A stretch of 64,000 nt of DNA from Myxococcales bacterium (GTDB taxonomy: Bacteria > Myxococcota > UBA796 > SXON01): positions 62,001 through 126,000 of the forward strand of contig SHYX01000005.1 of the NCBI GenBank assembly GCA_009692585.1. Reading direction: 5' to 3'. Below are positions 1 through 64,000 of the stretch, one piece after another. Every line of letters begins with the position of its first letter. Positions within the stretch are counted from its first letter, which is position 1. Below the pieces are notes generated by a model. It ran no database searches, was not told the DNA's origin, and saw only the letters and a list, made by a program, of their open reading frames with translations. Position numbers and translations under genes: made by a program.

Positions 1-229
1 GACGGTGGCGCTGCCGCAGGCCCCGGGCTATTTCGGTGTCTTCCACGTCGCCATCGTAGAAACACTGAAAATGTGGGGCCAGGACCCGGGACCGGCACAG
101 GCCTTCGCGATCGTGATGTGGGGCGTGTCGTTCTTGCCCGTCACCGTGGTGGGCGCGATCTACTGGTGGCGTGAGGGCTTGTCTACGTCAGTGCTGCGCG
201 GCGCGATGCCGGGGCATACTGACCCTTGA
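1..229 (+). CDS. C-terminal end of a UPF0104/LPG-synthase-like membrane protein (partial)
   Basis: The gene enters from outside the window, so only about the last 75 residues are visible and its start is unknown. The piece contains LPQAPGYFGVFH, which matches the conserved PxAPGxxGxFE-type motif near the end of the lysylphosphatidylglycerol-synthase transmembrane family (UPF0104/AglD-like), followed by a hydrophobic segment around AIVMWGVSFLPVTVVGAIYW and a short polar tail. Family members are multi-pass inner-membrane proteins, some acting as flippases or aminoacyl-lipid transferases; the substrate here cannot be told. The stop overlaps the next start as TGATG, so the lipoprotein downstream is probably translationally coupled. 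A second, complete UPF0104 protein lies at 13677-14618. Confidence 0.7.
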   Translation, partial: TVALPQAPGYFGVFHVAIVETLKMWGQDPGPAQAFAIVMWGVSFLPVTVVGAIYWWREGLSTSVLRGAMPGHTDP

Positions 230-1167
230 TGTTCCGCGCTCTCTTCCTCCTCGCGCTTGCCGGTGCGGCCGGGTGCTGCGTGCCGTTCGGCCTCGGCGAC
301 ACGGGTGTTGATTCAGCGATTGTTTGTTTTGATCGCGATGAAGATGGGGTCGAGACCTGCTTTGGCGCGCGGGGCGACTGCAACGATTTCTCCGCCGAGG
401 TGGTGAGCGTCTGGGGTGGTGCCGAACGGTGCAACGGCGTCGACGACGACTGCGACGTGCTCGTCGATGAGGGCGTGGGGTTTTTCCCCGACGCCGATGG
501 CGATGGCTTCGGTGAGGACGCGGGGGTGCACTGCGCCCAGTCGTCGGGTGACGCGACGGTGGGCGGAGACTGTGACGACGCCGCGGCCACCGCGCATCCC
601 GGCGCCACCGAGCTGTGTGACGGCCTCGACAACGACTGCGACGGCGGCGTGGACGAAGGCGCCATCTGGTACCCGGACGCGGATGGCGACGGGTATGGCG
701 ACAGCGACCTTGCCGGTTGTGAGCGCATGGCGACCGAAGTGGGCGGCGACTGCGACGACAGCGACCCCGCGCTGCATCCCGGCGCCTCAGAGTTGTGCAA
801 CGGCCTCGACGACGACTGCGATGGGTCCGCGGATGGCGACACCCGCTTGTGGCCCGACGCCGACGCCGATGGCTACGGCACCGAGCCGTCGGCGGTGGTG
901 TCGGCCTGCGCGGAAGCGCACAGCCCCCTGGATGGCGACTGCGACGACGCCGATGCCAGCGCGTTCCCGGGGGCGGTGGAAACCTGCGAGGACCTCACCG
1001 ACAAGAACTGCGACGGTTCGGTCGGCGGGGACGACGCCGATCGGGACGGCTACCCGGCCTGCGAGGACTGCGACGATCAGGCGTGGTTCGTATTCCCGGG
1101 TGCGACGGAGATCTGCGACGACGGGATCGACGAGGACTGCGACACGCTCATCGACGAAGACTGCTGA
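229..1167 (+). CDS. MopE-like Asp-rich repeat lipoprotein
   Basis: A 312-residue secreted protein starting at the ATG that overlaps the preceding stop (TGATG); a TTG three bases upstream is a less likely start. The N-terminus is a short hydrophobic signal ending in AGAAGCC, consistent with a lipobox. The rest is about six copies of a Cys/Asp module of the type ELCNGLDDDCDGxxDEG followed by YPDADGDGYG, the putative metal-binding motif of MopE-like proteins (PF11617 type). MopE of Methylococcus binds copper, while in Myxococcota these arrays are common on surface lipoproteins with mostly unknown function. The regular Cys pairs suggest disulfides, and the DxDxDG loops suggest calcium binding; both are inference. 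A paralogue with a lectin domain lies at 7544-8818. Confidence 0.85.
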   Translation: MFRALFLLALAGAAGCCVPFGLGDTGVDSAIVCFDRDEDGVETCFGARGDCNDFSAEVVSVWGGAERCNGVDDDCDVLVDEGVGFFPDADGDGFGEDAGVHCAQSSGDATVGGDCDDAAATAHPGATELCDGLDNDCDGGVDEGAIWYPDADGDGYGDSDLAGCERMATEVGGDCDDSDPALHPGASELCNGLDDDCDGSADGDTRLWPDADADGYGTEPSAVVSACAEAHSPLDGDCDDADASAFPGAVETCEDLTDKNCDGSVGGDDADRDGYPACEDCDDQAWFVFPGATEICDDGIDEDCDTLIDEDC

Positions 1168-1226
1168 GGTTGCGGATCGGCCGCGTCCGTGGCACCATGT
1201 CTCGGGCACGGAAATCGGAGCGCATC

Positions 1227-2459
1227 ATGCTTCTCGCCCTCGTCACGTCGGCCTTCGCCTGTCCCACCATCGCCACCGGCACGCCGATGCCGCTGAGCTT
1301 CGACACGGCCGCGGTGGCGATCGTACGGGAGGGGCGGCGGACCACCTTCTCCGTCTCGATCAACCCGGCCGGTGACCCCCAGGAGTTCGCGCTGGTCCTG
1401 CCGGTGCCGCAGGTGCTCGCCGAGGACGAGGTGCAGACGCTCGACGCCGACATCTTCGCGCGGCTCGACGGGTACAGCGCCCCGCGCCACGTCGCCGACG
1501 CGGGCTGCACGCAGTACTCCAACGGGGCTGACAGCTCCAGCGACGGTGAGGGCGGCGGGGAGGGGATCGACGACGGCGGCTCGGTCGAGGTCGAGGCCGA
1601 GTACCTGGTCGGCGACTACCTCGTGGTGATTCTCTCCGCAGAGGAGTCGCTGGGCCTGGAGACCTGGCTCTCGGTCAACGGCTACCACCTTCCTGATGGC
1701 GCCGACGAGCGTCTCGCGGAGTACATCGAGGGCGGGAGCTACTTCCTGGCTGCCAAGGTCGCCCCCGGGGCCGACATCGCGGACGGGTCGCCGCTGGCAC
1801 CCCTGCAAGTCTCCTATGAAAGCGACATATTTTCGATCCCCATGCGGCTGGCCACCCTGAATTCTCCCGGCGAGCAGGACATGGTGATCTACGCCATCAC
1901 CGACGTGACGGCCGTCGACGGCGCCCGGGTCGGCATCGCCAACTACCCCGAGTTCACCGTCCCCGACAAGTGCATGTGGGTCGACGAAGACGACGACTTC
2001 AGCGCCTTTTACGACGATCTCTTCACCGGAGAGTGGCTGTCCACCAACGACGCCGGCTGGGCGGTCGAGTACGCCGGGGTGCCTGGGGATTGTTCGCCGT
2101 GTTCTGGCGTGGTTGTCGACGAGGCCGACATCGCCGCTCTCGGCTTCAAAGGCGACTACACCAACCAGCACCTCACCCGCTTGCACATGCGCTACACGCC
2201 CGCGCAGGCCACCGAAGACCTCGCCCTGTACGGTTCGGGCATGTACGAGGCCAAGGTCACCTCGTTCGCGGACCGCAACGCGGCCAACTTCGAGTGTATC
2301 GACCGTACCTGCGCCGATGACGACGACGGCGAGCCTGAGGGGGCAGCGCCGGCTCCGGTGGACGACGCCTGGGCCTGCGACAGCGGCGCCAGCGGGCTGG
2401 TCGGCTTCGCGGGTGTGGTGGGCGCCCTCTCGATGATGCGTCGGCGCGTGCGGTCCTAA
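1227..2459 (+). CDS. DUF2330 secreted protein with MYXO-CTERM-like tail
   Basis: A 410-residue exported protein. The start chosen is the ATG preceded by GGAG at good spacing; an upstream ATG at 1197 would add ten charged residues before the signal. The signal peptide is MLLALVTSAFA followed by Cys. The body matches the DUF2330 pattern: a beta-rich stretch ending in EFALVLPVP, then a FARLDGYSAPRHV segment. An Asp/Glu-rich patch (DDDDGEPEG) precedes the C-terminus, where a Cys is followed by a hydrophobic helix (GLVGFAGVVGALSMM) and RRRVRS. This is the tripartite layout of myxobacterial C-terminal sorting tails, although the exact GC motif is not present. Its function is unknown. It converges on the CobT gene with a 4-bp overlap. 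Confidence 0.8.
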   Translation: MLLALVTSAFACPTIATGTPMPLSFDTAAVAIVREGRRTTFSVSINPAGDPQEFALVLPVPQVLAEDEVQTLDADIFARLDGYSAPRHVADAGCTQYSNGADSSSDGEGGGEGIDDGGSVEVEAEYLVGDYLVVILSAEESLGLETWLSVNGYHLPDGADERLAEYIEGGSYFLAAKVAPGADIADGSPLAPLQVSYESDIFSIPMRLATLNSPGEQDMVIYAITDVTAVDGARVGIANYPEFTVPDKCMWVDEDDDFSAFYDDLFTGEWLSTNDAGWAVEYAGVPGDCSPCSGVVVDEADIAALGFKGDYTNQHLTRLHMRYTPAQATEDLALYGSGMYEAKVTSFADRNAANFECIDRTCADDDDGEPEGAAPAPVDDAWACDSGASGLVGFAGVVGALSMMRRRVRS

Positions 2460-3481
2460 CCGCCGCCCCGTCCGAGCAACCTCCACGCGAGCCGCACCGA
2501 ATCGATCCCCAGCGCGGCGCCGGCGCCGCCGCCTACGTGCAGATCGAGCTCGTGGATGGCATCTTTGCCGAGCATGCGGCACAGCCCCCAGTGCGCCTTT
2601 TCCGCGCTCTTGTGCCCGACCTGAAACCACGCGGAGACGCCCGGTTGCAGGACGTTGGCGAGCATTCCACCGGCGGTGCTGACCAACCCGTCCAGCATGA
2701 CCGGGAGGCCGAGCGAGGCGCCGCCGATGCACAGCCCGGCAATCGCCCCCAGCTCCAGGCCGCCGACGCTGGCCAGGATGCCGATCGCGTCGTCACGATC
2801 GGGGCGGTGACGCCCGATCGCCCGGTCAATCACGGCGACCTTGCGGGCCAGGCCGTCGTCGTCGAGCCCGGAGCCGCGTCCTGCCACCAGCTTGCCCGGC
2901 ATGCCCGCCACGGCGGCCAGGCAGGCCGCGGCCGCCGTGGTGCCGCCCACCCCCAGGTCTCCCGCCCCGAGCAGCGCCACGCCCGCCGTGGCCGCCTCTG
3001 ATGCCACCTCGATCCCGACCCGTACCGCCGCCTCGGCCTCGGCGCGGCTCATCGCCGGGGACTCGGTCATGTCGTCGGTACCGGCTCGGACACGACGGTC
3101 GCACACCGTGGCGTGAACCGAGGGCTCCACCCGAAGCGGGGAGCGGCAGCCGACGTCGAATAGCGCCAGCGCCACGTCGACATGCCTGGCAAACGCGTTG
3201 ACGGTGGCGCCCCCGGTCAGGAGCCGCGCGACCAGCGCCGGGGTGGCGTCGATCGGCAGGGCCGAAACGCCTCTGGACGCGATGCCGTGGTCACCGACGA
3301 AGACGCACAACCGTGCGGGCGCGGGCGCGCGGGGCGGGAAACTGTCGGTCGCGCCGCACCACCACGCCGCGAGGGTTTCCAGGCGGCCCAGGCCGCCGCT
3401 CGGTGCGCCGAGCCGCAGAAGGTGCGCGCGCGCGTTGGCTTCAGCCTCGGTGCCCCAGGTGCGGACGGGAGGAAGGATCAT
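2456..3481 (-). CDS. cobT: CobT-like nicotinate-nucleotide-dimethylbenzimidazole phosphoribosyltransferase
   Basis: A 341-residue cytosolic enzyme. CobT moves ribose phosphate from nicotinate mononucleotide to the lower-ligand base in cobamide synthesis. Family blocks are visible in order: GGLGRLETLA near residue 30, VFVGDHGI near 65, LLTGGATVNAFARH near 90, GDLGVGGTTAAAA near 190, LVSTAGGMLANVL and ELDLHVGGGAGAAL near the C-terminus. Two positions differ from the textbook enzyme: the LGEGTGA loop that carries the catalytic Glu (Glu317 in Salmonella) reads VGGGAGA, and GEMGIGNTT reads GDLGVGGTT. It may therefore have altered chemistry or activate a different base. No other cobalamin gene is nearby. 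Confidence 0.85.
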   Translation of the reverse strand: MILPPVRTWGTEAEANARAHLLRLGAPSGGLGRLETLAAWWCGATDSFPPRAPAPARLCVFVGDHGIASRGVSALPIDATPALVARLLTGGATVNAFARHVDVALALFDVGCRSPLRVEPSVHATVCDRRVRAGTDDMTESPAMSRAEAEAAVRVGIEVASEAATAGVALLGAGDLGVGGTTAAAACLAAVAGMPGKLVAGRGSGLDDDGLARKVAVIDRAIGRHRPDRDDAIGILASVGGLELGAIAGLCIGGASLGLPVMLDGLVSTAGGMLANVLQPGVSAWFQVGHKSAEKAHWGLCRMLGKDAIHELDLHVGGGAGAALGIDSVRLAWRLLGRGGG

Positions 3482-3492
3482 CCCGGCCGGCG

Positions 3493-3498
3493 TATGCT
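3493..3498 (+). promoter_or_regulatory. -10-like hexamer TATGCT just before the 3504 gene
   Basis: TATGCT ends five bases before the GTG start of the membrane protein at 3504. A transcript initiated from it would begin at or next to the start codon (leaderless). No convincing -35 hexamer is visible. Confidence 0.4.
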
Positions 3499-3503
3499 GC
3501 GGC

Positions 3504-5006
3504 GTGTTTCAGCGCCGCGCCGGCTGGGTCCCTGGGATGGTGGTCTCGCTCCTCTGGGCGATCCTGCCCGCGTTGCCCGCCCTGTTCAGCGGCTCCGTTC
3601 CGGGCCACCCGTACACCGACCTGTACCCCTCGGTGTGGGGGCTGGACGTCTTCTGTGAGGCGCTGCCGGGCTTCGCGACCGACACGCTCCGGTTCGGCGC
3701 ACCGGAGTCGATCGGCTTCTACTACAGCTCGCCCCTCCACGGCCTCGTGGGCTGGCCGATCTGGGCCGTGGCCGGCCCTGCCGCGGCGTACACCGCCACC
3801 CTGCTGCTGGCCCGCGCGGCGACCGTCTTCTGTGCGATCGGGTGGCTCCGGGCGCTCGGTCGTGGCGAGCGCGCGGCGATCGCCGGCGGCTTGCTCTACG
3901 GCGCGTCCCCGTTCTTCCACGGGTACGCGGTGGAGGGCATCGTGGAGGGCGCCGACGGATGGACGCTGGTGCTCTGGGCGTGGATGGTCACCACCGGGCG
4001 CCGGGTACCGGCAATCCTCGGATTCGCGCTGTGTGTGCTGTCCAGCTGGTATCTGGGGATGGTCTGCTGCGTTCTGGCGTTGGCATGGGGCTTTCGCGAG
4101 CGGCTCGCGTGGGCGAGCGCGGCCGGGCTGCTCGTGGCCGCGCCCGCCGTGGCGGCGTTTCTATTGGCGTTCGGTGGGAATCTCCCGTTGGAGGAGGGCG
4201 TGCGCATCGCGATGGGGGCCCCCCTCCGCATTCCGACGCCCGGCCTGCTTCCCGGCCTGCAGCCCTTCGCGCTCACCACCTACCTGGGCTTCAGCACCGT
4301 CGCGCTCGCGGCATTGGGGGCCCGCCGCTCCCCGTGGTTCGCCGCCGGCGCCGCGGTTTGCTGGGTGCTGTCGACGGGCCGAGGACCGTGGTGGGACCTC
4401 CCGGGGCTGGAGCTGGTGAGGTTCCCCTACCGCTGGCATGCCGGGACGCTGTTCTGCCTCGCCGCGCTGGTCTCCCGCCTGGAGTTGCGATGGCGATGGC
4501 TGCTCTTTCTCCCTTTTTGCGAAGGGTTCCTGCTGTCGCCCGTCGAGCCGGTCCTGCCGGCGACCGTCATGGTGCCTGACGCGCTGTACCAGCGGGTGGC
4601 CGCCGGCACGCTGCTGGAGCTGCCCGGCCCCCTCGCGATGCCGCCCGGGGTGCCGAATCCGTCGCGAGCGCGTGCTCGCTACCTGCTGGGCTCGCAGTGG
4701 GCGCATCGAGCGAACTCACCCTGGACCCTGGACTTCAACGGCATCAGCCGGGCCCGCGACGCCGGGTGGTTGACGTCGTTTCGAAGCTGGGATCCGCTGT
4801 TGGACCTGGCGCCGCTTCCGTTGGAGGTGGCGGCTGCCCGCGCCGCGGGGGTCACCCAGGCGATGGTGCATCGCGACGAATATCGGGATCGCGCGGGGGC
4901 GCTGGAGGCAGAGTTGGTCGATGGCGGGGCGGTGCTGGTCGAGTCAGTGGGCGGCCTGGCGCTGTATCGCCTGTCCGCGCGCGCGCCCGACGGCGAAAAG
5001 CCATAG
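3504..5006 (+). CDS. Multi-pass membrane protein of GT-C-like appearance, function unknown
   Basis: About 500 residues with roughly eight to ten hydrophobic helices in the first 330 residues, then a soluble C-terminal half. The N-terminal layout (first helix, then a loop with HPYTDLYPSVWGLD) resembles polytopic membrane glycosyltransferases of the GT-C fold, where an acidic loop after helix one is catalytic; this resemblance is weak. The start is taken as GTG at 3504 because it lies five bases after a -10-like TATGCT and gives a short basic N-terminus (FQRRAG) before helix one; the ATG at 3537 is an alternative. It is divergent from cobT with 22 bp between the starts and overlaps the protease gene tail-to-tail by 63 bp. 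Confidence 0.6.
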   Translation: MFQRRAGWVPGMVVSLLWAILPALPALFSGSVPGHPYTDLYPSVWGLDVFCEALPGFATDTLRFGAPESIGFYYSSPLHGLVGWPIWAVAGPAAAYTATLLLARAATVFCAIGWLRALGRGERAAIAGGLLYGASPFFHGYAVEGIVEGADGWTLVLWAWMVTTGRRVPAILGFALCVLSSWYLGMVCCVLALAWGFRERLAWASAAGLLVAAPAVAAFLLAFGGNLPLEEGVRIAMGAPLRIPTPGLLPGLQPFALTTYLGFSTVALAALGARRSPWFAAGAAVCWVLSTGRGPWWDLPGLELVRFPYRWHAGTLFCLAALVSRLELRWRWLLFLPFCEGFLLSPVEPVLPATVMVPDALYQRVAAGTLLELPGPLAMPPGVPNPSRARARYLLGSQWAHRANSPWTLDFNGISRARDAGWLTSFRSWDPLLDLAPLPLEVAAARAAGVTQAMVHRDEYRDRAGALEAELVDGGAVLVESVGGLALYRLSARAPDGEKP

Positions 5007-5813
5007 CGGAGCGAACAAGACGCCCGCGCCACCGCCTTCGCAACACCCGCCCGGATCCTCGTCCCCGGTGTCCCCGGTGTCTCCCATGTCTTTCGGCTCG
5101 GCTCTGGCCACCGTGACCTCGGGATCGACGGACCTGACCCACGCCAGGTCGCGCTCGACTAGCGCCGCAGCCGCCCCCCCCCCATCGCAACCACTGATAT
5201 AACTGAGTACCGCTACCACGGCGCTGCTACCGTCGTTCCGGAGGCGGAACACCGGCCCCCCCGAGTCGCCGAAGCAGGCGTTGCCCGAGGGGCCCCAGGT
5301 GTAGACCAACGCCGCGTCCACATCGAGAATCGGCACCTCGACGCGGCGGCGGGTGGGGTTGTCATTGGGGTCGAGATCGTCGACCGCGCCGTACCCGAAG
5401 AGGTGCACGGTCGCGTCGATCCAGGCCTCCGTCAGCTTCGTTCCGTCGAGCGCGACGACTTTTCCGTCATGCTCGGGAACCTCGAGCATCGCGAGGTCGT
5501 GGGCACTGGTGTCCGGGTCGAACGCGGGGTGGACGGTCGCTCCCAGGACCAGGACCGTCGTCGCGGTGGAGGCGCTGTCCAGGTCGTCCGCGGCGACGAC
5601 GTGGAGCCTGGCCACCGGGGTGCCGTCGGCGTCGAGCACGCAGTGGGCCGCAGTGAGGACCCATCGGGCCGAGACGCGGACGGCGCTGCACGTGCCTTGG
5701 GGGTCGCCGGCCTCTCCGCTCAAGAGGAGCAGCACCACCTCGTCCCGCTCGGGCTCCGGCTCGCCGCCGAAGATGGGAGGCGGCGCTCCGGCCAGGGCCA
5801 TGGACCAGATCAC
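4944..5813 (-). CDS. Secreted trypsin-like serine protease with C-terminal sorting-like tail
   Basis: A 289-residue S1-family protease. With the GTG start at 5813, which overlaps the upstream stop as GTGA, the triad falls at His57 (LTAAHC), Asp106 (AHDLAML) and Ser184 (CFGDSGGPV). The usual mature start (IFGGE, like IVGGx) comes at residue 14, so any signal and propeptide are unusually short; ATG at 5801 is an alternative start. After the catalytic domain come DTGDTGDE, CC and a hydrophobic stretch (GVLFAPLWLFAV) followed by Arg residues, a layout like MYXO-CTERM anchors. It is probably exported and held at the surface. The last 63 bp overlap the convergent membrane-protein gene. Confidence 0.85.
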   Translation of the reverse strand: MIWSMALAGAPPPIFGGEPEPERDEVVLLLLSGEAGDPQGTCSAVRVSARWVLTAAHCVLDADGTPVARLHVVAADDLDSASTATTVLVLGATVHPAFDPDTSAHDLAMLEVPEHDGKVVALDGTKLTEAWIDATVHLFGYGAVDDLDPNDNPTRRRVEVPILDVDAALVYTWGPSGNACFGDSGGPVFRLRNDGSSAVVAVLSYISGCDGGGAAAALVERDLAWVRSVDPEVTVARAEPKDMGDTGDTGDEDPGGCCEGGGAGVLFAPLWLFAVGRARGQAIQRQAAH

Positions 5814-6943
5814 GGGGTGCCCCCCAACCGCCCGTACAGCGCGAACTTCAGGTAACGACCCTCCGGATGGCCGATGGCGACGGGATGATCGAGCGGCTCT
5901 CCCGAACGATGAAGGGCCGCCCAGCTGCCCCCCACCCCCTCGCGAACGGCCTCCGCCCACCGCTCCCAGGTCAGCCGGCCCGAACAACTCGACGTCGCCA
6001 GCAGGTCGGTGGCGTAGGTGCTGACGTGCCGATGGAGGGTTCGATAGGCGTTGCGCGCGGCCTGGTCGGCCTGCTTGGCGTGGGTAAGGGAAGGGGGGTC
6101 GACGATCACCAGGTCGGCCGGGGTCCCAGGCCAGGAAAAAGCGTCCGCGGCCACGAACTCGTGCGCCGCCGGGTCGAGACCGTTGAGACGGAAGATCTCC
6201 TGCGCGTCCTCGATGGCGGCCGGTGCGATGTCCACGGAGGTGACGTGCGTAGCCCCGCCGAGCGCGGCCGCAACCGAAAAACCACCGTTATATGCAAATA
6301 AGTTCACCACCCGGCGGCCGGCGCTCCATCCGCGAACCAGGCGACGGTGCTCGCGTTGATCCAAAAAAAGACCGGTCTTCTGCCCTTCCCGCACCCGGAC
6401 CAGCAGTTTCATGCCGTGCTCGGAGACCACGATCGCCTCAGCGGGTTCCGGGCCGCGAAGGGTGTCTCCGCCTTCGCGATCGTCGACCTTGCCGACGCCG
6501 TAGCGTCGAAAAACGGTGCGGCAGCCCGTCAGCGGCATGAGCACGTCCACGATGGTGCCGAGGTGCCGCTCCCACGCCTTGCTGTAGAGCCGCACCACCA
6601 GGACCTCGCCGTAGCGGTCCACGACCAGCCCACCCAGCGCGTCCCCCTCCCCGTTGCAGACACGGAAGGTGTCGGTGGCGGGCCCGATGAGCTGGCGTCG
6701 CCGCCACGCCGCGGTCAACGCCGCCTTGAGGTGGTCGGGAATGTTGGTCGCCTTCCGGCTGAGCACCCGGACGGCGATGGCCCCCTCGTCAACGATTCCC
6801 CACGCGACCGGACGGCCCCGTCCGTCCACCAGCTCGACCGCGTCGCCGGTGGCGAGGCGACCGATCACCCCGTCGGGGTAGACCCACGGGTGCCCCCGGG
6901 CGACGGGGCCGACGGTGTCGGCGGTGAGGGGGAGGCGCTTCAT
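5810..6943 (-). CDS. RlmI-like class I SAM-dependent rRNA methyltransferase
   Basis: A 377-residue cytosolic enzyme with the three-part layout of the RlmI/RlmK family: an N-terminal PUA RNA-binding domain (residues 1-75, RGHPWVYPDGV), an EEHD-type central region (GDALGGLVVDRYGEVLVV), and a Rossmann methyltransferase domain with the SAM loop VVNLFAYNGGFSVAA and the catalytic-type motif DLVIVDPPSL. RlmI methylates C5 of a cytosine in 23S rRNA; the exact target here is inference. The ATG overlaps the stop of the amidotransferase gene (ATGA), and its own stop overlaps the protease GTG, so the three form one coupled unit. Confidence 0.85.
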   Translation of the reverse strand: MKRLPLTADTVGPVARGHPWVYPDGVIGRLATGDAVELVDGRGRPVAWGIVDEGAIAVRVLSRKATNIPDHLKAALTAAWRRRQLIGPATDTFRVCNGEGDALGGLVVDRYGEVLVVRLYSKAWERHLGTIVDVLMPLTGCRTVFRRYGVGKVDDREGGDTLRGPEPAEAIVVSEHGMKLLVRVREGQKTGLFLDQREHRRLVRGWSAGRRVVNLFAYNGGFSVAAALGGATHVTSVDIAPAAIEDAQEIFRLNGLDPAAHEFVAADAFSWPGTPADLVIVDPPSLTHAKQADQAARNAYRTLHRHVSTYATDLLATSSCSGRLTWERWAEAVREGVGGSWAALHRSGEPLDHPVAIGHPEGRYLKFALYGRLGGTP

Positions 6944-7527
6944 CGGAGGGACGCGAGGTAGCGCGGCACCACCGTGCCGTACACCCGTGCGGTGTTGGGG
7001 CCGAGGTGTGCCTCGGGGTGAAAAATCACGCCGACCACGCGGGGCGCGTAGCGGGCAGCGACGACATCCCCCTCGGGCCCGATCGCCAGGTGTGTCCCCT
7101 CCTGACCGAAGACGCCCCAGGAGCGGCTCTCGTAGGTGCCGGCCCCCGACAGGCCGGCCAGGAGCGGGTCCTCCTGCCGCAGAGCCAGCGGAAACTCGCC
7201 CTCCCGCGTCGTCGTCAGGCGACGTAGCTCGGAGCCCGCTGCGACTGCGAGCATCTCGAACCCGAAGCAGATGCCAAGCGTGGGAAGGTCGTGGCGGATG
7301 CGGCCACGGAGCGCCGCCAGGAGCGGCTCCCGCCAGCGCCCCGCTTCCATCGGTGACCCGTGGCCACCGCCCAAGAGCCACGGCGACCCATCCGAGGCGG
7401 GAAGGGAGTCTCCGCCTCGCACATTGACGCAGCGCGCGGTCCAACCCGCGGCAGCGGCGAGGGCAACGAGGGCCGCGGTGCCGCGGTTGGGTCGGCCATC
7501 GTTGAGGTCGAGCAGGTGGAGGGACAG
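6940..7527 (-). CDS. Class I glutamine amidotransferase-like protein, probable CTG start
   Basis: A GATase1-fold protein of about 195 residues with nucleophile Cys in LGICFG (near residue 87) and the His-Glu pair in FHPEAHLGPN near the C-terminus. A GTG at 7422 is the first standard start, but coding sequence clearly continues upstream: LHLLDLNDGRPNRG is a typical first beta-strand and loop for this family, and the frame stays open back to a stop at 7531-7533. No ATG, GTG or TTG exists in that stretch, so CTG at 7527 (or 7515) is the likely start. The amino-group acceptor is unknown. It precedes and overlaps the RlmI-like gene (ATGA). Confidence 0.65.
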   Translation of the reverse strand: MSLHLLDLNDGRPNRGTAALVALAAAAGWTARCVNVRGGDSLPASDGSPWLLGGGHGSPMEAGRWREPLLAALRGRIRHDLPTLGICFGFEMLAVAAGSELRRLTTTREGEFPLALRQEDPLLAGLSGAGTYESRSWGVFGQEGTHLAIGPEGDVVAARYAPRVVGVIFHPEAHLGPNTARVYGTVVPRYLASLR

Positions 7528-7531
7528 GTGC

Positions 7532-7537
7532 TATGCT
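7532..7537 (+). promoter_or_regulatory. -10-like hexamer TATGCT before the 7544 gene
   Basis: TATGCT is followed by six bases and then ATG at 7544, the same spacing seen before several other first genes in the window. The intergenic space between this gene and the divergent amidotransferase is only about 16 bp, so the promoter must lie inside the amidotransferase 5' end. Confidence 0.4.
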
Positions 7538-7543
7538 CGCGGG

Positions 7544-8818
7544 ATGGTGTTGGCGTGGCTGGTTCTGGGGTGCATCGAGTCCGGCGTGACGGCCACGGAG
7601 CGCGACGAGCCCGAGGTCCGCCCCCCCTACGATCCGACGACCCACGACGCCGACCACGACGGCTTCGTGGATGCCGAGGATTGTAAGCCCGACGACGTGA
7701 ATGTTCACCCCGACGGGCTGGAACGGTGCAACGGCCTGGACGACGACTGCGACGGGAAGGTCGACGAGGAGGACTACGACGCCGACGACGACGGGTTCGA
7801 CGATCAAGTCGCCTGCTACGGTCTTCCCGGCGAAATGGACTGCCGGGACGACGACGCCTCGGTTCATCCCGGTGCGGCCGAGACCTGCGATTACGTCGAC
7901 GAGGACTGCAACGGGGTGGTCGACGACGGGGACCTGGACGGCGACGGAGTGCTCACCTGTGACGATTGCGACGACCGCGACGCGTTCACCCGCCCCGGAG
8001 CGGCCGAGGCTTGCGACGCTCTCGACAATGACTGCGACGGGACGATCGACGACGGCTGGGACTTCGACGGGGACGGGTACAGCGAGTGTCAGGGGGACTG
8101 TGCGCCGGACGATGGCGAAGTGGGTCCGGGTGCCGACGAGGCGTGCGACGGCGTCGACAACGACTGTGACGGAGCGGTGGACGAAGACGATGACCTCGAC
8201 GCGGATGGCGTGCCCACCTGCGAGGGGGACTGTGATGACGCCGACGCCAGCGCGTTTCCCGGCGGGGAGGAGGTCTGCGACGGCGCGGACAACGATTGCG
8301 ACAGCGGCACCGACGAGGCGGTGGACGCCGACGGCGATGGCTACACGAGGTGTTTGGGCGACTGCGACGAAGCGAGCCCGGCGGCGTTCCCGGGGGGGGC
8401 CGAGGTCTGTGACGGGGTGGACAACGACTGCAACGGCTACACCGACGAGATCTACGCCTGCTACGGCTGCACCGCATCGAGCTCGTATGTGCTCTGCTCG
8501 ACCAGCACGACCTGGTCGCTGGCCGAAAACGCGTGCGAGGGCTTCGGCGGGGCGTTGGTCCGGCTCAGCAGCGCCGCCGAGAACGACGATGTCGCCACCC
8601 TCACCGCCCGGCCCACGTGGATTGGGGCGAACGACGTCGACACCGAGGGCCTTTGGGTGTGGCCCGATGGCTCTCCCCTCGGATTCGACAGCTGGGCCTC
8701 GGGGTATCCGACCAGCTCCGACGCGGCGGACTGCACCATCACCAACTACGGGGGTCGGCGAGGGGACTGGGTCGATGTCGACTGTTCCGGGTCGTACCCG
8801 TTCGCCTGCGAGCTGTGA
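7544..8818 (+). CDS. MopE-repeat lipoprotein with C-terminal C-type lectin domain
   Basis: A 424-residue protein. The N-terminus MVLAWLVLGC is an extremely short lipoprotein signal (lipobox LVLGC, Cys10). Residues about 30-305 contain seven MopE-type modules (CNGLDDDCDG, CDGVDNDCDG and so on, each followed by DxDGDG loops). Residues about 310-424 form a C-type lectin-like domain: CTASSSY, WSLAENACEGFGG, TWIGANDVDTEGLW, WPDG, a WxxGxP-type segment, DWVDVDC and PFACEL at the end. CTLDs bind sugars or proteins, often with calcium. The architecture suggests a calcium-rich stalk presenting a binding head at the surface, which is inference. No other start lies near the ATG in this frame. Confidence 0.85.
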   Translation: MVLAWLVLGCIESGVTATERDEPEVRPPYDPTTHDADHDGFVDAEDCKPDDVNVHPDGLERCNGLDDDCDGKVDEEDYDADDDGFDDQVACYGLPGEMDCRDDDASVHPGAAETCDYVDEDCNGVVDDGDLDGDGVLTCDDCDDRDAFTRPGAAEACDALDNDCDGTIDDGWDFDGDGYSECQGDCAPDDGEVGPGADEACDGVDNDCDGAVDEDDDLDADGVPTCEGDCDDADASAFPGGEEVCDGADNDCDSGTDEAVDADGDGYTRCLGDCDEASPAAFPGGAEVCDGVDNDCNGYTDEIYACYGCTASSSYVLCSTSTTWSLAENACEGFGGALVRLSSAAENDDVATLTARPTWIGANDVDTEGLWVWPDGSPLGFDSWASGYPTSSDAADCTITNYGGRRGDWVDVDCSGSYPFACEL

Positions 8819-8821
8819 GCG

Positions 8822-9499
8822 TCAGTAGTAGAAGTAGTAGTACTGGCGGGCGCCGTTCTGATTGGTGGCATAACGTAGGAAGTCCGCGGAATATCGGTCG
8901 CCCTGCACCCCGGTTGCGCTGCCGGCGAAATTGTATCCGTACAGGTACCAACCGAGGTACCGCTCGCCGGTGAGGTGGGCCCAGACGACCTCTTCGAGTT
9001 GGTACTCGGTGGCGCCGTACTCGTATGCGAACGCCTCGGTCCAGCCGAATCCGTCGACATAAGTGGTGAAGTAGAGCTCCTGATACGAAGTTTTGTCGAA
9101 CACGGTCGGGCCGTTGAAGGCGTCACACCAGTCGCCGGAGGTTCCGCCGCCGGTGACCCGCGTCGAGAACGACCACTCGCAGTCGGGGCAGCCGGGCGCA
9201 CCGGCGCCGACGCTCTCGTAGGTGGCGAAGATGTCGCAGATGAAGTCCTGTTCGCGGAGTCGAAAGGCTCCGAGTCCGCGGGTGGCGGTAAGGGTCTGAC
9301 GCTCCGGATCGAAGTCGACCGAGCCGTGCCAGGCCAAAAAGGCCGTCCCCGTGTCGGCGCCGTCGGGTTCGCGTTCCGGGTCCGGCGCCAGGGTGATGCC
9401 GGGGCCAAAAAGGTCGATGAGTTCGTCGGCGACGCAGCCCTGCAGAGCGACGAAGAGGGCGAGGTGCACGATCAGCCGAACTCCAGCAGCACGGTACAC
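8822..9499 (-). CDS. Putative lipoprotein of unknown function
   Basis: A protein of about 225 residues. The first start is GTG at 9499 (an Arg-containing n-region, then LIVHLALFVALQGC as h-region and lipobox); GTG at 9469 would give a shorter signal in the style of other lipoproteins here. The mature part has four clustered Cys (ICDIF, GCPDCEW, DWCDAF) and an extremely Tyr-rich C-terminus ending YYYFYY. No family is recognised. Its stop lies three bases from the stop of the lectin lipoprotein (convergent). Confidence 0.65.
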   Translation of the reverse strand: MYRAAGVRLIVHLALFVALQGCVADELIDLFGPGITLAPDPEREPDGADTGTAFLAWHGSVDFDPERQTLTATRGLGAFRLREQDFICDIFATYESVGAGAPGCPDCEWSFSTRVTGGGTSGDWCDAFNGPTVFDKTSYQELYFTTYVDGFGWTEAFAYEYGATEYQLEEVVWAHLTGERYLGWYLYGYNFAGSATGVQGDRYSADFLRYATNQNGARQYYYFYY

Positions 9500-9586
9500 C
9501 GGCGGGCCCGGCTACGCACCCTCAATTGGGCTTCCGCGCTGTCAGCGGAGCGCGGCATGGGGCATGCAGGCTAACGCGAGCCCGGC

Positions 9587-9592
9587 TAGAAT
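9587..9592 (+). promoter_or_regulatory. -10-like hexamer TAGAAT before the 9599 gene
   Basis: TAGAAT is followed by six bases and then ATG at 9599, predicting a leaderless transcript. The TAG is also an in-frame stop for the gene, so translation cannot start further upstream. No clear -35 is seen. Confidence 0.45.
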
Positions 9593-9598
9593 ACCGGG

Positions 9599-10213
9599 AT
9601 GTTCTGCTTCCTCTGGGCGTGCGCCACCGAAACCTGGACGGACGCGGCCGAGCCGGAGGCGCTCGCGCCCTTGGATGCACACGACCTCGAATCGCCCAGC
9701 GACGCCGGCGATCCCTATCCGGAGCGCTCGGCCATGGTCTCGGGTCGCGAGGACGAGTATGACTGGTCGGTGCTGCGAGGCTGGGTGAAGGCCGATGCTG
9801 CTGCGGTCTGGGAGGCGGTGATCGAGCCGGATGTGGGGGTGAACCGGCGCGACGTTGCGTCGTGGACCGTGGTCCCGCTCGAGGACGGCGTGGTGGACAG
9901 CTCCTACCTCGTCAACGAGGTGGTCGTGGAGCCGATCACCGTCGACTTCGATCTCACCTGGCGGCATGCCCACGCCGACGATCCGGCGGCTGGCAGCGTT
10001 TCGGTGTGGGAGAAGACGGCAGGAACCGAGTTCATCTCGCTCATGGCGGGCTCGGTGCTGTCTACCGGTCACGACGGCGTGGTCGATTTCCTGGTGGTAT
10101 TCCACCTCAAGACGGTCGACTCCGGCACGGAGAGGACCGAGCAGTTCGTCACCGATTTCTACGCTTCGGTCCTTGCGGCCGCCCACGGCGAGGCGCTGCC
10201 GACGTATGAATAG
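9599..10213 (+). CDS. Putative lipoprotein, weakly SRPBCC/START-like
   Basis: A 204-residue protein with a minimal signal, MFCFLWAC (lipobox Cys8). The start is fixed by an in-frame stop 12 bases upstream. After an acidic spacer, residues about 58-195 read like a helix-grip domain (WVKADAAAVWEAVIEPDVG, then alternating beta strands such as YLVNEVVVEPITVDFDLTWRH, and a final helix FVTDFYASVLAAAHG), similar in pattern to SRPBCC/START lipid-binding folds. That assignment is inference. It converges on and overlaps the 10149-10811 gene by 65 bp. Confidence 0.6.
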   Translation: MFCFLWACATETWTDAAEPEALAPLDAHDLESPSDAGDPYPERSAMVSGREDEYDWSVLRGWVKADAAAVWEAVIEPDVGVNRRDVASWTVVPLEDGVVDSSYLVNEVVVEPITVDFDLTWRHAHADDPAAGSVSVWEKTAGTEFISLMAGSVLSTGHDGVVDFLVVFHLKTVDSGTERTEQFVTDFYASVLAAAHGEALPTYE

Positions 10214-10811
10214 GGTCGGGGCGCTCGGCAGTCTGCGCGCCCAGGTAGATCATCACGCAGCGGCGCACGTAATAGCCGAGATAGCGAACAATTGCCCCTG
10301 GTCCGCCTCGAAAGCTGAGGCCCTGCGCCATGACGCCGCCGATGCCCATGGTGAAGACTCCCCGCAGTCGCGGTGACCCGACCGGCTCGGCCCCCTCCCA
10401 CACGTCGACCAACAGCGTGGTGGTGTCGGTCAGCACCGTGGGAAACCAACGCCGCCGGCGCACGTCCTTGACGCCGAGCAGCACGTAGCGCCGCCCCTTG
10501 GCCCCCCGGAGGTCCAGGCGGTAGCGCATTTCTAGCACCCCTGGGTCCGCGTCGACGAACAGCTCCAGGGAGCCGTCGTGGACGGCGATCGGGCCGGGCT
10601 CCAGGGCCGGGCACACCACGAGCCCGAAGGCGGGGCTCCGATGGCGGGGATCGCCGACCATCGCGTCGACGTCGGACGTCAGCACCGTGAGCGTGAAGCT
10701 GGCGTGGTCGCCGGACGTGCAGGCCGAGGCGCCCGCGGCGCGGTGTGAACGGTCGGACGCCGGCCCCAGCCAGCCGGCCATCGTCTCGGTGAATCGGACC
10801 TGTCCAGGCAT
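10149..10811 (-). CDS. Beta-rich accessory domain protein resembling those of cholesterol-oxidase-like GMC proteins
   Basis: A 220-residue soluble protein beginning QVRFTETMAGWLG. The pattern FTETMxG, a DPxHRSPAFG-type motif near residue 55, MRYRLDLRGAKGRRYVLLGVKDV and TDTTTLLVDVWEG resembles a domain I associate with GMC-type cholesterol-oxidase-like and alpha/beta-hydrolase proteins of actinobacteria and myxobacteria, where it often sits next to a hydrolase. The neighbouring alpha/beta hydrolase gene (10843, divergent, 31 bp away) fits that context. The family call rests on pattern memory only. The basic tail (RRGRPQGPKRRNR) lies in the overlap with the preceding lipoprotein gene. Confidence 0.5.
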   Translation of the reverse strand: MPGQVRFTETMAGWLGPASDRSHRAAGASACTSGDHASFTLTVLTSDVDAMVGDPRHRSPAFGLVVCPALEPGPIAVHDGSLELFVDADPGVLEMRYRLDLRGAKGRRYVLLGVKDVRRRRWFPTVLTDTTTLLVDVWEGAEPVGSPRLRGVFTMGIGGVMAQGLSFRGGPGAIVRYLGYYVRRCVMIYLGAQTAERPDPIHTSAAPRRGRPQGPKRRNR

Positions 10812-10842
10812 GGGCCGGTGGTTATCCCGGGCCGTGCGCGAA

Positions 10843-11682
10843 ATGACCTGGACGGTTCGGGGCCGGGTGCTGGCCGGGCTGCAATGGGGCGAGCCCGTTG
10901 GCCGGCCGATCGTGTTTCTCCACGGCTTCCTGGATCACGCTGGGGCGTGGTCGCGGGTCGCGGCCGGGCTCCCGGGTTGGCGGTTGGCCTATGACCACCG
11001 CGGGCACGGTCGCTCCGCCCACATCAGCGCTTCCGACGACGACGGCTTCGTGACGTACCACTTCGCTGAGTACCTGGCCGACCTCGATGGTCTGCTTGCC
11101 CAACTCGGCCCGGCGGTCCTGGTCGGTCACTCGATGGGGGGCACGATCGCAACGATGTACGCTGGCGTACGCCCCCAGCGGGTGTTGGCGGTCGTCACCG
11201 TGGACGGCCTCGGCCTCGCCGACGGCGCCGACGGCGCCGTCACCCGGATGGAGGAATTCCTCGACGGGGTCGGCCGCCTTCCCGTCAACAGACGCTTCGT
11301 CTCGATCGATGAGGCGGCGGCGCGCCTGCGACACACCCACCCGGCGCTGGACGACGCCTGGAGCCTGGAGTTGGCCGCGCGGAGCCTGCGCCCACTCGAC
11401 GGCGGGTACGCCTGGAGTTGGGACGCGCGACACCGCCTGCGCAGTCCGGTTCCCTACCGGCACGATCACCACATTCGTTTCTTACGCCGGATCCGCTGTC
11501 CGGTGCTGTCGGTGCATCCCCAACGCAGCCCGTTTCAGGACCTTGACGTCGCCGCGCTCGAAGCACAGATTGCGGCGCTCCAGATCATCGTGATCGAGAA
11601 TTGTGGGCACATGGTCCATCTGGACGCTCCGGCGCGGCTCAGCGAGGGCATCGTCTCCTTCCTCGGATCGCTGCCGATTTGA
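10843..11682 (+). CDS. Alpha/beta hydrolase
   Basis: A 279-residue enzyme of the alpha/beta-hydrolase fold: oxyanion-hole HGFLDHAGAW (residues about 28-37), nucleophile elbow GHSMGG near residue 95, an acid residue in the VHPQRSPFQDLD region and catalytic His in NCGHMVHLD close to the end. The length is typical for the family. The start is taken at ATG 10843 because conserved sequence begins right after it (TVRGRVLAGLQWGE); the ATG at 10810 would add 11 residues. The natural substrate is unknown. It is divergent from the beta-rich protein and lies just upstream of the promoter of the CoA cluster. Confidence 0.8.
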   Translation: MTWTVRGRVLAGLQWGEPVGRPIVFLHGFLDHAGAWSRVAAGLPGWRLAYDHRGHGRSAHISASDDDGFVTYHFAEYLADLDGLLAQLGPAVLVGHSMGGTIATMYAGVRPQRVLAVVTVDGLGLADGADGAVTRMEEFLDGVGRLPVNRRFVSIDEAAARLRHTHPALDDAWSLELAARSLRPLDGGYAWSWDARHRLRSPVPYRHDHHIRFLRRIRCPVLSVHPQRSPFQDLDVAALEAQIAALQIIVIENCGHMVHLDAPARLSEGIVSFLGSLPI

Positions 11683-11715
11683 GCGTCGCCCGTCGGGTCA
11701 GGGGGCGTCGGCGCC

Positions 11716-11744
11716 TTGACAGAAGGGCCCAAACGCCGCATAAG
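11716..11744 (+). promoter_or_regulatory. Sigma70-type promoter of the CoA-thioester cluster
   Basis: TTGACA at 11716-11721, a 17-bp spacer, then CATAAG at 11739-11744. Transcription would start near 11751, just before a GGAG (11753-11756) that is spaced correctly for the ATG at 11764. This would drive the overlapping gene series from 11764 to about 17895. Confidence 0.55.
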
Positions 11745-11763
11745 GGGCGGCCGGAGCGGCCTC

Positions 11764-12510
11764 ATGTCCAAGCGTCGTCACGTCGTAATCACTGGTGGGG
11801 GCCGCGGCATCGGGGCCGAAATCGCCCGCCGCTTTGCCTCTTTGGGGGACCGCATCACGGTACTGGCGCGGACGCGGGAGGAGGTCGAGAAGATCGCCGA
11901 CGAGGTCGGGGGCTACGGCGTTCGCTGTGACGTGGGCGAACCCGCCAGCGTCGAGGCCGCCTTCATGGCCGCGGGCCCGGTCGACATCCTCATCAACAAC
12001 GCCGGTGTGGCCCGGTCGTCGCCGGTGCTCAAGACCGATGTCCGCGTCTGGGAGGAACACCTCAAGGTCAACCTCACCGGCTCGTTCTTGTGCGCGCTCA
12101 AGGTGCTTCCCGGCATGGCCAGCCGTGGCAACGGGCGCATCATCAACATCGCCAGCGTCGCCGGCCTCAAGGGCTACCCCTACCTCGCCGCCTACTGCGC
12201 CTCCAAGCACGGGCTGATCGGGCTCACCCGCGCGCTCGCGGTCGAGTACGCCGAGAAGGGGGTGACGGTCAACGCCATCTGCCCCGGGTACGTCGATTCG
12301 CCGCTGCTCACCCACTCCATCACCAACATCGTGGACAAGACCGGTCGCGATCATGAAGAGGTTCGCCAGGAGCTCGCCGATCGCAGCCCCCAGCACCGGT
12401 TCCTCGATGCCGCCGAGATCGCGGCGACCTGCGTCTTTCTCGCGAGCGAGGAAGCGCGCGGCATCAACGGGCAGGCGTTGTCGATCTGCGGCGGCGAGAT
12501 GAACGTCTGA
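11764..12510 (+). CDS. Short-chain dehydrogenase/reductase
   Basis: A 248-residue NAD(P)-dependent SDR: cofactor loop TGGGRGIG (residues 9-16), NNAG motif, catalytic Ser in NIASVAG, YCASK for Tyr and Lys, and ICPGYVDSPLL after it. The ATG is preceded by GGAG. In clusters of this composition (SDR, RidA, crotonase, acyl-CoA dehydrogenase, CoA ligase) the SDR is thought to oxidise a 3-hydroxyacyl-CoA intermediate of ring-cleaved aminobenzoyl-CoA; this role is inference. The stop overlaps the RidA start (TGATG). Confidence 0.85.
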   Translation: MSKRRHVVITGGGRGIGAEIARRFASLGDRITVLARTREEVEKIADEVGGYGVRCDVGEPASVEAAFMAAGPVDILINNAGVARSSPVLKTDVRVWEEHLKVNLTGSFLCALKVLPGMASRGNGRIINIASVAGLKGYPYLAAYCASKHGLIGLTRALAVEYAEKGVTVNAICPGYVDSPLLTHSITNIVDKTGRDHEEVRQELADRSPQHRFLDAAEIAATCVFLASEEARGINGQALSICGGEMNV

Positions 12511-12902
12511 TGGACGGTCCGGTGCAGCCGGTGGGCTGGCCCCGGCCGCGCGGGTACAGCAACGGGTATCGGCTCGACAACGTCCTGTTCGTGTCCGGGC
12601 AGGTGGCCTGGGACGCGGAAGGGCGGATCGTGGGGGACGGTGACTTCGCGGCGCAGTTCCGCCAGGCCCTCGCCAACGTGTGTGCCGTGCTCGACGCGGC
12701 GGGAGTCGCCCGCGAGCGCGTCGGCCGGGTGACGGTGTACGTCGTCGAAAAAGAATCGTACACCGCGATGATGCGCGAGGTTGGTGCGATCTGGCGGGAC
12801 CTGTTCGGCCGGCACTATCCCGCGATGAGCCTGGTGCAGGTGGCCGCGCTCCTCGAGCCGGGTGCCCTGGTGGAGATCGAGGCAACGGCGGTCGTCCTCT
12901 AA
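12510..12902 (+). CDS. RidA/YjgF-family enamine/imine deaminase
   Basis: A 130-residue protein of the RidA (YjgF/YER057c/UK114) family, with the usual length and pattern: GYSNGYRLDNVLFVSGQVAWD near the start, a central FRQALANVCAVLDAAG helix and VQVAALLEPGALVEIEATAVV at the end. The family hydrolyses reactive enamines or imines to ketones and ammonia. The family's active-site Arg (IRV..AS..P..R..V type) is not obvious: the corresponding block reads LVQVAALLEPGALVEIEA, so this is probably not the housekeeping RidA subgroup. Placement between SDR and crotonase fits ammonia release in a 2-aminobenzoyl-CoA-like pathway. Confidence 0.8.
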   Translation: MDGPVQPVGWPRPRGYSNGYRLDNVLFVSGQVAWDAEGRIVGDGDFAAQFRQALANVCAVLDAAGVARERVGRVTVYVVEKESYTAMMREVGAIWRDLFGRHYPAMSLVQVAALLEPGALVEIEATAVVL

Positions 12903-12921
12903 GCGCCCGGGAGGGTCTTCG

Positions 12922-13680
12922 ATGTTGGTTTCCATCGCCGATCGCGTCGCGACCGTCACCCTTGACCGGCCCCATCGGCTCAACGCGTTGACGTTCGAGG
13001 AATACCGGTCGTTGATCAGCTGGTTTCGCGATCCACCGTCCGGCGTCGGCGCCATCGTGGTGACCGGCAGCGGGCGGGCCTTCTGCTCGGGCGGTGACGT
13101 CGAGGACATCATCGGTCAGCTGTTCGCCCGCGACATGGAGGGCTTGCTGACGTTCACACGCATGACCGTGGACCTCGTCCGGGCCATGCGCACCAACCGC
13201 ATCCCGATCGTGGCGGCGGTCAACGGGGTCGCGGCCGGTGCCGGCGCGATCATCGCGCTGGCGAGCGATCTTCGGATCGCCTCCACCCGCGGGCGGATCG
13301 CCTTCCTCTTCAACAAGGTCGGGCTGTGCGGCGCCGACATGGGGGCGGCGCACCTGCTCCCGCGGATCGTCGGGCTGGGCCGCGCGACCGAGTTGCTGTT
13401 GCTCGGGGACATGATCGATGCCACCACGGCCGAGCGCTACGGGCTGTTCAACCGGGTCGTCGCCGAGGATGTGCTCCTGCACGAGGCCCATACGCTGGCC
13501 GGCCGCATCGCGCACGGGCCCGCTTTCGCCAACGGCATGACCAAGGAGGCGCTGGTGCGCGAGCTGGACGTGTCCCTGGACACGGCGCTGGAGATGGAGG
13601 CGCAGGCCCAGGCCATCTGCATGGCCCACCCCGACTTCCGAGCCGCCTTCGACGCGTGGGCGGCGCAGCGGCCGACGTGA
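12922..13680 (+). CDS. Enoyl-CoA hydratase/isomerase (crotonase) family
   Basis: A 252-residue crotonase. The ATG is preceded by GGAGG at seven-base spacing. Oxyanion-hole segments are clear: SGRAFCSGGDV (near residue 55) and NGVAAGAGAIIALASDLRIA (near 100). The two Glu residues of classical hydratases are absent: the first position lies in GAGAIIAL and the second region reads FNKVGLCGADMGAA. The GADMG variant is typical of crotonases found in aromatic-CoA clusters, so hydratase activity with a different acid/base, or ring or C-C bond hydrolysis, is possible. Its stop overlaps the next GTG start (GTGA). Confidence 0.85.
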   Translation: MLVSIADRVATVTLDRPHRLNALTFEEYRSLISWFRDPPSGVGAIVVTGSGRAFCSGGDVEDIIGQLFARDMEGLLTFTRMTVDLVRAMRTNRIPIVAAVNGVAAGAGAIIALASDLRIASTRGRIAFLFNKVGLCGADMGAAHLLPRIVGLGRATELLLLGDMIDATTAERYGLFNRVVAEDVLLHEAHTLAGRIAHGPAFANGMTKEALVRELDVSLDTALEMEAQAQAICMAHPDFRAAFDAWAAQRPT

Positions 13681-14618
13681 GCCCGCGCCTTCGACGCGGC
13701 GTGGGGGTCCTCCTCTCCGTGGGTGGGCTGGTCGCGGCGGTGGCGGTGCTCGCCGCGACGGTGGATCTGGGTGCTGCGGCCGCGACGCTCGGGTCGGCCC
13801 ACCGCGGCTGGCTGGCGGCAGCCGCGGGGATGTCGTTGCTGGCGCCGGTGCTGGTGGCCCTCAAGCTGCTGCTGGTCTTGCGGCTCGTCGACGTACGCCG
13901 CTCGTTTGGCCGTTGCTGGTCGGCCGTGATGGCGGCGGTGACGCTCAATGCCGTCATCCCCGGCCGGGGTGGCGACTTCGTACGCGCCGCCTTCTTGGCG
14001 GAGGAGCCCGGAACCCTTTCGCTGCTGGTGGGCGCGGTGCTCGTCGAACGACTGCTCGACGTGCTGATGCTCGGGCTGATGGCCGGGGCCGCGTCGCTCG
14101 CGGGCGGCGGGGGCGTGGTGACCTGGATCGCGCTCGCCGTCGGCGCGGTCGCCGTGGGGGCGGTGGCGGCCCTGGCCCTCGGCCACCGGCTGCCGGTCCG
14201 GCCCGAGGCCGCGGAGCGCGCTGGGAGGGCGGCCCGCGCCCTGGGGAGCCGGCCTGGGCTCGCGATGGTGATCCTCGGCATGACCGCCATCTGCTGGACG
14301 AACAACGTCGCGACGATGGAGTTGAGCCTGCGCGCCGTCGGCGCCGACATTCCCACCCTCGCCGTCTACGAGGCGACGCCGATCGCGGTGCTCACCGGCA
14401 TCCTCCCGGTGAGCGTCAACGGGATCGGGACCCGGGACGCGGCGATGGTGATGCTCCTGGCGGGGCGGGCGGCCAAAGAGCAGATCGTCGCCGGGGCCTT
14501 CGCATACTTCCTCCTCAACGGCTGGTTTCTGGCGCTGATCGGGATGGTGGCGCTCGGACGGGAGACCCTGCGGCGCGTCAGGGTGCAGGCCGACGCGGCC
14601 CGTTCACCGCCCGCGTAG
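13677..14618 (+). CDS. UPF0104/LPG-synthase-like transmembrane protein
   Basis: A 313-residue protein with about eight hydrophobic helices. Conserved family blocks are LNAVIPGRGGDFVRA (near residue 95) and ILPVSVNGIGTRDAA (near 245), typical of the lysylphosphatidylglycerol-synthase TM family (PF03706). GTG at 13677 overlaps the crotonase stop. Its place inside a CoA-catabolic gene series is odd: it might move a lipid or substrate across the membrane, or simply be co-transcribed. There is no soluble aminoacyltransferase domain, so it is not a full MprF. Confidence 0.8.
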   Translation: MSPRLRRGVGVLLSVGGLVAAVAVLAATVDLGAAAATLGSAHRGWLAAAAGMSLLAPVLVALKLLLVLRLVDVRRSFGRCWSAVMAAVTLNAVIPGRGGDFVRAAFLAEEPGTLSLLVGAVLVERLLDVLMLGLMAGAASLAGGGGVVTWIALAVGAVAVGAVAALALGHRLPVRPEAAERAGRAARALGSRPGLAMVILGMTAICWTNNVATMELSLRAVGADIPTLAVYEATPIAVLTGILPVSVNGIGTRDAAMVMLLAGRAAKEQIVAGAFAYFLLNGWFLALIGMVALGRETLRRVRVQADAARSPPA

Positions 14619-14633
14619 GATACGAAGCGGGCC

Positions 14634-15668
14634 GTGCTCACCACCTGCTTCCCGTACTTCTTCGACGCCGGGCACGCGCCGGTCGAGGAGCGTGCGCAGG
14701 CCTTTCGGGGCGTCGGCGGCATGGGGCAGCGGGTGGCCGCCTTGGGGCGGGCTGGGCTGTTGGTGCGACGTGATACGAGATCGTTGGCGGTGATCCGACG
14801 CCAGCTCGCCTACCAGAGCCCGCTGGACGATCTCGCGTGCGTGATCCAGGAGCTGGGCTGCACGCCGCTGGAACGTGCCGGGGTGCTTGGGGACGTCGTC
14901 GCGGCGGCGCGCGCGGGCGATCGGGTCCTCGCGTTCGCGCTGACCGAGCCCGGCGCCGGCAGCGACGTGCGCGCCATCGCCACCGTCGCGACCGAGCATG
15001 CCGGGGAGTGGCGGCTGACGGGCACGAAGCACCTCATCAGCAACGCTCCTGATTGCGACGGCGCCGTCGTCTTCGCGCGCACCGCAGACCAGGTGGGTTG
15101 TTTTTTTGTGGAGCGGCCGACCACGTCGCTCCAGGCCGTCGCGGCCCACTCCATCGGTCGTATCGAGCTGCACGACACCCCCGCCCAGCTGGTGTCGCCC
15201 AAGGGCTTGGGGTTGGCGTTCGCCACGTTGGAGCGCTGTCGGCCGACGGTGGGCGCGGCCGCGGTGGGGCTCGCCGCGCGTGCGTTGCACGAAACCCGGA
15301 CCCACGTCCTGGCCCGGGTACAGTTCGGCGCGCCCCTGGCGGCGCTCCCCGTCGTGCGCCTTCGCGTCGCGGAGATGGCGGTAGAGCTGGAGAGCGCGAC
15401 CCTCGCGATGCTCCACGCCTGCTGGAAGCGCGATGCTGCCGCGGCGACGGAGCGTACGGGGTACAGCAGCGCCGTGGGAAAGATTGTCGCGACGGAGGCG
15501 GCGCAGCGGATCATCGACACCGCGGTCCAGCTTCATGGCGGCGCCGGCGTGGAAGAGTCGAGCGTGATTCAGCAGCTGTACCGTGCCGTCCGTCCGCTGC
15601 GCATCTACGAGGGCGCCACCGACGTGCTGTTGTCGGTGGTCGCCGACGAGCTCCTGGGGCCACCATGA
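14634..15668 (+). CDS. Acyl-CoA dehydrogenase family protein
   Basis: A 344-residue flavoenzyme, slightly short at the N-terminus for the family (usually about 380). The flavin/substrate motif FALTEPGAGSDV lies near residue 102, WRLTGTKHLISN follows, and the C-terminal helical domain carries QLHGGAGVEE and RIYEGATDVLL, which retains the Glu that acts as catalytic base in medium-chain enzymes. It oxidises acyl-CoA to enoyl-CoA, passing electrons to ETF. A TAGGAT lies at 14616-14621, 12 bases before the GTG, so it may also have its own promoter. The stop overlaps the ligase ATG (ATGA). Confidence 0.85.
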   Translation: MLTTCFPYFFDAGHAPVEERAQAFRGVGGMGQRVAALGRAGLLVRRDTRSLAVIRRQLAYQSPLDDLACVIQELGCTPLERAGVLGDVVAAARAGDRVLAFALTEPGAGSDVRAIATVATEHAGEWRLTGTKHLISNAPDCDGAVVFARTADQVGCFFVERPTTSLQAVAAHSIGRIELHDTPAQLVSPKGLGLAFATLERCRPTVGAAAVGLAARALHETRTHVLARVQFGAPLAALPVVRLRVAEMAVELESATLAMLHACWKRDAAAATERTGYSSAVGKIVATEAAQRIIDTAVQLHGGAGVEESSVIQQLYRAVRPLRIYEGATDVLLSVVADELLGPP

Positions 15669-17167
15669 ACCTTGCCGCTTACTTCCTCGATCACAACCTC
15701 GCGACGCGCGCCGACAAGGTCGCCCTGCGCACGGCCTCGTGCTGCTGGACCTTTCGCGAGATGCACGACGCCTCCTGCCGCTTCGGGAACCTCTACCGAG
15801 CGGCGGGGATTCGCGTCGAAGACCGCGTTCTGCTGGCGCTCAACGACGGGGCGCCGTTTGCCGCGGCGTGGTTCGGCGTGGTGCGAATCGGGGCGGTGGT
15901 CGCGATGATGAATCCGGGTGTTCCCGTCGAAGACTGGGCCTACTACCTTCGATACACCCGGGCGCGAGTGCTGGTCACCGAGAAAGCCTTCTACGACGCC
16001 AACCGCGCGGCGATCGACGTCGCGTTGACGCATGAGCTCACGCGAGTGGTGGTGATCGAGCGCGACCTCCAGGAGATCGAGGGTCAACCCCTGGACTGCG
16101 CCTACGGCGACGTGGGGCCCGACGACCCCAGCGTGTGGCTTTTCTCCTCCGGCAGCACCGGGAAGCCCAAGGGCTGCGTCCACGTCAACGGAGACTTCAT
16201 CGTCAACACCGAGCAATACGCCAAGAAGGTGCTGGGGATCCGCGAGGACGACGTCACGCTCGGCGTGCCGAAGCTCTTCTTCGGCTACGCGACCGGCACC
16301 AACCTGATGTTCCCGTGGGCGGTGGGGGCAACGACGTGTCTGTTCCCGGAACGCTCGACGCCGGAGGCACTTCTGGGGCACATCGCAAGGTTCAAGCCGA
16401 CGATCGTCACCAACGTGCCGACGATGATCAACAGGATGTTGGAGAGTCCGCTCTGTGCCACGACCGACCTGTCCAGCGTGCGCCTGGTCTTGAGCGCCGG
16501 GGAGGCGCTCCCCGGCGAGCTCTACCAACGGTGGGTGGACCGAACCGGCGTCGAAATCCTCGATGGCATCGGATCGGCGGAGATGTTTCACATCTACATC
16601 ACCAACTACCCGGGCGATGTGAAAGTCGGCACGCTCGGGCGGTTGGTTCCCGGCTACGAGGCGCGACTGGTGGGCGAGGATGGCGCCGAGGTCCCCGCGG
16701 GTGAGATCGGCACCCTCTGGATCAAAGGCGCCAGCAACGCCATCGGCTACCACGGCGATCGCGAGAAGAGCCGCCAGACCTTCCGCGGCGAATGGACGGT
16801 CACCGGCGACCAGTTCTGTATCGACGAGGAGGGGCGCTTCCGGTACTGCGGCCGCGCCGACGACCTCCTGAAGGTGGGAGGCGTCTACGTCTCGCCCATC
16901 GAGGTCGAGAACTGCCTGCTCGCCCACGCCCGGGTGCGAGAGGTCGCGGTCGTGGGCGTGGAACAGGCCGGGTTGATGACCACCTACGCCTTCGTGGTCA
17001 CCCACGGCGACGTCGGGAACGAGGCGCTGGCGGCGGAGCTGCAGGCCTGGGTCAAGGCACAGCTCGCGCCGCACAAATATCCCCGTCACGTGCGCTTTCT
17101 GGCCGAGTTGCCGCGCAACGACCGCGGCAAGGTCGCTCGCGCCGAGCTCAAGCGGTCCGTCGGTTGA
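15665..17167 (+). CDS. Benzoate-CoA ligase family protein (adenylate-forming)
   Basis: A 500-residue ANL-superfamily enzyme. ATP/P-loop motif SSGSTGKPKG near residue 160, then FFGYATGTNLMFPW and LFPERSTPEALL, which are characteristic of the benzoate/4-hydroxybenzoate/aminobenzoate-CoA ligase subfamily, and the hinge and C-terminal domain with GRADDLLKVGGVYVSPIE and the catalytic Lys in NDRGKVARAELK. It would activate an aromatic acid to its CoA thioester with ATP at the start of the pathway encoded by this series. The precise acid (benzoate, hydroxy- or aminobenzoate) cannot be read from the sequence. Confidence 0.85.
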   Translation: MNLAAYFLDHNLATRADKVALRTASCCWTFREMHDASCRFGNLYRAAGIRVEDRVLLALNDGAPFAAAWFGVVRIGAVVAMMNPGVPVEDWAYYLRYTRARVLVTEKAFYDANRAAIDVALTHELTRVVVIERDLQEIEGQPLDCAYGDVGPDDPSVWLFSSGSTGKPKGCVHVNGDFIVNTEQYAKKVLGIREDDVTLGVPKLFFGYATGTNLMFPWAVGATTCLFPERSTPEALLGHIARFKPTIVTNVPTMINRMLESPLCATTDLSSVRLVLSAGEALPGELYQRWVDRTGVEILDGIGSAEMFHIYITNYPGDVKVGTLGRLVPGYEARLVGEDGAEVPAGEIGTLWIKGASNAIGYHGDREKSRQTFRGEWTVTGDQFCIDEEGRFRYCGRADDLLKVGGVYVSPIEVENCLLAHARVREVAVVGVEQAGLMTTYAFVVTHGDVGNEALAAELQAWVKAQLAPHKYPRHVRFLAELPRNDRGKVARAELKRSVG

Positions 17168-17895
17168 AACGCTCGGCATCGGTGGTGCACCTGGGCGTCC
17201 GGCGTTTTCCCACCGCCGCGTTGGCGGGGCGTCCCGCGATTCTTCCCACGGGCGCCTGCGAGGCGCACGGTCCGCATCTGCCGCTCGACACCGACGTGCG
17301 CATCGCCACCGCGATGGCGGAGCGGGGTGCCGGGCGGTGCGGCGGCTTCGTCCTGCCCGCCATTCCCTACGGAGTGACGGAGTTCGGGAGGAATTTTCCC
17401 GGCACGCTCGGGGTGTCGCCGGCGGTGATGAGCGCGCTGGTGGCCGAGGTCCTGCTCGCCGCGCACGCGGCGGGCGCCAGCGGGCTCGCGATCGCCAACG
17501 CCCATCTCGAGCCGGCCAATCTCGAGGCGCTGTTCGAGGCCTGTCGCATCGTGAAGGCACGTTCGGGCGCGGAAGTGTGTTTTCCCAACGTGGGCAGCCG
17601 GCGCAACAGCGAGCGGCTCGCCCGCGTCGCGACGGCGGTCGACGGCCACAGCGGGCGCTACGAGACCTCGTTGATGTTGGCCATCGCGCCGCGGCTCGTG
17701 GTCGGTCATCGCACCCTCCCCGAGGTGCAGGCGGACCTCGCCGCCGGGATCGTGGGCGGGGCCACCTCGTTCGAGGAGGCCGGGGGACCGCGGGCCTACT
17801 TCGGAACGCCAGCCGCGGCGACTGCCGAGATGGGCGAGAGGCTCCTGGACGAGCTTGGCGCCCTGCTGGCGGAGGGGTTGGGGCGGGCGCGCTGA
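17164..17895 (+). CDS. Creatininase-family metal-dependent amidohydrolase
   Basis: About 243 residues, with metal-ligand motifs of the creatininase family: ACEAHGPHLPLDTDV near residue 31, NAHLEPANLEAL near 113 in place of the more usual NGHGGN, and DGHSGRYETSLMLAIAP near 160. Relatives include creatinine amidohydrolase, MftE and pyrimidine deformylases of cofactor synthesis. The TTG at 17164 overlaps the ligase stop (TTGA); GTG at 17182 is an alternative that removes six residues. Linkage to the aromatic-CoA series suggests an amide or formamide hydrolysis step, which is inference. Confidence 0.75.
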   Translation: MKRSASVVHLGVRRFPTAALAGRPAILPTGACEAHGPHLPLDTDVRIATAMAERGAGRCGGFVLPAIPYGVTEFGRNFPGTLGVSPAVMSALVAEVLLAAHAAGASGLAIANAHLEPANLEALFEACRIVKARSGAEVCFPNVGSRRNSERLARVATAVDGHSGRYETSLMLAIAPRLVVGHRTLPEVQADLAAGIVGGATSFEEAGGPRAYFGTPAAATAEMGERLLDELGALLAEGLGRAR

Positions 17896-17919
17896 GGCGG
17901 CCGGCGGCATGGGGAACGA

Positions 17920-18924
17920 TCAGGCCGCGGCGACCCGGGCACTCGTGGTCTGCGCCCGCACCCGAGCGATCGACAAGAGGTCGGTGAAGCTGGTGGCGTC
18001 CACGTCGGCGACGGCCACGCCAATGCGGCAGGCCACCTCCACCCGCGCGAGGCTGGGCACGGCCACCCTCTCGACCACCGGCGTCAGGCGGGCGGCGGCG
18101 CGAGCGGCGCCGTTGGCCTCGGTGCCTCCGAGCCACACCACCACCTCGCTCGCGGTGCAGTAGACGCGATCGGTGGGCCGGAGACGTTCGCGCACGCGCG
18201 ATTCCAGCGCGGCGAGGAAGGGGGCGCGCAGGGCGTGTGGCACCGACTCCGCGTCCCGCGCGGCGATACACAGGATGGCCCCGCTGGTCACGCGCAGACC
18301 CAGGTGAGCGTCGGCCGCAGCGACGCTGCGCATGGCCTCCATGCCCGCGATCATCGCGGCCGCGAGGCTCGGGGAGAAGGTGGCGCCGGCCTCGAGGCGG
18401 ACCGCCTCCACCAGGGCGTCGCGGCTGGCACCGTCTCGTGCTTCCAGCCAATCCGCCGCCGCCAGGAGCTGGGCGGGCATGGGGATCGCCGCCCCCGAGA
18501 CGTCGTGGACGATGCCTTTGCCGTCCCAGCGGGCGTGGCGCGCAGCCAATGCCGCGCGCGTTCCTTGTGGCAACGGCAGGCGGGTGTCGGCACGCGCACC
18601 GGGTGGGAGCGCCGCCGCAAGGCACGCGGCGCGGGCATCACCGGCGTCCGCGTCAAGTTGCTTGGCCAGGACGAGGATGCGCTCCACCATGCGCCGCGGC
18701 ACACGCAGTTCACCTTCGATCGGGGTACGCTCGGCGAGGTGCAGGGCGAGCTCGACCGACAGTTCCCGGGTGCGCTCGTCCTCCGCTTTCCGCTGGCGAG
18801 TCGACTCGCGCTCGCGGATCAGCATCGTCCCCATGGCACTGATGAGGCAGCAGGCGAAGGCGGCGGCGAGCATGACCAATCGATCGGCACCTCGGCTCGC
18901 CGACATAATACGCAGAAGCCCCAT
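17920..18924 (-). CDS. Membrane-anchored degenerate HD-GYP/GGDEF-like signalling protein
   Basis: A 334-residue protein with one N-terminal helix (LVMLAAAFACCLISAMGTMLI) followed by a charged coil. Residues about 70-200 follow the HD-GYP pattern, but the metal-binding HD and GYP are lost: AALPPGA stands where LLHDIGK is expected and ARHARWDGKGIV where HHExxDGSGYP is expected, while IPMPAQLLAAADWLEA and GATFSPSLAAAMI are kept. Residues about 210-330 follow a GGDEF fold (RLRPTDRVY, GVAVADVDATSFTDLLSIA), with TASEV in place of GGDEF. It is likely catalytically dead and acts by binding or scaffolding. It is divergent from carA. Confidence 0.6.
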   Translation of the reverse strand: MGLLRIMSASRGADRLVMLAAAFACCLISAMGTMLIRERESTRQRKAEDERTRELSVELALHLAERTPIEGELRVPRRMVERILVLAKQLDADAGDARAACLAAALPPGARADTRLPLPQGTRAALAARHARWDGKGIVHDVSGAAIPMPAQLLAAADWLEARDGASRDALVEAVRLEAGATFSPSLAAAMIAGMEAMRSVAAADAHLGLRVTSGAILCIAARDAESVPHALRAPFLAALESRVRERLRPTDRVYCTASEVVVWLGGTEANGAARAAARLTPVVERVAVPSLARVEVACRIGVAVADVDATSFTDLLSIARVRAQTTSARVAAA

Positions 18925-18983
18925 GGTGCGGTTGCCCGTCTTCCCCTGCCGCGCTACCCGCGCCGCGGTTTCCAGGGGTCGTG

Positions 18984-20060
18984 ATGCAGAGCGGGGTCCT
19001 CCTCCTCGAGGACGGTCGACGCTTCGTAGGAGAGGCCTTCGGGGCCGTCGGAACCCGTGTCGGGGAGATCGTGTTCAACACGGCGATGAGCGGATACCAG
19101 GAGGTGCTCACCGACCCGAGCTACTGCGAGCAGATCGTGGTGATGACCACGTCGCACGTAGGGAACTACGGCGTGAACGAGGCGGACGCGGAATCGCGGC
19201 GGGTGTGGGCCTCGGGTTTTGTCGCGCGCAGCTTCTCGCGGATGACCAGCAGCCACCGAGCCACCGGAGGGCTGGGTAGCTACCTGGAGGGCGCGGCCGT
19301 ACCGGGTGTGCACGGCATCGACACCCGCGCGCTGGTCCGGCACATCCGCAGCGAGGGGGCGATGCGCGCCGCGATCAGCACCGACGGCCTCCCCGAGGGC
19401 GCGTTGCACGAACGCATCCAGGCGTGGCCCGGGATGTCGGGGCGGGCGCTCGCCGCCGAGGTCAGCTGCTCCGCACCGTACGTCTTTTCGGAGGGCACCG
19501 GCGGCCCGCGCGTCTCGGTGTTGGACGCGGGGTGCAAGACGAACCTGCTTCGACTCTTCGCCTCCCAGGGGTGCGCGGTGCGCGTGTTCCCCGCCAACAC
19601 CCCCGCCGACGTCTACTCTGCCGAATGTGACGCGGTCTTTCTGTCCAACGGTCCTGGTGATCCGGCGGCGCTGCCCGGGATGATCGCCGAGCTTCGCACG
19701 GTGCTGGGGAAGGTCCCGCTGCTCGGGGTCTGCCTCGGCCACCAGCTCCTCGGGCTCGCCCTGGGTGCCGACACCTTCAAGCTTCGGTTCGGGCACCGCG
19801 GCGCCAATCACCCGGTGCGGGACATCGAGACCGGCAGGGTCGAGATCACCTCGCAGAACCATGGCTTTTGCGTTGACTACGCCGGAGTCGAGCGTGCTGG
19901 TGGCCGGGTCACCCATGTCAACCTCAACGATGGCACCCTCGAGGGCTTCGTCCAGCAGGACCTCGGGGTGATCGCCGTGCAGTTCCATCCTGAAGCGGCC
20001 CCGGGGCCGCACGACTCGCGACACCTGCTGATCGACCGTTTCCTCCGCCTGGCTCGGTAG
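18984..20060 (+). CDS. carA: Carbamoyl-phosphate synthase small (glutaminase) subunit
   Basis: A 358-residue CarA. The N-terminal domain has [21 protein letters not shown] and [12 protein letters not shown]; the class I amidotransferase domain has [15 protein letters not shown], nucleophile Cys in [10 protein letters not shown] and the His/Glu pair in [12 protein letters not shown]. It releases ammonia from glutamine for CarB. ATG at 18984 is preferred over GTG 18981 because AGGGG (18974-18978) is then better spaced. The gene ends four bases before carB. Carbamoyl phosphate feeds arginine and pyrimidine synthesis. Confidence 0.95.
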
Positions 20061-20064
20061 CCGC

Positions 20065-23000
20065 ATGCCCCAGCGCACCGACATCCACAGCATCCTCATC
20101 ATCGGCTCGGGCCCAATCGTCATCGGGCAGGCGTGCGAGTTCGACTACTCGGGCACCCAGGCGTGCAAGGCGCTCAAGGCGCTGGGCTACCGCGTCATCC
20201 TGATCAACAGCAACCCGGCTACGATCATGACGGATCCTGGCGTGGCGGACGCAACGTACATCGAACCGCTGACGATCGAGTTCGTCGAGCGCGTCATCGT
20301 CCGCGAGAAGCCCGACGCCATCCTGCCCACGGTTGGCGGGCAGACCGGGCTCAACCTCGCCATGGAGTTGCACGCGACCGGCGCGCTCGCACGGCACGGG
20401 GTGGAGCTCATCGGGGCCAAGCCCGCCGCCATCGCCCTCGCCGAGGATCGCGAGTTGTTCAAGAGGGCGATGGAGGAGATCGGCGCGGAGTGCGCTCGGG
20501 CTGAGGTTGCCACCACCGTCGCCGAGGCCGAAGCGATCGCGAGGACCATCGGCATGCCGGCGGTGATCCGGCCCAGCTACACGCTCGGTGGCGCCGGCGG
20601 CGGCATCGCCTACAACATGGACGAGCTGCGGGAGATCGTGGCCGAGGGGCTGGACCTCTCGCCCACGCGTCAGGTGCTCGTCGAGGAGAGTGTCCTCGGT
20701 TGGAAGGAGTTCGAGCTCGAGGTCATCCGCGACCTCGCCGACAACGTCGTGATCATCTGCTCCATCGAAAACGTCGACCCGATGGGCGTCCACACCGGTG
20801 ACAGCATCACCGTCGCCCCCGCGCAGACGCTGACCGACGCCGAGTACCAGGCGCTCCGGGACCTCAGCATCGCGATCATCCGCAAGATTGGCGTCGAAAC
20901 CGGCGGCAGCAACGTCCAGTTCGCGGTCAGCCCGACCGACGGCTCGATCCGGGTCATCGAAATGAACCCGCGGGTGTCGCGCTCGTCGGCGCTCGCCAGT
21001 AAGGCGACGGGCTTCCCGATCGCCAAGATCGCCGCCCAACTGGCGGTGGGCCTCACCCTCGACGAGCTCCGGAACGACATCACCCGGGTCACGCCGGCGT
21101 GCTTCGAGCCGGCGATCGACTACACGATCGTGAAGATCCCACGCTGGAACTTCGAGAAATTCTCCGGCGCCAGCCGCCGCCTCGGCACCAGCATGAAATC
21201 GGTTGGCGAGGTCATGGGCATCGGGCGAACGATCGACGAAGCGCTCGGCAAGGCGATCGCATCGTTGGAGGGTGGTTTTTCTGAGGCGGGGCGGTGGACG
21301 GACGCGGAGCTGCGGGAGAAGGCGGCGGCCGCGACTCCGGACCGGCTGCCGGCGATCCTGGAGTCCCTGCGGCGGGGCGTCACCGTGGAGGACATCCATG
21401 CGGCCACCCACATCGACCCCTGGTTCCTGGATCGTTTCGCGGCGATGATCGAGGCGGAGGCGGCCCTCGCTGCGTGCCTGCGCGGCGCTCCGGCGCTGAC
21501 GGTGGAAACGTTGCGCGCCGCCAAACGTGCGGGCCTGTCCGACGCGCGGATCGCGGCCATCGCCGGGCTGACCGAACGTGCCGTGACCGATCGTCGTGAG
21601 CAGATGGGGCTTGATCCCGTCTACAAGCGGGTGGACACCTGTGCTGCGGAGTTCGAGTCGCACACGCCGTACCTCTACAGCGCCTACGAAGACGAGGACG
21701 AGTCCGGCTCGAGCGCCACCGAGCGCGTGGTCATCCTCGGCAACGGTCCCAATCGGATCGGCCAGGGCTTGGAGTTCGACTATGCGTGTTGTCACGCTGC
21801 TTTTGCCGTGCGCGAGATGGGGTTGACGTCGGTGATGGTCAACTGCAACCCCGAGACGGTCTCGACCGACTACGACACCAGCGACAAGCTCTACTTCGAA
21901 CCGGTCACCGCCGAACACGTCCGCGGCGTCGTGCGTCGCGAGAAGCCGCGGGGCACGATCCTCCAGTTCGGCGGCCAGACGCCGCTGAAGCTGAGTCATC
22001 GTGTCGGCGAGGTGCTGGGCACCTCGCCGGAGGCCATCGACATCTGCGAGGATCGGCGCCGATTCAACGGGCTGTTGCTTGAGCTGGGCATCCGCCAGCC
22101 CGACGGCGAGATGGTCAACACCAAGGAGGAGTCCTTCGCGGCGGCGGCGCGGCTGGGCTTCCCGTTGCTGGTGCGGCCGTCCTACGTGCTGGGCGGTCGC
22201 GCGATGAAGATCTGCTTCGACGACTTCGACCTGAAGGCGGCCGTCGACGAGGCGATCCTGGTCTCCGACAATCATCCGCTGCTCATCGACCGTTTCCTCG
22301 AGGGGGCGGTGGAATACGACGTCGACGCGCTCTGCGACCTTGAACACGTGCACATCTGCGGAGTGATGGAGCACATCGAAGAAGCCGGAATCCACTCCGG
22401 TGACAGCACCACGGTGTTCCCGGCTCTGCAGCTCAGCGCCGCCAACCGCCTCGAGATGGAGGACATCGTCCGCCGGATCGCGCTCCGCGTCGGTGTCCTG
22501 GGCCTGGTGAACGTCCAGTTCGCCGTCCAGAACGGCGTGGTCTTCGTCATCGAGGTCAACCCTCGCGCCAGCCGTACCGTGCCCTACCTCGCCAAGGCCA
22601 CCGGTCATCCGTATGCCGCGATCGCGACCAAGCTGGTCCTGGGCATGAAGCTCGGCGACTTCGGGCCGATGTTGCCCTGGGGCGGCGGCTATTCCTTCGT
22701 GAAGGCGCCGGTCTTTCCGTGGCGACGTTTCCCCGGGGTGGACACCGTACTCGGCCCCGAGATGCGCTCCACAGGTGAGGTGATGGGCGTGGGCAGAAGC
22801 TTCGGGGAGGCCTACGCCAAGGCCCTGATCGCGGCGGGGCTTTCCCTCCCTCAGTCGGGTGGGGTGTTCATGAGCTTCCGGGACGCGGACAAGTCCGAGG
22901 CGCCGCCGATCGGCCGGGCGCTCGTGGAGATGGGCTTCCGGCTCTACGCGACCCGTGGGACCGCCGCGGTCTTGTCGGGGGCGGGGATCGCCGTGGAGCG

Positions 23001-23247
23001 GGTGTGGAAGGTCCGCGAGGGGCGCCCGGACGTGGTCGATCGCATCAAGAACGGTGACATCCAGCTCATCATCAACACCCCGCTCGGCAAGAAGGCGCAG
23101 TACGACGAGGCGGCGATGCGCCTCGCGGGCTTACGCTACGGCGTGCCGTGCGTGGCCAATCTCCAAGCCGCCAAGGCGTTGCCGGCGGCGCTCGCGGCGC
23201 TCAAGCGAGGCGAGATGGGCGTGATCAAGCTTCAGGACCTGGCGTAG
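20065..23247 (+). CDS. carB: Carbamoyl-phosphate synthase large subunit
   Basis: A 1060-residue CarB of full usual length. Two homologous ATP-grasp halves are visible: the first with [33 protein letters not shown] and [20 protein letters not shown]; the second with [31 protein letters not shown] and [20 protein letters not shown]. The C-terminal MGS-like allosteric domain begins near residue 930 ([14 protein letters not shown]). It makes carbamoyl phosphate from ammonia, bicarbonate and two ATP. Every motif expected for an active enzyme is present. Confidence 0.97.
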
Positions 23248-23273
23248 TCATACCGCTGGCAGCTGACGCTGGG

Positions 23274-24731
23274 CTACCGCCTCCCCCCCTCGGCCGCGGC
23301 CCCCGCGCCGGCGATCTTCCCGCCGAGGATCACCGCCGTCAGCGACCCGGTGAACCCGTAGTCGCCGACGATGGAGCCGCCGAGCATTCCGGTCAACTCG
23401 CCGCTGGCCCACAGGCCGGGGAGCGGCGTGCCGGAAGCCGAGAGGACGCGCCCTTCGGTGTCCACCTGGATGCCGCCGAAGTTCTTGACCACGCTGATGC
23501 CGACGGGAACGGCGTAGAAGGGCCCTCTGCGCACGTCGAACGCGGGTTCTGCGTCGGGGTCCCGGTAGGCATCGACGGTGAGACCGTCGGCCGCGCTGTT
23601 CCAGGCGTCGATGGTGTCGGCCAGCGCGCCGGCGGGCTGCTCGAGGTCCAGGGCCAGAGCGGAGAGGTCGGCTGCCGTCGACCCGAGGCCCGCGTCCACG
23701 AGCTCGTCGACGGACCAGGTCTGGGTGTCGTCGGCCGGGTCGAAGAACACCGCGGCGCGCAGTCCGGCGTCCCCGATCAGCCAGACGTGGCCTCCGTCCT
23801 GCTCGGCGCGGGTGCGGCCGAGCCGGAAGCTGTTCACGCTCCACTCGTCGCCGAAGCGCTGCCCAAGCCGATTGACCCAGGGATAGCGGGTGAGCGCGGC
23901 GGAGACCAACTCGGACCGCGCTCCCAGCGGCGACGGTACGGCGTGGGCGTAGAACCCGATGGCAGCAGCATTCTCACTGGCGGCGCCGTGGGCTTCGAGC
24001 AGCGCCAGGCCGCCACCGTCGGCGCCGACTCCGGCCCCGATCAACAGCTGGTCATCAGGTAGGTCGGGGTACAGCGCCTGCACGCGAGCCAGGTCTCGGA
24101 GGAAGCCTCCCGTCGCGACCACGATCGCATCGGCGCCGATGGTGTGCTCGCCGCCCTGGTCGCTCCACCTCACCCCGACCACGCGGTCCCCGTCGACAAC
24201 CAGGCCATCCGCGGTCGCCCCGAGGCGCAGGCTTCCCGGCTGGACGGTGCTCAGCAGCGCGGCGACCACCCCGGCGCCCTGGGTGGTGGCGGGATGCACC
24301 CTCGCCGTGGGCCCACTCGATGGATCAGGCCTGACCTCCGACCATGTCAGTCCTCCCGCCGCCAGCCAATCGTGGACCTCGGCGACGTTCCGTGCCGCGA
24401 AGATCTCAAACCAGGGGTCCGCCGGATCGCCACCGGTGATGTCGGCCCACTCCTCGGTGAGGATCGCGGGCGAGTCCACGATCCCCGCCGCCTCCTGTTC
24501 AGGCGTGCCCGAGAACATCATCAGCCCTCCTGCCGCCAGCGCCGCGCCGCCCGGCTGTGCCTCGCGCTCGAGCACCACCACGCTGACGCCGGCCTCGGCC
24601 GCGGTCGAGGCGGCGGCCAGCCCAGCGGGACCCCCGCCGATGACCACGACGTCGACCTCCTCGTCGAACTCCGGCGAGTCGGGTCGCGGAGGCTCCGGGT
24701 CCGCGGTGCAGGCAACGAGCAGCAACATCAC
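23274..24731 (-). CDS. FAD-dependent (fumarate-reductase-like) flavoprotein predicted to be a lipoprotein
   Basis: About 485 residues. A very short signal with lipobox LLVACTA is followed by a linker and then the FAD Rossmann motif VVVIGGGPAGLAAASTAAEAG, ATGGF-type and GADGGGLAL segments, and a C-terminal block with NFGGIQVDTEGRVL and GLWASGELTG, the hallmarks of the flavocytochrome c/fumarate reductase flavoprotein family. There is no heme domain. Residues typical of true fumarate reductases (the HPT- and R-containing substrate loops) are not evident, so the substrate is open. GTG 24731 sits five bases after a -10 element; ATG 24728 is the alternative. It is divergent from the histidine phosphatase lipoprotein. 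Confidence 0.75.
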   Translation of the reverse strand: MMLLLVACTADPEPPRPDSPEFDEEVDVVVIGGGPAGLAAASTAAEAGVSVVVLEREAQPGGAALAAGGLMMFSGTPEQEAAGIVDSPAILTEEWADITGGDPADPWFEIFAARNVAEVHDWLAAGGLTWSEVRPDPSSGPTARVHPATTQGAGVVAALLSTVQPGSLRLGATADGLVVDGDRVVGVRWSDQGGEHTIGADAIVVATGGFLRDLARVQALYPDLPDDQLLIGAGVGADGGGLALLEAHGAASENAAAIGFYAHAVPSPLGARSELVSAALTRYPWVNRLGQRFGDEWSVNSFRLGRTRAEQDGGHVWLIGDAGLRAAVFFDPADDTQTWSVDELVDAGLGSTAADLSALALDLEQPAGALADTIDAWNSAADGLTVDAYRDPDAEPAFDVRRGPFYAVPVGISVVKNFGGIQVDTEGRVLSASGTPLPGLWASGELTGMLGGSIVGDYGFTGSLTAVILGGKIAGAGAAAEGGRR

Positions 24732-24736
24732 CGGGA

Positions 24737-24766
24737 AGGGTAGCCCGCCCAGTGCGCCGTTGACAA
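24737..24766 (-). promoter_or_regulatory. Minus-strand promoter of the flavoprotein gene
   Basis: Read on the minus strand: TTGTCA (24766-24761), an 18-bp spacer, TACCCT (24742-24737), then five bases to the GTG at 24731. The -35 lies on top of the -35 of the divergent plus-strand promoter, and the transcript would be leaderless. Confidence 0.45.
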
Positions 24767-24788
24767 CGAGCGGGGGGGGGCCTACTGT
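24760..24788 (+). promoter_or_regulatory. Plus-strand promoter of the histidine phosphatase gene
   Basis: TTGACA (24760-24765), exactly 17 bp, TACTGT (24783-24788), then six bases to the GTG start at 24795. This is the best promoter match seen, and it predicts transcription starting at the first codon. The -35 overlaps that of the opposite promoter. Confidence 0.6.
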
Positions 24789-24794
24789 GCCCAG

Positions 24795-25400
24795 GTGCTG
24801 GCGTTCTTCTACACGGTGGCCTGCGCGGAGGGTCAGCCCGACGAGATCGACGTGGACCTTGCCGATGGGCAGCCGGTGGTGCTCGTCGAGCCGCGTGAAC
24901 CCCGCGGGGCGCCGGACCCGGCTGACCTGACCGTGGCGGTGTCCGGGGGCGCATCGGCGGGGGCGTTGGGAGAGACCGTGGTGTACGCCGTGCGGCACGC
25001 GGAGAAGGAGAGTGAGGGCGACGATCCCGGCCTCACCGAGGAGGGCAGCGCGCGCGCCCTGGCCCTGGCCGACGTGCTGATGGCGGCCCCGCTCGTCGCC
25101 GTCTACGCAACGGAGCTGGCTCGGACGCAGCTCACCGTGGCGCCAACTGCCGCGGGGCATGACCTCCCGGTCATCACCGACGTCGACGCCGAGGAAGAGC
25201 TGGGCGCGCACGTGCTGTCCGCGCATCGGGGCGACACGCTGCTGCACGCTGGCCACTCGTACACTCTCCCGAGTTTCTTCTTCGCCCTGGGGCTCTTCGA
25301 CCCGCCCAACGTCGACGGCTACGGGCAGCTGTTCCGGGTGCGCATCGATCTTAACGGAGGCGTCTCGGTGGAGGAGTCCAGGTTCGGGGTGGCCGAGTGA
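24795..25400 (+). CDS. Histidine-phosphatase-superfamily lipoprotein
   Basis: A 201-residue protein. The signal is only MLAFFYTVAC (lipobox Cys10), and no alternative start lies between this GTG and the promoter. After an acidic linker the phosphohistidine motif VYAVRHAEKE appears near residue 64, then LTEEGSARALALADVL, VYATELARTQLTV and a C-terminal LLHAGHSYTLPSFF with the second His. This is the phosphoglycerate-mutase-like fold (SixA-like size). It would act in the periplasm or at the outer membrane. Its substrate is unknown. Confidence 0.8.
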   Translation: MLAFFYTVACAEGQPDEIDVDLADGQPVVLVEPREPRGAPDPADLTVAVSGGASAGALGETVVYAVRHAEKESEGDDPGLTEEGSARALALADVLMAAPLVAVYATELARTQLTVAPTAAGHDLPVITDVDAEEELGAHVLSAHRGDTLLHAGHSYTLPSFFFALGLFDPPNVDGYGQLFRVRIDLNGGVSVEESRFGVAE

Positions 25401-25410
25401 GCCCCGGCGC

Positions 25411-26517
25411 ATGACGTGGACTGCGGCGGAGGTGGCCCCGCTTCTCCGCTATGGCTTCGACGCGGCCTGCCAGGCGGAGTTCTGCCGGCGAGCGCCGCTG
25501 GCCTCGCAGAACGCGGTCACCGGGGCGCTCTCGCCGTTGCCCGACGAGCAACGGGTGCAATTCCCCGGATTGGAGTCAACGCGCCGGCGGGCGCTGGCGG
25601 AGCGGGGATGGGCCGCCTTGCGCGCGGGTCGCGTCGGGGTGGTGGTGTTGGCGGGTGGAATGGCCACGCGCTTCGGCGGGGTGGTCAAGGCGGTGGTCCC
25701 CGTGCTGGGGGATCGGAGCTTCCTGATGCTCAAAGCCGAGGATGTCGCCCGAGTTGGGGCGATGGCGTGCCGGGCGGTGCCGACCTATGTCATGTCGAGC
25801 TTCGCCACCCACGACGTCATCGAGGCGCACGTCGAATCGCGACGACTGACGGGCATAACAGAGATTTTCCCACAACGTGTCGCGTTGCGCCTCACGCCGG
25901 AGGGCGCGGTCTTCCGGGATCGCGCGGGGCGCGTCTCTCCCTACGCCACCGGGCACGGCGACCTCGTCGATGCGCTCCGGGCCAGCGGGGCGCTCACCCG
26001 TTTCCGCCACGCAGGCGGTACCACGCTTTTCATGACCAACGTCGACAACCTCGGGGCCACGCTCGACCCGGCCATGGTGGGGCTCCACGAGGAGCTTGGC
26101 AACGCCATCACGGTGGAGGTCGTGCGCAAGTGGGCAGGCGACACGGGGGGCGCGCCCGCCCTGTTGGGTGGTGTCCCGCAGATCGTGGAGGGCTTCCGCT
26201 TCCCGGATGCGTTCGACCAGCGCCGCATCGGCGTCTTCAACACCAACACGCTCACCTTCGATGCACTCGCCATCGACAGGGACTTCGAGCTTCCGTACTA
26301 CCGGGTCGAGAAGAAGGTGGATGGCGAGCCGGTCATCCAGTTCGAGCGGCTCGTCGGAGAGCTCACGGCGATGTTGCCCAGTCGGTTTGTCAAGGTTGAC
26401 CGCGAGGGGGCCGATTGTCGCTTCATCGCGGTCAAGGAGCCGGCCGACCTGGTGCGGCAGCAGGCGGCCATCGCGGCGGTGACGGGTGGGCGCCTCGCGG
26501 CGATCATCCCGGCTTGA
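25411..26517 (+). CDS. UTP-glucose-1-phosphate uridylyltransferase (UDPGP) family protein
   Basis: A 368-residue nucleotidyltransferase of the eukaryotic-type UDPGP family, not GalU. The nucleotide-binding loop is VVLAGGMATRFGGVVKAVVPV near residue 77, followed by PTYVMSSFATHD, TLFMTNVDNLGATLDP (Asp for metal) and GVFNTNTLTFD. The family makes UDP-sugars from UTP and sugar 1-phosphates. ATG at 25411 follows the phosphatase stop by ten bases, so the two may be co-transcribed. It overlaps the convergent START-like gene by 14 bp. Confidence 0.85.
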   Translation: MTWTAAEVAPLLRYGFDAACQAEFCRRAPLASQNAVTGALSPLPDEQRVQFPGLESTRRRALAERGWAALRAGRVGVVVLAGGMATRFGGVVKAVVPVLGDRSFLMLKAEDVARVGAMACRAVPTYVMSSFATHDVIEAHVESRRLTGITEIFPQRVALRLTPEGAVFRDRAGRVSPYATGHGDLVDALRASGALTRFRHAGGTTLFMTNVDNLGATLDPAMVGLHEELGNAITVEVVRKWAGDTGGAPALLGGVPQIVEGFRFPDAFDQRRIGVFNTNTLTFDALAIDRDFELPYYRVEKKVDGEPVIQFERLVGELTAMLPSRFVKVDREGADCRFIAVKEPADLVRQQAAIAAVTGGRLAAIIPA

Positions 26518-27100
26518 CGCCCCAGCGGGTCTTCAGCAGTTCCAACGGGAAGGCCATCACCGCGTCTTGGCTGACGAGCCACCCCGGAAGGGTGCCGCCG
26601 GGGTCCGACTGCACGCGGTAGCTGATGGTACCGCCCGGTCGATCGTAGATCCACCCTCCGGTGTTGTACGGCGTGTAGACCGCGTCTGGATTCGCGTTGA
26701 GGGTCGCGGCGTACGGGCCCGTCATCCGTGCGCCGCTGCCATGGTGTTTGACCAGGTCCCAGTCGATCCTGGCTTTGTTCTCGCTTTCCTCGACGACCTT
26801 CATCGCGACGACGTAGTGTCGCGACGAGACCAACGCGTTGCCGCCGGTGAGTTGGTAGATGACGGTGTAGCCGTCCGGACGCTTCTCGAGCGTGCGGCAG
26901 GTTTTGAGCGCTTTGACGCCCATGACCGAGGCGCTGAGCGGGTAGTGATCGCAGTCGAGGATGGCGGCGACGAAGTCGCGGGTCGTGATGACGGCGCTCC
27001 GGGTGGGCACGGAGGTGGCCATGGTTTTGGCCGTACCGCCCCGCGGGACCAGCTCCATCACTGGGGCGGCGAGCGTCAAACTGAGCATCAACAGGTGCAT
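26504..27100 (-). CDS. Secreted START-like/SRPBCC protein
   Basis: A 198-residue protein with a signal peptide (MHLLMLSLTLAAPV) and a body that alternates strands and helices as in START/SRPBCC lipid-binding domains: FVAAILDCDHYPLSA, GYTVIYQLTGG, YVVAMKVVEES, GGWIYDRPGGTISYRVQSDPGG and the final helix FPLELLKTRWG. It probably binds a lipid or other hydrophobic ligand in the periplasm (inference). A Shine-Dalgarno-like AAGGAAG precedes the ATG on the minus strand. The gene is divergent from the alkaline-phosphatase-fold enzyme at 27134. Confidence 0.65.
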   Translation of the reverse strand: MHLLMLSLTLAAPVMELVPRGGTAKTMATSVPTRSAVITTRDFVAAILDCDHYPLSASVMGVKALKTCRTLEKRPDGYTVIYQLTGGNALVSSRHYVVAMKVVEESENKARIDWDLVKHHGSGARMTGPYAATLNANPDAVYTPYNTGGWIYDRPGGTISYRVQSDPGGTLPGWLVSQDAVMAFPLELLKTRWGVKPG

Positions 27101-27121
27101 CCCACTTCCTTAGCCGCTGGA

Positions 27122-27127
27122 TACAAC
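27122..27127 (+). promoter_or_regulatory. -10-like hexamer TACAAC before the 27134 gene
   Basis: TACAAC is followed by six bases and the ATG at 27134, again the leaderless spacing. No clear -35 hexamer is present. Confidence 0.4.
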
Positions 27128-27133
27128 GCCGCC

Positions 27134-28441
27134 ATGATCCTTCTCGCCGCCGCGTTCGCAATCGCCGCCGCGCCCTCCCCGGCCTCCTTGCCGAAGGGAA
27201 ACGTGCTGATCCTCGTCGTCGACACCCTGCGCGCCGACGCGATGGGCATCTACGGTGAGAAGAGTCCGACGACACCGAGAATGGACGCCTTCGCCAAGGA
27301 CGCCGTGGTCTTTGATCGCGCGTGGACGCCGTACACCTGGACGCTGCCGTCCTTCATCTCCTACACGACCTCTCGATTCGTGAGAACCCATGGATGGGAT
27401 TACGACATCGGCCAGTTCGATCTCTATCGCGTGGTCGACGGCTCGGTGCCCACCCTCGCGGAGGTGCTCCGGGCCAACGGGTACGCCACCCACGGGCGCT
27501 TCGCGAACGGGCACCTCAACGATTCGCTGGGGTTCGGGAAGGGCTTCGACAACTGGGTGCGGGGGTCCGACGAGGCCGTTGTCAGCGGTGCGGTCCAGCA
27601 GATCCAGGCGTGGGCCAAGGATGGCAAGCCCAATTTCCTGTACGTGCACGTGATGCAGTGCCACACACCCTGGCGCCCCAGCGCGGCCGCGCAGAAGGCG
27701 TTGGGCACTCCGTTGACCGTCCCAGAAAAGGGGTTCGACGCTGCTGATTGGCCGAAGCTCGCCAAGGAGGCTCGGCCCGCTCGCGCGGTGGAGCTGCGGA
27801 GCCAGTACGAGGCCGCGCTGCACGATGCCGACGCGGCCATGGGGCGGATCCTCGACGCCCTGAGCGCATCGGGCGAGGCGAACAACACCATGGTCATCTT
27901 CCACTCGGACCACGGCGAGCAGCTTGGCGACCACAGTTTCGCGGGGCACAACCGGTCCGTCTTCGAAGAGCTCGCGCATGTGCCGCTCGTGGTGCGGGTG
28001 CCGGGAGCGAAGCCCGCGAGAGTAGCGGATCGGCTGGGACGGTTGATGGACATTCCGCCGACGGTTCTCGACGTGGTTGGCCTCGCCGCCAAGGCGCCGC
28101 CCCGTTGGGAGGGCAAATCCTGGTATCGGCAGGTGTCGCCCCCCCTCGCCGTGGTCGAGCGCACCACCGACATCGCCTTCTCGATCGACGGGCGCCACAA
28201 GCTCGTTCAGGATCGGGCGAAGGGCACCTTCGCCTACGGCTTCGACCTCGTCAGCGACCCGGGCGAGAGGGTCCGGATCAAGGACGCCACCCTCCCCGGT
28301 CTCGCCGCTTTGGAGACCGCGGCCAAGGCGTGGTGGGCCAAGACGCCCAAGGGCATCAACGTCGGCGAAAAACCCAAGGTGTCGGCGGAGGAGGAGTCCG
28401 ACGTCAACGCGCTGTTGAAGGAACTCGGCTACCAGGAGTAG
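27134..28441 (+). CDS. Sulfatase/alkaline-phosphatase-fold secreted enzyme with Thr at the nucleophile site
   Basis: A 435-residue exported protein (signal MILLAAAFAIAAAPSPA). The fold is shown by LILVVDTLRADAMGIYG (metal Asp pair near residue 31), FHSDHGEQLGDH (metal Asp/His near 255) and HNRSVFEELAHVPLVVRVPG. The formylglycine motif C/S-x-P-x-R is absent: the site reads WTLPSFISY, placing Thr where sulfatases have Cys or Ser. It is therefore more likely a phosphatase or phospho-/glycerophospho-transferase than a classical sulfatase. Two further members of this superfamily lie at 41270 and 47267. Confidence 0.8.
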   Translation: MILLAAAFAIAAAPSPASLPKGNVLILVVDTLRADAMGIYGEKSPTTPRMDAFAKDAVVFDRAWTPYTWTLPSFISYTTSRFVRTHGWDYDIGQFDLYRVVDGSVPTLAEVLRANGYATHGRFANGHLNDSLGFGKGFDNWVRGSDEAVVSGAVQQIQAWAKDGKPNFLYVHVMQCHTPWRPSAAAQKALGTPLTVPEKGFDAADWPKLAKEARPARAVELRSQYEAALHDADAAMGRILDALSASGEANNTMVIFHSDHGEQLGDHSFAGHNRSVFEELAHVPLVVRVPGAKPARVADRLGRLMDIPPTVLDVVGLAAKAPPRWEGKSWYRQVSPPLAVVERTTDIAFSIDGRHKLVQDRAKGTFAYGFDLVSDPGERVRIKDATLPGLAALETAAKAWWAKTPKGINVGEKPKVSAEEESDVNALLKELGYQE

Positions 28442-28463
28442 GGGCCCCGCCTGGCACCGACAC

Positions 28464-28890
28464 TTGCCGGGCGGGCCACCGCCAGGAGTTCCCCAATCTG
28501 TAGCTGAAGTACGCCGGCATCATGGGTCGTTCGCTGCTTGCGGGGAGCTTGTCACGGCCTGTGCCTTCCACCTCGCCGGCCGCGCGAAGGCCCAGCCAGT
28601 GCCGCTGCTCTTCGAGGTCTTTTCGTCCGCTGAGACCGACCACAAGAGCCAGAACACGATCTGGCTCGACGCGATCGATCGCCTGCACGCCGTCGCCCCA
28701 CGCGCGGTGATGGTCATCGATCGCGCGCGACTCTGCGACAACGGGAAGCGTTCCCCGTACCGCTGCGCCTACGCGAGCATGGAGGTGCGTCTCCCGAACC
28801 GTCCGGAGCCGCTGTGGCTCTGCGTCTTCGACCGCGAGGACCACGCCGTCCCGCTGGTGGTACTGACCAACCCGCGCGCGGACACTCGCG
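28464..28890 (+). pseudogene. Remnant of an IS4-type (DDE) transposase
   Basis: Within the 660-bp stretch between two genes, one plus-strand frame reads like pieces of a DDE transposase: VPLLFEVFSSAETDHKSQN, RAVMVIDRARLCD (where VmDRGxDR is expected) and MEVRLPNRPEPLWLCVF followed by HAVPLVVLTN. Between the second and third block about 30 residues typical of the family are missing, and neither N-terminus nor proper C-terminus can be found. No terminal inverted repeats were recognised. The remaining DNA (28891-29104) shows nothing clear except the GGGAG before the next gene. Confidence 0.55.
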
Positions 28891-29104
28891 CTGCTTCGGC
28901 CGCCGAAGCCGGACCGCCAGCTCGGCCTGTCGGGCATCCGTGCCTGACCCGAGCCGCCCCCGTCGTCGCCGCGTCGCTCCCAGGGCAGACGCGGCCGATC
29001 CGGTCCGGCGCCGAGGGCAGCGCGGCGCGTTGGGGTAACTCCAGGCCGCCGGCACTTGACAAGCCGCTGACGATCCTGTAGAGGCCGGTCCATCGGGAGT
29101 TCTC

Positions 29105-29998
<894 letters not shown>

Positions 29999-30005
29999 GC
30001 GCGGC

Positions 30006-31244
30006 ATGAGCACGCCCAACGAACGTGACGTCATCTTCGACTGGAACGTCCACGGGGCCAGCCAGCCAGCCCGCCCCCGCCGGGTGCTTCTCGTCGACGA
30101 AACGATGCGCGACGGGGTGCAATGCCCGAGCGTGACCGACCCGCCGATCGACGCCAAGCTCCAGATGTTGCGGCTCATGGCGCGCGTGGGGGTCGACTGC
30201 GTCGACATCGGCCTGCCCGGCGCCGGACCGCGGGCGGTCGCCGACGTCACCCGGCTGGCAGAGCTCATTCGCGACGAAAAACTGCCGATCCAGCCCAACT
30301 GTGCCGCGCGGACCCACGCGAACGACATCACCCCGGTCTTGGAGATCACCCAGAAGACCGGCGTGATGATCGAGGTGATGGCCTTCCTCGGCGCGTCGCC
30401 CATCCGCCTCTACGCCGAAGGTTGGGACGTCGACCTCCTCGAAAAGCGGACGCGCGACAGCATCCGCCAGGCCAAGACGGGCGGCCACGTGGCCACCTTC
30501 GTCACCGAGGACACCACGCGCGCTCATCCTGACACCCTGCGCCGCCTGTTCCTGGCTGCGATCGAAGAAGGCGCCGACGGTCTCTGTCTCTGTGACACCT
30601 GCGGGCACTCGACCGACAGTGGTGTGCGCAACCTCATCGCCTTCACCCGGGGGGTCATCGCCGAGTCCGGTCGCGACGTCCGTATCGATTGGCACGGCCA
30701 CCATGACCGCGGCCTGGGCCTCTCCAATGCCCTCGCCGCGTGCGAAGCGGGTGCCGATCGTGTCCACGGCTGCGTTCTCGGCGTGGGCGAGCGGGTCGGC
30801 AACACCTCGCTCGACCAACTCCTGGTCAACCTGAAGCTGATGGGCTGGCACGACGGCGACCTGACCTCACTGGGCGAGCTGGTCGACCTCACCTCGTCCG
30901 CGTGCCAGGTGCCGATCCCGGTGAGTTACCCGGTCTTCGGCAAGGACGCGTTCCGGACGGGCACCGGCGTGCACGCGGCTGCGGTGATCAAGGCCCTGAA
31001 CAAGGGCGCCGACTGGCTCGCGGACCGCGTGTACAGCGGGGTGCCGGCCGGCTGGTTCGGTCGGCATCAGGTCATCGAGATCGGCCACATGGCAGGCGAC
31101 AGCAACATCGTCTATTGGCTGCGCCATCGGGGTTTTCCCACCAGCGACGCGCTCATCTCGGCCATCCGGACCCGCGCCAAGTCCACCAGCCGCGTGCTCG
31201 AAGAGCAGGAGATACTCGACGTCATCGCGTCGGTCTCCGCCTGA
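30006..31244 (+). CDS. 2-isopropylmalate synthase/homocitrate synthase family enzyme (DRE-TIM metallolyase)
   Basis: A 412-residue enzyme of the Claisen-type aldolase family. The metal/substrate motif is LLVDETMRDGVQCPSV (residues about 29-44), GHHDRGLGLSNALAACEAGADRVHG carries the second metal ligands, and GVGERVGNTSLDQLL follows. The C-terminal LeuA dimer regulatory domain is short or absent. Members join acetyl-CoA to a 2-oxoacid (LeuA, citramalate synthase, homocitrate synthase). The neighbouring panB-panC genes also use the branched-chain precursor 2-oxoisovalerate, which makes a LeuA-like role plausible, but the substrate is not determined by what I can see. Confidence 0.85.
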   Translation: MSTPNERDVIFDWNVHGASQPARPRRVLLVDETMRDGVQCPSVTDPPIDAKLQMLRLMARVGVDCVDIGLPGAGPRAVADVTRLAELIRDEKLPIQPNCAARTHANDITPVLEITQKTGVMIEVMAFLGASPIRLYAEGWDVDLLEKRTRDSIRQAKTGGHVATFVTEDTTRAHPDTLRRLFLAAIEEGADGLCLCDTCGHSTDSGVRNLIAFTRGVIAESGRDVRIDWHGHHDRGLGLSNALAACEAGADRVHGCVLGVGERVGNTSLDQLLVNLKLMGWHDGDLTSLGELVDLTSSACQVPIPVSYPVFGKDAFRTGTGVHAAAVIKALNKGADWLADRVYSGVPAGWFGRHQVIEIGHMAGDSNIVYWLRHRGFPTSDALISAIRTRAKSTSRVLEEQEILDVIASVSA

Positions 31245-31250
31245 GTCACG

Positions 31251-31907
31251 TCAGAACGGTGCGTTCGGGTCGGGCTTCGGCTCAAACGGCGCCAGGATCG
31301 TCGCCGGGGCGGTCGGCGTCAGCTCCGGTGCCGGTTCGGTTGCCGCCGGCATGGCGGGAGTGACGCCGGGGCCGACGTTTGCCAGGTTCCAGGCGTCGAG
31401 CTTCGGCGCCAGGACCGCAGCGGTCCAGTAGAGCCAGGGGCGCTCGTTGGTCTGGAGCACCGAGCCCAGCGCGCCGATACCGGTGACGGCGCCGGCCACG
31501 CCAGTGATGGCGGTCAGCGGGGAGTACACCGGATCGTCGCCGATCTCGTCGACCGAGTGGACGGCCAGCATGGTGGCGCCGACCGCGAGTCCGAGGCTGC
31601 CCACGATCGCGCCGACGGTGGCCTGTCGTTTGCGCTTCGCCCGCACGTCGACGTCGCCCACTCGTCGGGCCGTGTCCTCGACCGTGAGCAGGCCGTCGCC
31701 GTCGGCGACACGAAAACGATGCTCGATCACCTTGAAGTCCAACTTCGGCGTGAAGCTGACGCTCGGCGCGTCGACAAAGCCCGCGAGGCGCAGGGCGCGC
31801 GGGTCGGTCGCGACGACAATGGGTGAAGGGACCGCGACCGGAGCGGCCGGTGTCACGGCAGAGTCGTCGGCCAGCGCGAGCGCCGCCAACAGGAGCGAGC
31901 TCGTCAT
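31251..31907 (-). CDS. Exported protein with two hydrophobic segments, function unknown
   Basis: A 218-residue protein with signal MTSSLLLAALALAD, a Pro/Ala-rich start, a beta-type region (FVDAPSVSFTPKLDFKVIEHRF), a basic RAKRKRQ patch and two hydrophobic helices (TVGAIVGSLGLAVGATML and AITGVAGAVTGIGALGSVL), then a Pro-rich tail ending DPNAPF. No family is recognised. The ATG lies four bases after the stop of the small membrane protein upstream, so it closes the panB-panC operon. Confidence 0.6.
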   Translation of the reverse strand: MTSSLLLAALALADDSAVTPAAPVAVPSPIVVATDPRALRLAGFVDAPSVSFTPKLDFKVIEHRFRVADGDGLLTVEDTARRVGDVDVRAKRKRQATVGAIVGSLGLAVGATMLAVHSVDEIGDDPVYSPLTAITGVAGAVTGIGALGSVLQTNERPWLYWTAAVLAPKLDAWNLANVGPGVTPAMPAATEPAPELTPTAPATILAPFEPKPDPNAPF

Positions 31908-31911
31908 CGGG

Positions 31912-32166
31912 TCACAGTTTCTTTCCGCCACGCCGGATGACGACGTTTTGGATGAGGTGGAACACCAGCAGTCCGGTCACCACGACGCGCGCGACCGGCA
32001 CCCGATCGAGCCCGTCGATGCCGTACAGGCCGAACCACACGGCGGTCGCGACCAGCACCCCCTGGAACGACCAGAAGACCAACGGGTGAGGGAACCACTT
32101 CACCAGCGTGCGATTGGCGACCAGGACCACGACCAGCACGAGTAGATCCCACGGCTTGGCGCTCAT
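31912..32166 (-). CDS. Small membrane protein (84 aa) coupled to panC
   Basis: An 84-residue protein with two to three hydrophobic helices (LLVLVVVLVANRTLV, FWSFQGVLVATAVWFGLYGI, VVVTGLLVFHLIQNVVI) and a basic C-terminus RRGGKKL. The ATG overlaps the panC stop (ATGA). No family is recognised. The tight coupling suggests expression with pantothenate synthesis. Confidence 0.7.
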   Translation of the reverse strand: MSAKPWDLLVLVVVLVANRTLVKWFPHPLVFWSFQGVLVATAVWFGLYGIDGLDRVPVARVVVTGLLVFHLIQNVVIRRGGKKL

Positions 32167-32984
32167 GGGGCGATGGCCACGTTGTCGAGCAGGCGGGTGC
32201 GGCCGTACCTGGCGGTGGCGATGGCCCGCAGCGGCCGGTCCACGACCTCGACCGGCTCGAGCGTGTCCGGATCGACGACGGCGAGGTAGTCGAGGCTGTC
32301 GCAATCCAGGATCGCTCGCCCGGCGGCGATGCGCTCCGCCGCGCTGGGACAACGGCTGTCGCGCATCGTGTACAACGCGCGGTGCAGCGTGAGTGCCCGG
32401 CGACGGTCTTCGGGGGTCAGGTACACGTTGCGCGAGCTGAGCGCGAGGCCGTCGTGATCGCGGACGAGCGGCCCCGGAATGATCTCGATGCCCATCGCGA
32501 GGTCCCGCGCCATGGACTTGAGCACCGTGAACTGCTGGAAGTCCTTTTCGCCGAACATCGCGGCCGTGGGCTGCACCAGCCCGAACAGGCGGCAGACGAC
32601 GGTCGCGACACCCTCGAAGTGGGTGGGGCGCTCGGCTCCTTCCCAGCGGGTGGTGACGCCCGAGACGTGCACCTTGGTGCGGAAATCCGGGGGGTACAGG
32701 TTGTCCGGCATGAACAGGACGTCACAACCGGCCGACCGACACTTGGCGGCGTCGCCTTTTGGATCACGCGGGTAGCGCGTCAGATCCTCGCTGGGCCCGA
32801 ACTGAAGCGGATTGACGTAGATGCTCACGATGAGCAGCTCACAGCGCTGCCGCATCAGCTCGATGAGCGTGGTGTGGCCCTGGTGGAGGTAGCCCATCGT
32901 CGGCACGAATCCGACCTTTTTGCCCCGCGCACGCCAGCCTAGCGCGAGCGCTTGCATCGTGTCCACCGAGCGGATGACGTCCAT
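32163..32984 (-). CDS. panC: Pantothenate synthetase
   Basis: A 273-residue PanC, which joins pantoate and beta-alanine with ATP in the cytosol. Motifs: VGFVPTMGYLHQGHTTLI (the MGALHeGH nucleotide loop), SIYVNPLQFGPSEDL, PTAAMFGEKDFQQF, VRDHDGLALSSRNVYL. The start ATG (32984) directly precedes the conserved VIRSVDTMQALA. The gene lies 41 bp after panB in the same direction. Confidence 0.95.
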   Translation of the reverse strand: MDVIRSVDTMQALALGWRARGKKVGFVPTMGYLHQGHTTLIELMRQRCELLIVSIYVNPLQFGPSEDLTRYPRDPKGDAAKCRSAGCDVLFMPDNLYPPDFRTKVHVSGVTTRWEGAERPTHFEGVATVVCRLFGLVQPTAAMFGEKDFQQFTVLKSMARDLAMGIEIIPGPLVRDHDGLALSSRNVYLTPEDRRRALTLHRALYTMRDSRCPSAAERIAAGRAILDCDSLDYLAVVDPDTLEPVEVVDRPLRAIATARYGRTRLLDNVAIAP

Positions 32985-33025
32985 TCCCGGCGCACGTAAC
33001 GCGCCCGGAGTCGCCCCCGTGCGGC

Positions 33026-33883
33026 CTACTTCCCGCCCCCGTAGACCCGGCCACTGCTGTCGAACCCATGCTCGGCTGCCGGGAAGGTCCCCGCCTTCAC
33101 CTCCGCGACGTAGGCGCTTCCCGCCGCGGCGACGGCCTGGGCGAGATCGGCGAAGCGTTTCACGAAACGCGGCTTGAAGCGCTCGTCCAGGCCAAGGAGG
33201 TCGTTGCAGACCAGCACCTGCCCGTCGCAGTCGTTGCCGGCCCCGATGCCGATGGTCGGGATGGTCAGTAGCGCCGTGAGCTCCGCCGCGAGGGTGGCGG
33301 GGATCATCTCCAGCACGATGCAGAAGGCGCCGGCGTCCTGCACGGCCAGCGCATCGTCGCGGATGCGGGCGGCGGTCTCGGCGTCGCGTCCCTGGACCTT
33401 GAAGCCCCCGAAGGCGTGGACCGACTGCGGGGTCAGCCCGACATGGCCGACGACGGGTATCCCGGCCTCGACACAGGCACGGATCGCGGGCGCCGTCCGT
33501 GCCCCGCCCTCCAATTTCACCGCCTGTGCCAAGCCCTCCTGCACCAGTCGCCCCGCGTTCTGGAGGGCCTGGGTGGGGCTGAGTTGGTAGCTCAGAAACG
33601 GCATGTCGATGGTCAGATGGGCGCGCTCCAGTCCCCGCGCCACACACCGGCCGTGGTACGCCATCTCGTCGAGCGTGACCCGCAACGTGTCCGATTGCCC
33701 TTGGATGACCATCCCGAGCGAGTCGCCCACCAGCACCATGTCCGCGCCGCTGCGATCCATCAGCCGGGCCATGCTGAAGTCGTAGGCGGTGACCATCGCG
33801 ATCTTCTCGCCGGCGGCCTTCATTTTCAGGAGCTCGGGAGCGGTGAGGCGGGCCACGGGGTTGCCAGGCAAGGCCAACGCCAT
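33026..33883 (-). CDS. panB: 3-methyl-2-oxobutanoate hydroxymethyltransferase
   Basis: A 285-residue PanB, which makes ketopantoate from 2-oxoisovalerate and methylenetetrahydrofolate. Conserved segments: [31 protein letters not shown] (shown in part; metal Asp residues), [45 protein letters not shown] and [23 protein letters not shown]. The length is standard. It heads the panB-panC-membrane protein operon, divergent from hflX by 47 bp. Confidence 0.95.
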
Positions 33884-33930
33884 AACCGACGGGCTATGGG
33901 GGTGCGCCGAGTCGATCGGCGGGAGTGGGC

Positions 33931-35316
33931 GTGGCAGAGCGGGAACGGGCGGTGCTCGTGGGCGTGCAGCTCTCGGGGATGGACGCTCAGGCGCACCGGG
34001 CCTCGATGGCTGAGTTGGGCAGGCTCGTGCATACGCTGGGTTACGACGTCGTCGGTGAGGTCACCCAGCGACGCGATCGCCTGGCCCCCGGCAGCGTACT
34101 CGGGGAAGGCAAGCTGGTGGAACTCGCCGGTTGGTCGGGCGGCCGTGGGGTGGTGCCGATGGGGCCGCCGCGCCGCGTCGTGAGCAAGGCGCGCGAACGG
34201 TGGGAGGCCGATGTCGTGGACGAGCCCGCGCCGGACGTGGTCGCGGAGGAGGAGGAGGCGGAGGAGGAGGCGGCGCCGAAGGAGGCGCGTCGTGCCGACC
34301 TGATCGTGGTCGATCACGAGCTGTCACCCAGCCAGGCCCGCAACCTGGAGCGTGCGACCGGCGTTTTGGTGCTCGACCGCACCGGCGTCATCGTCGAGAT
34401 CTTCCATCGACACGCCCAGAGCCGCGAGGCGCGCCTCCAGGTCGAGATTGCCCGGCTCAACTACCTCGTCCCCCGCATGCGCGAGACCGGCGGTGGCGAC
34501 CGGCAGCGCGGCGGCATCGGCGGCAAGGGCGCGGGAGAGAGCGCGTTGGAGCTCGACCGGCGCAAGGTGCGCGACCGCATCGCCCAGCTCCGCCACGAGC
34601 TGGCGGCCATCGAGTCTGAACAGACGACCCGTCGGGCGCGCCGGACCGACCAGCTCCGCGTCGCCCTGGTGGGGTACACCAATGCCGGCAAGAGCTCGCT
34701 GATGCGCGCGCTGACCGGAAGCGACGTGCTCGTCGCCGACAAACTCTTCGCGACGCTCGACACCACTGTTCGCGCGCTGCACCCGGAGTCGGTCCCGCGG
34801 GTCCTGGTGTCCGACACCGTCGGCTTCATCAAGAAGCTGCCGCACGATCTGGTCGCCAGCTTCCGCAGCACCCTGGACGAGGCGCTGGAGGCGTCGCTGC
34901 TCTTGTTGGTGGTCGACGCGAGCGACCCCACGTTTCGACAGCAGCTCGCGGTCACGCAGGAGGTGCTCGGGGAGATCGGCGCTGACGAGGTTCCGGCGCA
35001 GCTGGTGCTCAACAAGATCGACCGGGTCGACGCCGAGCAGCGTGCCGCGCTGGCCGTCGAGTTTCCGACCGCGCTGCAACTCTCCGCGCGCGACGGTGGC
35101 GATGTCGCCAGGCTGCGTGACCACATCCTGGCCACCTTTGACGGGGCGTTGGCCGAGGCCGAGCTTGTCTTGGCCTGGGGAAACGCCGGGCTCCTGGGCG
35201 ATGTGCACGCCCACACGCGCGTCGTGGAGGAGCGGCACGAGGGGGACGGAATCCACCTGCGGATCAAGGGGCGCCCGGCCGACGTCGCGCGGATCCTGGC
35301 GAAGCACCGAAGGTAA
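33931..35316 (+). CDS. hflX: Ribosome-associated GTPase HflX
   Basis: A 461-residue HflX. The N-terminal nucleotide-binding domain has [14 protein letters not shown] and a glycine-rich linker ([20 protein letters not shown]); the G domain has G1 [10 protein letters not shown]3 [18 protein letters not shown] and G4 LNKIDRVD. HflX binds the 50S subunit and rescues stalled or heat-damaged ribosomes. GTG 33931 is preferred over 33925 because GGGAG is then well spaced. An acidic insert ([17 protein letters not shown]) in the N-terminal domain is not usual for the family. Confidence 0.9.
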
Positions 35317-35341
35317 TACCGCCTGATCTTGATTCGGCTCG

Positions 35342-35677
35342 GCGCTCGCCTGTGCCCGACCCGTCCGGCTTCGTTGGGACCTCCTCACGGGTCTCGACAC
35401 GATCGTCGGCCCCGTCGACGTCGTTCGAAGGAACAACGAGCGGGGTCGGGGGCAGTGGCGCGGGGCGCAGATGCCGATGTTCACCGCTCCGAGCGGCTTC
35501 GAACGAGTCCGACGTCGGTGGGTCGTCGAGCGTAGCTTCGCCTGGCTTGGTCGAGTTCGTCGTCTATAGAAAGAGTACGATTACTCCATCCAAATCGCTG
35601 AAGCAGGGCTTTGGATTGGCGGGCTAAGGAATCTCGTCCGGCGGTTCGCTCATCCCTTATTTGCAAACACCCTCTAA
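35342..35677 (+). pseudogene. C-terminal remnant of an IS5-family transposase
   Basis: The 384-bp gap between hflX and the adenosine deaminase gene holds, in one plus-strand frame, RLRWDLL, then GFERVRRRWVVERSFAWLGR and VRRL, followed by TAG at 35567-35569, and then KEYDYSIQIAEAGLWIGGLR and an RR-containing end that stops at 35675-35677. RRWVVERxFAWLxRxRRLxKDYE is the signature of the IS5 (IS427-type) transposase C-terminus carrying the catalytic Glu. The amber codon replaces a residue that is usually Ser or Ala, and the N-terminal two thirds are missing. It is a dead remnant. Confidence 0.7.
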
Positions 35678-35700
35678 GGAGCCGAAGCGCGGGGCGCGCC

Positions 35701-36600
35701 TCAGCGTGCGAAGCGCCCGGCGTGTCCGTGGGCGACCACCTGCGCGCAGAAGGTCGGGCTCATGCCCGGGATCTCACTCGCGTGTTGCAGCTCGCCGCTG
35801 GCGGTCACGTCGGAAAACAAGGTGTTGTCGGTGTTGACGCACGCCCGGATGCCAAGCTGGAGCCAGCGGGGGAGGGGATGCTCGCGTACGGACGCGATGA
35901 TGCCGGTGTGGACGTTGCTCGTGGGGCAGGCCTCGACCGTCACGCCGCGCTCGAGAATCAGCTCGACCAAACGCGGGTCATCGAGGAGCGTCGTTCCGTG
36001 CCCGATCCGTTCGGCACCCAGGTTGAGGATCGCGGTGGCGATCTCGCTGGCGGGGCGACCCTCGCCCGCGTGCACGGTGCGGCCGACACCGACGCGTCGG
36101 GCTCGCGAGAATGCGGGAGCATAGTCGGCGAGTTGCCATCGGTGTGCCGGCACGGGCCCGCCCGCGAGGTCGATCCCCACCACGCCGGGGCGAGGTATCG
36201 CCAGGTCTACCAGCGCCTCCAAAAGCTCGGGTGGGTCGCCGTACAGCCCGCAGAGGATGAGCCCCGCCCGGCCGGCGAGCCCATCCAGGGCGGCGTCCAC
36301 GATGCGATCCATGGCGGCGCCGTGGTGGAACTGCGGCGCGAATCGGACCTCGAGCGTCGTCACCCCATCACGATCGGCATCTTCCGCAATCTCAGCGGCC
36401 ACGCGCTGAACGCCGGTCTCCGTCTGCAAAATGGCGATGGTGAACGCGAAGCGCTCGAGCGCGGCGTCCAGGCCCATGCCGGCATGGAAACGAAGCTCGG
36501 CAGGGACCCCGAGCCGCGTTTTTTCGGCAAGCGCGATGACGGTCGCCGGACGGAGCGAGCCGTCCAGATGCCGATGTAGATCGGCGAGGCCGCGAGGCAC
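35701..36600 (-). CDS. add: Adenosine deaminase family protein
   Basis: A 299-residue amidohydrolase: zinc motif ADLHRHLDGSLRP at the start, LEVRFAPQFHH, the catalytic HAGE (VHAGEGRPASEIA), GAERIGHGTTLL, VEACPTSNVHTG and VNTDNTLFSD near the end. These match adenosine deaminases; the NTDN form occurs in place of NTDD in some bacterial members. It deaminates (deoxy)adenosine to (deoxy)inosine. The gene follows the deoxynucleoside kinase with a two-base gap, which points to a purine (deoxy)nucleoside salvage pair. Confidence 0.85.
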   Translation of the reverse strand: MPRGLADLHRHLDGSLRPATVIALAEKTRLGVPAELRFHAGMGLDAALERFAFTIAILQTETGVQRVAAEIAEDADRDGVTTLEVRFAPQFHHGAAMDRIVDAALDGLAGRAGLILCGLYGDPPELLEALVDLAIPRPGVVGIDLAGGPVPAHRWQLADYAPAFSRARRVGVGRTVHAGEGRPASEIATAILNLGAERIGHGTTLLDDPRLVELILERGVTVEACPTSNVHTGIIASVREHPLPRWLQLGIRACVNTDNTLFSDVTASGELQHASEIPGMSPTFCAQVVAHGHAGRFAR

Positions 36601-36602
36601 CG

Positions 36603-37271
36603 TCAGCGCCCGAACAACTGGGGTTGTGCGGAGCCCCCGTAGGGCAGCGGCGAGCCCGGCAGCGGCTTCTGATCGAGCCAGCCCGCGACCAGCGCCAACA
36701 TGTGCGCCCGTGCGTCTTCGCTGCCGACGTAGTCCAGCTCATCCGTCCGAATCACGTGCACCGGGCAGAGCGTCCAGCGCTCCCAGAGCCGGTAGTAGCG
36801 CTCGCGCAGGGAGTCCAGGTAGTCGGCGGGGATCACCTGTTCCGCCGCGATGGCCCTCCGCGCGATTCGATCGCGGATGACCTCGGTGTCCGAGTCGAGG
36901 AACACCACGAAGTCCGGCCTCAGCGGCTCCTCGTCCAACAGCCCGGCGAAGCGCCTGTACAGCGTGAGCTCGTGCCCCGTCAGCGTCATTTCCGCGAAGA
37001 TCCCGTCTTTCGCCATCAGGTAGTCGCAGACGGTCAGCGGATGGAACAGCGAGGTCTGCCGCGCCTGGAGCTGTTGGGCGTAACGATTGGCCAGGTAGAA
37101 CATCTGCGCCGGGAATGCGAAGCGCCGGGGATCGGCGTAGAACTCGGCGAGGAAGGGGTTGTCTTCGGCAGGCTCCAGGACCAGTCGCGCGCCCCACTCG
37201 CGTTCCATGATGCGGCACAACGTGGTCTTGCCGACCCCGATCAGCCCCTCGACGACGATCAAGCCGCGCAT
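36603..37271 (-). CDS. Deoxynucleoside kinase (dAdo/dGuo/dCyd kinase family)
   Basis: A 222-residue kinase. The P-loop VVEGLIGVGKTTLCR lies at the N-terminus, then LEPAEDNPFLAEFYADPRRFAF, SLFHPLTVCDYLMAKDGIFAE (the ERS/DRY-like region), LRPDFVVFLDSDTEVIRDRIARR and the lid-like basic segment; the family is dNK/deoxyadenosine kinase. It phosphorylates deoxynucleosides with ATP in the cytosol. The ATG at 37271 directly precedes the first beta strand. It is coupled to the adenosine deaminase gene downstream. Confidence 0.85.
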   Translation of the reverse strand: MRGLIVVEGLIGVGKTTLCRIMEREWGARLVLEPAEDNPFLAEFYADPRRFAFPAQMFYLANRYAQQLQARQTSLFHPLTVCDYLMAKDGIFAEMTLTGHELTLYRRFAGLLDEEPLRPDFVVFLDSDTEVIRDRIARRAIAAEQVIPADYLDSLRERYYRLWERWTLCPVHVIRTDELDYVGSEDARAHMLALVAGWLDQKPLPGSPLPYGGSAQPQLFGR

Positions 37272-37314
37272 CGGGAGCCATGTAGCGCGACTGTCGCCTT
37301 GACGCCCTGCCGGT

Positions 37315-37346
37315 GACGGACGTCGGCGGACACCGACGGACGTCGG
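37315..37346. promoter_or_regulatory. Pair of 12-bp direct repeats, 20 bp apart, upstream of ssb
   Basis: GACGGACGTCGG occurs at 37315-37326 and again at 37335-37346, a period of 20 bp (about two helical turns). Each contains GACGTC, and the second sits in an inverted repeat CCGAC-GGAC-GTCGG. This looks like a regulator-binding site between the kinase and ssb starts. The regulator is unknown. Confidence 0.45.
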
Positions 37347-37440
37347 TCGACCCCGCGAAGAAAAGTGGCGATTTGTCCGTCGGCACGGCGGTTGCCGAGA
37401 CCGGTGCGGCACATCCATCCAGGGTGGCCAGGAGAAAAAC

Positions 37441-37908
37441 ATGAACGGTCTCAACAAAGCGTACTTCATCGGCCACCTTGGCCGCGATCCCGAACCCCGC
37501 ACCACCCCGGGGGGCACCACCCTCGTGCGTCTGAGCCTCGCGACGCCCCACGCGCGCAAGGATGGCGAAAACTGGGTCGACACCCCCGACTGGCACCGCC
37601 TCACGGCCTTCGGAAAGACCGCGGAGTCCCTGCTCCGCAACGCCCACAAGGGCGACATGATCGCGGTGGAGAGCGTGATCCGCCCCAACCGTTGGACCGA
37701 CAAGGATGGGAAGACCCACTACGAGGTCAACCTCTACGTCGAGCGGGTGCTGTGGATCTCCCAGAAGCGGCGGGCGACTGCCGCTGTCGCGACAGATGTG
37801 GGGCCGGAGATCCCCGTTGGCGCGGCGGCGGCTCAGGAAGACGACGAGTCGGAGGAGGTGGCGTTGTCGTCAGGTGACGGCGCTGGTGAGGACGAGATCC
37901 CCTTCTGA
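37441..37908 (+). CDS. ssb: Single-stranded DNA-binding protein
   Basis: A 155-residue SSB. The OB-fold spans about residues 1-105: LNKAYFIGHLGRDPEPRTTPGG, FGKTAESLLRNAHKGDMIAVES, and YEVNLYVERVLWISQKR. A variable acidic linker leads to the C-terminal tip EDEIPF, which binds partner proteins of replication and repair. AGGAG lies well spaced before the ATG. It stands alone here, not next to rpsR or uvrA as in some genomes. Confidence 0.95.
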   Translation: MNGLNKAYFIGHLGRDPEPRTTPGGTTLVRLSLATPHARKDGENWVDTPDWHRLTAFGKTAESLLRNAHKGDMIAVESVIRPNRWTDKDGKTHYEVNLYVERVLWISQKRRATAAVATDVGPEIPVGAAAAQEDDESEEVALSSGDGAGEDEIPF

Positions 37909-37967
37909 GGTATACGCTGGCGGCCGGGGCGGATCCCCGGCCGGCCCGGCTTGCGCGGCGGGCGCGC

Positions 37968-37995
37968 TTGACGAATCCGCGCCGATCGCTACAAT
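37968..37995 (+). promoter_or_regulatory. Sigma70-type promoter of the branched-chain amino-acid-type ABC operon
   Basis: TTGACG (37968-37973), a 16-bp spacer, TACAAT (37990-37995). The transcript would start near 38002, leaving a short leader with GGAG at 38009-38012, seven bases before the GTG start. Confidence 0.6.
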
Positions 37996-38019
37996 CGCGC
38001 CTGCTTCTGGAGCCTGCAC

Positions 38020-39348
38020 GTGCCCACACTTCGCATTCTCGCCCTCTCGCTGCTCGTGGCCTGTACCGGTGGTGGTGGTGCCGACCAGCCGAAGGAGATC
38101 GTGATCGGAGAGTACGGCTCGCTGTCGGGTACCGCGGCCACCTTTGGCCTGTCCACCCGTGACGGCATCGACCTCGCCACCGAGGAGCAGAATGCCAAAG
38201 GCGGCATCTTCGGCGTGAAGATCCGCGTTGTCGTCGAGGACGATCAGTCCAAGCCTGAAGAAGCGACGACCGCGGTCAACAAGCTCCTGAGCAGCGACCA
38301 CCCCGTGGCCGTGCTCGGCGAGGTGTCGAGCTCGCGGAGCCTCGCGGCGGCGCCGCTGCTGCAGCGGGCGTCCGTGCCGATGATCTCCCCGTCGTCGACC
38401 AGCGAAAAAGTGACGATGGTAGGGGACTACATCTTCCGCGTATGCTTCATCGACCCCTTCCAGGGCGAGGCCATCGCCAAGTTCGCCTACGGGGACAAGG
38501 GGGTGCGAAGGGCCGCGATCCTCCGCGACGTCAAGAACGACTATAGCGTGGGTCTCGCCGATGTTTTCATCAAGCACTTCGTCGCGATGGGAGGTGAGAT
38601 CGTCGGGGACGAAGCGTATAGCGAGGGGGACTTCGAGTTCAAGGCCCTGCTGAGCAAGCTCATCGCTGCCCAGCCCGATGCCATGATCCTGACCGGCTAC
38701 TACACCGAGGTGGCGCGTATCGCGGTGCAGGCGCGCGAGTTGGGGTACCAGGGCGTCTTCCTCGGCGGAGATGGCTGGGACAGTGAAACGTTGGTTCAAA
38801 ATGGAAAAGACGCCATCATCGGGGCGTACTACACCAACCACTACTCGGTGGACGACCCCGCGCCGGCCGTTCAGGAGTTCATCTCCAAGTACCAGGCGAA
38901 GTACCAAAAGAAGCCCGATGGGCTTGCCGCGCTGGGCTACGACGCCGCCAAGATCTTGTACATGTCGATCGAAGACGTGGCCAAGGACCCCGCGATGTTG
39001 GCCGCCTTCGCCGATCGGAGCGCCGGCCCCGCGACCGAAGACTCCCGCAAGGCCGCCCGCGCCGCGCTCCGCGACCGGTTGGCGGTGGTCAAGGACTACC
39101 AGGGCGTCACCGGCAACATCACCATCGATGAGAACCGGAACGCCACCAAGCCCGCGGTCGTGGTGCAGGTCAGCAAGTACGGCCCCAAGTTCGTGTCCAA
39201 GATCGAGCCCATCGGCGCTGCTGGCGCCGCTCCGGGCGAGGACGCCGCTCCCGCGCCGACGGATGTCGACCCCTTGGTGGCGCCAGCCCCCCCGGTGGCG
39301 CCAGCCCCCCCGGTGGCGCCAGCCCCCGCGCCGCCCGCGCCCCAGTAA
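38020..39348 (+). CDS. Branched-chain amino-acid-type ABC transporter substrate-binding lipoprotein
   Basis: A 442-residue periplasmic binding protein of the Leu/Ile/Val type (fold I). The signal MPTLRILALSLLVAC gives a lipid-anchored Cys15. Family features: IGEYGSLSGTAATFG, DGIDLATEEQNAKGGIFGVKIRVVVEDDQS (in part), STSEKVT, and AALGYDAAKILYMSIED. The C-terminus has an unusual Pro/Ala-rich tail (repeats of VAPAPP) not found in most family members. It would present ligand, possibly amino or aromatic acids, to LivH-LivM. Confidence 0.9.
   Translation: MPTLRILALSLLVACTGGGGADQPKEIVIGEYGSLSGTAATFGLSTRDGIDLATEEQNAKGGIFGVKIRVVVEDDQSKPEEATTAVNKLLSSDHPVAVLGEVSSSRSLAAAPLLQRASVPMISPSSTSEKVTMVGDYIFRVCFIDPFQGEAIAKFAYGDKGVRRAAILRDVKNDYSVGLADVFIKHFVAMGGEIVGDEAYSEGDFEFKALLSKLIAAQPDAMILTGYYTEVARIAVQARELGYQGVFLGGDGWDSETLVQNGKDAIIGAYYTNHYSVDDPAPAVQEFISKYQAKYQKKPDGLAALGYDAAKILYMSIEDVAKDPAMLAAFADRSAGPATEDSRKAARAALRDRLAVVKDYQGVTGNITIDENRNATKPAVVVQVSKYGPKFVSKIEPIGAAGAAPGEDAAPAPTDVDPLVAPAPPVAPAPPVAPAPAPPAPQ
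39276..39329 (+). repeat. Three 18-bp tandem repeats at the 3' end of the binding-protein gene
   Basis: The unit GGTGGCGCCAGCCCCCCC is present twice exactly and once with one or two changes. It encodes the VAPAPP units of the proline-rich tail. Its length is a multiple of three, so copy-number change keeps the frame. Confidence 0.85.
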
Positions 39349-39350
39349 CC

Positions 39351-40247
39351 GTGACCCTGTTCGTCCAGCAGCTCGTCAACGGGCTCTCGCTCGGCGCGAT
39401 CTACGCGCTCATCGCGCTCGGGTACACCATGGTGTACGGCACCCTTCAGATGATCAACTTCGCCCACAGCGAGGTGTTCATGATGGGGGGCTTCTTCGCG
39501 TTGTTGATCGCGAAGTACAGCGGTGTCGCCGACGCGCCTTCGGTGACGGGGGTGATCTTCGTCGCGGTGGCGACGATGGCGTCGACAGCGGCGCTGGGCG
39601 TCGGCATCGAGCGGCTGGCGTACCGCCCGTTGCGAAAGTCCGGCCGACTGAACATGCTGATTACCGCCATCGGCATGTCGTTGTTGTTGCAGAACGGGGC
39701 GCTGTTGGTGTGGGGAACCAATGTGCCCTTCCCCGAGTTGCTCCCGCGAACCACCTGGGTGATTGCGGGGGTGTCGGTGAGCACCAACAACGTGCTGGTG
39801 TTCGGCGTCACCATCGTGCTGATGATCGCGCTGCACCATGTCGTCGAGCGTACGCAGGTGGGGCGGGCCATGCGGGCGGTGTCGGCCAGCCGGGACGCGG
39901 CGGCGCTGATGGGGATTCCCGTCGATCGCATCATCGCGTTCACCTTCGCGCTCGGCTCCACGCTGGCCGGGGCTGCGTCGATGCTGTGGGTGCTCGACAA
40001 CCCGCGCGTCGACCCGGCGATGGGCATCATGCCGGGGCTCAAGGCCTTCGTGGCGGCGGTGCTCGGCGGCATCGGCAGCATTCCTGGCGCCGTGGCCGGC
40101 GCGATTCTGCTGGGTCTGTGCGAGACCATGGTCAGCGGCTACGTCTCCAGCACCTGGCGGGACGCGGTGGCGTTTCTGCTGCTGATCGTCATCTTGCTGG
40201 TCCGCCCGGCTGGCCTTTTTGGTAAGTTTGCTCCGGAGAAGGTGTGA
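39351..40247 (+). CDS. livH: Branched-chain amino-acid ABC transporter permease LivH type
   Basis: A 298-residue inner-membrane permease with eight to nine helices. Typical blocks: LSLGAIYALIALGYTMVYGTLQMINFAHSEV (in part) and RAMRAVSASRDAAALMGIPVDRIIAFTFALGS, the coupling loop facing the ATPases, and PGLKAFVAAVLGGIGSIPGA. The GTG start lies two bases after the binding-protein stop; its stop overlaps the livM GTG (GTGA). Confidence 0.93.
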   Translation: MTLFVQQLVNGLSLGAIYALIALGYTMVYGTLQMINFAHSEVFMMGGFFALLIAKYSGVADAPSVTGVIFVAVATMASTAALGVGIERLAYRPLRKSGRLNMLITAIGMSLLLQNGALLVWGTNVPFPELLPRTTWVIAGVSVSTNNVLVFGVTIVLMIALHHVVERTQVGRAMRAVSASRDAAALMGIPVDRIIAFTFALGSTLAGAASMLWVLDNPRVDPAMGIMPGLKAFVAAVLGGIGSIPGAVAGAILLGLCETMVSGYVSSTWRDAVAFLLLIVILLVRPAGLFGKFAPEKV

Positions 40248-41269
40248 AGTCGCCGCTGGTCGGGTATGCGCTGGTGGCCCTCGGAATCGCCGCGGTGTGG
40301 GGCATCGATCGGTACGCCATCCCGTGGACGGATGCTTACCTCACCAACGTGCTCCTTCGCATCGGCTTCAACGTCATCGCCGTGACCGGCCTCGCCCTCG
40401 TGCTCGGCTTCACCGGGCAATTCTCCCTTGGTCACGCCGGCTTCATGGCGCTCGGTGCGTACGGGGCGGCCAGCCTGTCCATCCATCTGAATGTTCCACC
40501 GGTGCTGGCGGTGCCGCTGGGCGGGTTGGTCGCCGCGCTGGCCGGGCTGGTGGTGGGCGTGCCCAGCCTGCGCCTCTCGGGGGACTACCTCGCGGTGGTC
40601 ACCCTCGGCTTCAACCAGATCATCATCGTGGTCGTGCAGAACACCCCCTTTCTAGGCGGCGCCCTCGGTCTCACCGGGGTCCCCGTCGCGACGAGTTTCG
40701 GTTGGACCTACACCTGGGTCCTCCTCGCGGTGGTCTTCATGCGCAACCTGCTGAAGAGCTCCCATGGGCGGGCGTTCGCGGCGGTTCGGGACAACGAGAT
40801 CGCCACGCGGTCGCTCGGCGTGGACACCACGCGGATCAAGGTCACGGCGTTTGTCGTGGGCGCCTTCTGGGCCGGGGCCGCGGGGGCGCTCCTCGGCTTC
40901 TACAATTCCAGCATCTTCCCCAAGCAGTTCGAGTTCGACCGCAGCATCGAGCTCTTGGCCATGGTGGTGCTGGGGGGCACCGCGAGCCTCAGCGGGCCGA
41001 TCCTCGCCGCCGTGGTGCTGACCGCGCTGCCCGAATTCCTCCGGGTGTTGGGTGGGTGGCTGATCCGGGCGTGCGGACCGCTCGTGTCGGCCGGTTTGCT
41101 CGACGCCCCCCCCGAGTTCCTCGGTCGTCTGTCTCAGTACCGCATGGTCTTGTACTCGTTGTTGCTCATCGGCATGATGATCACCCGGCCAAAGGGCTTT
41201 CTGGGCGGTCGGGAGCTGGGGGACGTCCTTTTGGGCGCGTGGCGGCGCGTTCGCCCCAGTCCCGCGTAA
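40244..41269 (+). CDS. livM: Branched-chain amino-acid ABC transporter permease LivM type
   Basis: A 341-residue multi-pass permease: LRIGFNVIAVTGLALVLGFTGQFSLGHAGFMALGAYG (in part), SGDYLAVVTLGFNQII, the coupling loop RAFAAVRDNEIATRSLGVD and VVLGGTASLSGPILAAVVLTALPE. It pairs with LivH. The gene ends in TAA immediately followed by the TGA (minus strand) of the convergent sulfatase-fold gene, with no base between. Confidence 0.93.
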   Translation: MKSPLVGYALVALGIAAVWGIDRYAIPWTDAYLTNVLLRIGFNVIAVTGLALVLGFTGQFSLGHAGFMALGAYGAASLSIHLNVPPVLAVPLGGLVAALAGLVVGVPSLRLSGDYLAVVTLGFNQIIIVVVQNTPFLGGALGLTGVPVATSFGWTYTWVLLAVVFMRNLLKSSHGRAFAAVRDNEIATRSLGVDTTRIKVTAFVVGAFWAGAAGALLGFYNSSIFPKQFEFDRSIELLAMVVLGGTASLSGPILAAVVLTALPEFLRVLGGWLIRACGPLVSAGLLDAPPEFLGRLSQYRMVLYSLLLIGMMITRPKGFLGGRELGDVLLGAWRRVRPSPA

Positions 41270-42646
41270 TCACTCGATGTACCCGGCGGCTTCGAGGGCC
41301 TCCATCATCCGGGCCTCGTCGGCGTCGGCCCGCGTGCTCTGCAGCTCCAACTGCGTTTTCAGGTCGGTGAACCCGGCTTCCGGCGCCCCACCCGGATCGC
41401 CGAGTTCGTGGGGATCCGCGCTCAGATCGAAGCGGTAGTAGGTGCCGTCCAGCCACATTTCCTTGATGAGCCCGGTCCAGCGCGCCACCGACATCGAGCC
41501 GAAGGCTTTCCCGTTGCTGTGGATGGCGCGGCGGACGTGAGGCCAGGCCCACGCCTCCACCCGGGGGAGCGGGTCGGGAAGCCGCCCGTCGAGCACCAGA
41601 TCGTGGATGGCCAGCCCCGGGAAGGGCTCGGGGAGCGAGTCGACATCGACACCCTGGGCGACGACGTACACGTTTGCGTTCTCTTCCCAGGTGTAGAAAC
41701 CATGATCGACCAGATGGTGCTCGCCGATGAACTCGCCGTGGTCCGACGTCACCACGATACGGCAATTGTCGCGACACCATCCGGCAGAACGAACGGTCTC
41801 GATGACCGCGGCGACGCCGCCGTCGGCGCGCTCGACCCCGTAATCATAGACGTCGGTCAGGTGGCGGAGGAAGCTCGCCCGCTCCGGCTCGGACATCCTC
41901 CCCTCGAGGAACATCTTCCAGCGCTCGCCGTCGTTCTCGTTGTCGTATTGGAGTTTCTTTCGCCTCGGAAGCCAGTCGTGGTCGGCGGGAATCGCTTTCC
42001 ACGGGCGGTGGGCATCGGCGAGGTTCACGGTGAGGAACAACGGGCCCCCCAGCGGGTCCAGGTCCTCGCGGAGCACCCGCTTCAGTTCGACCACGAGCTC
42101 GGGCGCGTCGAGTTGGCCGAACTTCTTCGCCGCCTTCCCATACCAGAAACCCTGGGACAGCCCGCTTGCGGCGCTGACCACCGGGTTGGCCGCGAGCAGC
42201 ACCGTCTGGTACCCGCGCCCGCGAAAGCGCTCGGCCAGCGTGACCTCGTCACTCTTGAGCGTGCGGGTGATGATGCGGGTGCCGGAGGGATCCTTCACGG
42301 TGCCCCCGTACTCATGGGCGAGGTGTTGGACGACGGCGAGCCCGGTGAAGTAGCTGGCGTGGCTCGGCAGCGTCCAGCTTCCCGGGGCGTAGGCTCGGCA
42401 GGTCGAGACGGCCCGGGGCGCGGCCGCCAGCGCCCGCAACGCCGGCGTGGTGGGGCGCGGGTAGCCGCAGAGGGAGGTGCGGTCGGCGCGCACGTTGTCG
42501 GTCACGATGAAGATCACGCCGTCCCGCCCCAGCGGCGCCCGCTCCACGCGGCCGGCGCGGTACGAGCGCAGATAGAGGGTGTAGAGCGCGGTGATAGTCG
42601 CGACAAGAAGCAGTGCGAAGACGCCGAGGTAGAGCAGCTTGCGCAT
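41270..42646 (-). CDS. Membrane-anchored sulfatase/alkaline-phosphatase-fold enzyme inserted in the liv operon
   Basis: A 458-residue protein with an N-terminal anchor (LLYLGVFALLLVATITALYTLYL). Metal motifs are VIFIVTDNVRADRTSLCGYP and VVTSDHGEFIGEHHLVDHG. The nucleophile region reads GSWTLPSHASYFTGL, with Thr where sulfatases have Cys/Ser and no Arg of the C/S-x-P-x-R signature, so formylglycine chemistry is not expected. It probably acts on a phospho- or sulfo-ester outside the cell. It lies on the opposite strand between livM and livG. Confidence 0.8.
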   Translation of the reverse strand: MRKLLYLGVFALLLVATITALYTLYLRSYRAGRVERAPLGRDGVIFIVTDNVRADRTSLCGYPRPTTPALRALAAAPRAVSTCRAYAPGSWTLPSHASYFTGLAVVQHLAHEYGGTVKDPSGTRIITRTLKSDEVTLAERFRGRGYQTVLLAANPVVSAASGLSQGFWYGKAAKKFGQLDAPELVVELKRVLREDLDPLGGPLFLTVNLADAHRPWKAIPADHDWLPRRKKLQYDNENDGERWKMFLEGRMSEPERASFLRHLTDVYDYGVERADGGVAAVIETVRSAGWCRDNCRIVVTSDHGEFIGEHHLVDHGFYTWEENANVYVVAQGVDVDSLPEPFPGLAIHDLVLDGRLPDPLPRVEAWAWPHVRRAIHSNGKAFGSMSVARWTGLIKEMWLDGTYYRFDLSADPHELGDPGGAPEAGFTDLKTQLELQSTRADADEARMMEALEAAGYIE

Positions 42647-42702
42647 CGAGGACAGCTACCCCGTTGCGACGCCGGCTCCCAGGACCATGATATGTCCGAT
42701 CG

Positions 42703-43470
42703 ATGCTCCTGGAGTTGGACAAGGCCGGCGTCCGGTTCGGCGGATTGCGGGCGGTACAGGACCTGGAGCTGAAGGTGGCCGAGGGCGCGCTGTACGGCCT
42801 GATCGGGCCGAACGGTGCCGGAAAGACGACGGTGTTCAACCTGATCACCGGCATCTACGCCCCGTCTGAAGGGGACATCCGGCTGTCCGGGTCGTCGATC
42901 GTCGGCAAGGGTCCGGTGGCCGTCGCCCGGGCGGGCATTGCCAGGACCTTTCAGAACATCCGACTCTTCGGGGGGATGTCGGTGCTCGAGAACGTGACCG
43001 TGGCCATCTTTCGGCACCAGGACGCCACCCTCTTGGAAGCGGTCTTGCGTGCCCCTCGCTATGTGAGAGAGGAAGCCGAGGCGAACGCGGCCGCGCTGGA
43101 GCTGCTCACCACCTTCGGTCTGGGCCACGTCGCCCATCTCGGCGCCGACGAGCTGCCGTACGGGCTGCGCCGCCGGTTGGAGATCGCACGCGCGCTCGCA
43201 ACCCGCCCGCGGCTGCTGCTCCTGGACGAGCCCGCCGCGGGGATGAACCCGTCAGAGGCCGATGAGCTCATGCACCTCATCCGCTGGACCAGGGACACCT
43301 TCGCGGTGACCATCCTGCTCATCGAACACCATATGCCCGTGGTGATGGGAATCTGTGAGCGGATCGCCGTTCTCGACCATGGTGCGCGTATCGCAGAGGG
43401 CACACCGGCCGAAATCCGAAACGATCCGGTGGTGATCGAGGCCTACCTTGGGGCCGAGGTCCACGCGTGA
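42703..43470 (+). CDS. livG: Branched-chain amino-acid ABC transporter ATP-binding protein LivG type
   Basis: A 255-residue ATPase: Walker A GPNGAGKTTVFNLITG, GIARTFQNIRLF (the LivG-specific FQ Q-loop region), signature PYGLRRRLEIARAL (the usual LSxGxQ is changed to LPYGLRR), Walker B LLLLDEPAAGMNP and H-loop LLIEHHMPVVMG. The C-terminal GTPAEIRNDPVVIEAYLG is typical for LivG. It restarts the transporter series after the inserted minus-strand gene, probably from a promoter in the 56-bp gap. A weak TATGTC lies six bases before the ATG. Confidence 0.92.
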   Translation: MLLELDKAGVRFGGLRAVQDLELKVAEGALYGLIGPNGAGKTTVFNLITGIYAPSEGDIRLSGSSIVGKGPVAVARAGIARTFQNIRLFGGMSVLENVTVAIFRHQDATLLEAVLRAPRYVREEAEANAAALELLTTFGLGHVAHLGADELPYGLRRRLEIARALATRPRLLLLDEPAAGMNPSEADELMHLIRWTRDTFAVTILLIEHHMPVVMGICERIAVLDHGARIAEGTPAEIRNDPVVIEAYLGAEVHA

Positions 43471-44180
43471 GTGCTCGCCTCGACATCCAGAAGCTCAATG
43501 TCTGCTACGGCCAGATCCACGCTCTCCGCGATGTGACCCTGTCCGCTGCGGAGGGTGAGATCACGACGTTGCTGGGGGCCAACGGGGCCGGAAAGACCAC
43601 GCTGCTGCGCACCATCAGCGGGCTCTTGCACCCGGTCTCGGGGAGCATCCGGCTGGCGGGTGATGAGATCGCGGCGATGGAGGCGCACCTTGTCGTGCGC
43701 AAGGGCATCAGCCAGTCGCCCGAGGGGCGGCAGGTCTTCCCCAACCTCACCGTGCTCGAGAACCTGCAACTCGGGGCCTATACACGGCGCGATACCGCGG
43801 CGATCAAGCAGGATTTCGACCACGTGTTGTCGTTGTGGCCCCGGCTCCAGGAGCGGCTGGCGCAGCGCGCGGGTACGCTCTCCGGCGGCGAACAGCAGAT
43901 GCTGGCGATGGGTCGGGCGATGATGGCTCGCCCCAAGGTCCTGCTCCTCGACGAGCCCTCCCTCGGCCTCGCACCGGTGGTGGTGGCGGGCATCTTCGCG
44001 ACGATTCGAGCCATCAATGCCGGTGGCACGACGGTTCTTCTGGTCGAGCAGAACGCGCATCTCGCCCTCTCGATCGCCCACGTCGGCTACGTCCTGGAGA
44101 CCGGCGTCATCCAGAAGTGTGCTCCGGCCGCGGAGCTCCTGGCCGACCCCTCCATCCGCGAAGCCTACCTCGGAGGCTGA
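43467..44180 (+). CDS. livF: Branched-chain amino-acid ABC transporter ATP-binding protein LivF type
   Basis: A 237-residue ATPase: Walker A GANGAGKTTLLRTISG, Q-loop region GISQSPEGRQVFPNLTV, signature LSGGEQQMLAMGRAMM, Walker B VLLLDEPSLGLAP and H-loop VLLVEQNAHLALSI. The GTG overlaps the livG stop, and its own TGA is followed directly by the ATG of the lipoprotein at 44181. Confidence 0.93.
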   Translation: MSARLDIQKLNVCYGQIHALRDVTLSAAEGEITTLLGANGAGKTTLLRTISGLLHPVSGSIRLAGDEIAAMEAHLVVRKGISQSPEGRQVFPNLTVLENLQLGAYTRRDTAAIKQDFDHVLSLWPRLQERLAQRAGTLSGGEQQMLAMGRAMMARPKVLLLDEPSLGLAPVVVAGIFATIRAINAGGTTVLLVEQNAHLALSIAHVGYVLETGVIQKCAPAAELLADPSIREAYLGG

Positions 44181-45590
44181 ATGCGTCCTTGGGCCCTGTT
44201 CGTCCTCCTGCCCGCCTGTGCGGGCACCGCGACCGACATCGCCACCGGCGATCGGGACACGGATCCGGTCTGTGCCGTTCCAACTGGCATTTCGGTGACT
44301 GGCGAGCTGATACCCGGGCGAACGGTGACGCTGGCTCTGGAGGCCGACGGGGATGCCGGGGCCACCGTCTGGACGGCGCAGAGCGGCAGCGACGACGCGG
44401 GCCCCATCGACGCGACCGGAGCCTGGGTCATTCCCGACAGCCTGGCCGTCAACCGCGCGGACGAAGTCGTCGTCATCGCGACCGCGTGCGGTGAAACCGT
44501 CGACGTGTCGCTCGTGGTGGACTGGCCCGAGGCGGAGCGTGTCGTGGTCGTCTACAACCCTGCTGTGGACGGGTCGGAAGCGGTGGCCAACGCCTACGCC
44601 GACTTTCGAGCGATCCCCCCCACCGGACTCTGCCCGGTGACGACGACCGCGGACGCCACCCTGGCCGGGGCCGACTACCCGGCCTTGGTGGACGCCGTGT
44701 TCGCGTGCGTGATGCCGCGCACCCAGTACATCGTCCCCGTCTGGGGGGTGCCCTACAAGGTGTCCGACCGGATCGGCGATCTGGCCTCCCGTGCACCGGT
44801 GACGGTGAGCCTCGACGCGCTGCTCTTCGGTGGGCCCGCGAGCGTCCGGCGCACCGCGGTCGACTACAACCCCGTCTACGTCAGCGGCGACAGCACCACG
44901 GGCGTCTACGGCGACTACAAGGAGGTCGGCCGTCTGCGTCAACGCGAGGACTTCTGGATCGTCGCCCGCATCGACGGTGCCAGCGCGGACGACGCCATCG
45001 CCCTGGTCGAACGAACACGCGCCGCCCAAGACGCAGCCGACGCGGGTACGCTCGATGGCATCGTCTACGTCGACGGCAATCGGGGCGACATCCCCCCTCC
45101 CGCCGACGCGCGCTTCGGGAGCTACGAGTGGGGGGAGTGGAATATGTGGGGCACGCGCGAGGTCTTCGAGGACCTCGCCCTCTACGATGTGGTCTGGGAC
45201 GGCAACAGCGCCGAGTTCGGCACCGAGCCGGCGCCGCTTCAGTGTCCCGACGCGCTGTACTACGCGGGGTGGTACAGCTACAACAACTACAACGATTGCT
45301 TCACGTGGGCCATCGGCGCAATTGGCGGGCACCTCGATTCGTGCTCGGCCTGCGATATCCGCAATCCGGGCACCTGGTCGGGCTCGGCGCTCCTCGACGG
45401 CATCACCGCGACCTTTGGAGCCGTGAACGAGCCCTATGTCGCCGGCATGCCGGAGTACGACCAGTTCTTCTACGCCCTCTTGCAGGGGGCCAACTTCGGG
45501 GAGGCCGCCGTCGAGAGCACGGTGGTGGCGTACTGGATGATGGTGTGGGTCGGCGACCCGCTGTACCGTCCGTACCCCGTGCCTATTTGA
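44181..45590 (+). CDS. TIGR03790-like secreted lipoprotein
   Basis: A 469-residue protein; signal and lipobox MRPWALFVLLPAC. After an Ig-like N-terminal part (GELIPGRTVTLALEADGDAG) comes a large domain that matches my memory of the TIGR03790 family: VVVVYNPAVDGSEAVANAYAD, TQYIVPVWGVPYKVSDRIG, GTLDGIVYVDGNRGD, YYAGWYSYNNYNDCFTWAIGA and YWMMVWVGDPLYRPYP. The family is secreted and has no known function. The start codon abuts the livF stop, so it is very likely the last gene of the transporter operon. It overlaps the convergent OmpA-like gene by 8 bp. Confidence 0.7.
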   Translation: MRPWALFVLLPACAGTATDIATGDRDTDPVCAVPTGISVTGELIPGRTVTLALEADGDAGATVWTAQSGSDDAGPIDATGAWVIPDSLAVNRADEVVVIATACGETVDVSLVVDWPEAERVVVVYNPAVDGSEAVANAYADFRAIPPTGLCPVTTTADATLAGADYPALVDAVFACVMPRTQYIVPVWGVPYKVSDRIGDLASRAPVTVSLDALLFGGPASVRRTAVDYNPVYVSGDSTTGVYGDYKEVGRLRQREDFWIVARIDGASADDAIALVERTRAAQDAADAGTLDGIVYVDGNRGDIPPPADARFGSYEWGEWNMWGTREVFEDLALYDVVWDGNSAEFGTEPAPLQCPDALYYAGWYSYNNYNDCFTWAIGAIGGHLDSCSACDIRNPGTWSGSALLDGITATFGAVNEPYVAGMPEYDQFFYALLQGANFGEAAVESTVVAYWMMVWVGDPLYRPYPVPI

Positions 45591-47238
45591 TCACGAGCTC
45601 CACGCGCCGGTTTTTGGCCTTTCCGGCGGCGGTCTGGTTGGTGTCCATCGGCTTCTGCTCGCCGTAGCCCTTCGGGATCAGGCGGCTGCGATCGACGCCG
45701 CGCGCAACCAGGTAGGCGACCACAGCCTCGGCCCTCCCCTGCGAGAGCGTCAGGTTCTTGGCATCGTTGCCGTCGCCGTCGGTGTGGCCGCCCACCTCGA
45801 TGAGCTTGATTTGCGGATTAGCGAGGATTACCTTGGCGACTTCGTCGAGCAGTGGGTGGCTGCCCGACTTGATGGTGGTCTTGCTGGTGTCGAAGAAGAC
45901 GCTTTCATTCATCTCGATGCGCTGTGCCGTCACCACGACGCGCTTGGGGCAGCCGTCGGAACGGGCGGGATCCTCGCGGGGGTCGCGGGGTTCGGTCGGG
46001 CAGCGATCCTTGCTGTCAGCTACGAGGTCGCCGTCCTGATCGGGGCATCCCGCGCTCTTGGACGGGCCGGCTTCGGCGGGGCAGGCGTCATCGCGGTCGG
46101 CCACGCCGTCCTGGTCGCGATCGGGGCAGCCATCGGTGGCGGCCGGACCAGGTTCGGTCGGACAGCTGTCTTCTCCGTCGGTCACGCCGTCTTTGTCGTT
46201 GTCGGGGTCGGGGCAGCCGTCGCGATCGTCGAAGCCGTCGGTGTCCTCGGCCTGATCCGGGCAGCGGTCGGCGGCATCCAGCACCCCGTCGCTGTCGTTG
46301 TCGGGGTCGGGGCATCCGTCGGTGTCCTTGTAGTTGTCGACATCCTCGGCGCGGTCCTTGCAGGTGTCGAGCTTGTCCTCGATGCCGTCTTTGTCCTTGT
46401 CGGGGGGGGCGCCCCGGTGATAGCCGACGGCGGCCACGAGGCGGAAATCGGGGGCGCCGACGCCGGCGACGACGCCCGTGCCGACCCCGAGCGTCGCGAT
46501 GACGCCGGAATCGTGTGCGTAGGTGCCGTACACGTCGAGCTCGACCGGATTTTTCTGGTAGCTGCCGACGCCTCCGGCCAGCCCGATGTCTCCATTGAGC
46601 TCGACACCCAATCGGAGCTGCTCGTTCAGGAGATAGGCGCCGCCGAGCCCGAAGCCGAGCGTGCTCCCGAAATCGTACGGCCCCAGGGTGGTTGAGGGAG
46701 CCAGGGTGGTGCCGAGATTTGCGTCCACCACCATCGCGTCGCCGAGTCTGGCCTCGACGGCCGCGGTGACCCCGGCCGCGAACCCGCCGAGAGACACGTG
46801 CCCATCGGCACTCCCGGTGGGGAGCGCCAGAAAAGGTTTGAACGCGACCGCAACCGGGGAGTCGTCCAGGCGGAGGACCGGGAGCAGGCCGCCGATGCGG
46901 ATGTCCCCGAACGCGAAACCCTCGAAGTCTTCACCGGGCGCGGCCACCACCGGGAACATCGGCAGGTCGAGGTCCAGACGCACGATGCTCCCGATGGTAT
47001 ACCCGCCCCCCAGTCGCAAGCCGAACTGGTCGCTCACGTAGGAGACTGGGCCATCAGCCGTGATGGCGACGATCGGATTGTGGGCGTAGACCAACTGGAG
47101 GCCGCCGTAGAAGTCGCCTGGGACGCCGATCGTGGGGGATTCGACCTGGAGGCCGCCCTGACCATCCAGGGTGGAGCCCGCGGGGTCGTAGGTTTCGGCG
47201 TCGACGGCGAGCGCGGCGTGGGCGAGCAGCAGGAGCAT
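45583..47238 (-). CDS. OmpA-family outer-membrane protein with thrombospondin type 3 repeats
   Basis: A 551-residue protein: signal MLLLLAHAALAVDA, an N-terminal domain of about 260 residues with amphipathic beta strands typical of a small outer-membrane barrel, then five calcium-binding TSP3-type repeats (DKDKDGIEDKLDTCKD, DNDSDGVLDAADRCPD and similar, residues about 285-415), and a C-terminal OmpA peptidoglycan-binding domain (VFFDTSKTTIKSGSHPLLDEVA, VGGHTDGDGND, LSQGRAEAVVAYL, GYGEQKP, KNRRVELVIK). It links the outer membrane to peptidoglycan, and it is common in Myxococcota. Confidence 0.92.
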   Translation of the reverse strand: MLLLLAHAALAVDAETYDPAGSTLDGQGGLQVESPTIGVPGDFYGGLQLVYAHNPIVAITADGPVSYVSDQFGLRLGGGYTIGSIVRLDLDLPMFPVVAAPGEDFEGFAFGDIRIGGLLPVLRLDDSPVAVAFKPFLALPTGSADGHVSLGGFAAGVTAAVEARLGDAMVVDANLGTTLAPSTTLGPYDFGSTLGFGLGGAYLLNEQLRLGVELNGDIGLAGGVGSYQKNPVELDVYGTYAHDSGVIATLGVGTGVVAGVGAPDFRLVAAVGYHRGAPPDKDKDGIEDKLDTCKDRAEDVDNYKDTDGCPDPDNDSDGVLDAADRCPDQAEDTDGFDDRDGCPDPDNDKDGVTDGEDSCPTEPGPAATDGCPDRDQDGVADRDDACPAEAGPSKSAGCPDQDGDLVADSKDRCPTEPRDPREDPARSDGCPKRVVVTAQRIEMNESVFFDTSKTTIKSGSHPLLDEVAKVILANPQIKLIEVGGHTDGDGNDAKNLTLSQGRAEAVVAYLVARGVDRSRLIPKGYGEQKPMDTNQTAAGKAKNRRVELVIK

Positions 47239-47266
47239 GGCGGTCTCGGAGTCCGGTTAGGCTAAC

Positions 47267-49597
47267 TCATCTGACTGGCGGCAGGTCGAAGCTGGGATCG
47301 GGAACGGGGGGGTGCCTCAGGGCAATGCCGGCGACCCCGGCGGAGTTCGCTTTCCGGCGCGCGAGCACCATCACCACGCCGACCTCGACCCGCTCTGCCC
47401 CGGCATCGTTCGGCAGCACGGCGCCGGTGACCCGGGACCACCCCACCGAGATGGTCGCGGTGCCGACGGCTGCGGTCGGGGGCACCGTCACCGCGAACCA
47501 CTCGTCGATGCTCCATCCCGGCCGCCAGTCCCACATGCTGAACAGCCCCGCGTGTGGTGCCGCTCGCGACTCGGCGATCTGGCCGGCTCGGTCGAGCTGC
47601 GCCACCAGGGTGAGCGGTTCGGTCAGCGCCTGCTCGGCGCGCCACCGGCAGGACACCCAGACTGGCTCGCCCGGCGTCACCTCGGCCAGATCTATCTCAC
47701 AGCCGAGCAGCGAGACCGCTCCCCACCGCGCCAGCGCCGGGCTGCTGTCGGGGCGTTGAATGGTCTCCAACCACACTCGCCGGCGCTCGGCGTAGCGCCC
47801 GCGCACCGCCCCGTACCACGACCGCAGCGCCGTTTGTCGTGAGGCGAGGTCACCCGGCTGGCTGGGGATCGACTTGTCTTCCAGCGGGTCGTTGCCGAGC
47901 TCAAAATGCTGGTCGGGCTGGTCGCCGTAATGGTCGATGACCTTGTCCAATCCCGTCCGGCTGGCGAGGCACCGGTGGGAGCGCCAGCAGGCATGGAACA
48001 AGGTGCGGCCCTCGGGGGCCGGCGCGAGCAACGACGCGCCCCGAGGTGTCCGCCCCGTGGATGACGCGCCGAGAAGGTCCAACACCGTGGGCAGCACGTC
48101 GATCTGCTGCCGGTTCCCGGTGATGACGCCGGTCTGACCGGCAAGGACACCGGGCCCCCAGATGACCGCCGGGACGTGGAGTCCCTCTTCGTAGATGGTC
48201 AGATCGTGCTGGGAACGGCCGTGTTCCCCGAAGCCTTCCCCGTGGTCGCCCAGGACGAAAAATACGGTGTCGTCGACGAGCCCGCGCTCTTGATACCCCT
48301 GCACGAGCCGCCCGAGGAAGTCGTCCACGTAGCGGACGGCGTTGAGGTAACGTTCGAGCCGGCCGCCGACGCCCGGAAAGTCCAGGAGCGCCCAGTGGGA
48401 GGGCAGCGCGTAGTCGTGATGCGACGCCAGCGTCAGATAGGTCGCGAAGAACGGACGATCGCGCTCCTGCGATGACCATTCCAGCCCCGGTGCCAACATC
48501 GCGCGGTCGTCGATGCCCAGGTAGTTGCTGCGCTCCCAGGTGCGTTGGGCGAGGCTCTCCTGCGCGCGGAAGCGCTCGAAACCCATCTCGTGCACCAGGT
48601 CGAGGCGGTCCTCGAAGTCACCGCGGGCGGGTTGAAAAAATGCGGTCCGGTAGCCCCGTTCGCGAAGGAGCGCCGGCAAGCACCGGTCCGGGAGGCCCCC
48701 CGGGCGCGCCTCGTCCGCGTCGCCTACGGGCTCGGGCCAGTCCCCGCAGAGCGTGCTCACCAGCGCCTTGGTGGTGTGGGGAACCACCGCGGTCATCGAT
48801 TCGACCTTCAGCCCCTCGGCCGCCAGGCGGGCCAGGTTCGGCGTGGTCTTGACGGTGGGGTCGTGTAGCGTCGTGTGGCGCGCGCCGACGCTCTCGAGGA
48901 GCACGACCACGACGTTGTGGGGCCGGCTGGGGCTGGCGATTCGGAGCGGCGCCAGGTCTGCGGGGTCGGGCGCGACCCGGACGTCGTCCCGCCGGTTGAG
49001 GGCCTCGCGCACCAGCGCGACCGCGAGCGTCTTCTGCAGCGGTCGCACCTCGCGGCTGGTGGCGAAGCGGCCGACGCTGCCGTTGAGGATGGCCGGGTAC
49101 AGGACCACGACGGCCAGTCGCGTCCACCACCGACGTTCGGTGCGTGCCGGAGTCCACCCGAGGGCGACGAAGCTCGCCGCGCAAATACCGGTGAGAGCGG
49201 CCCATTGTCCGCCGGTGACCTCGCTCCCGACCACCGGCCAGACTCGGCTGAACTCGGACAGCGCGTACTCCGCGCTGTCAAGGTCGGCGCGGCCCCCGGT
49301 GACGTCGAAGAACAGCAGATCCAGCAGCGAGGCGAGGAGGATCACCGCCACGACGACGTGGCCCACGACGCGGACGACCAACCGGGTGTAGCGGCCCGGA
49401 AGCCGGGAGGTGAAGAGCACGACGGCGGCGAACACACCCCAGAACTCAGCCTCCGCGAGCTGCACGAGCACCGCGTCGTCGGGCCAGCGCACGCGGTCGA
49501 GCTGCGTCAACAGCCACACGCGCATGCCGGCCAGGCACACGAACGGGTAGACGACCATGGCGCCGACTGCCCACACTTCGGCGGCGGTTGGCGTCAT
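47267..49597 (-). CDS. LtaS-like membrane phosphotransferase (alkaline-phosphatase fold)
   Basis: A 776-residue protein: about five transmembrane helices in the first 220 residues, then an extracellular catalytic domain of the sulfatase/LtaS superfamily: VVVVLLESVGARHTTLHDP (metal Glu), VVPHTTKALVSTLCGDWPEP with a likely Thr nucleophile in HTTKAL, and FFVLGDHGEGFGEHGRSQHD (metal Asp/His). A C-terminal beta domain of about 170 residues (from about residue 600) is additional to LtaS. It probably moves a phosphorus-containing group onto envelope glycans or lipids. ATG 49597 is chosen because the first helix follows it closely. Confidence 0.8.
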   Translation of the reverse strand: MTPTAAEVWAVGAMVVYPFVCLAGMRVWLLTQLDRVRWPDDAVLVQLAEAEFWGVFAAVVLFTSRLPGRYTRLVVRVVGHVVVAVILLASLLDLLFFDVTGGRADLDSAEYALSEFSRVWPVVGSEVTGGQWAALTGICAASFVALGWTPARTERRWWTRLAVVVLYPAILNGSVGRFATSREVRPLQKTLAVALVREALNRRDDVRVAPDPADLAPLRIASPSRPHNVVVVLLESVGARHTTLHDPTVKTTPNLARLAAEGLKVESMTAVVPHTTKALVSTLCGDWPEPVGDADEARPGGLPDRCLPALLRERGYRTAFFQPARGDFEDRLDLVHEMGFERFRAQESLAQRTWERSNYLGIDDRAMLAPGLEWSSQERDRPFFATYLTLASHHDYALPSHWALLDFPGVGGRLERYLNAVRYVDDFLGRLVQGYQERGLVDDTVFFVLGDHGEGFGEHGRSQHDLTIYEEGLHVPAVIWGPGVLAGQTGVITGNRQQIDVLPTVLDLLGASSTGRTPRGASLLAPAPEGRTLFHACWRSHRCLASRTGLDKVIDHYGDQPDQHFELGNDPLEDKSIPSQPGDLASRQTALRSWYGAVRGRYAERRRVWLETIQRPDSSPALARWGAVSLLGCEIDLAEVTPGEPVWVSCRWRAEQALTEPLTLVAQLDRAGQIAESRAAPHAGLFSMWDWRPGWSIDEWFAVTVPPTAAVGTATISVGWSRVTGAVLPNDAGAERVEVGVVMVLARRKANSAGVAGIALRHPPVPDPSFDLPPVR

Positions 49598-49682
49598 CCG
49601 GTCGAAGTGGCGAAAGAATCCCAACGACGCCGCCCGAGCTCTGCCGCGTAACCGACCGATGGGGTGGTGGTTACAAAGGGCG

Positions 49683-50705
49683 ATGCACCTCCTGGTCGGC
49701 AACCCCACGGCCCAGTCCGGGCGCACCGCGGGGCGGATCGATGACGCTCGCGCGTTGTTGTGGGCCGCGTCGGTGCACCACGACTTCCTCGCGACGTTGC
49801 CGGCGGGGGCCACGGTGGCGGCCACCGCCGCCGCGGTGGCCAGCGGGAAGTACAGCGTCGTGATTGCCATGGGCGGTGACGGCACGTTCGCCGAGGTGGC
49901 CAAGGGGCTCTTACGGGCAGGCGGCACCGTGCCGATGGCGATGTTGCCCACCGGCACCGCGAATGACCAGGGCAAGTCCTTCGGGCTCGAGAGCGGCGAC
50001 GCCGACCTGGCTCGGAACGTGCGGGTGATCGCTGAGGGTCACACGGTCCCCCTGGACGGAGGCCGCATCCACGCCTTCGACACCTTTGATCAGGCGCTCG
50101 GCGACGACTGGTTCTTCGACAGCGCCGGCTGGGGTTTCTCGGCGCTCGTCCTGCGGATGCGCAACGAGGACCGCCGTCTCGTCGCCGGGGTGCCCATCTT
50201 GCGCGAATTGTATCGGGATCAGGCCGTCTACGCCGGGGCGATCCTGCGTGCCTTCGCGCTGGCCGCGGTGCACGAGCAGCCCTTCGAAGCGGAGGTGACC
50301 ACAGCGGCTGGCACCGTCTACTACGAGGGCGTCACCGATCTGATCGTGAAGAACACGCGGATCTATGCCGGGGCCTGGGTGCTCGACCCTACCGCCAGTC
50401 CCGAGGACGGCGAGATGGAGCTTGTGCCCTTCCGGGGGCGGGACGAGATGCTCGCGCGTGGCGTCATGGATCACCAGGAAGTGCCGCTGAATGCCGAGCA
50501 CTTCGCCGCGGTGGGGGTGGAGCTGACGCCCGCGCTCCGGTCGTCGACCTTCGATATCCGGTTGCTCCCGCGCCCCATGGCCCAGCCCGTGGAGGCGCAG
50601 ATCGATGGGGAGGAGTGGCTTCGCGCCGAACGGTATCGCGTCGAGGTGGTCCGCCACGCGCTGCGCCTGGTCGTGCCCGCGGGGCTGGACGGGTCGGCGG
50701 GGTGA
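49683..50705 (+). CDS. Diacylglycerol/lipid kinase family protein
   Basis: A 340-residue protein of the DagK/YegS/sphingosine kinase family. N-terminal ATP-binding domain: LLVGNPTAQSGRTAG, VVIAMGGDGTFAEVAKGLL and MLPTGTANDQGKSFG (the PTGTxND motif); C-terminal beta domain with VTDLIVKNTRIYAGAW and AQIDGEEW. It phosphorylates a membrane lipid such as diacylglycerol. ATG 49683 begins exactly at the first beta strand. It is divergent from the LtaS-like gene (85 bp), a meaningful pairing because LtaS-type enzymes release diacylglycerol that DagK recycles in Gram-positives; the parallel here is inference. Confidence 0.85.
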   Translation: MHLLVGNPTAQSGRTAGRIDDARALLWAASVHHDFLATLPAGATVAATAAAVASGKYSVVIAMGGDGTFAEVAKGLLRAGGTVPMAMLPTGTANDQGKSFGLESGDADLARNVRVIAEGHTVPLDGGRIHAFDTFDQALGDDWFFDSAGWGFSALVLRMRNEDRRLVAGVPILRELYRDQAVYAGAILRAFALAAVHEQPFEAEVTTAAGTVYYEGVTDLIVKNTRIYAGAWVLDPTASPEDGEMELVPFRGRDEMLARGVMDHQEVPLNAEHFAAVGVELTPALRSSTFDIRLLPRPMAQPVEAQIDGEEWLRAERYRVEVVRHALRLVVPAGLDGSAG

Positions 50706-50708
50706 CCG

Positions 50709-51503
50709 CTAACGCCGCGGTTGGGGCCAGGTCTTCGGGCTACGATTGGCCCCCGGTGGCAGCTTCCCGGCCGCGCGGGCCTGCTCCATGAGCACCTCCT
50801 GGGGAATGTGCTCCGGGAAGAACTGGTACCACGCCTCGCCGAAGACCTTGAAGTCCGGACGCTTCTTGTTGCTCAGCGCCTCCTGCAGCGCCACCAGCCC
50901 CGCGTGCTTCGGCAGCGACGCCAGTCCGCGCCCCACGACCTTCAGGGCTGCGTCCCGGCGCTTGGCTTCGTTGAGGATGTAGGCCCATACCGCCCAGAAC
51001 ATCACTTCCCTCGACCCCACCGACTCCGCCTTGCCGAGGACCACGACGGCCTGGTCGGTGTTGTTTTCCCGGTGGTGGACGCAGGCCAGCAAGGTACGTG
51101 ATCGCCAGTCCCGGCTCCAGGACTTCTCCAACTCGGTCTTGGCGTCGGCGAACTTGCTCTTGGCGGCCGTGATCTGGCGCTGCATCAGCATCGAGCAGGC
51201 CTCCAGATAGTCGACAGCGCCGACCTGCGCGTGAATCTGCGCTTCGACGAGGACCTGCCACCGGCCGAGCGGGAGCGCGGTGCGGAGCGTCTCCCGAGCG
51301 CCCGCCATGTTGCCGGCCTGAAGCTGCGACATCGCGGCCATGGCGATCGCCTCGACCTTCTTCCCCGTCCGCCGCGCGAGGATGAACCACACCGCGGCCA
51401 TGGCGATCAACGCAGGGACGACGCCCGCGATCCAGCCGGCGGCGTAAAATCCGATCGCAAACGCAACGAGGGCGGCGCCGCCGGCGATGAGCAGGTTGAC
51501 CAT
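50709..51503 (-). CDS. Membrane-anchored helical-repeat (TPR-like) protein
   Basis: A 264-residue protein with two N-terminal helices (LLIAGGAALVAFAIGFYAAGWIAG and VVPALIAMAAVWFIL) and a cytoplasmic helical body with TPR-like repeats (AMAAMSQLQAGNMAGARETLRTAL, FADAKTELEKSWSRDWRSRTLLACVHH, WAVWAYILNEAKRRDAALKVVGRGLASLP). The C-terminus is basic and proline-rich. It is probably a scaffold; its partners are unknown. It is convergent with the lipid kinase gene, with three bases between. Confidence 0.65.
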   Translation of the reverse strand: MVNLLIAGGAALVAFAIGFYAAGWIAGVVPALIAMAAVWFILARRTGKKVEAIAMAAMSQLQAGNMAGARETLRTALPLGRWQVLVEAQIHAQVGAVDYLEACSMLMQRQITAAKSKFADAKTELEKSWSRDWRSRTLLACVHHRENNTDQAVVVLGKAESVGSREVMFWAVWAYILNEAKRRDAALKVVGRGLASLPKHAGLVALQEALSNKKRPDFKVFGEAWYQFFPEHIPQEVLMEQARAAGKLPPGANRSPKTWPQPRR

Positions 51504-51568
51504 GCGCGGCCGGTGCTATCACGCGCCAAGGGCACGGCGTTGCCAACCGACGTCGCCCCGAGGGGGAC

Positions 51569-52177
<609 letters not shown>

Positions 52178-52274
52178 CGCGGGAAGCTCACTGACCGTAG
52201 GCTAGCACGTTGGCCGCTGAGGTGCCGCCGAGGTGCCGCCAGGGTTCGCAGGGAGTCGTTACCGATGTCGCGCC

Positions 52275-52333
52275 GCGGCTCCCTGATCGATGAAACGCGC
52301 CTGCGTCACGGGGACTGCCCGTTTCTGGTTATC
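52275..52333 (+). repeat. Repeated element, copy A
   Basis: Shares GCGGCTCCC...ATGAAAC at its left end and CCCGTTTCTGGTTA at its right end with copy C at 54513-54700. It lies directly before the ferredoxin start, so it may carry or replace that gene's promoter; TTATCT at 52329-52334 resembles a -10 and is seven bases before the GTG at 52342. Confidence 0.4.
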
Positions 52334-52335
52334 TC

Positions 52336-52782
52336 TTGCCGGTGGAACCCGGACGCTTCCCCACGCTCGATCCGGCCCGGTGCGTGCCGTGCGGCCTCTG
52401 CGAGGTCGCCTGCGTGTCGGCACGCTTCAGCCTCGCCGGCCTGCGGCCCGAGGACCCGATCGTGTTGGAGCAACGACGGCTTCGGGTGCGGGACCAGGCG
52501 GGCGTTCCGAAGCTGGACGTCTGCGTCCACTGCGCCGAGCGGCCCTGCGTCGCCGTCTGCCCCCATCACGCGCTGGTGGTCTTTCCCAACGGTCGCGTCG
52601 ACCTCGTCGCGGATCGGTGCACCGGGTGTGGTCAGTGCATCGCCGCCTGCGACTATGGCGCGATCCGGCGCGTCAGTCGGCTGGACGTCGCCCAGAAGTG
52701 CGACGGCTGCGCGCCGCTCGGGCATCTCCCGGCCTGTATCCCCGCCTGTCCGTCGGGGGCGCTTTCGCTGGTGGTGCGATAA
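52336..52782 (+). CDS. Polyferredoxin-type electron-transfer protein with four 4Fe-4S motifs
   Basis: A 148-residue protein (TTG 52336, or GTG 52342). Four Cys clusters are arranged as in HycB/DmsB/AOR-associated iron-sulfur subunits: CVPCGLCEVACV (residues 15-26), CVHCAERPCVAVCP (near 63), CTGCGQCIAACDYGAI (near 95) and CDGCAPLGHLPACIPACPSGAL (given in part; near 120). It would pass electrons to or from a partner oxidoreductase in the cytosol. The only neighbour in the same direction is the CcmP-like shell protein nine bases downstream; no catalytic partner is in the window. Confidence 0.85.
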   Translation: MPVEPGRFPTLDPARCVPCGLCEVACVSARFSLAGLRPEDPIVLEQRRLRVRDQAGVPKLDVCVHCAERPCVAVCPHHALVVFPNGRVDLVADRCTGCGQCIAACDYGAIRRVSRLDVAQKCDGCAPLGHLPACIPACPSGALSLVVR

Positions 52783-52791
52783 CGAGGCGCC

Positions 52792-53436
52792 ATGGCCATC
52801 GAGCTTCGTTGCTTCACCTACATCGACGTCCTCCAGTCGCAGACGGCCTCGTTCCTGGCCACGGTCAGCCGCGGGTACATGCCGCTGGAACGGCAGGCGG
52901 CCGTCTTTTTCGAGGTGGCGCCGGGCATGGACATCAACGTCGTCACCGACATTGCGCTCAAGCGCACCTCCTGCACGCCTGGAATGCAGATCGTGGAGCG
53001 GCAGTTCGGCTGTCTTCAGCTCCAGCACGATGACCAGGGACAGATCCGCGCCGCGGGCGAGGCCGTGCTGGAGACCCTGGGCCTCAAAGAGAGCGATCGC
53101 CTGCGCCCCCGACTGGTCAGCGCCCAGACCATCACCGGCGTCCACGGCTACCACGCCCAGCTGACCAACCGCATGCGGCACGGCAACTTCCTGGACGAAG
53201 GGCGCACGCTGTACGTGCTGGAGTGCCACCCGGCCGGCTATGCGCTGATTGCTGCGAACGAGGCCGAGAAAGCCGCGCACGTCGACATCCTCGAGGTCGT
53301 GTCGTTCGGAGCCTTCGGCCGCCTGTACCTGGGCGGTGGCGAAGAAGAGATCAAGTGCGCCGCGGCGGCCGCGATCGCGGTGCTGGAGTCGATCGATGGC
53401 CGGCCCAACGAAGGACCGGGCGCCAGCTTCTACTAG
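52792..53436 (+). CDS. Tandem-domain bacterial microcompartment shell protein, CcmP-like
   Basis: A 214-residue protein. From memory it can be laid against cyanobacterial CcmP without gaps through the first 70 residues: both begin xxELRxxxYxDxLQ, keep EVAPGMDIN (EISPGIEIN) and DIALK, and share Glu69-Arg70, the pair that gates the CcmP pore (IVERQFG here). The first BMC domain is about residues 20-105, the second about 115-205, with AANEAEKAAHVDILEV and FGAFGRLYLGG strongly conserved. Such proteins form stacked pseudohexameric trimers in shells. No BMC-H, BMC-P, Rubisco or other shell gene lies in the window. It is in an operon with the ferredoxin. Confidence 0.8.
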   Translation: MAIELRCFTYIDVLQSQTASFLATVSRGYMPLERQAAVFFEVAPGMDINVVTDIALKRTSCTPGMQIVERQFGCLQLQHDDQGQIRAAGEAVLETLGLKESDRLRPRLVSAQTITGVHGYHAQLTNRMRHGNFLDEGRTLYVLECHPAGYALIAANEAEKAAHVDILEVVSFGAFGRLYLGGGEEEIKCAAAAAIAVLESIDGRPNEGPGASFY

Positions 53437-53452
53437 GTTGGTTGCCGACGGC

Positions 53453-53618
53453 GCGTAGGAGTCCGCTCCCATGGCCATGAAACTCGCGCCCTGGAAACTC
53501 GCGCCCTGGGGGACCACGCGGAGGGGGGGAGAGCGGCGCCATTTTCGCGTTAGCAACGCGAAAATGGCCGTAGGGAACGCCGCGATAGGGGGGGAACGCG
53601 AAGGGGTTCCCCCGTTGA
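53453..53618 (+). repeat. Repeated element, copy B, non-coding gap after the shell-protein gene
   Basis: Starts with CGCTCCCATGGCCATGAAAC, which closely matches the left end of copy C. It contains an internal duplication (AACTCGCGCCCTGG twice), a strong hairpin (separate entry) and ends in TTCCCCCGTTG. No open frame with protein-like content is seen. Confidence 0.5.
53538..53568. terminator. Perfect 14-bp inverted repeat with 3-base loop
   Basis: GCCATTTTCGCGTT, loop AGC, AACGCGAAAATGGC: a perfect stem. It lies between the convergent shell-protein and lipoprotein genes. It has no T-run directly after it on either strand, so it may be a bidirectional terminator of the non-U-tract kind, or part of a REP-like element. 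Confidence 0.5.
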
Positions 53619-54347
53619 CTACAGCGTCCACACCTGGGCGGTGAGCACGCTGCGGTCGGACCGATCGTCACCCTCCCAGGGGTCGATGACGATGTCGACA
53701 TCTGACCCTTCGGCGACGGTGAGGACCTTGTCGAAGTCGATGCCGGTGTCGTCCCAGCCCTCGAGGTACCAGGCCCAACTCATGACGCCGTCGATGAAGA
53801 TGTACCCGGCGACCCCGTTCGAGGTGCCGTCGACCGACAGCTTCGCGAAGTGGCCGGTGATGCGGACCTCTCCCGAGACCTCGCTCGTCCAGCGACGGAC
53901 GGCCCACTGCTCGACGGCCTGGCGGCCACCGGTGGTGATGGTGCCATTGGGGTGCATGGTTTCGGCGTCGGCCATCGTCCAGTACACGCCGCCGAGCGCC
54001 GCATACCAGCCCGGATCCGCTCCGCCGGCCACGTAGTCGTTCATGGGGACGAAGCTGTTGGCTCGGGCGGGTTCCACGTAACCGTAGGACCATCCGTCTT
54101 TGCCCTGCTCGTCGGAGAACTCGGCCACGCTGTCGGCCAGCAGCGTGGGACCGCCTGCCTGTCCGCCCCTTTGGATGCCGAAGCCAGGGTCGATCTGCAG
54201 GTGGGCGTCCTCTTCCTCGTCCGCGGGCAGCTCCACGAACAGTTCCCCGGGTTGATCGGTCGGCGCGGTCCTGAGACCAGCCTCGTCGATCGTCACGTCG
54301 ACTGGCGCGCACCCGACTCCCGCGACAACGAGCAACAGCACGCGCAT
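53619..54347 (-). CDS. Lipoprotein with a carbohydrate-binding-like beta domain
   Basis: A 242-residue lipoprotein: MRVLLLVVAGVGC, an acidic spacer (ELPADEEEDAH), then a domain starting at SVAEFSDEQGKDGWSYGYVE. The pattern F(S)xxQGxxxWxYGY, HPNG, AVRRWTSEVSGEVRITGHF, GVAGYIFIDGVMSWAWYLEG and a closing DVDIVIDP resembles a beta-sandwich domain often seen in secreted proteins of Planctomycetes and Myxococcota and thought to bind sugars. That function is inference. The gene is flanked on both sides by copies of the repeated element. Confidence 0.7.
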   Translation of the reverse strand: MRVLLLVVAGVGCAPVDVTIDEAGLRTAPTDQPGELFVELPADEEEDAHLQIDPGFGIQRGGQAGGPTLLADSVAEFSDEQGKDGWSYGYVEPARANSFVPMNDYVAGGADPGWYAALGGVYWTMADAETMHPNGTITTGGRQAVEQWAVRRWTSEVSGEVRITGHFAKLSVDGTSNGVAGYIFIDGVMSWAWYLEGWDDTGIDFDKVLTVAEGSDVDIVIDPWEGDDRSDRSVLTAQVWTL

Positions 54348-54512
54348 AAGACCCCCTAGCCGGCGTCACCCACCGGGTGGAGAACCTGGATGGTCCTCCC
54401 TCATACAGTACCCAGCCGCTGCATCCGCGATCCATGCATCTTGGTTTTTTGCATTCTCAGCACGAATGCGCCGGTCGGTGGTTGCATGAAAGTCATCCAT
54501 GCCGCCCTTCGG

Positions 54513-54700
54513 GACGCGTCGGCTCCCAGGGCCATGAAACTGCTGCGGCATGGGTGACGCCCAGGTGGGGGAGAGTCGCCCGGCGGGCGGGTTATCCAAC
54601 CCGACCGCCGCCGTAGGCCGGAAAGCGTAGCTTGGAGGCCGGAGGGTAGGCGACGGCAGGGGGAGGACGCGGCGAGCGTCTTCCCCCGTTTCTGGTTAGC
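54513..54700 (+). repeat. Repeated element, copy C, in the 374-bp gap before the ABC-F gene
   Basis: Left end CGGCTCCCAGGGCCATGAAAC and right end CCCCCGTTTCTGGTTAG match copies A and/or B; the interior is GC-rich with several short palindromes. The remainder of the gap (54348-54512) holds only a weak 6-bp hairpin (GCATTC/GAATGC at 54451-54469) preceded by six Ts, and no gene. Confidence 0.45.
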
Positions 54701-54721
54701 CCCCCGCCTCCGAGGGGCCAG

Positions 54722-56575
54722 GTGCGGATTGTCGCGGCGGGCATTGAGAAGGGCTGGGGTGATCGGCAGATACTTCGCGGCGCCGACCTCGTGTTGGAAC
54801 CTGGAGAATGTGTCGGTCTTGTCGGCGCCAACGGGTGCGGCAAGTCCACCCTGCTCGCCATCCTCGCGGGGAAAGAGGAGGCCGATCACGGCACCGTCAC
54901 CCAGGCCGGCGCGGTCGGGTACCTCGGTCAGAACCCGACTCTGCCCGCGGGCACCGTGGGCGCAGCGGCCCGCGAGGCGCTGGCGTGGCACGCCGAGTTG
55001 TTGACTCGGTGGGAGGAGGCCGTCAACGCCGAGGATGAGGTGGGTTCCGCAGCGTTGCAGGGGCGACTGGACCTGGTGGGCTGGGACCTCTCCCACCAGG
55101 TTGCGGCGGTGCTCACGCGCCTGCGCGCCCCCCCCCAGGATGCCGATGTCGCCCCTCTTTCAGGAGGGGAGCTCCGTCGCGTGGCCCTGGCGCGGGCGTT
55201 GTTGTCGTCCCCGGAGCTTCTGCTACTCGACGAGCCCACCAACCACCTGGATGCGGAGGCCGTCGCCTGGTTGGAAGGCTTTCTACAGACCTTCGGGGGT
55301 GCCGTGGTGCTGGTCACCCACGATCGGTACCTCCTCGAGTCAGCGGCCACGCGCATCGTAGAGATCGAAGCCGGCCAGCTCGTCAGCTACGACGGCAGCT
55401 ACGCGGACTACCTGATCGAGCGGGCCGAGCGCCAGGCCCGTCTGGGTCGAATGGCGGAGGAGCGCCTCTCGATGATCAAGCGTGAGGCGGCATGGGCCTC
55501 GCGCTCGCCGGCCGCCCAGACGAAGAAGCAGAAGGCCCGTCTCACGCGACTCGATGCATTACAGGCGATCGAAGGACCTAAACGTCAAGACGTCTTCAGC
55601 CTGAAGTTCGTGAGTGGCGCCAGGTTCGGCAAGACCTTTCTCGACATCAGGGCTCTGCGCAAGTCCTTCGGCGGGCGCCGGCTCATCTGGGACCTCGACC
55701 TCGACCTCGGTCCCGGCGAGCGGCTGGGGATCGTCGGCCCCAACGGCGTTGGCAAGTCCACGCTCCTTTCGATGATCGCGGGCACCTTGGCCCCCGATGC
55801 CGGTACGATAGCGCGCGCGTCGCGACTCAAGATCGCGGTGCTCGATCAGGCGCGCACCGGCCTCAACCCCACCGACACGGTGTTCGAGGCGGCGGGCTCC
55901 GGCAACGATCAGGTGGTCGTCGGCGACGAGACGGTCCACGTCGTCGGGTTCCTGCGGCGATTCCTCTTCCCGCGTGAAATGCTCGAACAGCGCGTCGCCG
56001 GGCTCTCTGGGGGTGAACGGGCGCGGCTCCTCTTGGCCAAGCTGATGCTCCAGGGCAAGAACCTCCTGCTCCTGGACGAGCCCACCAACGATCTGGACCT
56101 GATGACGCTCGCGGTGTTGGAAGAGGCGCTGATGGGCTTCGACGGCGCGTCCATCATCGTCACGCACGACCGCGCGTTCCTGGATCGGGTGTGCACCAGC
56201 GTGCTCGCGTTCCATGGCGACGGACGTCTCGTGCGCTATGCCAGTCGGCAGCAGTGGCTGGCGGCCGTGGTCGCGGAGGAAAAGGCGGCGGAGGCCGAGG
56301 CCAAGGCGGCAGAGGCCAGGGTGGCGGCCGGGCGGTCCGGGCCGTCACGCGGTCCGGTGGTGCGGCTGTCGTTCAAGGAGCAGCAGGAGCTGACCGGGCT
56401 TCCGGAGCGGCTGGACACGATGGAGACCCATCGCCTCTCGCTCCAGGAGTCCCTCGCCGACGCCACCACCTGGAAGACCGGCGAGGGTGCAGCCAACAGT
56501 CGCCGCCTCGCCGAGCTGACCGACGAGCTGGCGGCCGCGTGGGCGAGGTGGGAGGCCCTCGAGGCACGGCGTTGA
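54722..56575 (+). CDS. ABC-F family ATPase (Uup/EttA-like)
   Basis: A 617-residue soluble protein with two ABC domains and no membrane part. Domain 1: GANGCGKSTLLAIL, LSGGELRRVALARALL, LLLLDEPTNHLDAEAVAWLE. Domain 2: GPNGVGKSTLLSMIAG, LSGGERARLLLAKLML, LLLLDEPTNDLDLMTLAVLE. The inter-domain linker is charged, and the C-terminus has a coiled-coil arm (KEQQELTGLPERLDTMETHRLSLQ) as in Uup. ABC-F proteins act on the ribosome or on DNA branch structures. GTG start with GAGGGG upstream. Confidence 0.92.
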   Translation: MRIVAAGIEKGWGDRQILRGADLVLEPGECVGLVGANGCGKSTLLAILAGKEEADHGTVTQAGAVGYLGQNPTLPAGTVGAAAREALAWHAELLTRWEEAVNAEDEVGSAALQGRLDLVGWDLSHQVAAVLTRLRAPPQDADVAPLSGGELRRVALARALLSSPELLLLDEPTNHLDAEAVAWLEGFLQTFGGAVVLVTHDRYLLESAATRIVEIEAGQLVSYDGSYADYLIERAERQARLGRMAEERLSMIKREAAWASRSPAAQTKKQKARLTRLDALQAIEGPKRQDVFSLKFVSGARFGKTFLDIRALRKSFGGRRLIWDLDLDLGPGERLGIVGPNGVGKSTLLSMIAGTLAPDAGTIARASRLKIAVLDQARTGLNPTDTVFEAAGSGNDQVVVGDETVHVVGFLRRFLFPREMLEQRVAGLSGGERARLLLAKLMLQGKNLLLLDEPTNDLDLMTLAVLEEALMGFDGASIIVTHDRAFLDRVCTSVLAFHGDGRLVRYASRQQWLAAVVAEEKAAEAEAKAAEARVAAGRSGPSRGPVVRLSFKEQQELTGLPERLDTMETHRLSLQESLADATTWKTGEGAANSRRLAELTDELAAAWARWEALEARR

Positions 56576-56612
56576 GCTTGCCCCTATCCGCTCGCCGCGC
56601 GACGTTGCCGGT

Positions 56613-57515
56613 ATGAGCGCCTCCGTCCCCGACGTCGTCGACGTCCTCGAGCTGCGCGCGCCCACGCCGCTGCCTGGCACCAACGACCTGGTCATCGAGA
56701 TCCCCCATGGCGCCGTCGGCGATTGGGAGTACCACGCCGTCGCGACACGGCTGGAGAGCAGGCTCCCGGCCGACCTCATCGAGTTCTTCCACGTCAACAC
56801 CGATAGCGGGGCCGCCGAGCTCGCGGTCGCGCTGGGCGAGCGGCTGTGTGCCCGCGGAATCGTCCGACGCGTGGTGATCGTCCGCAGCCGCATCCCGCGC
56901 ACCTTCATCGACTGCAACCGGGTGCTCGGCGCCGATCTCGACGCCTACCGGGCCGGCGGCGTCACGCCGGGGATTCCGCCCTGGGTCACCACGCCCGCCG
57001 ATCACGCCTTCCTGGGGGCGAGGTACGCCGCCTACCAGGCCGTTGCCAGCGCGCTCATCACCGAGGTGTGTGCCGCCGGTGGCCGCGCGCTCCTGCTCCA
57101 CACCTACGCGCCACGCACGGTCGATGTCGAGGTGACGGCCGACATCGTCCCTGCGCTCCGGGCGGCCTACCAGCCCGACCGGCTGGAGAGCTGGCCGCTC
57201 CGGCCCGAGGTCGATCTCATTTTTCGCGATCCCCAGGGCACCCGACACCTGCCGAATCCGGTGGTGGACGGGCTCCGCAAGGCCCTGGCGATGCGGGGCT
57301 ACCCCCTTGCGGAGGGCGCCACCTACCCCCTCCACCCGGTCACCACGGGCCATGCCCATGTGGTCGCGTGGCCGGGCCGGGTGGTGTGCGTCGAGGTGCG
57401 CCGCGACCTGCTCACCGAGCGGTTCGTGCCCTTCCGACAGGTGCAGATCGATGGGGAGCGTGTCGGCCGACTCGCGGACGGCTTCGCCGACTGGCTTACG
57501 GCGTGGACCGACTGA
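56613..57515 (+). CDS. N-formylglutamate amidohydrolase-like protein
   Basis: A 300-residue protein. The start has LVIEIPHGAVGDWEY, followed by FHVNTDSGAAELAVAL and VVIVRSRIPRTFIDCNRVLG, which match the PH(S/A)G, DxGxxxL and SRxxxDxNR landmarks of the FGase family (metal-dependent hydrolases of N-formyl amino acids). The C-terminal half has LLLHTYAPRTVDVEV and HVVAWPGRVVCVEVRRDLL. It is longer than typical FGase, and its actual substrate is not known. It lies 37 bp after the ABC-F gene, possibly co-transcribed. Confidence 0.65.
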   Translation: MSASVPDVVDVLELRAPTPLPGTNDLVIEIPHGAVGDWEYHAVATRLESRLPADLIEFFHVNTDSGAAELAVALGERLCARGIVRRVVIVRSRIPRTFIDCNRVLGADLDAYRAGGVTPGIPPWVTTPADHAFLGARYAAYQAVASALITEVCAAGGRALLLHTYAPRTVDVEVTADIVPALRAAYQPDRLESWPLRPEVDLIFRDPQGTRHLPNPVVDGLRKALAMRGYPLAEGATYPLHPVTTGHAHVVAWPGRVVCVEVRRDLLTERFVPFRQVQIDGERVGRLADGFADWLTAWTD

Positions 57516-57518
57516 GCG

Positions 57519-58709
57519 TCAGCACGCCTCGACGATCAGGGCGATGCCCTGACCGCCGCCGATGCAGGCGCTGCCGAGGCCGAATTTCTGGCCGCGACGA
57601 CGCAGCTCGTGGATGAGGGTGCCGGTGATGCGCGCGCCCGACGCGCCGAGGGGGTGGCCCAGGGCGATCGCGCCGCCGTTGACGTTGGTGATGCTGCGAT
57701 CGAGGCCGAGTTCCCGCTCCACGGCGAGGTACTGCGGCGCGAAGGCCTCGTTGACCTCGACCAGGGCCATGTCGCCCAGCGACAGCCCGGTCTGCTTCAG
57801 TGCGTTGCGCGCGGCGGGGGCGGGGCCGATGCCCATGATCGTGGGGTCGCACCCGCTCACCCCCCAACCGACGAGCCGGGCGATCGGGGTCAGGCCACGC
57901 TTGGAGGCCCACGCGGCGTCGGCGACCACGAGTGAGGCGGCACCGTCGCAGATGCCGGATGCGTTGCCCGCGCTGATGAGCCCGTCCTTCTTGAAATAGG
58001 CGGGGAGTTTGCCGAGGGTGGCCATGTCGGTGGCGCGCGGGTGTTCGTCGACGGAGAACTCGATGTCGCCCTTGCGGCCCTTGATGACGAAGGGCACGAT
58101 CTCATCCTTGAACTTCCCTTCGGCGTTGGCCGCGGCCCAGCGGACCTGACTGGCGACGGCGACCTCGTCCACCTGCTCCCGAGTCAGGCCGTATTGCTCG
58201 CCGAGTTTCTCGGCGGTCTGGGCCATGGCGAGCCCTGAAACGGTGTCGGTGAGGCACTCCCAGAGGAGGTCCTTCATCACCGGCGGTCGTCCGAATTTGG
58301 CGGCGCCGTCGCGCAGGCCGTGGATCACGTGCGGCGCCATGCTCATCGCTTCGGTGCCACCGCAGAGGACCGCGTTGGCCTGTCCGGACAGGATCTCCAT
58401 CGCCGCGCTGATCACCGCCTGGAAGCCACTCCCGCACAGGCGCTGCACGACGTAGGCGGGCGTCTGGACGGGGAGCCCCGCTTTGAGCGCGATGTGGCGG
58501 GCGCCGTAAATGGCGTCGTTGCTGGTCTGCAACACGGTCCCGTAGATCACGTGGTCGATGTCGTCCACGGTGAGGCCCGCCCGTTCGATCGCCGCTTTCG
58601 CCGTCGGTACCGCAAGATCGTTCGCGCCGACGTCTTTGAGGGTGCCTCCCTGGGTTCCGAACGCGGTCCGGCAGGCGGAGAGGATGACGATGTCGCGGGA
58701 GAGGGCCAT
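57519..58709 (-). CDS. Acetyl-CoA C-acyltransferase (thiolase)
   Basis: A 396-residue thiolase. Catalytic Cys in VVQRLCGSGFQAV (near residue 90), VEVNEAFAPQYLA with the NEAF motif, His in GAIALGHPLGASGARI, and the second Cys in GSACIGGGQGIALIVE. ACRTAFGTQGG at the N-terminus and full standard length support a biosynthetic-type acetyl-CoA acetyltransferase, or a beta-ketothiolase ending fatty or aromatic acid oxidation. ATG 58709 directly precedes the conserved IVILSACRT segment. It could serve the CoA cluster at 11.7-17.9 kb, though it is not linked to it. Confidence 0.92.
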   Translation of the reverse strand: MALSRDIVILSACRTAFGTQGGTLKDVGANDLAVPTAKAAIERAGLTVDDIDHVIYGTVLQTSNDAIYGARHIALKAGLPVQTPAYVVQRLCGSGFQAVISAAMEILSGQANAVLCGGTEAMSMAPHVIHGLRDGAAKFGRPPVMKDLLWECLTDTVSGLAMAQTAEKLGEQYGLTREQVDEVAVASQVRWAAANAEGKFKDEIVPFVIKGRKGDIEFSVDEHPRATDMATLGKLPAYFKKDGLISAGNASGICDGAASLVVADAAWASKRGLTPIARLVGWGVSGCDPTIMGIGPAPAARNALKQTGLSLGDMALVEVNEAFAPQYLAVERELGLDRSITNVNGGAIALGHPLGASGARITGTLIHELRRRGQKFGLGSACIGGGQGIALIVEAC

Positions 58710-58842
58710 GGAGTGCTCCAGAGTGGCGGCGCTGCTAACCGGCCCGAGGACGGGTTGGGCGATGCCGCGCGACCGGGCGTCCTTCGTCAGGTGTGGGCGG
58801 GCCGGCATCGCGGGTCCCCCTCCCGCGAATTAGCTCGGCGCG

Positions 58843-59685
58843 ATGGCGACCTACCCCAACGGCAGGATGACCGTGGCCACCGCCCGACAGGGTGGCGTGC
58901 GGGTCCTCGCGGTCTCGCTTCCCGGCCAGGCCGAGGAGCTGGCGTCGCGCCACGGGCTCGCTCCTGGTGCGCGCAAGCGGGCTGCGGAAGGGCTCGTGGC
59001 GGCGGCCCTGCTCAGCGCGCACATCAAGGGGGAGGAACGGCTGACGCTCGATCTTCAGGTCAGCTCCCCGCCGTGCGCGGGAGTCTTCGAGATTAACGGC
59101 GACGGGACCGTCCGGGGGCGGTTTCGCCCGCCCGACGTGCGCGATCAGGCCGAGCTGTTCGGGTTTCTCTCCGTGGCCAAGTCGCTCGGCGCCCGCGAGC
59201 TGTACCGAGGCATCGCCAAGGTCGACGCCGAATCCATCGAAGCGGCGCTCCAGCGGTTTTTGCGGGAGTCCCAGCAGACCGACGCCCACGTGCGCCTGGC
59301 GATCGACCTCGATGCCGACGGCCTGGTCGAGTACGCCGACGGCATCTTCGTGGAGCGGCTTCCGCATTTTCCACCGGAAGAATTCGTGGCGCTGGTGGCG
59401 GGGCTGGACGCGGACACCAAGCGGGTCGTGGACGAGTTGGCGCTGGGACTGCTCGTGGGCGGCACAATCGATCGCCTGGGCGAGGCGACGCTCACCTTCC
59501 GGTGCGGCTGCAGTCGCGACAGGGTCATCACGATGATCCGCGGTCTGGGCGCGGCAGAGATCAGCGCGATGATCGAAGAGCAGGGGGGCGCCGAGGTGAC
59601 CTGTCACTTCTGCAACGAGGTCAGCCGCTTTGACGCCGAGGAGCTGGCGGGGTTGCGGGACGAGGCGGGGCGCGCGGACGCTTAG
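58843..59685 (+). CDS. hslO: Redox-regulated chaperone Hsp33
   Basis: A 280-residue Hsp33. Its N-terminal domain (VAAALLSAHIKGEERLTLDL, GDGTVRGRFRPPDV) is followed by the C-terminal zinc switch with CGCSRDRVITMIRGLG and VTCHFCNEVSRF, giving the CxC and CxxC pairs that bind zinc when reduced and open on oxidation. It holds unfolded proteins during oxidative stress. It is divergent from the thiolase (133 bp); its last four bases overlap the convergent hypothetical gene. Confidence 0.93.
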   Translation: MATYPNGRMTVATARQGGVRVLAVSLPGQAEELASRHGLAPGARKRAAEGLVAAALLSAHIKGEERLTLDLQVSSPPCAGVFEINGDGTVRGRFRPPDVRDQAELFGFLSVAKSLGARELYRGIAKVDAESIEAALQRFLRESQQTDAHVRLAIDLDADGLVEYADGIFVERLPHFPPEEFVALVAGLDADTKRVVDELALGLLVGGTIDRLGEATLTFRCGCSRDRVITMIRGLGAAEISAMIEEQGGAEVTCHFCNEVSRFDAEELAGLRDEAGRADA

Positions 59686-60476
59686 TTCGCGAACCAGGCC
59701 CGCGCGTCCTTGAACGCCGCGATGAGGGAGCTGGACGACAGGTCGACCCAGACCAGCCAGTCCGACTTGTCGGTGACGGCGTGCGCCACCGCCAGCTGGC
59801 CGGCGCCCACGCTCGCGACCGCCCGAAGCACGGCGTTGACCGCGGTAGCGCCCGCAAGGTCACCGGTACTGAGGAACCGGGCCCGATGGGCGCGCCAGAG
59901 CGCGGTCAACACGCCGCGGTCGTCGAGCACGAGGGCCTTGGCGATGTAGACGGAGCCTACGTTGGGCAGGCAGTCCTGGATGACCCCGGCGATGACGGCG
60001 GTCGGGTCAAAAGTTCCCGTCACCGGCACGGCCGGCGGGCTTCGGGGTGCGCTTGGGGCGGGCGCCGCGGTTGGAGTCGGCGCGGGGGCTGGGGCGGTCC
60101 TGGCCCGGGCTTCGTCTTCGTTCGCGAGGCGGACGGCGTCGGCGGCGCTGAGCGACTTCCGGGGCGGCGGGGCCGCCATCAGACGCGAGGGCGGCCCTGC
60201 CGGCGGGTTCGTTGGATTCGTGGTCTTGGCGGCTTGGTTTGCCGGTCCCGGGGCCGCCGGCCGCGCCGCCGCCGCCTTCGCCGCCGCGGCGCGCGCGAGC
60301 GTCTTGGCGAGCTGGACCGGATCCGGACCCGGCGGCACCGCCGGGGGGGGCGCCTTGACATGCGGCGGCTCCGGCAGGTCGTCCCCGCGCGCCGGCGGGC
60401 GCGCCGGGGGCGCGGGAGCGGTCTCAGGGAGGTCGAACAGGCTGGAGAGCGGGTCGAATCCTTTCTTGCTGCTCAC
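59682..60476 (-). CDS. Pro/Ala-rich protein with conserved C-terminal domain, function unknown
   Basis: A 264-residue cytosolic protein. Residues 1-155 are a Pro/Ala-rich, low-complexity region with short acidic and basic islands (FDPLSSLFDLPET at the N-terminus could be a docking motif). Residues about 160-264 form a compact domain: AVIAGVIQDCLPNVGSVYIA, LVLDDRGVLTALWRAHRARFL, AVNAVLRAVASVGAGQLAVAHAV and WLVWVDLSSSSLIAAFKDAR. The strand-helix pattern is reminiscent of Roadblock/LC7-type domains, without firm evidence. Divergent from the phosphatase at 60525. Confidence 0.6.
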   Translation of the reverse strand: MSSKKGFDPLSSLFDLPETAPAPPARPPARGDDLPEPPHVKAPPPAVPPGPDPVQLAKTLARAAAAKAAAARPAAPGPANQAAKTTNPTNPPAGPPSRLMAAPPPRKSLSAADAVRLANEDEARARTAPAPAPTPTAAPAPSAPRSPPAVPVTGTFDPTAVIAGVIQDCLPNVGSVYIAKALVLDDRGVLTALWRAHRARFLSTGDLAGATAVNAVLRAVASVGAGQLAVAHAVTDKSDWLVWVDLSSSSLIAAFKDARAWFAN

Positions 60477-60524
60477 GGGTGCCCCGGGGTGGCAGCGCGG
60501 ATATCGCGGGCGGCCGCTGGCCGC

Positions 60525-61133
60525 ATGTCTCCCCCGCTTCTGCTACTCGTGCGTCATGGCCAGACTCGTTGGAATGCGGAGCGGCGCGTCTTGGGGCGCA
60601 CCGATCTCCCACTCGACGAATTGGGGTGTAGTCAGGCCGAATCCGTGGGACTGTCGTTGGGCCACCTCGACGCGGTCTGGTCCAGCCCATTGTTGCGTGC
60701 CCGCCAGACGGCGGCGGCGATCGTGGCCACGCGTCCTCACCTGACCGTGCAGCTCGAACCCGACCTGACCGAGATGGACCAGGGGGAGCTCGACGGCCTC
60801 GATGAAGCAGGGCTCCGCGAACGATTCGGCTCGCTCCTGGTCGACTGGGCGCGCGCGCCCGCCGGGATCCGCCTTCCCGGAGGGGAGACGCTGGATGAGG
60901 TTCAGCAACGGGCCCGCGGCGCGCTGGGACGGATCGCAGCCGCCAGCGGTCCGGGAGCCCGCGTGGGGGTGGTGACCCACCAGTTGGTGATGGCTTCGAC
61001 GCTGTGCGGGCTCCTCGGCGAGCCCCTCTCGGCGTGGCGGACCCACAATCATCGCAACACCGCCTGGTCGGAGATCTCCTGGGGCCCCGTTCCCGCCGTG
61101 CTCGTGGAGAAGCAGGGGCCGCATTTGCCTTGA
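60525..61133 (+). CDS. Histidine phosphatase (phosphoglycerate mutase-like) protein
   Basis: A 202-residue cytosolic enzyme. The phosphohistidine motif LLLVRHGQTRWNAERRVLGR begins at residue 6, VWSSPLLRARQTAAAI follows, then LTEMDQGELDGL with the catalytic Glu, LPGGETLDEVQQRA and the second His in VGVVTHQLVM. This is the cobalamin phosphatase CobC/PhoE/GpmB type; given the lone CobT at 2456 a CobC-like role is possible but unproven. The start ATG leaves only MSPPL before the first strand. Confidence 0.85.
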   Translation: MSPPLLLLVRHGQTRWNAERRVLGRTDLPLDELGCSQAESVGLSLGHLDAVWSSPLLRARQTAAAIVATRPHLTVQLEPDLTEMDQGELDGLDEAGLRERFGSLLVDWARAPAGIRLPGGETLDEVQQRARGALGRIAAASGPGARVGVVTHQLVMASTLCGLLGEPLSAWRTHNHRNTAWSEISWGPVPAVLVEKQGPHLP

Positions 61134-61708
61134 AGGGGGGGCACCCGGGCGCCGTTGTCCCCCCACCCGATGAGGCGTGAGTCGGGCGCGCGGCGGCTCC
61201 GACCCCGCGTGAGCGCCACACCGAAACGCGATGACGGGCCGGATGGCGGCTCCGGAAGAGGAGGTGGCGATGCGATGCGGCAGCGCGGCGAGAACCGCCG
61301 GGGCCCCGCTCCACTCCCGCCGTCGCGCGAGCCCCATGCCGGGGGCCACCACAGCGCACGGGCGGCGGCGCGACTCGACCCTGAGGATGTCCACGAGGCT
61401 CTCCGGTTCGCGGCGCAAGCCGGCAGGATGGAACGGGTGTCGGCGCTGAGCAGTGCGCCGCCCACCAGAGCCAGTCGGCCGCCCCATCGCAGCGCAAACT
61501 CCACCTCATTGGCAGAGACGCCGGCCGTCTTGAACAGCCCGGTGTAGAAGGCGAGGTTGCTGCCGCGATTGTCAAAGCAGCTGTCGGCGTCGAAGGCCGT
61601 GGCCTGCGCCGTCAACTCCAGGGGGTTGGCCTCGCCCAGAGCTTCGATCACCTCCCCCAAGGACGCGTCCGTGCACCCGCTCATCCGGCGCTGCTGGTCG
61701 GCGACCAT
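61134..61708 (-). pseudogene. Frameshifted gene of unknown family
   Basis: On the minus strand an ATG at 61708 (or 61684) opens a frame with protein-like, GC3-rich content (GEANPLELTAQATAFDADSC, YTGLFKTAGVSANEVEFALR, LALVGGALLSADT). Near 61420-61470 this quality moves to another frame (LRREPESLVDILRVES, APAVLAALPHRIATSSSGAA), which then runs into the antisense of the upstream phosphatase gene without a proper stop. The simplest reading is one gene broken by a frameshift and lacking its end; an assembly error is the alternative. No family is recognised. Confidence 0.45.
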
Positions 61709-61770
61709 ACCGCGTCGGGCGGGTCGCTGACGCAACCGGCCACCGTGGTCACCGCCAGGGAGACCACTCG

Positions 61771-62820
61771 CTACAGCACCAGGATCTCCCGCATCTCAGC
61801 CACCAGCCGGGCGATGGAGTAGCCGCGCTCCGCGACGCGGCGACGTCCGACGGCACCGCGACGACCGCGCTCCTGGGGATTCGCGAGCGCCTCCCGCACC
61901 GCCGCCAGGAGCGCCTGCGGGTCATCGGGCGGAACGACCCACCCCACCTCGGCGTCGACCAGCTCGGGGATGCCCGAGATCGAGGTGGTGACCACCGGCA
62001 CGCCCGCAGCCATCGCCTCGACGAGCACCACCGGTAACCCGTCCATGTCTCCGTCCGGGGCCCGGCGACAGGGGAGTACGAACAATCCTGCGCTCGCGAT
62101 TACGCGACGCACCTCGGCGTGGTCACAGAGGGGGAGCACCTGCGCGGGCGGGGACGGGTCCAGGTCGGAGATGATCTGGACCTGCGCGTCCGGGCCCAGG
62201 GCGTGGGCGAGTCCCACCACGAGGTCGAGGCCTTTCTTGGGGACGTTGCGCCCGACGCTCACGATCGTGCTGTTTGTGGTCGGCTCCGCGAGGGCCGTGC
62301 CCTCCAGGTCCAACCCGAACCGGACCAGCCGTGCCGTCACGCCCCAGCGTTCGGCGAGCAGGCGCTGGTTCCACTCCGTCATCGCCACCACCACGACGGC
62401 ATCGCGCAGGACCGAGGCGAGGGCGGGGCGCGGCTTGTACAGGTCGACCGCGTGCACGGTCACGCTGTACGCAGTGCCCGCGCGTTGGCAGGCCATGCGG
62501 GTCCACTCGGCCGCCTCGCCGGCGAAATGAACGTGTACGCGTCGCGACCTGCGGATGATGCTCGCGAGCCACAGCACCCGGGGCGACACCCTCGCCGGGC
62601 GCCTTGCCCACTCGATGATGAGCCGGGGCAGGGCCCAGACCCACCCCCACCGGTGCGGCTGCATGTGCACCGGTGCGCCGATCGGCTCGACGGGAACGGT
62701 GTCGCGGGGGTCGAACGCGGCCAGTTCCACCGGGACGCCGGCCCGGTGGAGCGCGCGGACCTCGTCTCGTACGAAGGTCTCGGTGAGGGCAGGGTGGTAC
62801 CGGGCAACGTAGAGAATCAC
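61771..62820 (-). CDS. Glycosyltransferase family 4 protein
   Basis: A 349-residue GT-B-fold glycosyltransferase. GTG 62820 overlaps the upstream stop (GTGA). N-terminal domain: LYVARYHPALTETFVRDEVRAL; donor-binding domain: IVSVGRNVPKKGLDLVVGLA, GLFVLPCRRAPDGDMDGLPVVLVEAMAAGVPVV (in part; the E-x7-E type donor motif) and GWVVPPDDPQALLAAVREAL. It uses a nucleotide sugar to extend a glycan in the cytosol. It is paired with the following GT, suggesting a surface-polysaccharide locus continuing upstream of the window edge. Confidence 0.88.
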   Translation of the reverse strand: MILYVARYHPALTETFVRDEVRALHRAGVPVELAAFDPRDTVPVEPIGAPVHMQPHRWGWVWALPRLIIEWARRPARVSPRVLWLASIIRRSRRVHVHFAGEAAEWTRMACQRAGTAYSVTVHAVDLYKPRPALASVLRDAVVVVAMTEWNQRLLAERWGVTARLVRFGLDLEGTALAEPTTNSTIVSVGRNVPKKGLDLVVGLAHALGPDAQVQIISDLDPSPPAQVLPLCDHAEVRRVIASAGLFVLPCRRAPDGDMDGLPVVLVEAMAAGVPVVTTSISGIPELVDAEVGWVVPPDDPQALLAAVREALANPQERGRRGAVGRRRVAERGYSIARLVAEMREILVL

Positions 62821-63893
62821 GAGCCGTCCCGGCGCCGGGCGATGACCCCGGCCAACACGGACTCGATCTCTTCCGCACGATCGGCCCACGTTCGCAGGTG
62901 AGGGGGGCCGGGGGCGGAGGCCAGGGCGCGCCCGATCGCCTCGCGGAGCGCGGAGGTGTTGCCGGGCGCGTAGTACACCGGCCGCTCACCCGCGATGTCT
63001 CGCACGGTCGGCAGGTCGGCGGCTACGATGGGAAGCCCGGTGGCGAGGTAGTCCCACAACTTCAGCGGCGAGGTGAATTGCCGACCAAAGCTGTTGTCCT
63101 CCAGGGGGAGCATGAGCGCGTGCGCACGGGCCAGGCGGCCGGGGACCGCGACGTAGGGGAGGGGACCGGTCGCGGTCACGTTGGCGGGGAGCGGACCAGG
63201 GGGCGCATCCCCCACGAACTCCAGGTCCACTCCAGGAAGCCCGGCCACCGCCTCGATCAGCCCTGCCACCCCCTTGTACGCCCGCGGCGAACCTGCGAAC
63301 ACCAGGAGCGGTCGCGGGGCCGGGGCGTGTCGCACGACCCGATCGGGGCTCGTCGCGTTGTGGCATACCCGCTGCGAGTCAGGCAGCGCCTGTCCGTACC
63401 CGCGCTGGAGCGCGGCGAGCGTACCGCCGCTGTTGGCCACCAGCGCGCCCGCCCGCGCGAACATGGCGCGCTCCCACGCCTCGGTCGCTCCCGCTTCGCC
63501 GCCCTCCTCCTCCGCCCGCTGCCGCTCATGACAGTGCGCCTCGTAGACGACGCGGGGACGCGACCCGACCAGCCCCAGGTAGCGGAGTTCGCGTGCGTAC
63601 ACCACGGATTCGCGGGTCGCGTCGTCGCACCAGCGACCCACCCGCCAGCGGAACCACAGGCTCGCCCAGGGGTTCCACGCGGTCGGGGCCAGCTCCAGGT
63701 GCAGCGTCGGCAGAGGCTCCAGCCCGAGGCCGGCCAGGGCGGCCTCGGCGCTGCCTGGGTCGCCCCGGGTCGGATTCGCGAACAGCCAGACGTCGTGGCC
63801 GCGGGCCGCCAACGCGTGGCAGGTGTGCACGACCTGCACCGCCTGGGCACGGGACGACGGGAGGGTCGGCCGGAACAGGTGCAGGACGCGCAT
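62817..63893 (-). CDS. Glycosyltransferase family 4-like protein
   Basis: A 358-residue GT-B enzyme. N-terminal LHLFRPTLPSSRAQAVQVVHTCHALAARGHDV (in part), VVYEAHCHERQR, ALVANSGGTLAALQRGYG; C-terminal LLVFAGSPRAYKGVAGLIEAV, HALMLPLEDNSFGRQFTSPLKLWDYLATGLPIVAADLP (in part) and PVYYAPGNTSALREAIGRAL. The SPLKLWEYLA motif is typical of GT4-like enzymes of polysaccharide synthesis. It is the first gene of a two-gene unit with the GT at 61771, and its start is 107 bases from the window end. Confidence 0.88.
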   Translation of the reverse strand: MRVLHLFRPTLPSSRAQAVQVVHTCHALAARGHDVWLFANPTRGDPGSAEAALAGLGLEPLPTLHLELAPTAWNPWASLWFRWRVGRWCDDATRESVVYARELRYLGLVGSRPRVVYEAHCHERQRAEEEGGEAGATEAWERAMFARAGALVANSGGTLAALQRGYGQALPDSQRVCHNATSPDRVVRHAPAPRPLLVFAGSPRAYKGVAGLIEAVAGLPGVDLEFVGDAPPGPLPANVTATGPLPYVAVPGRLARAHALMLPLEDNSFGRQFTSPLKLWDYLATGLPIVAADLPTVRDIAGERPVYYAPGNTSALREAIGRALASAPGPPHLRTWADRAEEIESVLAGVIARRRDGS

Positions 63894-63920
63894 CGGCGCA
63901 GCAGCTATCCCGAACGCAGC

Positions 63921-63938
63921 TGCGTAAAGAATTACGCA
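63921..63938. promoter_or_regulatory. Operator-like inverted repeat upstream of the glycosyltransferase pair
   Basis: TGCGTAA - AGAA - TTACGCA, a perfect 7-bp inverted repeat with a 4-base centre, 28 bp before the ATG at 63893 (minus strand). It is strikingly AT-rich against its surroundings and fits a dimeric regulator site overlapping the promoter. Confidence 0.45.
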
Positions 63939-64000
63939 CGAGCCCGTTGACGGTGTCGGTTGGGGGAGGGTACACGTCCGTCAAGAGGCGCCGGTGCTGG

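What the first reader, a model, noticed from the sequence alone, without database searches (positions are those of the whole stretch)
52336..53436. Stand-alone CcmP-like microcompartment shell protein in an operon with a four-cluster ferredoxin
The 214-residue protein at 52792 has two BMC domains and, laid against cyanobacterial CcmP from memory, needs no gap over the first 70 residues and keeps the pore-gating Glu69-Arg70. CcmP is known from beta-carboxysome shells, yet this organism looks like a heterotrophic Myxococcota, and no Rubisco, carbonic anhydrase, BMC-H or BMC-P gene is in the 64 kb. Its only operon partner is a small protein with four 4Fe-4S motifs. A gated shell trimer paired with an electron carrier suggests either an undescribed redox compartment with components encoded elsewhere, or a shell protein used outside a compartment, for example as an electron conduit. 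The pairing is seen in the sequence; the function is inference.
Basis: partly seen in the sequence, partly recalled or inferred. Interest (0 to 1): 0.9.

Follow-up and report, generated by a model that had tools for sequence, protein, structure and literature searches.

The report
Satellite gate gene for a microcompartment
The gene encodes a gated pore tile of a bacterial protein-shelled organelle whose other parts are encoded elsewhere in related genomes, and in one group of bacteria it comes with a small iron-sulfur protein whose role in the organelle is unproven.

Summary
In detail: window 52792-53436 encodes a BMC-Tdp (stacked-trimer type) shell protein, 9 bases behind a 148-residue protein with four 4Fe-4S motifs. 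The reading as a CcmP in an undescribed or absent compartment does not. The best solved match is Haliangium ochraceum HO-3341, not CcmP, and the NCBIfam CcmP cut-off is missed. All 31 relative genomes that I searched have pentamer genes; 28 of 31 have a strong hexamer match. In the two nearest relatives a Haliangium-type locus (BMC-Tdp, BMC-H, BMC-P, aldehyde dehydrogenase, BMC-Ts, two BMC-P, class II aldolase) lies about 42-47 kb away on the same contig, some 30 kb past the window's edge if synteny holds. So this is a satellite gene of a known kind of microcompartment of unknown substrate. The new part is the ferredoxin: directly upstream in 15 of 64 informative satellite loci, all in one clade. 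In a five-genome subclade it lies beside cyanophycin genes instead. The same clade has altered residues in the gate hairpin (Q71, C74, Q76, Q78), though a clustering test was weak. Electron transfer at this gate is possible but untested; a cyanophycin-linked or incidental role fits about as well.

The parts
52336..52782 (+). Four-cluster [4Fe-4S] ferredoxin-like protein, 148 aa, TTG start (HydN/HycB-like, a small family of its own)
   Evidence: 16 invariant Cys in 24 sequences; Fer4 Pfam families; 56 close homologues, then a gap from 51% to 38% identity; Foldseek to four-cluster Fe-S subunits, model pLDDT 74
52783..52791 (+). 9-base gap between ferredoxin stop and shell-gene ATG (co-transcription inferred)
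   Evidence: in the 15 relatives 12-22 or 58-70 bases as measured from tblastn ends
52792..53436 (+). BMC-Tdp shell protein, 214 aa, HO-3341-type satellite gate
   Evidence: phmmer 5v76 268 bits; tree; gating E69-R70
52990..53025 (+). Codons 67-78: gate hairpin with E69-R70 and the clade-typical residues Q71, C74, Q76, Q78
   Evidence: hairpin assignment from CcmP structures, PMC5853799 passages
53539..53567 (.). Perfect 13-bp inverted repeat with 3-base loop downstream of the pair (terminator-like; function inferred)
   Evidence: no exact copy of the core pattern in the 154 loci held

Best explanation
The 214-residue protein is a gated BMC-Tdp tile (HO-3341 type) of a Haliangium-type metabolosome whose main locus is encoded elsewhere in the chromosome. 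Shown, in relatives: the main locus and its content. Inferred from conserved residues and published work on CcmP and CsoS1D: two stacked trimers whose E69-R70 pore passes bulky charged metabolites or cofactors. Inferred for the compartment: an aldehyde made by the aldolase is oxidised inside by the CoA-acylating aldehyde dehydrogenase, which carries an N-terminal helix like an encapsulation peptide; as no alcohol dehydrogenase was found in the main locus looked at and no PduL-type phosphotransacylase in 16 of 17 genomes, NADH and acyl-CoA must leave or be renewed through gates. The ferredoxin is a clade-specific neighbour placed directly upstream; most likely a cytosolic four-cluster electron carrier used under the same conditions, with contact with the gate unproven.
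For: Full-length match to 5v76, HO-3341 (268 bits), over CcmP (216 bits). Satellites plus HO-3341 form one side of a branch and main-locus proteins plus CcmP the other, SH-aLRT 94. BMC-P in 31 of 31 and strong BMC-H in 28 of 31 relative genomes. Main locus annotated; its BMC-Tdp matches 6n07_A and HO-5816 equally (298 bits) before HO-3341 (226); its BMC-H is nearest HO-5815 apart from an engineered tandem fusion. Main locus on the same contig as the pair in G001 and G002. The five transport residues named for CsoS1D (PMC13316943, passages) map to R6, E69, R70, R127, R177, all present (the mapping is mine, R127 also). PF06130 absent from 16 of 17 genomes. No alcohol dehydrogenase among 14 L098 genes scanned. 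No Rubisco match in 20 of 21 genomes.
Against: The window's own genome is not held, so its main locus is inferred by synteny. The substrate of HO-type compartments is unknown. G015, G021 and G026 gave no strong BMC-H match (draft genomes). That this tile enters a native shell was not tested. Pairing does not show contact: in 5 of the 20 genomes where both genes can be placed they lie apart.
Confidence: 0.82

Rival explanations
1. The ferredoxin belongs with cyanophycin or nitrogen metabolism, and its place before the shell gene is incidental or only co-regulatory.
For: In G009, G010, G011, G012 and G027 it lies next to cyanophycinase and cyanophycin synthetase genes. Cyanophycin synthetase is in 21 of 21 ferredoxin genomes and in 2 of 9 satellite genomes without the ferredoxin.
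Against: In the other 16 ferredoxin genomes the synthetase lies on another contig (contig ends limit this). By parsimony on the tree the cyanophycin placement is the derived one, in one subclade. I recall no need of cyanophycinase for electrons.
Confidence: 0.3
2. Redox gate: the ferredoxin docks on the altered gate tile and moves electrons into or out of the compartment, with C74 of each protomer as a possible cluster or docking site.
For: Ferredoxin orthologue in 21 of 73 relatives, all 21 among the 38 with a satellite match over 340 bits, 0 of the 35 others (Fisher 2.9e-8). In those 21 loci Q71 21/21 and C74 21/21, against 2/45 and 4/45 of the other satellites; Q76 and Q78 20/21 against 2/45 and 1/45. 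PduS/PduT is a proposed precedent for Fe-S electron transfer at a shell (PMC6325248, PMC4207490, passages).
Against: All carriers are one clade, so the association counts as about one event. The hairpin ranks 8 of 202 windows by divergence, and permuted maxima reach it in 2453 of 5000. C74 is four residues past R70 and pairs with residue 67 in CcmP; its distance from the axis is unknown. No encapsulation-like helix on the ferredoxin termini (six sequences). L019, L022, L024 and L044 have C74 without an adjacent ferredoxin.
Confidence: 0.15
3. Shell protein used outside any compartment.
For: No other shell gene found in the 64 kb.
Against: 31 of 31 relative genomes have pentamer genes.
Confidence: 0.03
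4. True CcmP of a beta-carboxysome.
For: NCBIfam CcmP model 253.6 bits over residues 1-206.
Against: Cut-off 340 missed; HO-3341 is closer; CcmP's pocket His18 is Thr; no Rubisco match in 20 of 21 genomes, while G035 has an 84-bit match in two pieces; the main locus is a metabolosome.
Confidence: 0.01

Closest known systems
Haliangium ochraceum BMC-T HO-3341 (PDB 5v76)
   Same: Full-length homology (55% identity in the Foldseek alignment), gating residues, same side of the tree; relatives carry a Haliangium-type main locus
   Different: Q71, C74, Q76, Q78 in the hairpin; Cys7; a ferredoxin gene directly upstream. HO-3341's own neighbours were not seen; its two nearest relatives found, L153 and L154, show no two-motif Fe-S ORF within about 1.5 kb
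Beta-carboxysome CcmP (PDB 5lsr, 4ht5)
   Same: Permuted tandem BMC protein with the E69-R70 gate
   Different: His18 pocket residue absent; NCBIfam cut-off missed; other side of the tree; no Rubisco match in 20 of 21 relatives
HO-type BMC loci and satellite loci of the 2021 catalog (PMC8217296, passages)
   Same: Shell gene away from a main locus with BMC-P triplet and AldDH; CcmP-like BMC-Tdp named there for HO loci
   Different: The word ferredoxin does not occur in that paper's main text; its supplements were not seen
PduS/PduT redox pair
   Same: A trimeric shell protein linked with an Fe-S protein
   Different: PduT binds its own cluster through a pore Cys in a non-permuted trimer; the main BMC-Ts of 10 of 10 ferredoxin-clade loci looked at has Glu there. 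No PduS homologue was sought

Membership tests
BMC-Tdp shell protein | Two permuted BMC domains over about 205 residues | tested here: met
   phmmer to 9 PDB sequences of this type over both halves; Foldseek agrees with a poor model
BMC-Tdp shell protein | Gating Glu-Arg pair | tested here: met
   E69, R70 in the window and in 76 of 76 relatives
BMC-Tdp shell protein | Stacked double trimer with chamber | not testable with these tools
   No multimer prediction; monomer model pLDDT 53. HO T3 is said to stack (PMC11924220, passages)
Beta-carboxysome CcmP | NCBIfam NF053796 score over 340 | tested here: not met
   253.6
Beta-carboxysome CcmP | Pocket His18 | tested here: not met
   Thr18 in the window and in 21 of 21 clade members
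Beta-carboxysome CcmP | Rubisco in the genome | tested here: not met
   Relatives only: no match in 20 of 21; G035 has an 84-bit two-piece match
Satellite locus of a BMC | Main locus with BMC-H and BMC-P elsewhere in the genome | tested here: met
   Relatives only: 31 of 31 BMC-P, 28 of 31 strong BMC-H; not testable in the window's own genome
HO-type BMC | BMC-P triplet, AldDH, BMC-Tdp, BMC-H, BMC-Ts, aldolase | tested here: met
   Relatives; at least three BMC-P in 27 of 31
HO-type BMC | Typing with the catalog's own shell-protein HMMs | not tested
   HMMs not held
PduT-like Fe-S shell protein | Cluster-ligating Cys at the pore | tested here: inconclusive
   C74 lies on the gate hairpin side, distance to the axis unknown

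The most novel reading that the evidence does not exclude
One clade of these bacteria has turned a gated microcompartment tile into a redox gate: a four-cluster ferredoxin, expressed with it, docks on a remodelled gate hairpin (Q71, C74, Q76, Q78) and drains electrons from an aldehyde-oxidising compartment that seems to lack its own means of renewing NAD and CoA.
Probability: 0.13. Interest if true: 0.8.

Novelty: new variant of a known kind. Interest (0 to 1): 0.45.

Why it matters
HO-type shells are the structural model of microcompartments, yet their substrate and redox balance are unknown (PMC8217296, PMC11924220, passages). A gate tile with its own clade-specific ferredoxin gives a testable lead on how a compartment with an aldehyde dehydrogenase but no evident alcohol dehydrogenase or PduL could deal with reducing power. 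If true it would be a second design for Fe-S proteins at a shell besides PduS/PduT and GrpU.

Tried and rejected
Use outside a compartment: not supported. Carboxysome: rejected. Cys7 or Cys61 as a ferredoxin-linked trait: rejected, they occur in 14 and 15 of the 45 other satellites; by alignment with BMC-H I place C61 away from the pore (inference).

Tungsten aldehyde oxidoreductase as the ferredoxin's partner: suggested by Foldseek (9mqx, 6x6u, 8c0z), rejected, PF01314 is in 1 of 30 genomes (G009).

PduT-type conduit in the main shell: not found. Glu stands at the cluster position in 10 of 10 ferredoxin-clade loci; of all 20 loci only L109 (Thermoleophilia) has Cys.

Clustering of clade changes in the gate hairpin: suggestive only. 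Columns 78, 71, 76, 74 rank first to fourth by one measure; by divergence from 17 sister sequences they rank 2, 5, 1 and 10, the 13-residue hairpin window ranks 8 of 202 rotations, and permuted maxima reach it in 2453 of 5000.

Structure prediction of the shell protein gave pLDDT 53, so no geometric claim rests on it. Dropped before counts: G073 (41% identity) from the 22 of 73 genomes, as another ferredoxin family, also the weaker second matches there and; 10 main-locus copies from the 76 loci; L061 and L066 (incomplete) from the tree.

Literature: searches (1 paper; 10 papers) listed no title or abstract with a ferredoxin and shell-tile pair of this kind; from these I opened passages of PMC6325248 only. 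One search gave none and four papers. Only open-licence PMC papers are held, and no supplements were read.

Full report
What is there. Two genes on the plus strand, 52336-52782 (TTG start, 148 aa) and 52792-53436 (ATG, 214 aa), are separated by 9 bases and flanked by minus-strand genes. The first has 16 cysteines invariant in 24 aligned sequences, in four 4Fe-4S motifs. The second is a tandem BMC protein. PF00936 sees only its second half, below cut-off, which is usual for this type (PMC4207490, passages); the full length aligns with nine PDB sequences of BMC-Tdp proteins.

What the shell protein is. The best solved relative is 5v76 (268 bits), titled Haliangium ochraceum BMC-T HO-3341, ahead of CcmP (216) and HO-5816 (203). 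The NCBIfam CcmP model scores 253.6 against a cut-off of 340. In a tree of 98 sequences, 65 satellite proteins (window included) plus HO-3341 form one side of a branch and 31 main-locus proteins plus CcmP the other (SH-aLRT 94; quick method; CcmP and HO-3341 sit on long branches, so their exact places are unsure). CcmP's pocket His18 (PMC5853799, passages) is Thr18 here. E69-R70 is in 76 of 76 relatives. I equate HO-3341 with the T3 of PMC11924220 from recall.

The rest of the compartment. The window's genome is not held. One scan of GTDB contigs gave 76 loci; 10 of them (L065, L067-L074, L076) are main-locus copies judged by their neighbours, leaving 66 satellites. In the 31 genomes that I chose from the 76 loci, BMC-P is in 31 (three or more matches in 27) and a BMC-H match over 100 bits in 28 (not in G015, G021, G026). 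The main locus reads BMC-Tdp, BMC-H, BMC-P, aldehyde dehydrogenase, BMC-Ts, BMC-P, BMC-P, then a class II aldolase. Its BMC-Tdp is nearest HO-5816 (tied with 6n07_A) and its BMC-H nearest HO-5815 apart from an engineered fusion. In G002 the pair is at C4:107667-108757 and the shell genes at 150256-154039; in G001 the pair is at C16:70409-71506 and the shell genes at 19562-23398. The window's right end aligns with about C4:118500 of G002, so the main locus would begin about 30 kb beyond it. Of eight main-locus proteins only the BMC-Tdp matches the window, at the tile itself.

The ferredoxin. It is directly upstream in 15 of 76 loci, that is 15 of the 64 satellite loci with at least 450 bases of upstream sequence (L010 and L045 have less). 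With the window, these 15, five loci whose genomes have the gene elsewhere, and L010 make one clade of 22 rows, SH-aLRT 96. L010's genome (G032) has the ferredoxin cut off at a contig end. Across 73 relatives of G002 the orthologue is in 21 (59-93% identity; a 22nd match, G073 at 41%, I set aside). All 21 are among the 38 with a satellite match over 340 bits (my threshold), none among the 35 others. Fisher gives 2.9e-8, but shared ancestry makes that far too strong. The protein search, which needs shared 5-residue words, found 56 close members, then a gap from 51% to 38% identity. Thirteen of the 56 share a longest-contig length with one of the 120 shell proteins listed, which suggests shared contigs (my reading of the two tables).

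Against the pairing. In G009, G010, G011, G012 and G027 the ferredoxin lies beside cyanophycinase and cyanophycin synthetase, and the tile is elsewhere. Cyanophycin synthetase is in 21 of 21 ferredoxin genomes and in 2 of 9 satellite genomes without it. So the ferredoxin tracks cyanophycin genes about as well as it tracks the tile, and its partner is open. Its nearest solved relatives are Fe-S subunits of formate dehydrogenase and related enzymes by sequence and of tungsten aldehyde oxidoreductases by predicted fold, but PF01314 is in only 1 of 30 genomes.

The gate. In the 21 clade loci Q71 and C74 are in 21 of 21, Q76 and Q78 in 20 of 21; in the other 45 satellites they are in 2, 4, 2 and 1. 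L023, the first branch of the clade in the tree, has Q71 and C74 but still E76 and H78. In CcmP residues 66-72 form the moving hairpin, and 67 pairs with 74 (PMC5853799, passages). A clustering test was weak: the hairpin ranks 8 of 202, and permuted maxima reach it in 2453 of 5000. This is a lead, not a result.

How it probably works. The gate passes bulky charged compounds; the five residues named for CsoS1D transport (PMC13316943, passages) are all present in my mapping (R6, E69, R70, R127, R177). The aldehyde dehydrogenase starts with a helix like an encapsulation peptide, computed for L098 and judged by eye in the other loci, L109 unclear; the termini of six ferredoxins show none. PduL-type phosphotransacylase is absent from 16 of 17 genomes, present in G014, and no alcohol dehydrogenase is among 14 genes scanned in and around the main locus of L098; it was not sought genome-wide. 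PMC4207490 (passages) already noted metabolosomes of this kind, Haliangium among them, without AlcDH and/or phosphotransacylase. Passage of NADH or acyl-CoA through BMC-Tdp gates follows as inference.

What is known. The 2021 catalog (PMC8217296, passages) describes HO loci of enigmatic function, satellite loci, and CcmP-like BMC-Tdp in HO loci. A 2025 paper lists T3 as one of five HO shell subunits and says that T2 and T3 stack (PMC11924220, passages). I found no mention of a ferredoxin paired with such a tile in the listings or in the passages I opened (open-licence papers only, no supplements). Verdict: a known kind of satellite shell gene with a clade-limited ferredoxin neighbour that I could not find described.

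Noticed in passing
G001:C37:26903-29774 (L144), G002:C2:100475-103043 (L145), G009:C60:62633-65213 (L146): A second satellite: EutB next to a weak BMC gene (EutL-like by context), as in the 'EUT modules' of PMC8217296; EutB in 15 of 17 genomes.
   Followed up: partly
L109 (G029, Thermoleophilia) 4588-12834: Two BMC-Tdp genes in one locus, and a BMC-Ts with Cys at the PduT cluster position.
   Followed up: partly
L136 3580-9456; also L135, L137-L139: Cyanophycinase, cyanophycin synthetase and, in L136-L139, a second gene like the C-terminal half of the synthetase; the ferredoxin is divergent from the cyanophycinase.
   Followed up: partly
L019-L022, L027, L029, L030, L036, L075: In sister genomes the satellite tile is followed on the same strand by a thiolase-family gene and often by a 3-hydroxyacyl-CoA dehydrogenase (one of each scanned).
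   Followed up: partly
L034, L043, L056, L058-L060, L064: In a more distant group the gene after the satellite tile looks like elongation factor P (from its sequence start, recalled).
   Followed up: no
window 53539-53567: Perfect inverted repeat CCATTTTCGCGTT-AGC-AACGCGAAAATGG after the pair, once in the window (0 expected); no exact core match in 154 loci.
   Followed up: partly
L010, L013, L014: MAG records titled Klebsiella pneumoniae or Bifidobacterium breve carry these loci, whose relatives are Deltaproteobacteria/Myxococcota MAGs, so the record names look wrong.
   Followed up: no
G001:C118:5175-5683: Two further BMC-P matches apart from the main locus in G001.
   Followed up: no
window 52025-52070 (minus): Repeated Gly-Asp-Thr codons in the neighbouring small lipoprotein-like gene at 51569-52177.
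   Followed up: no
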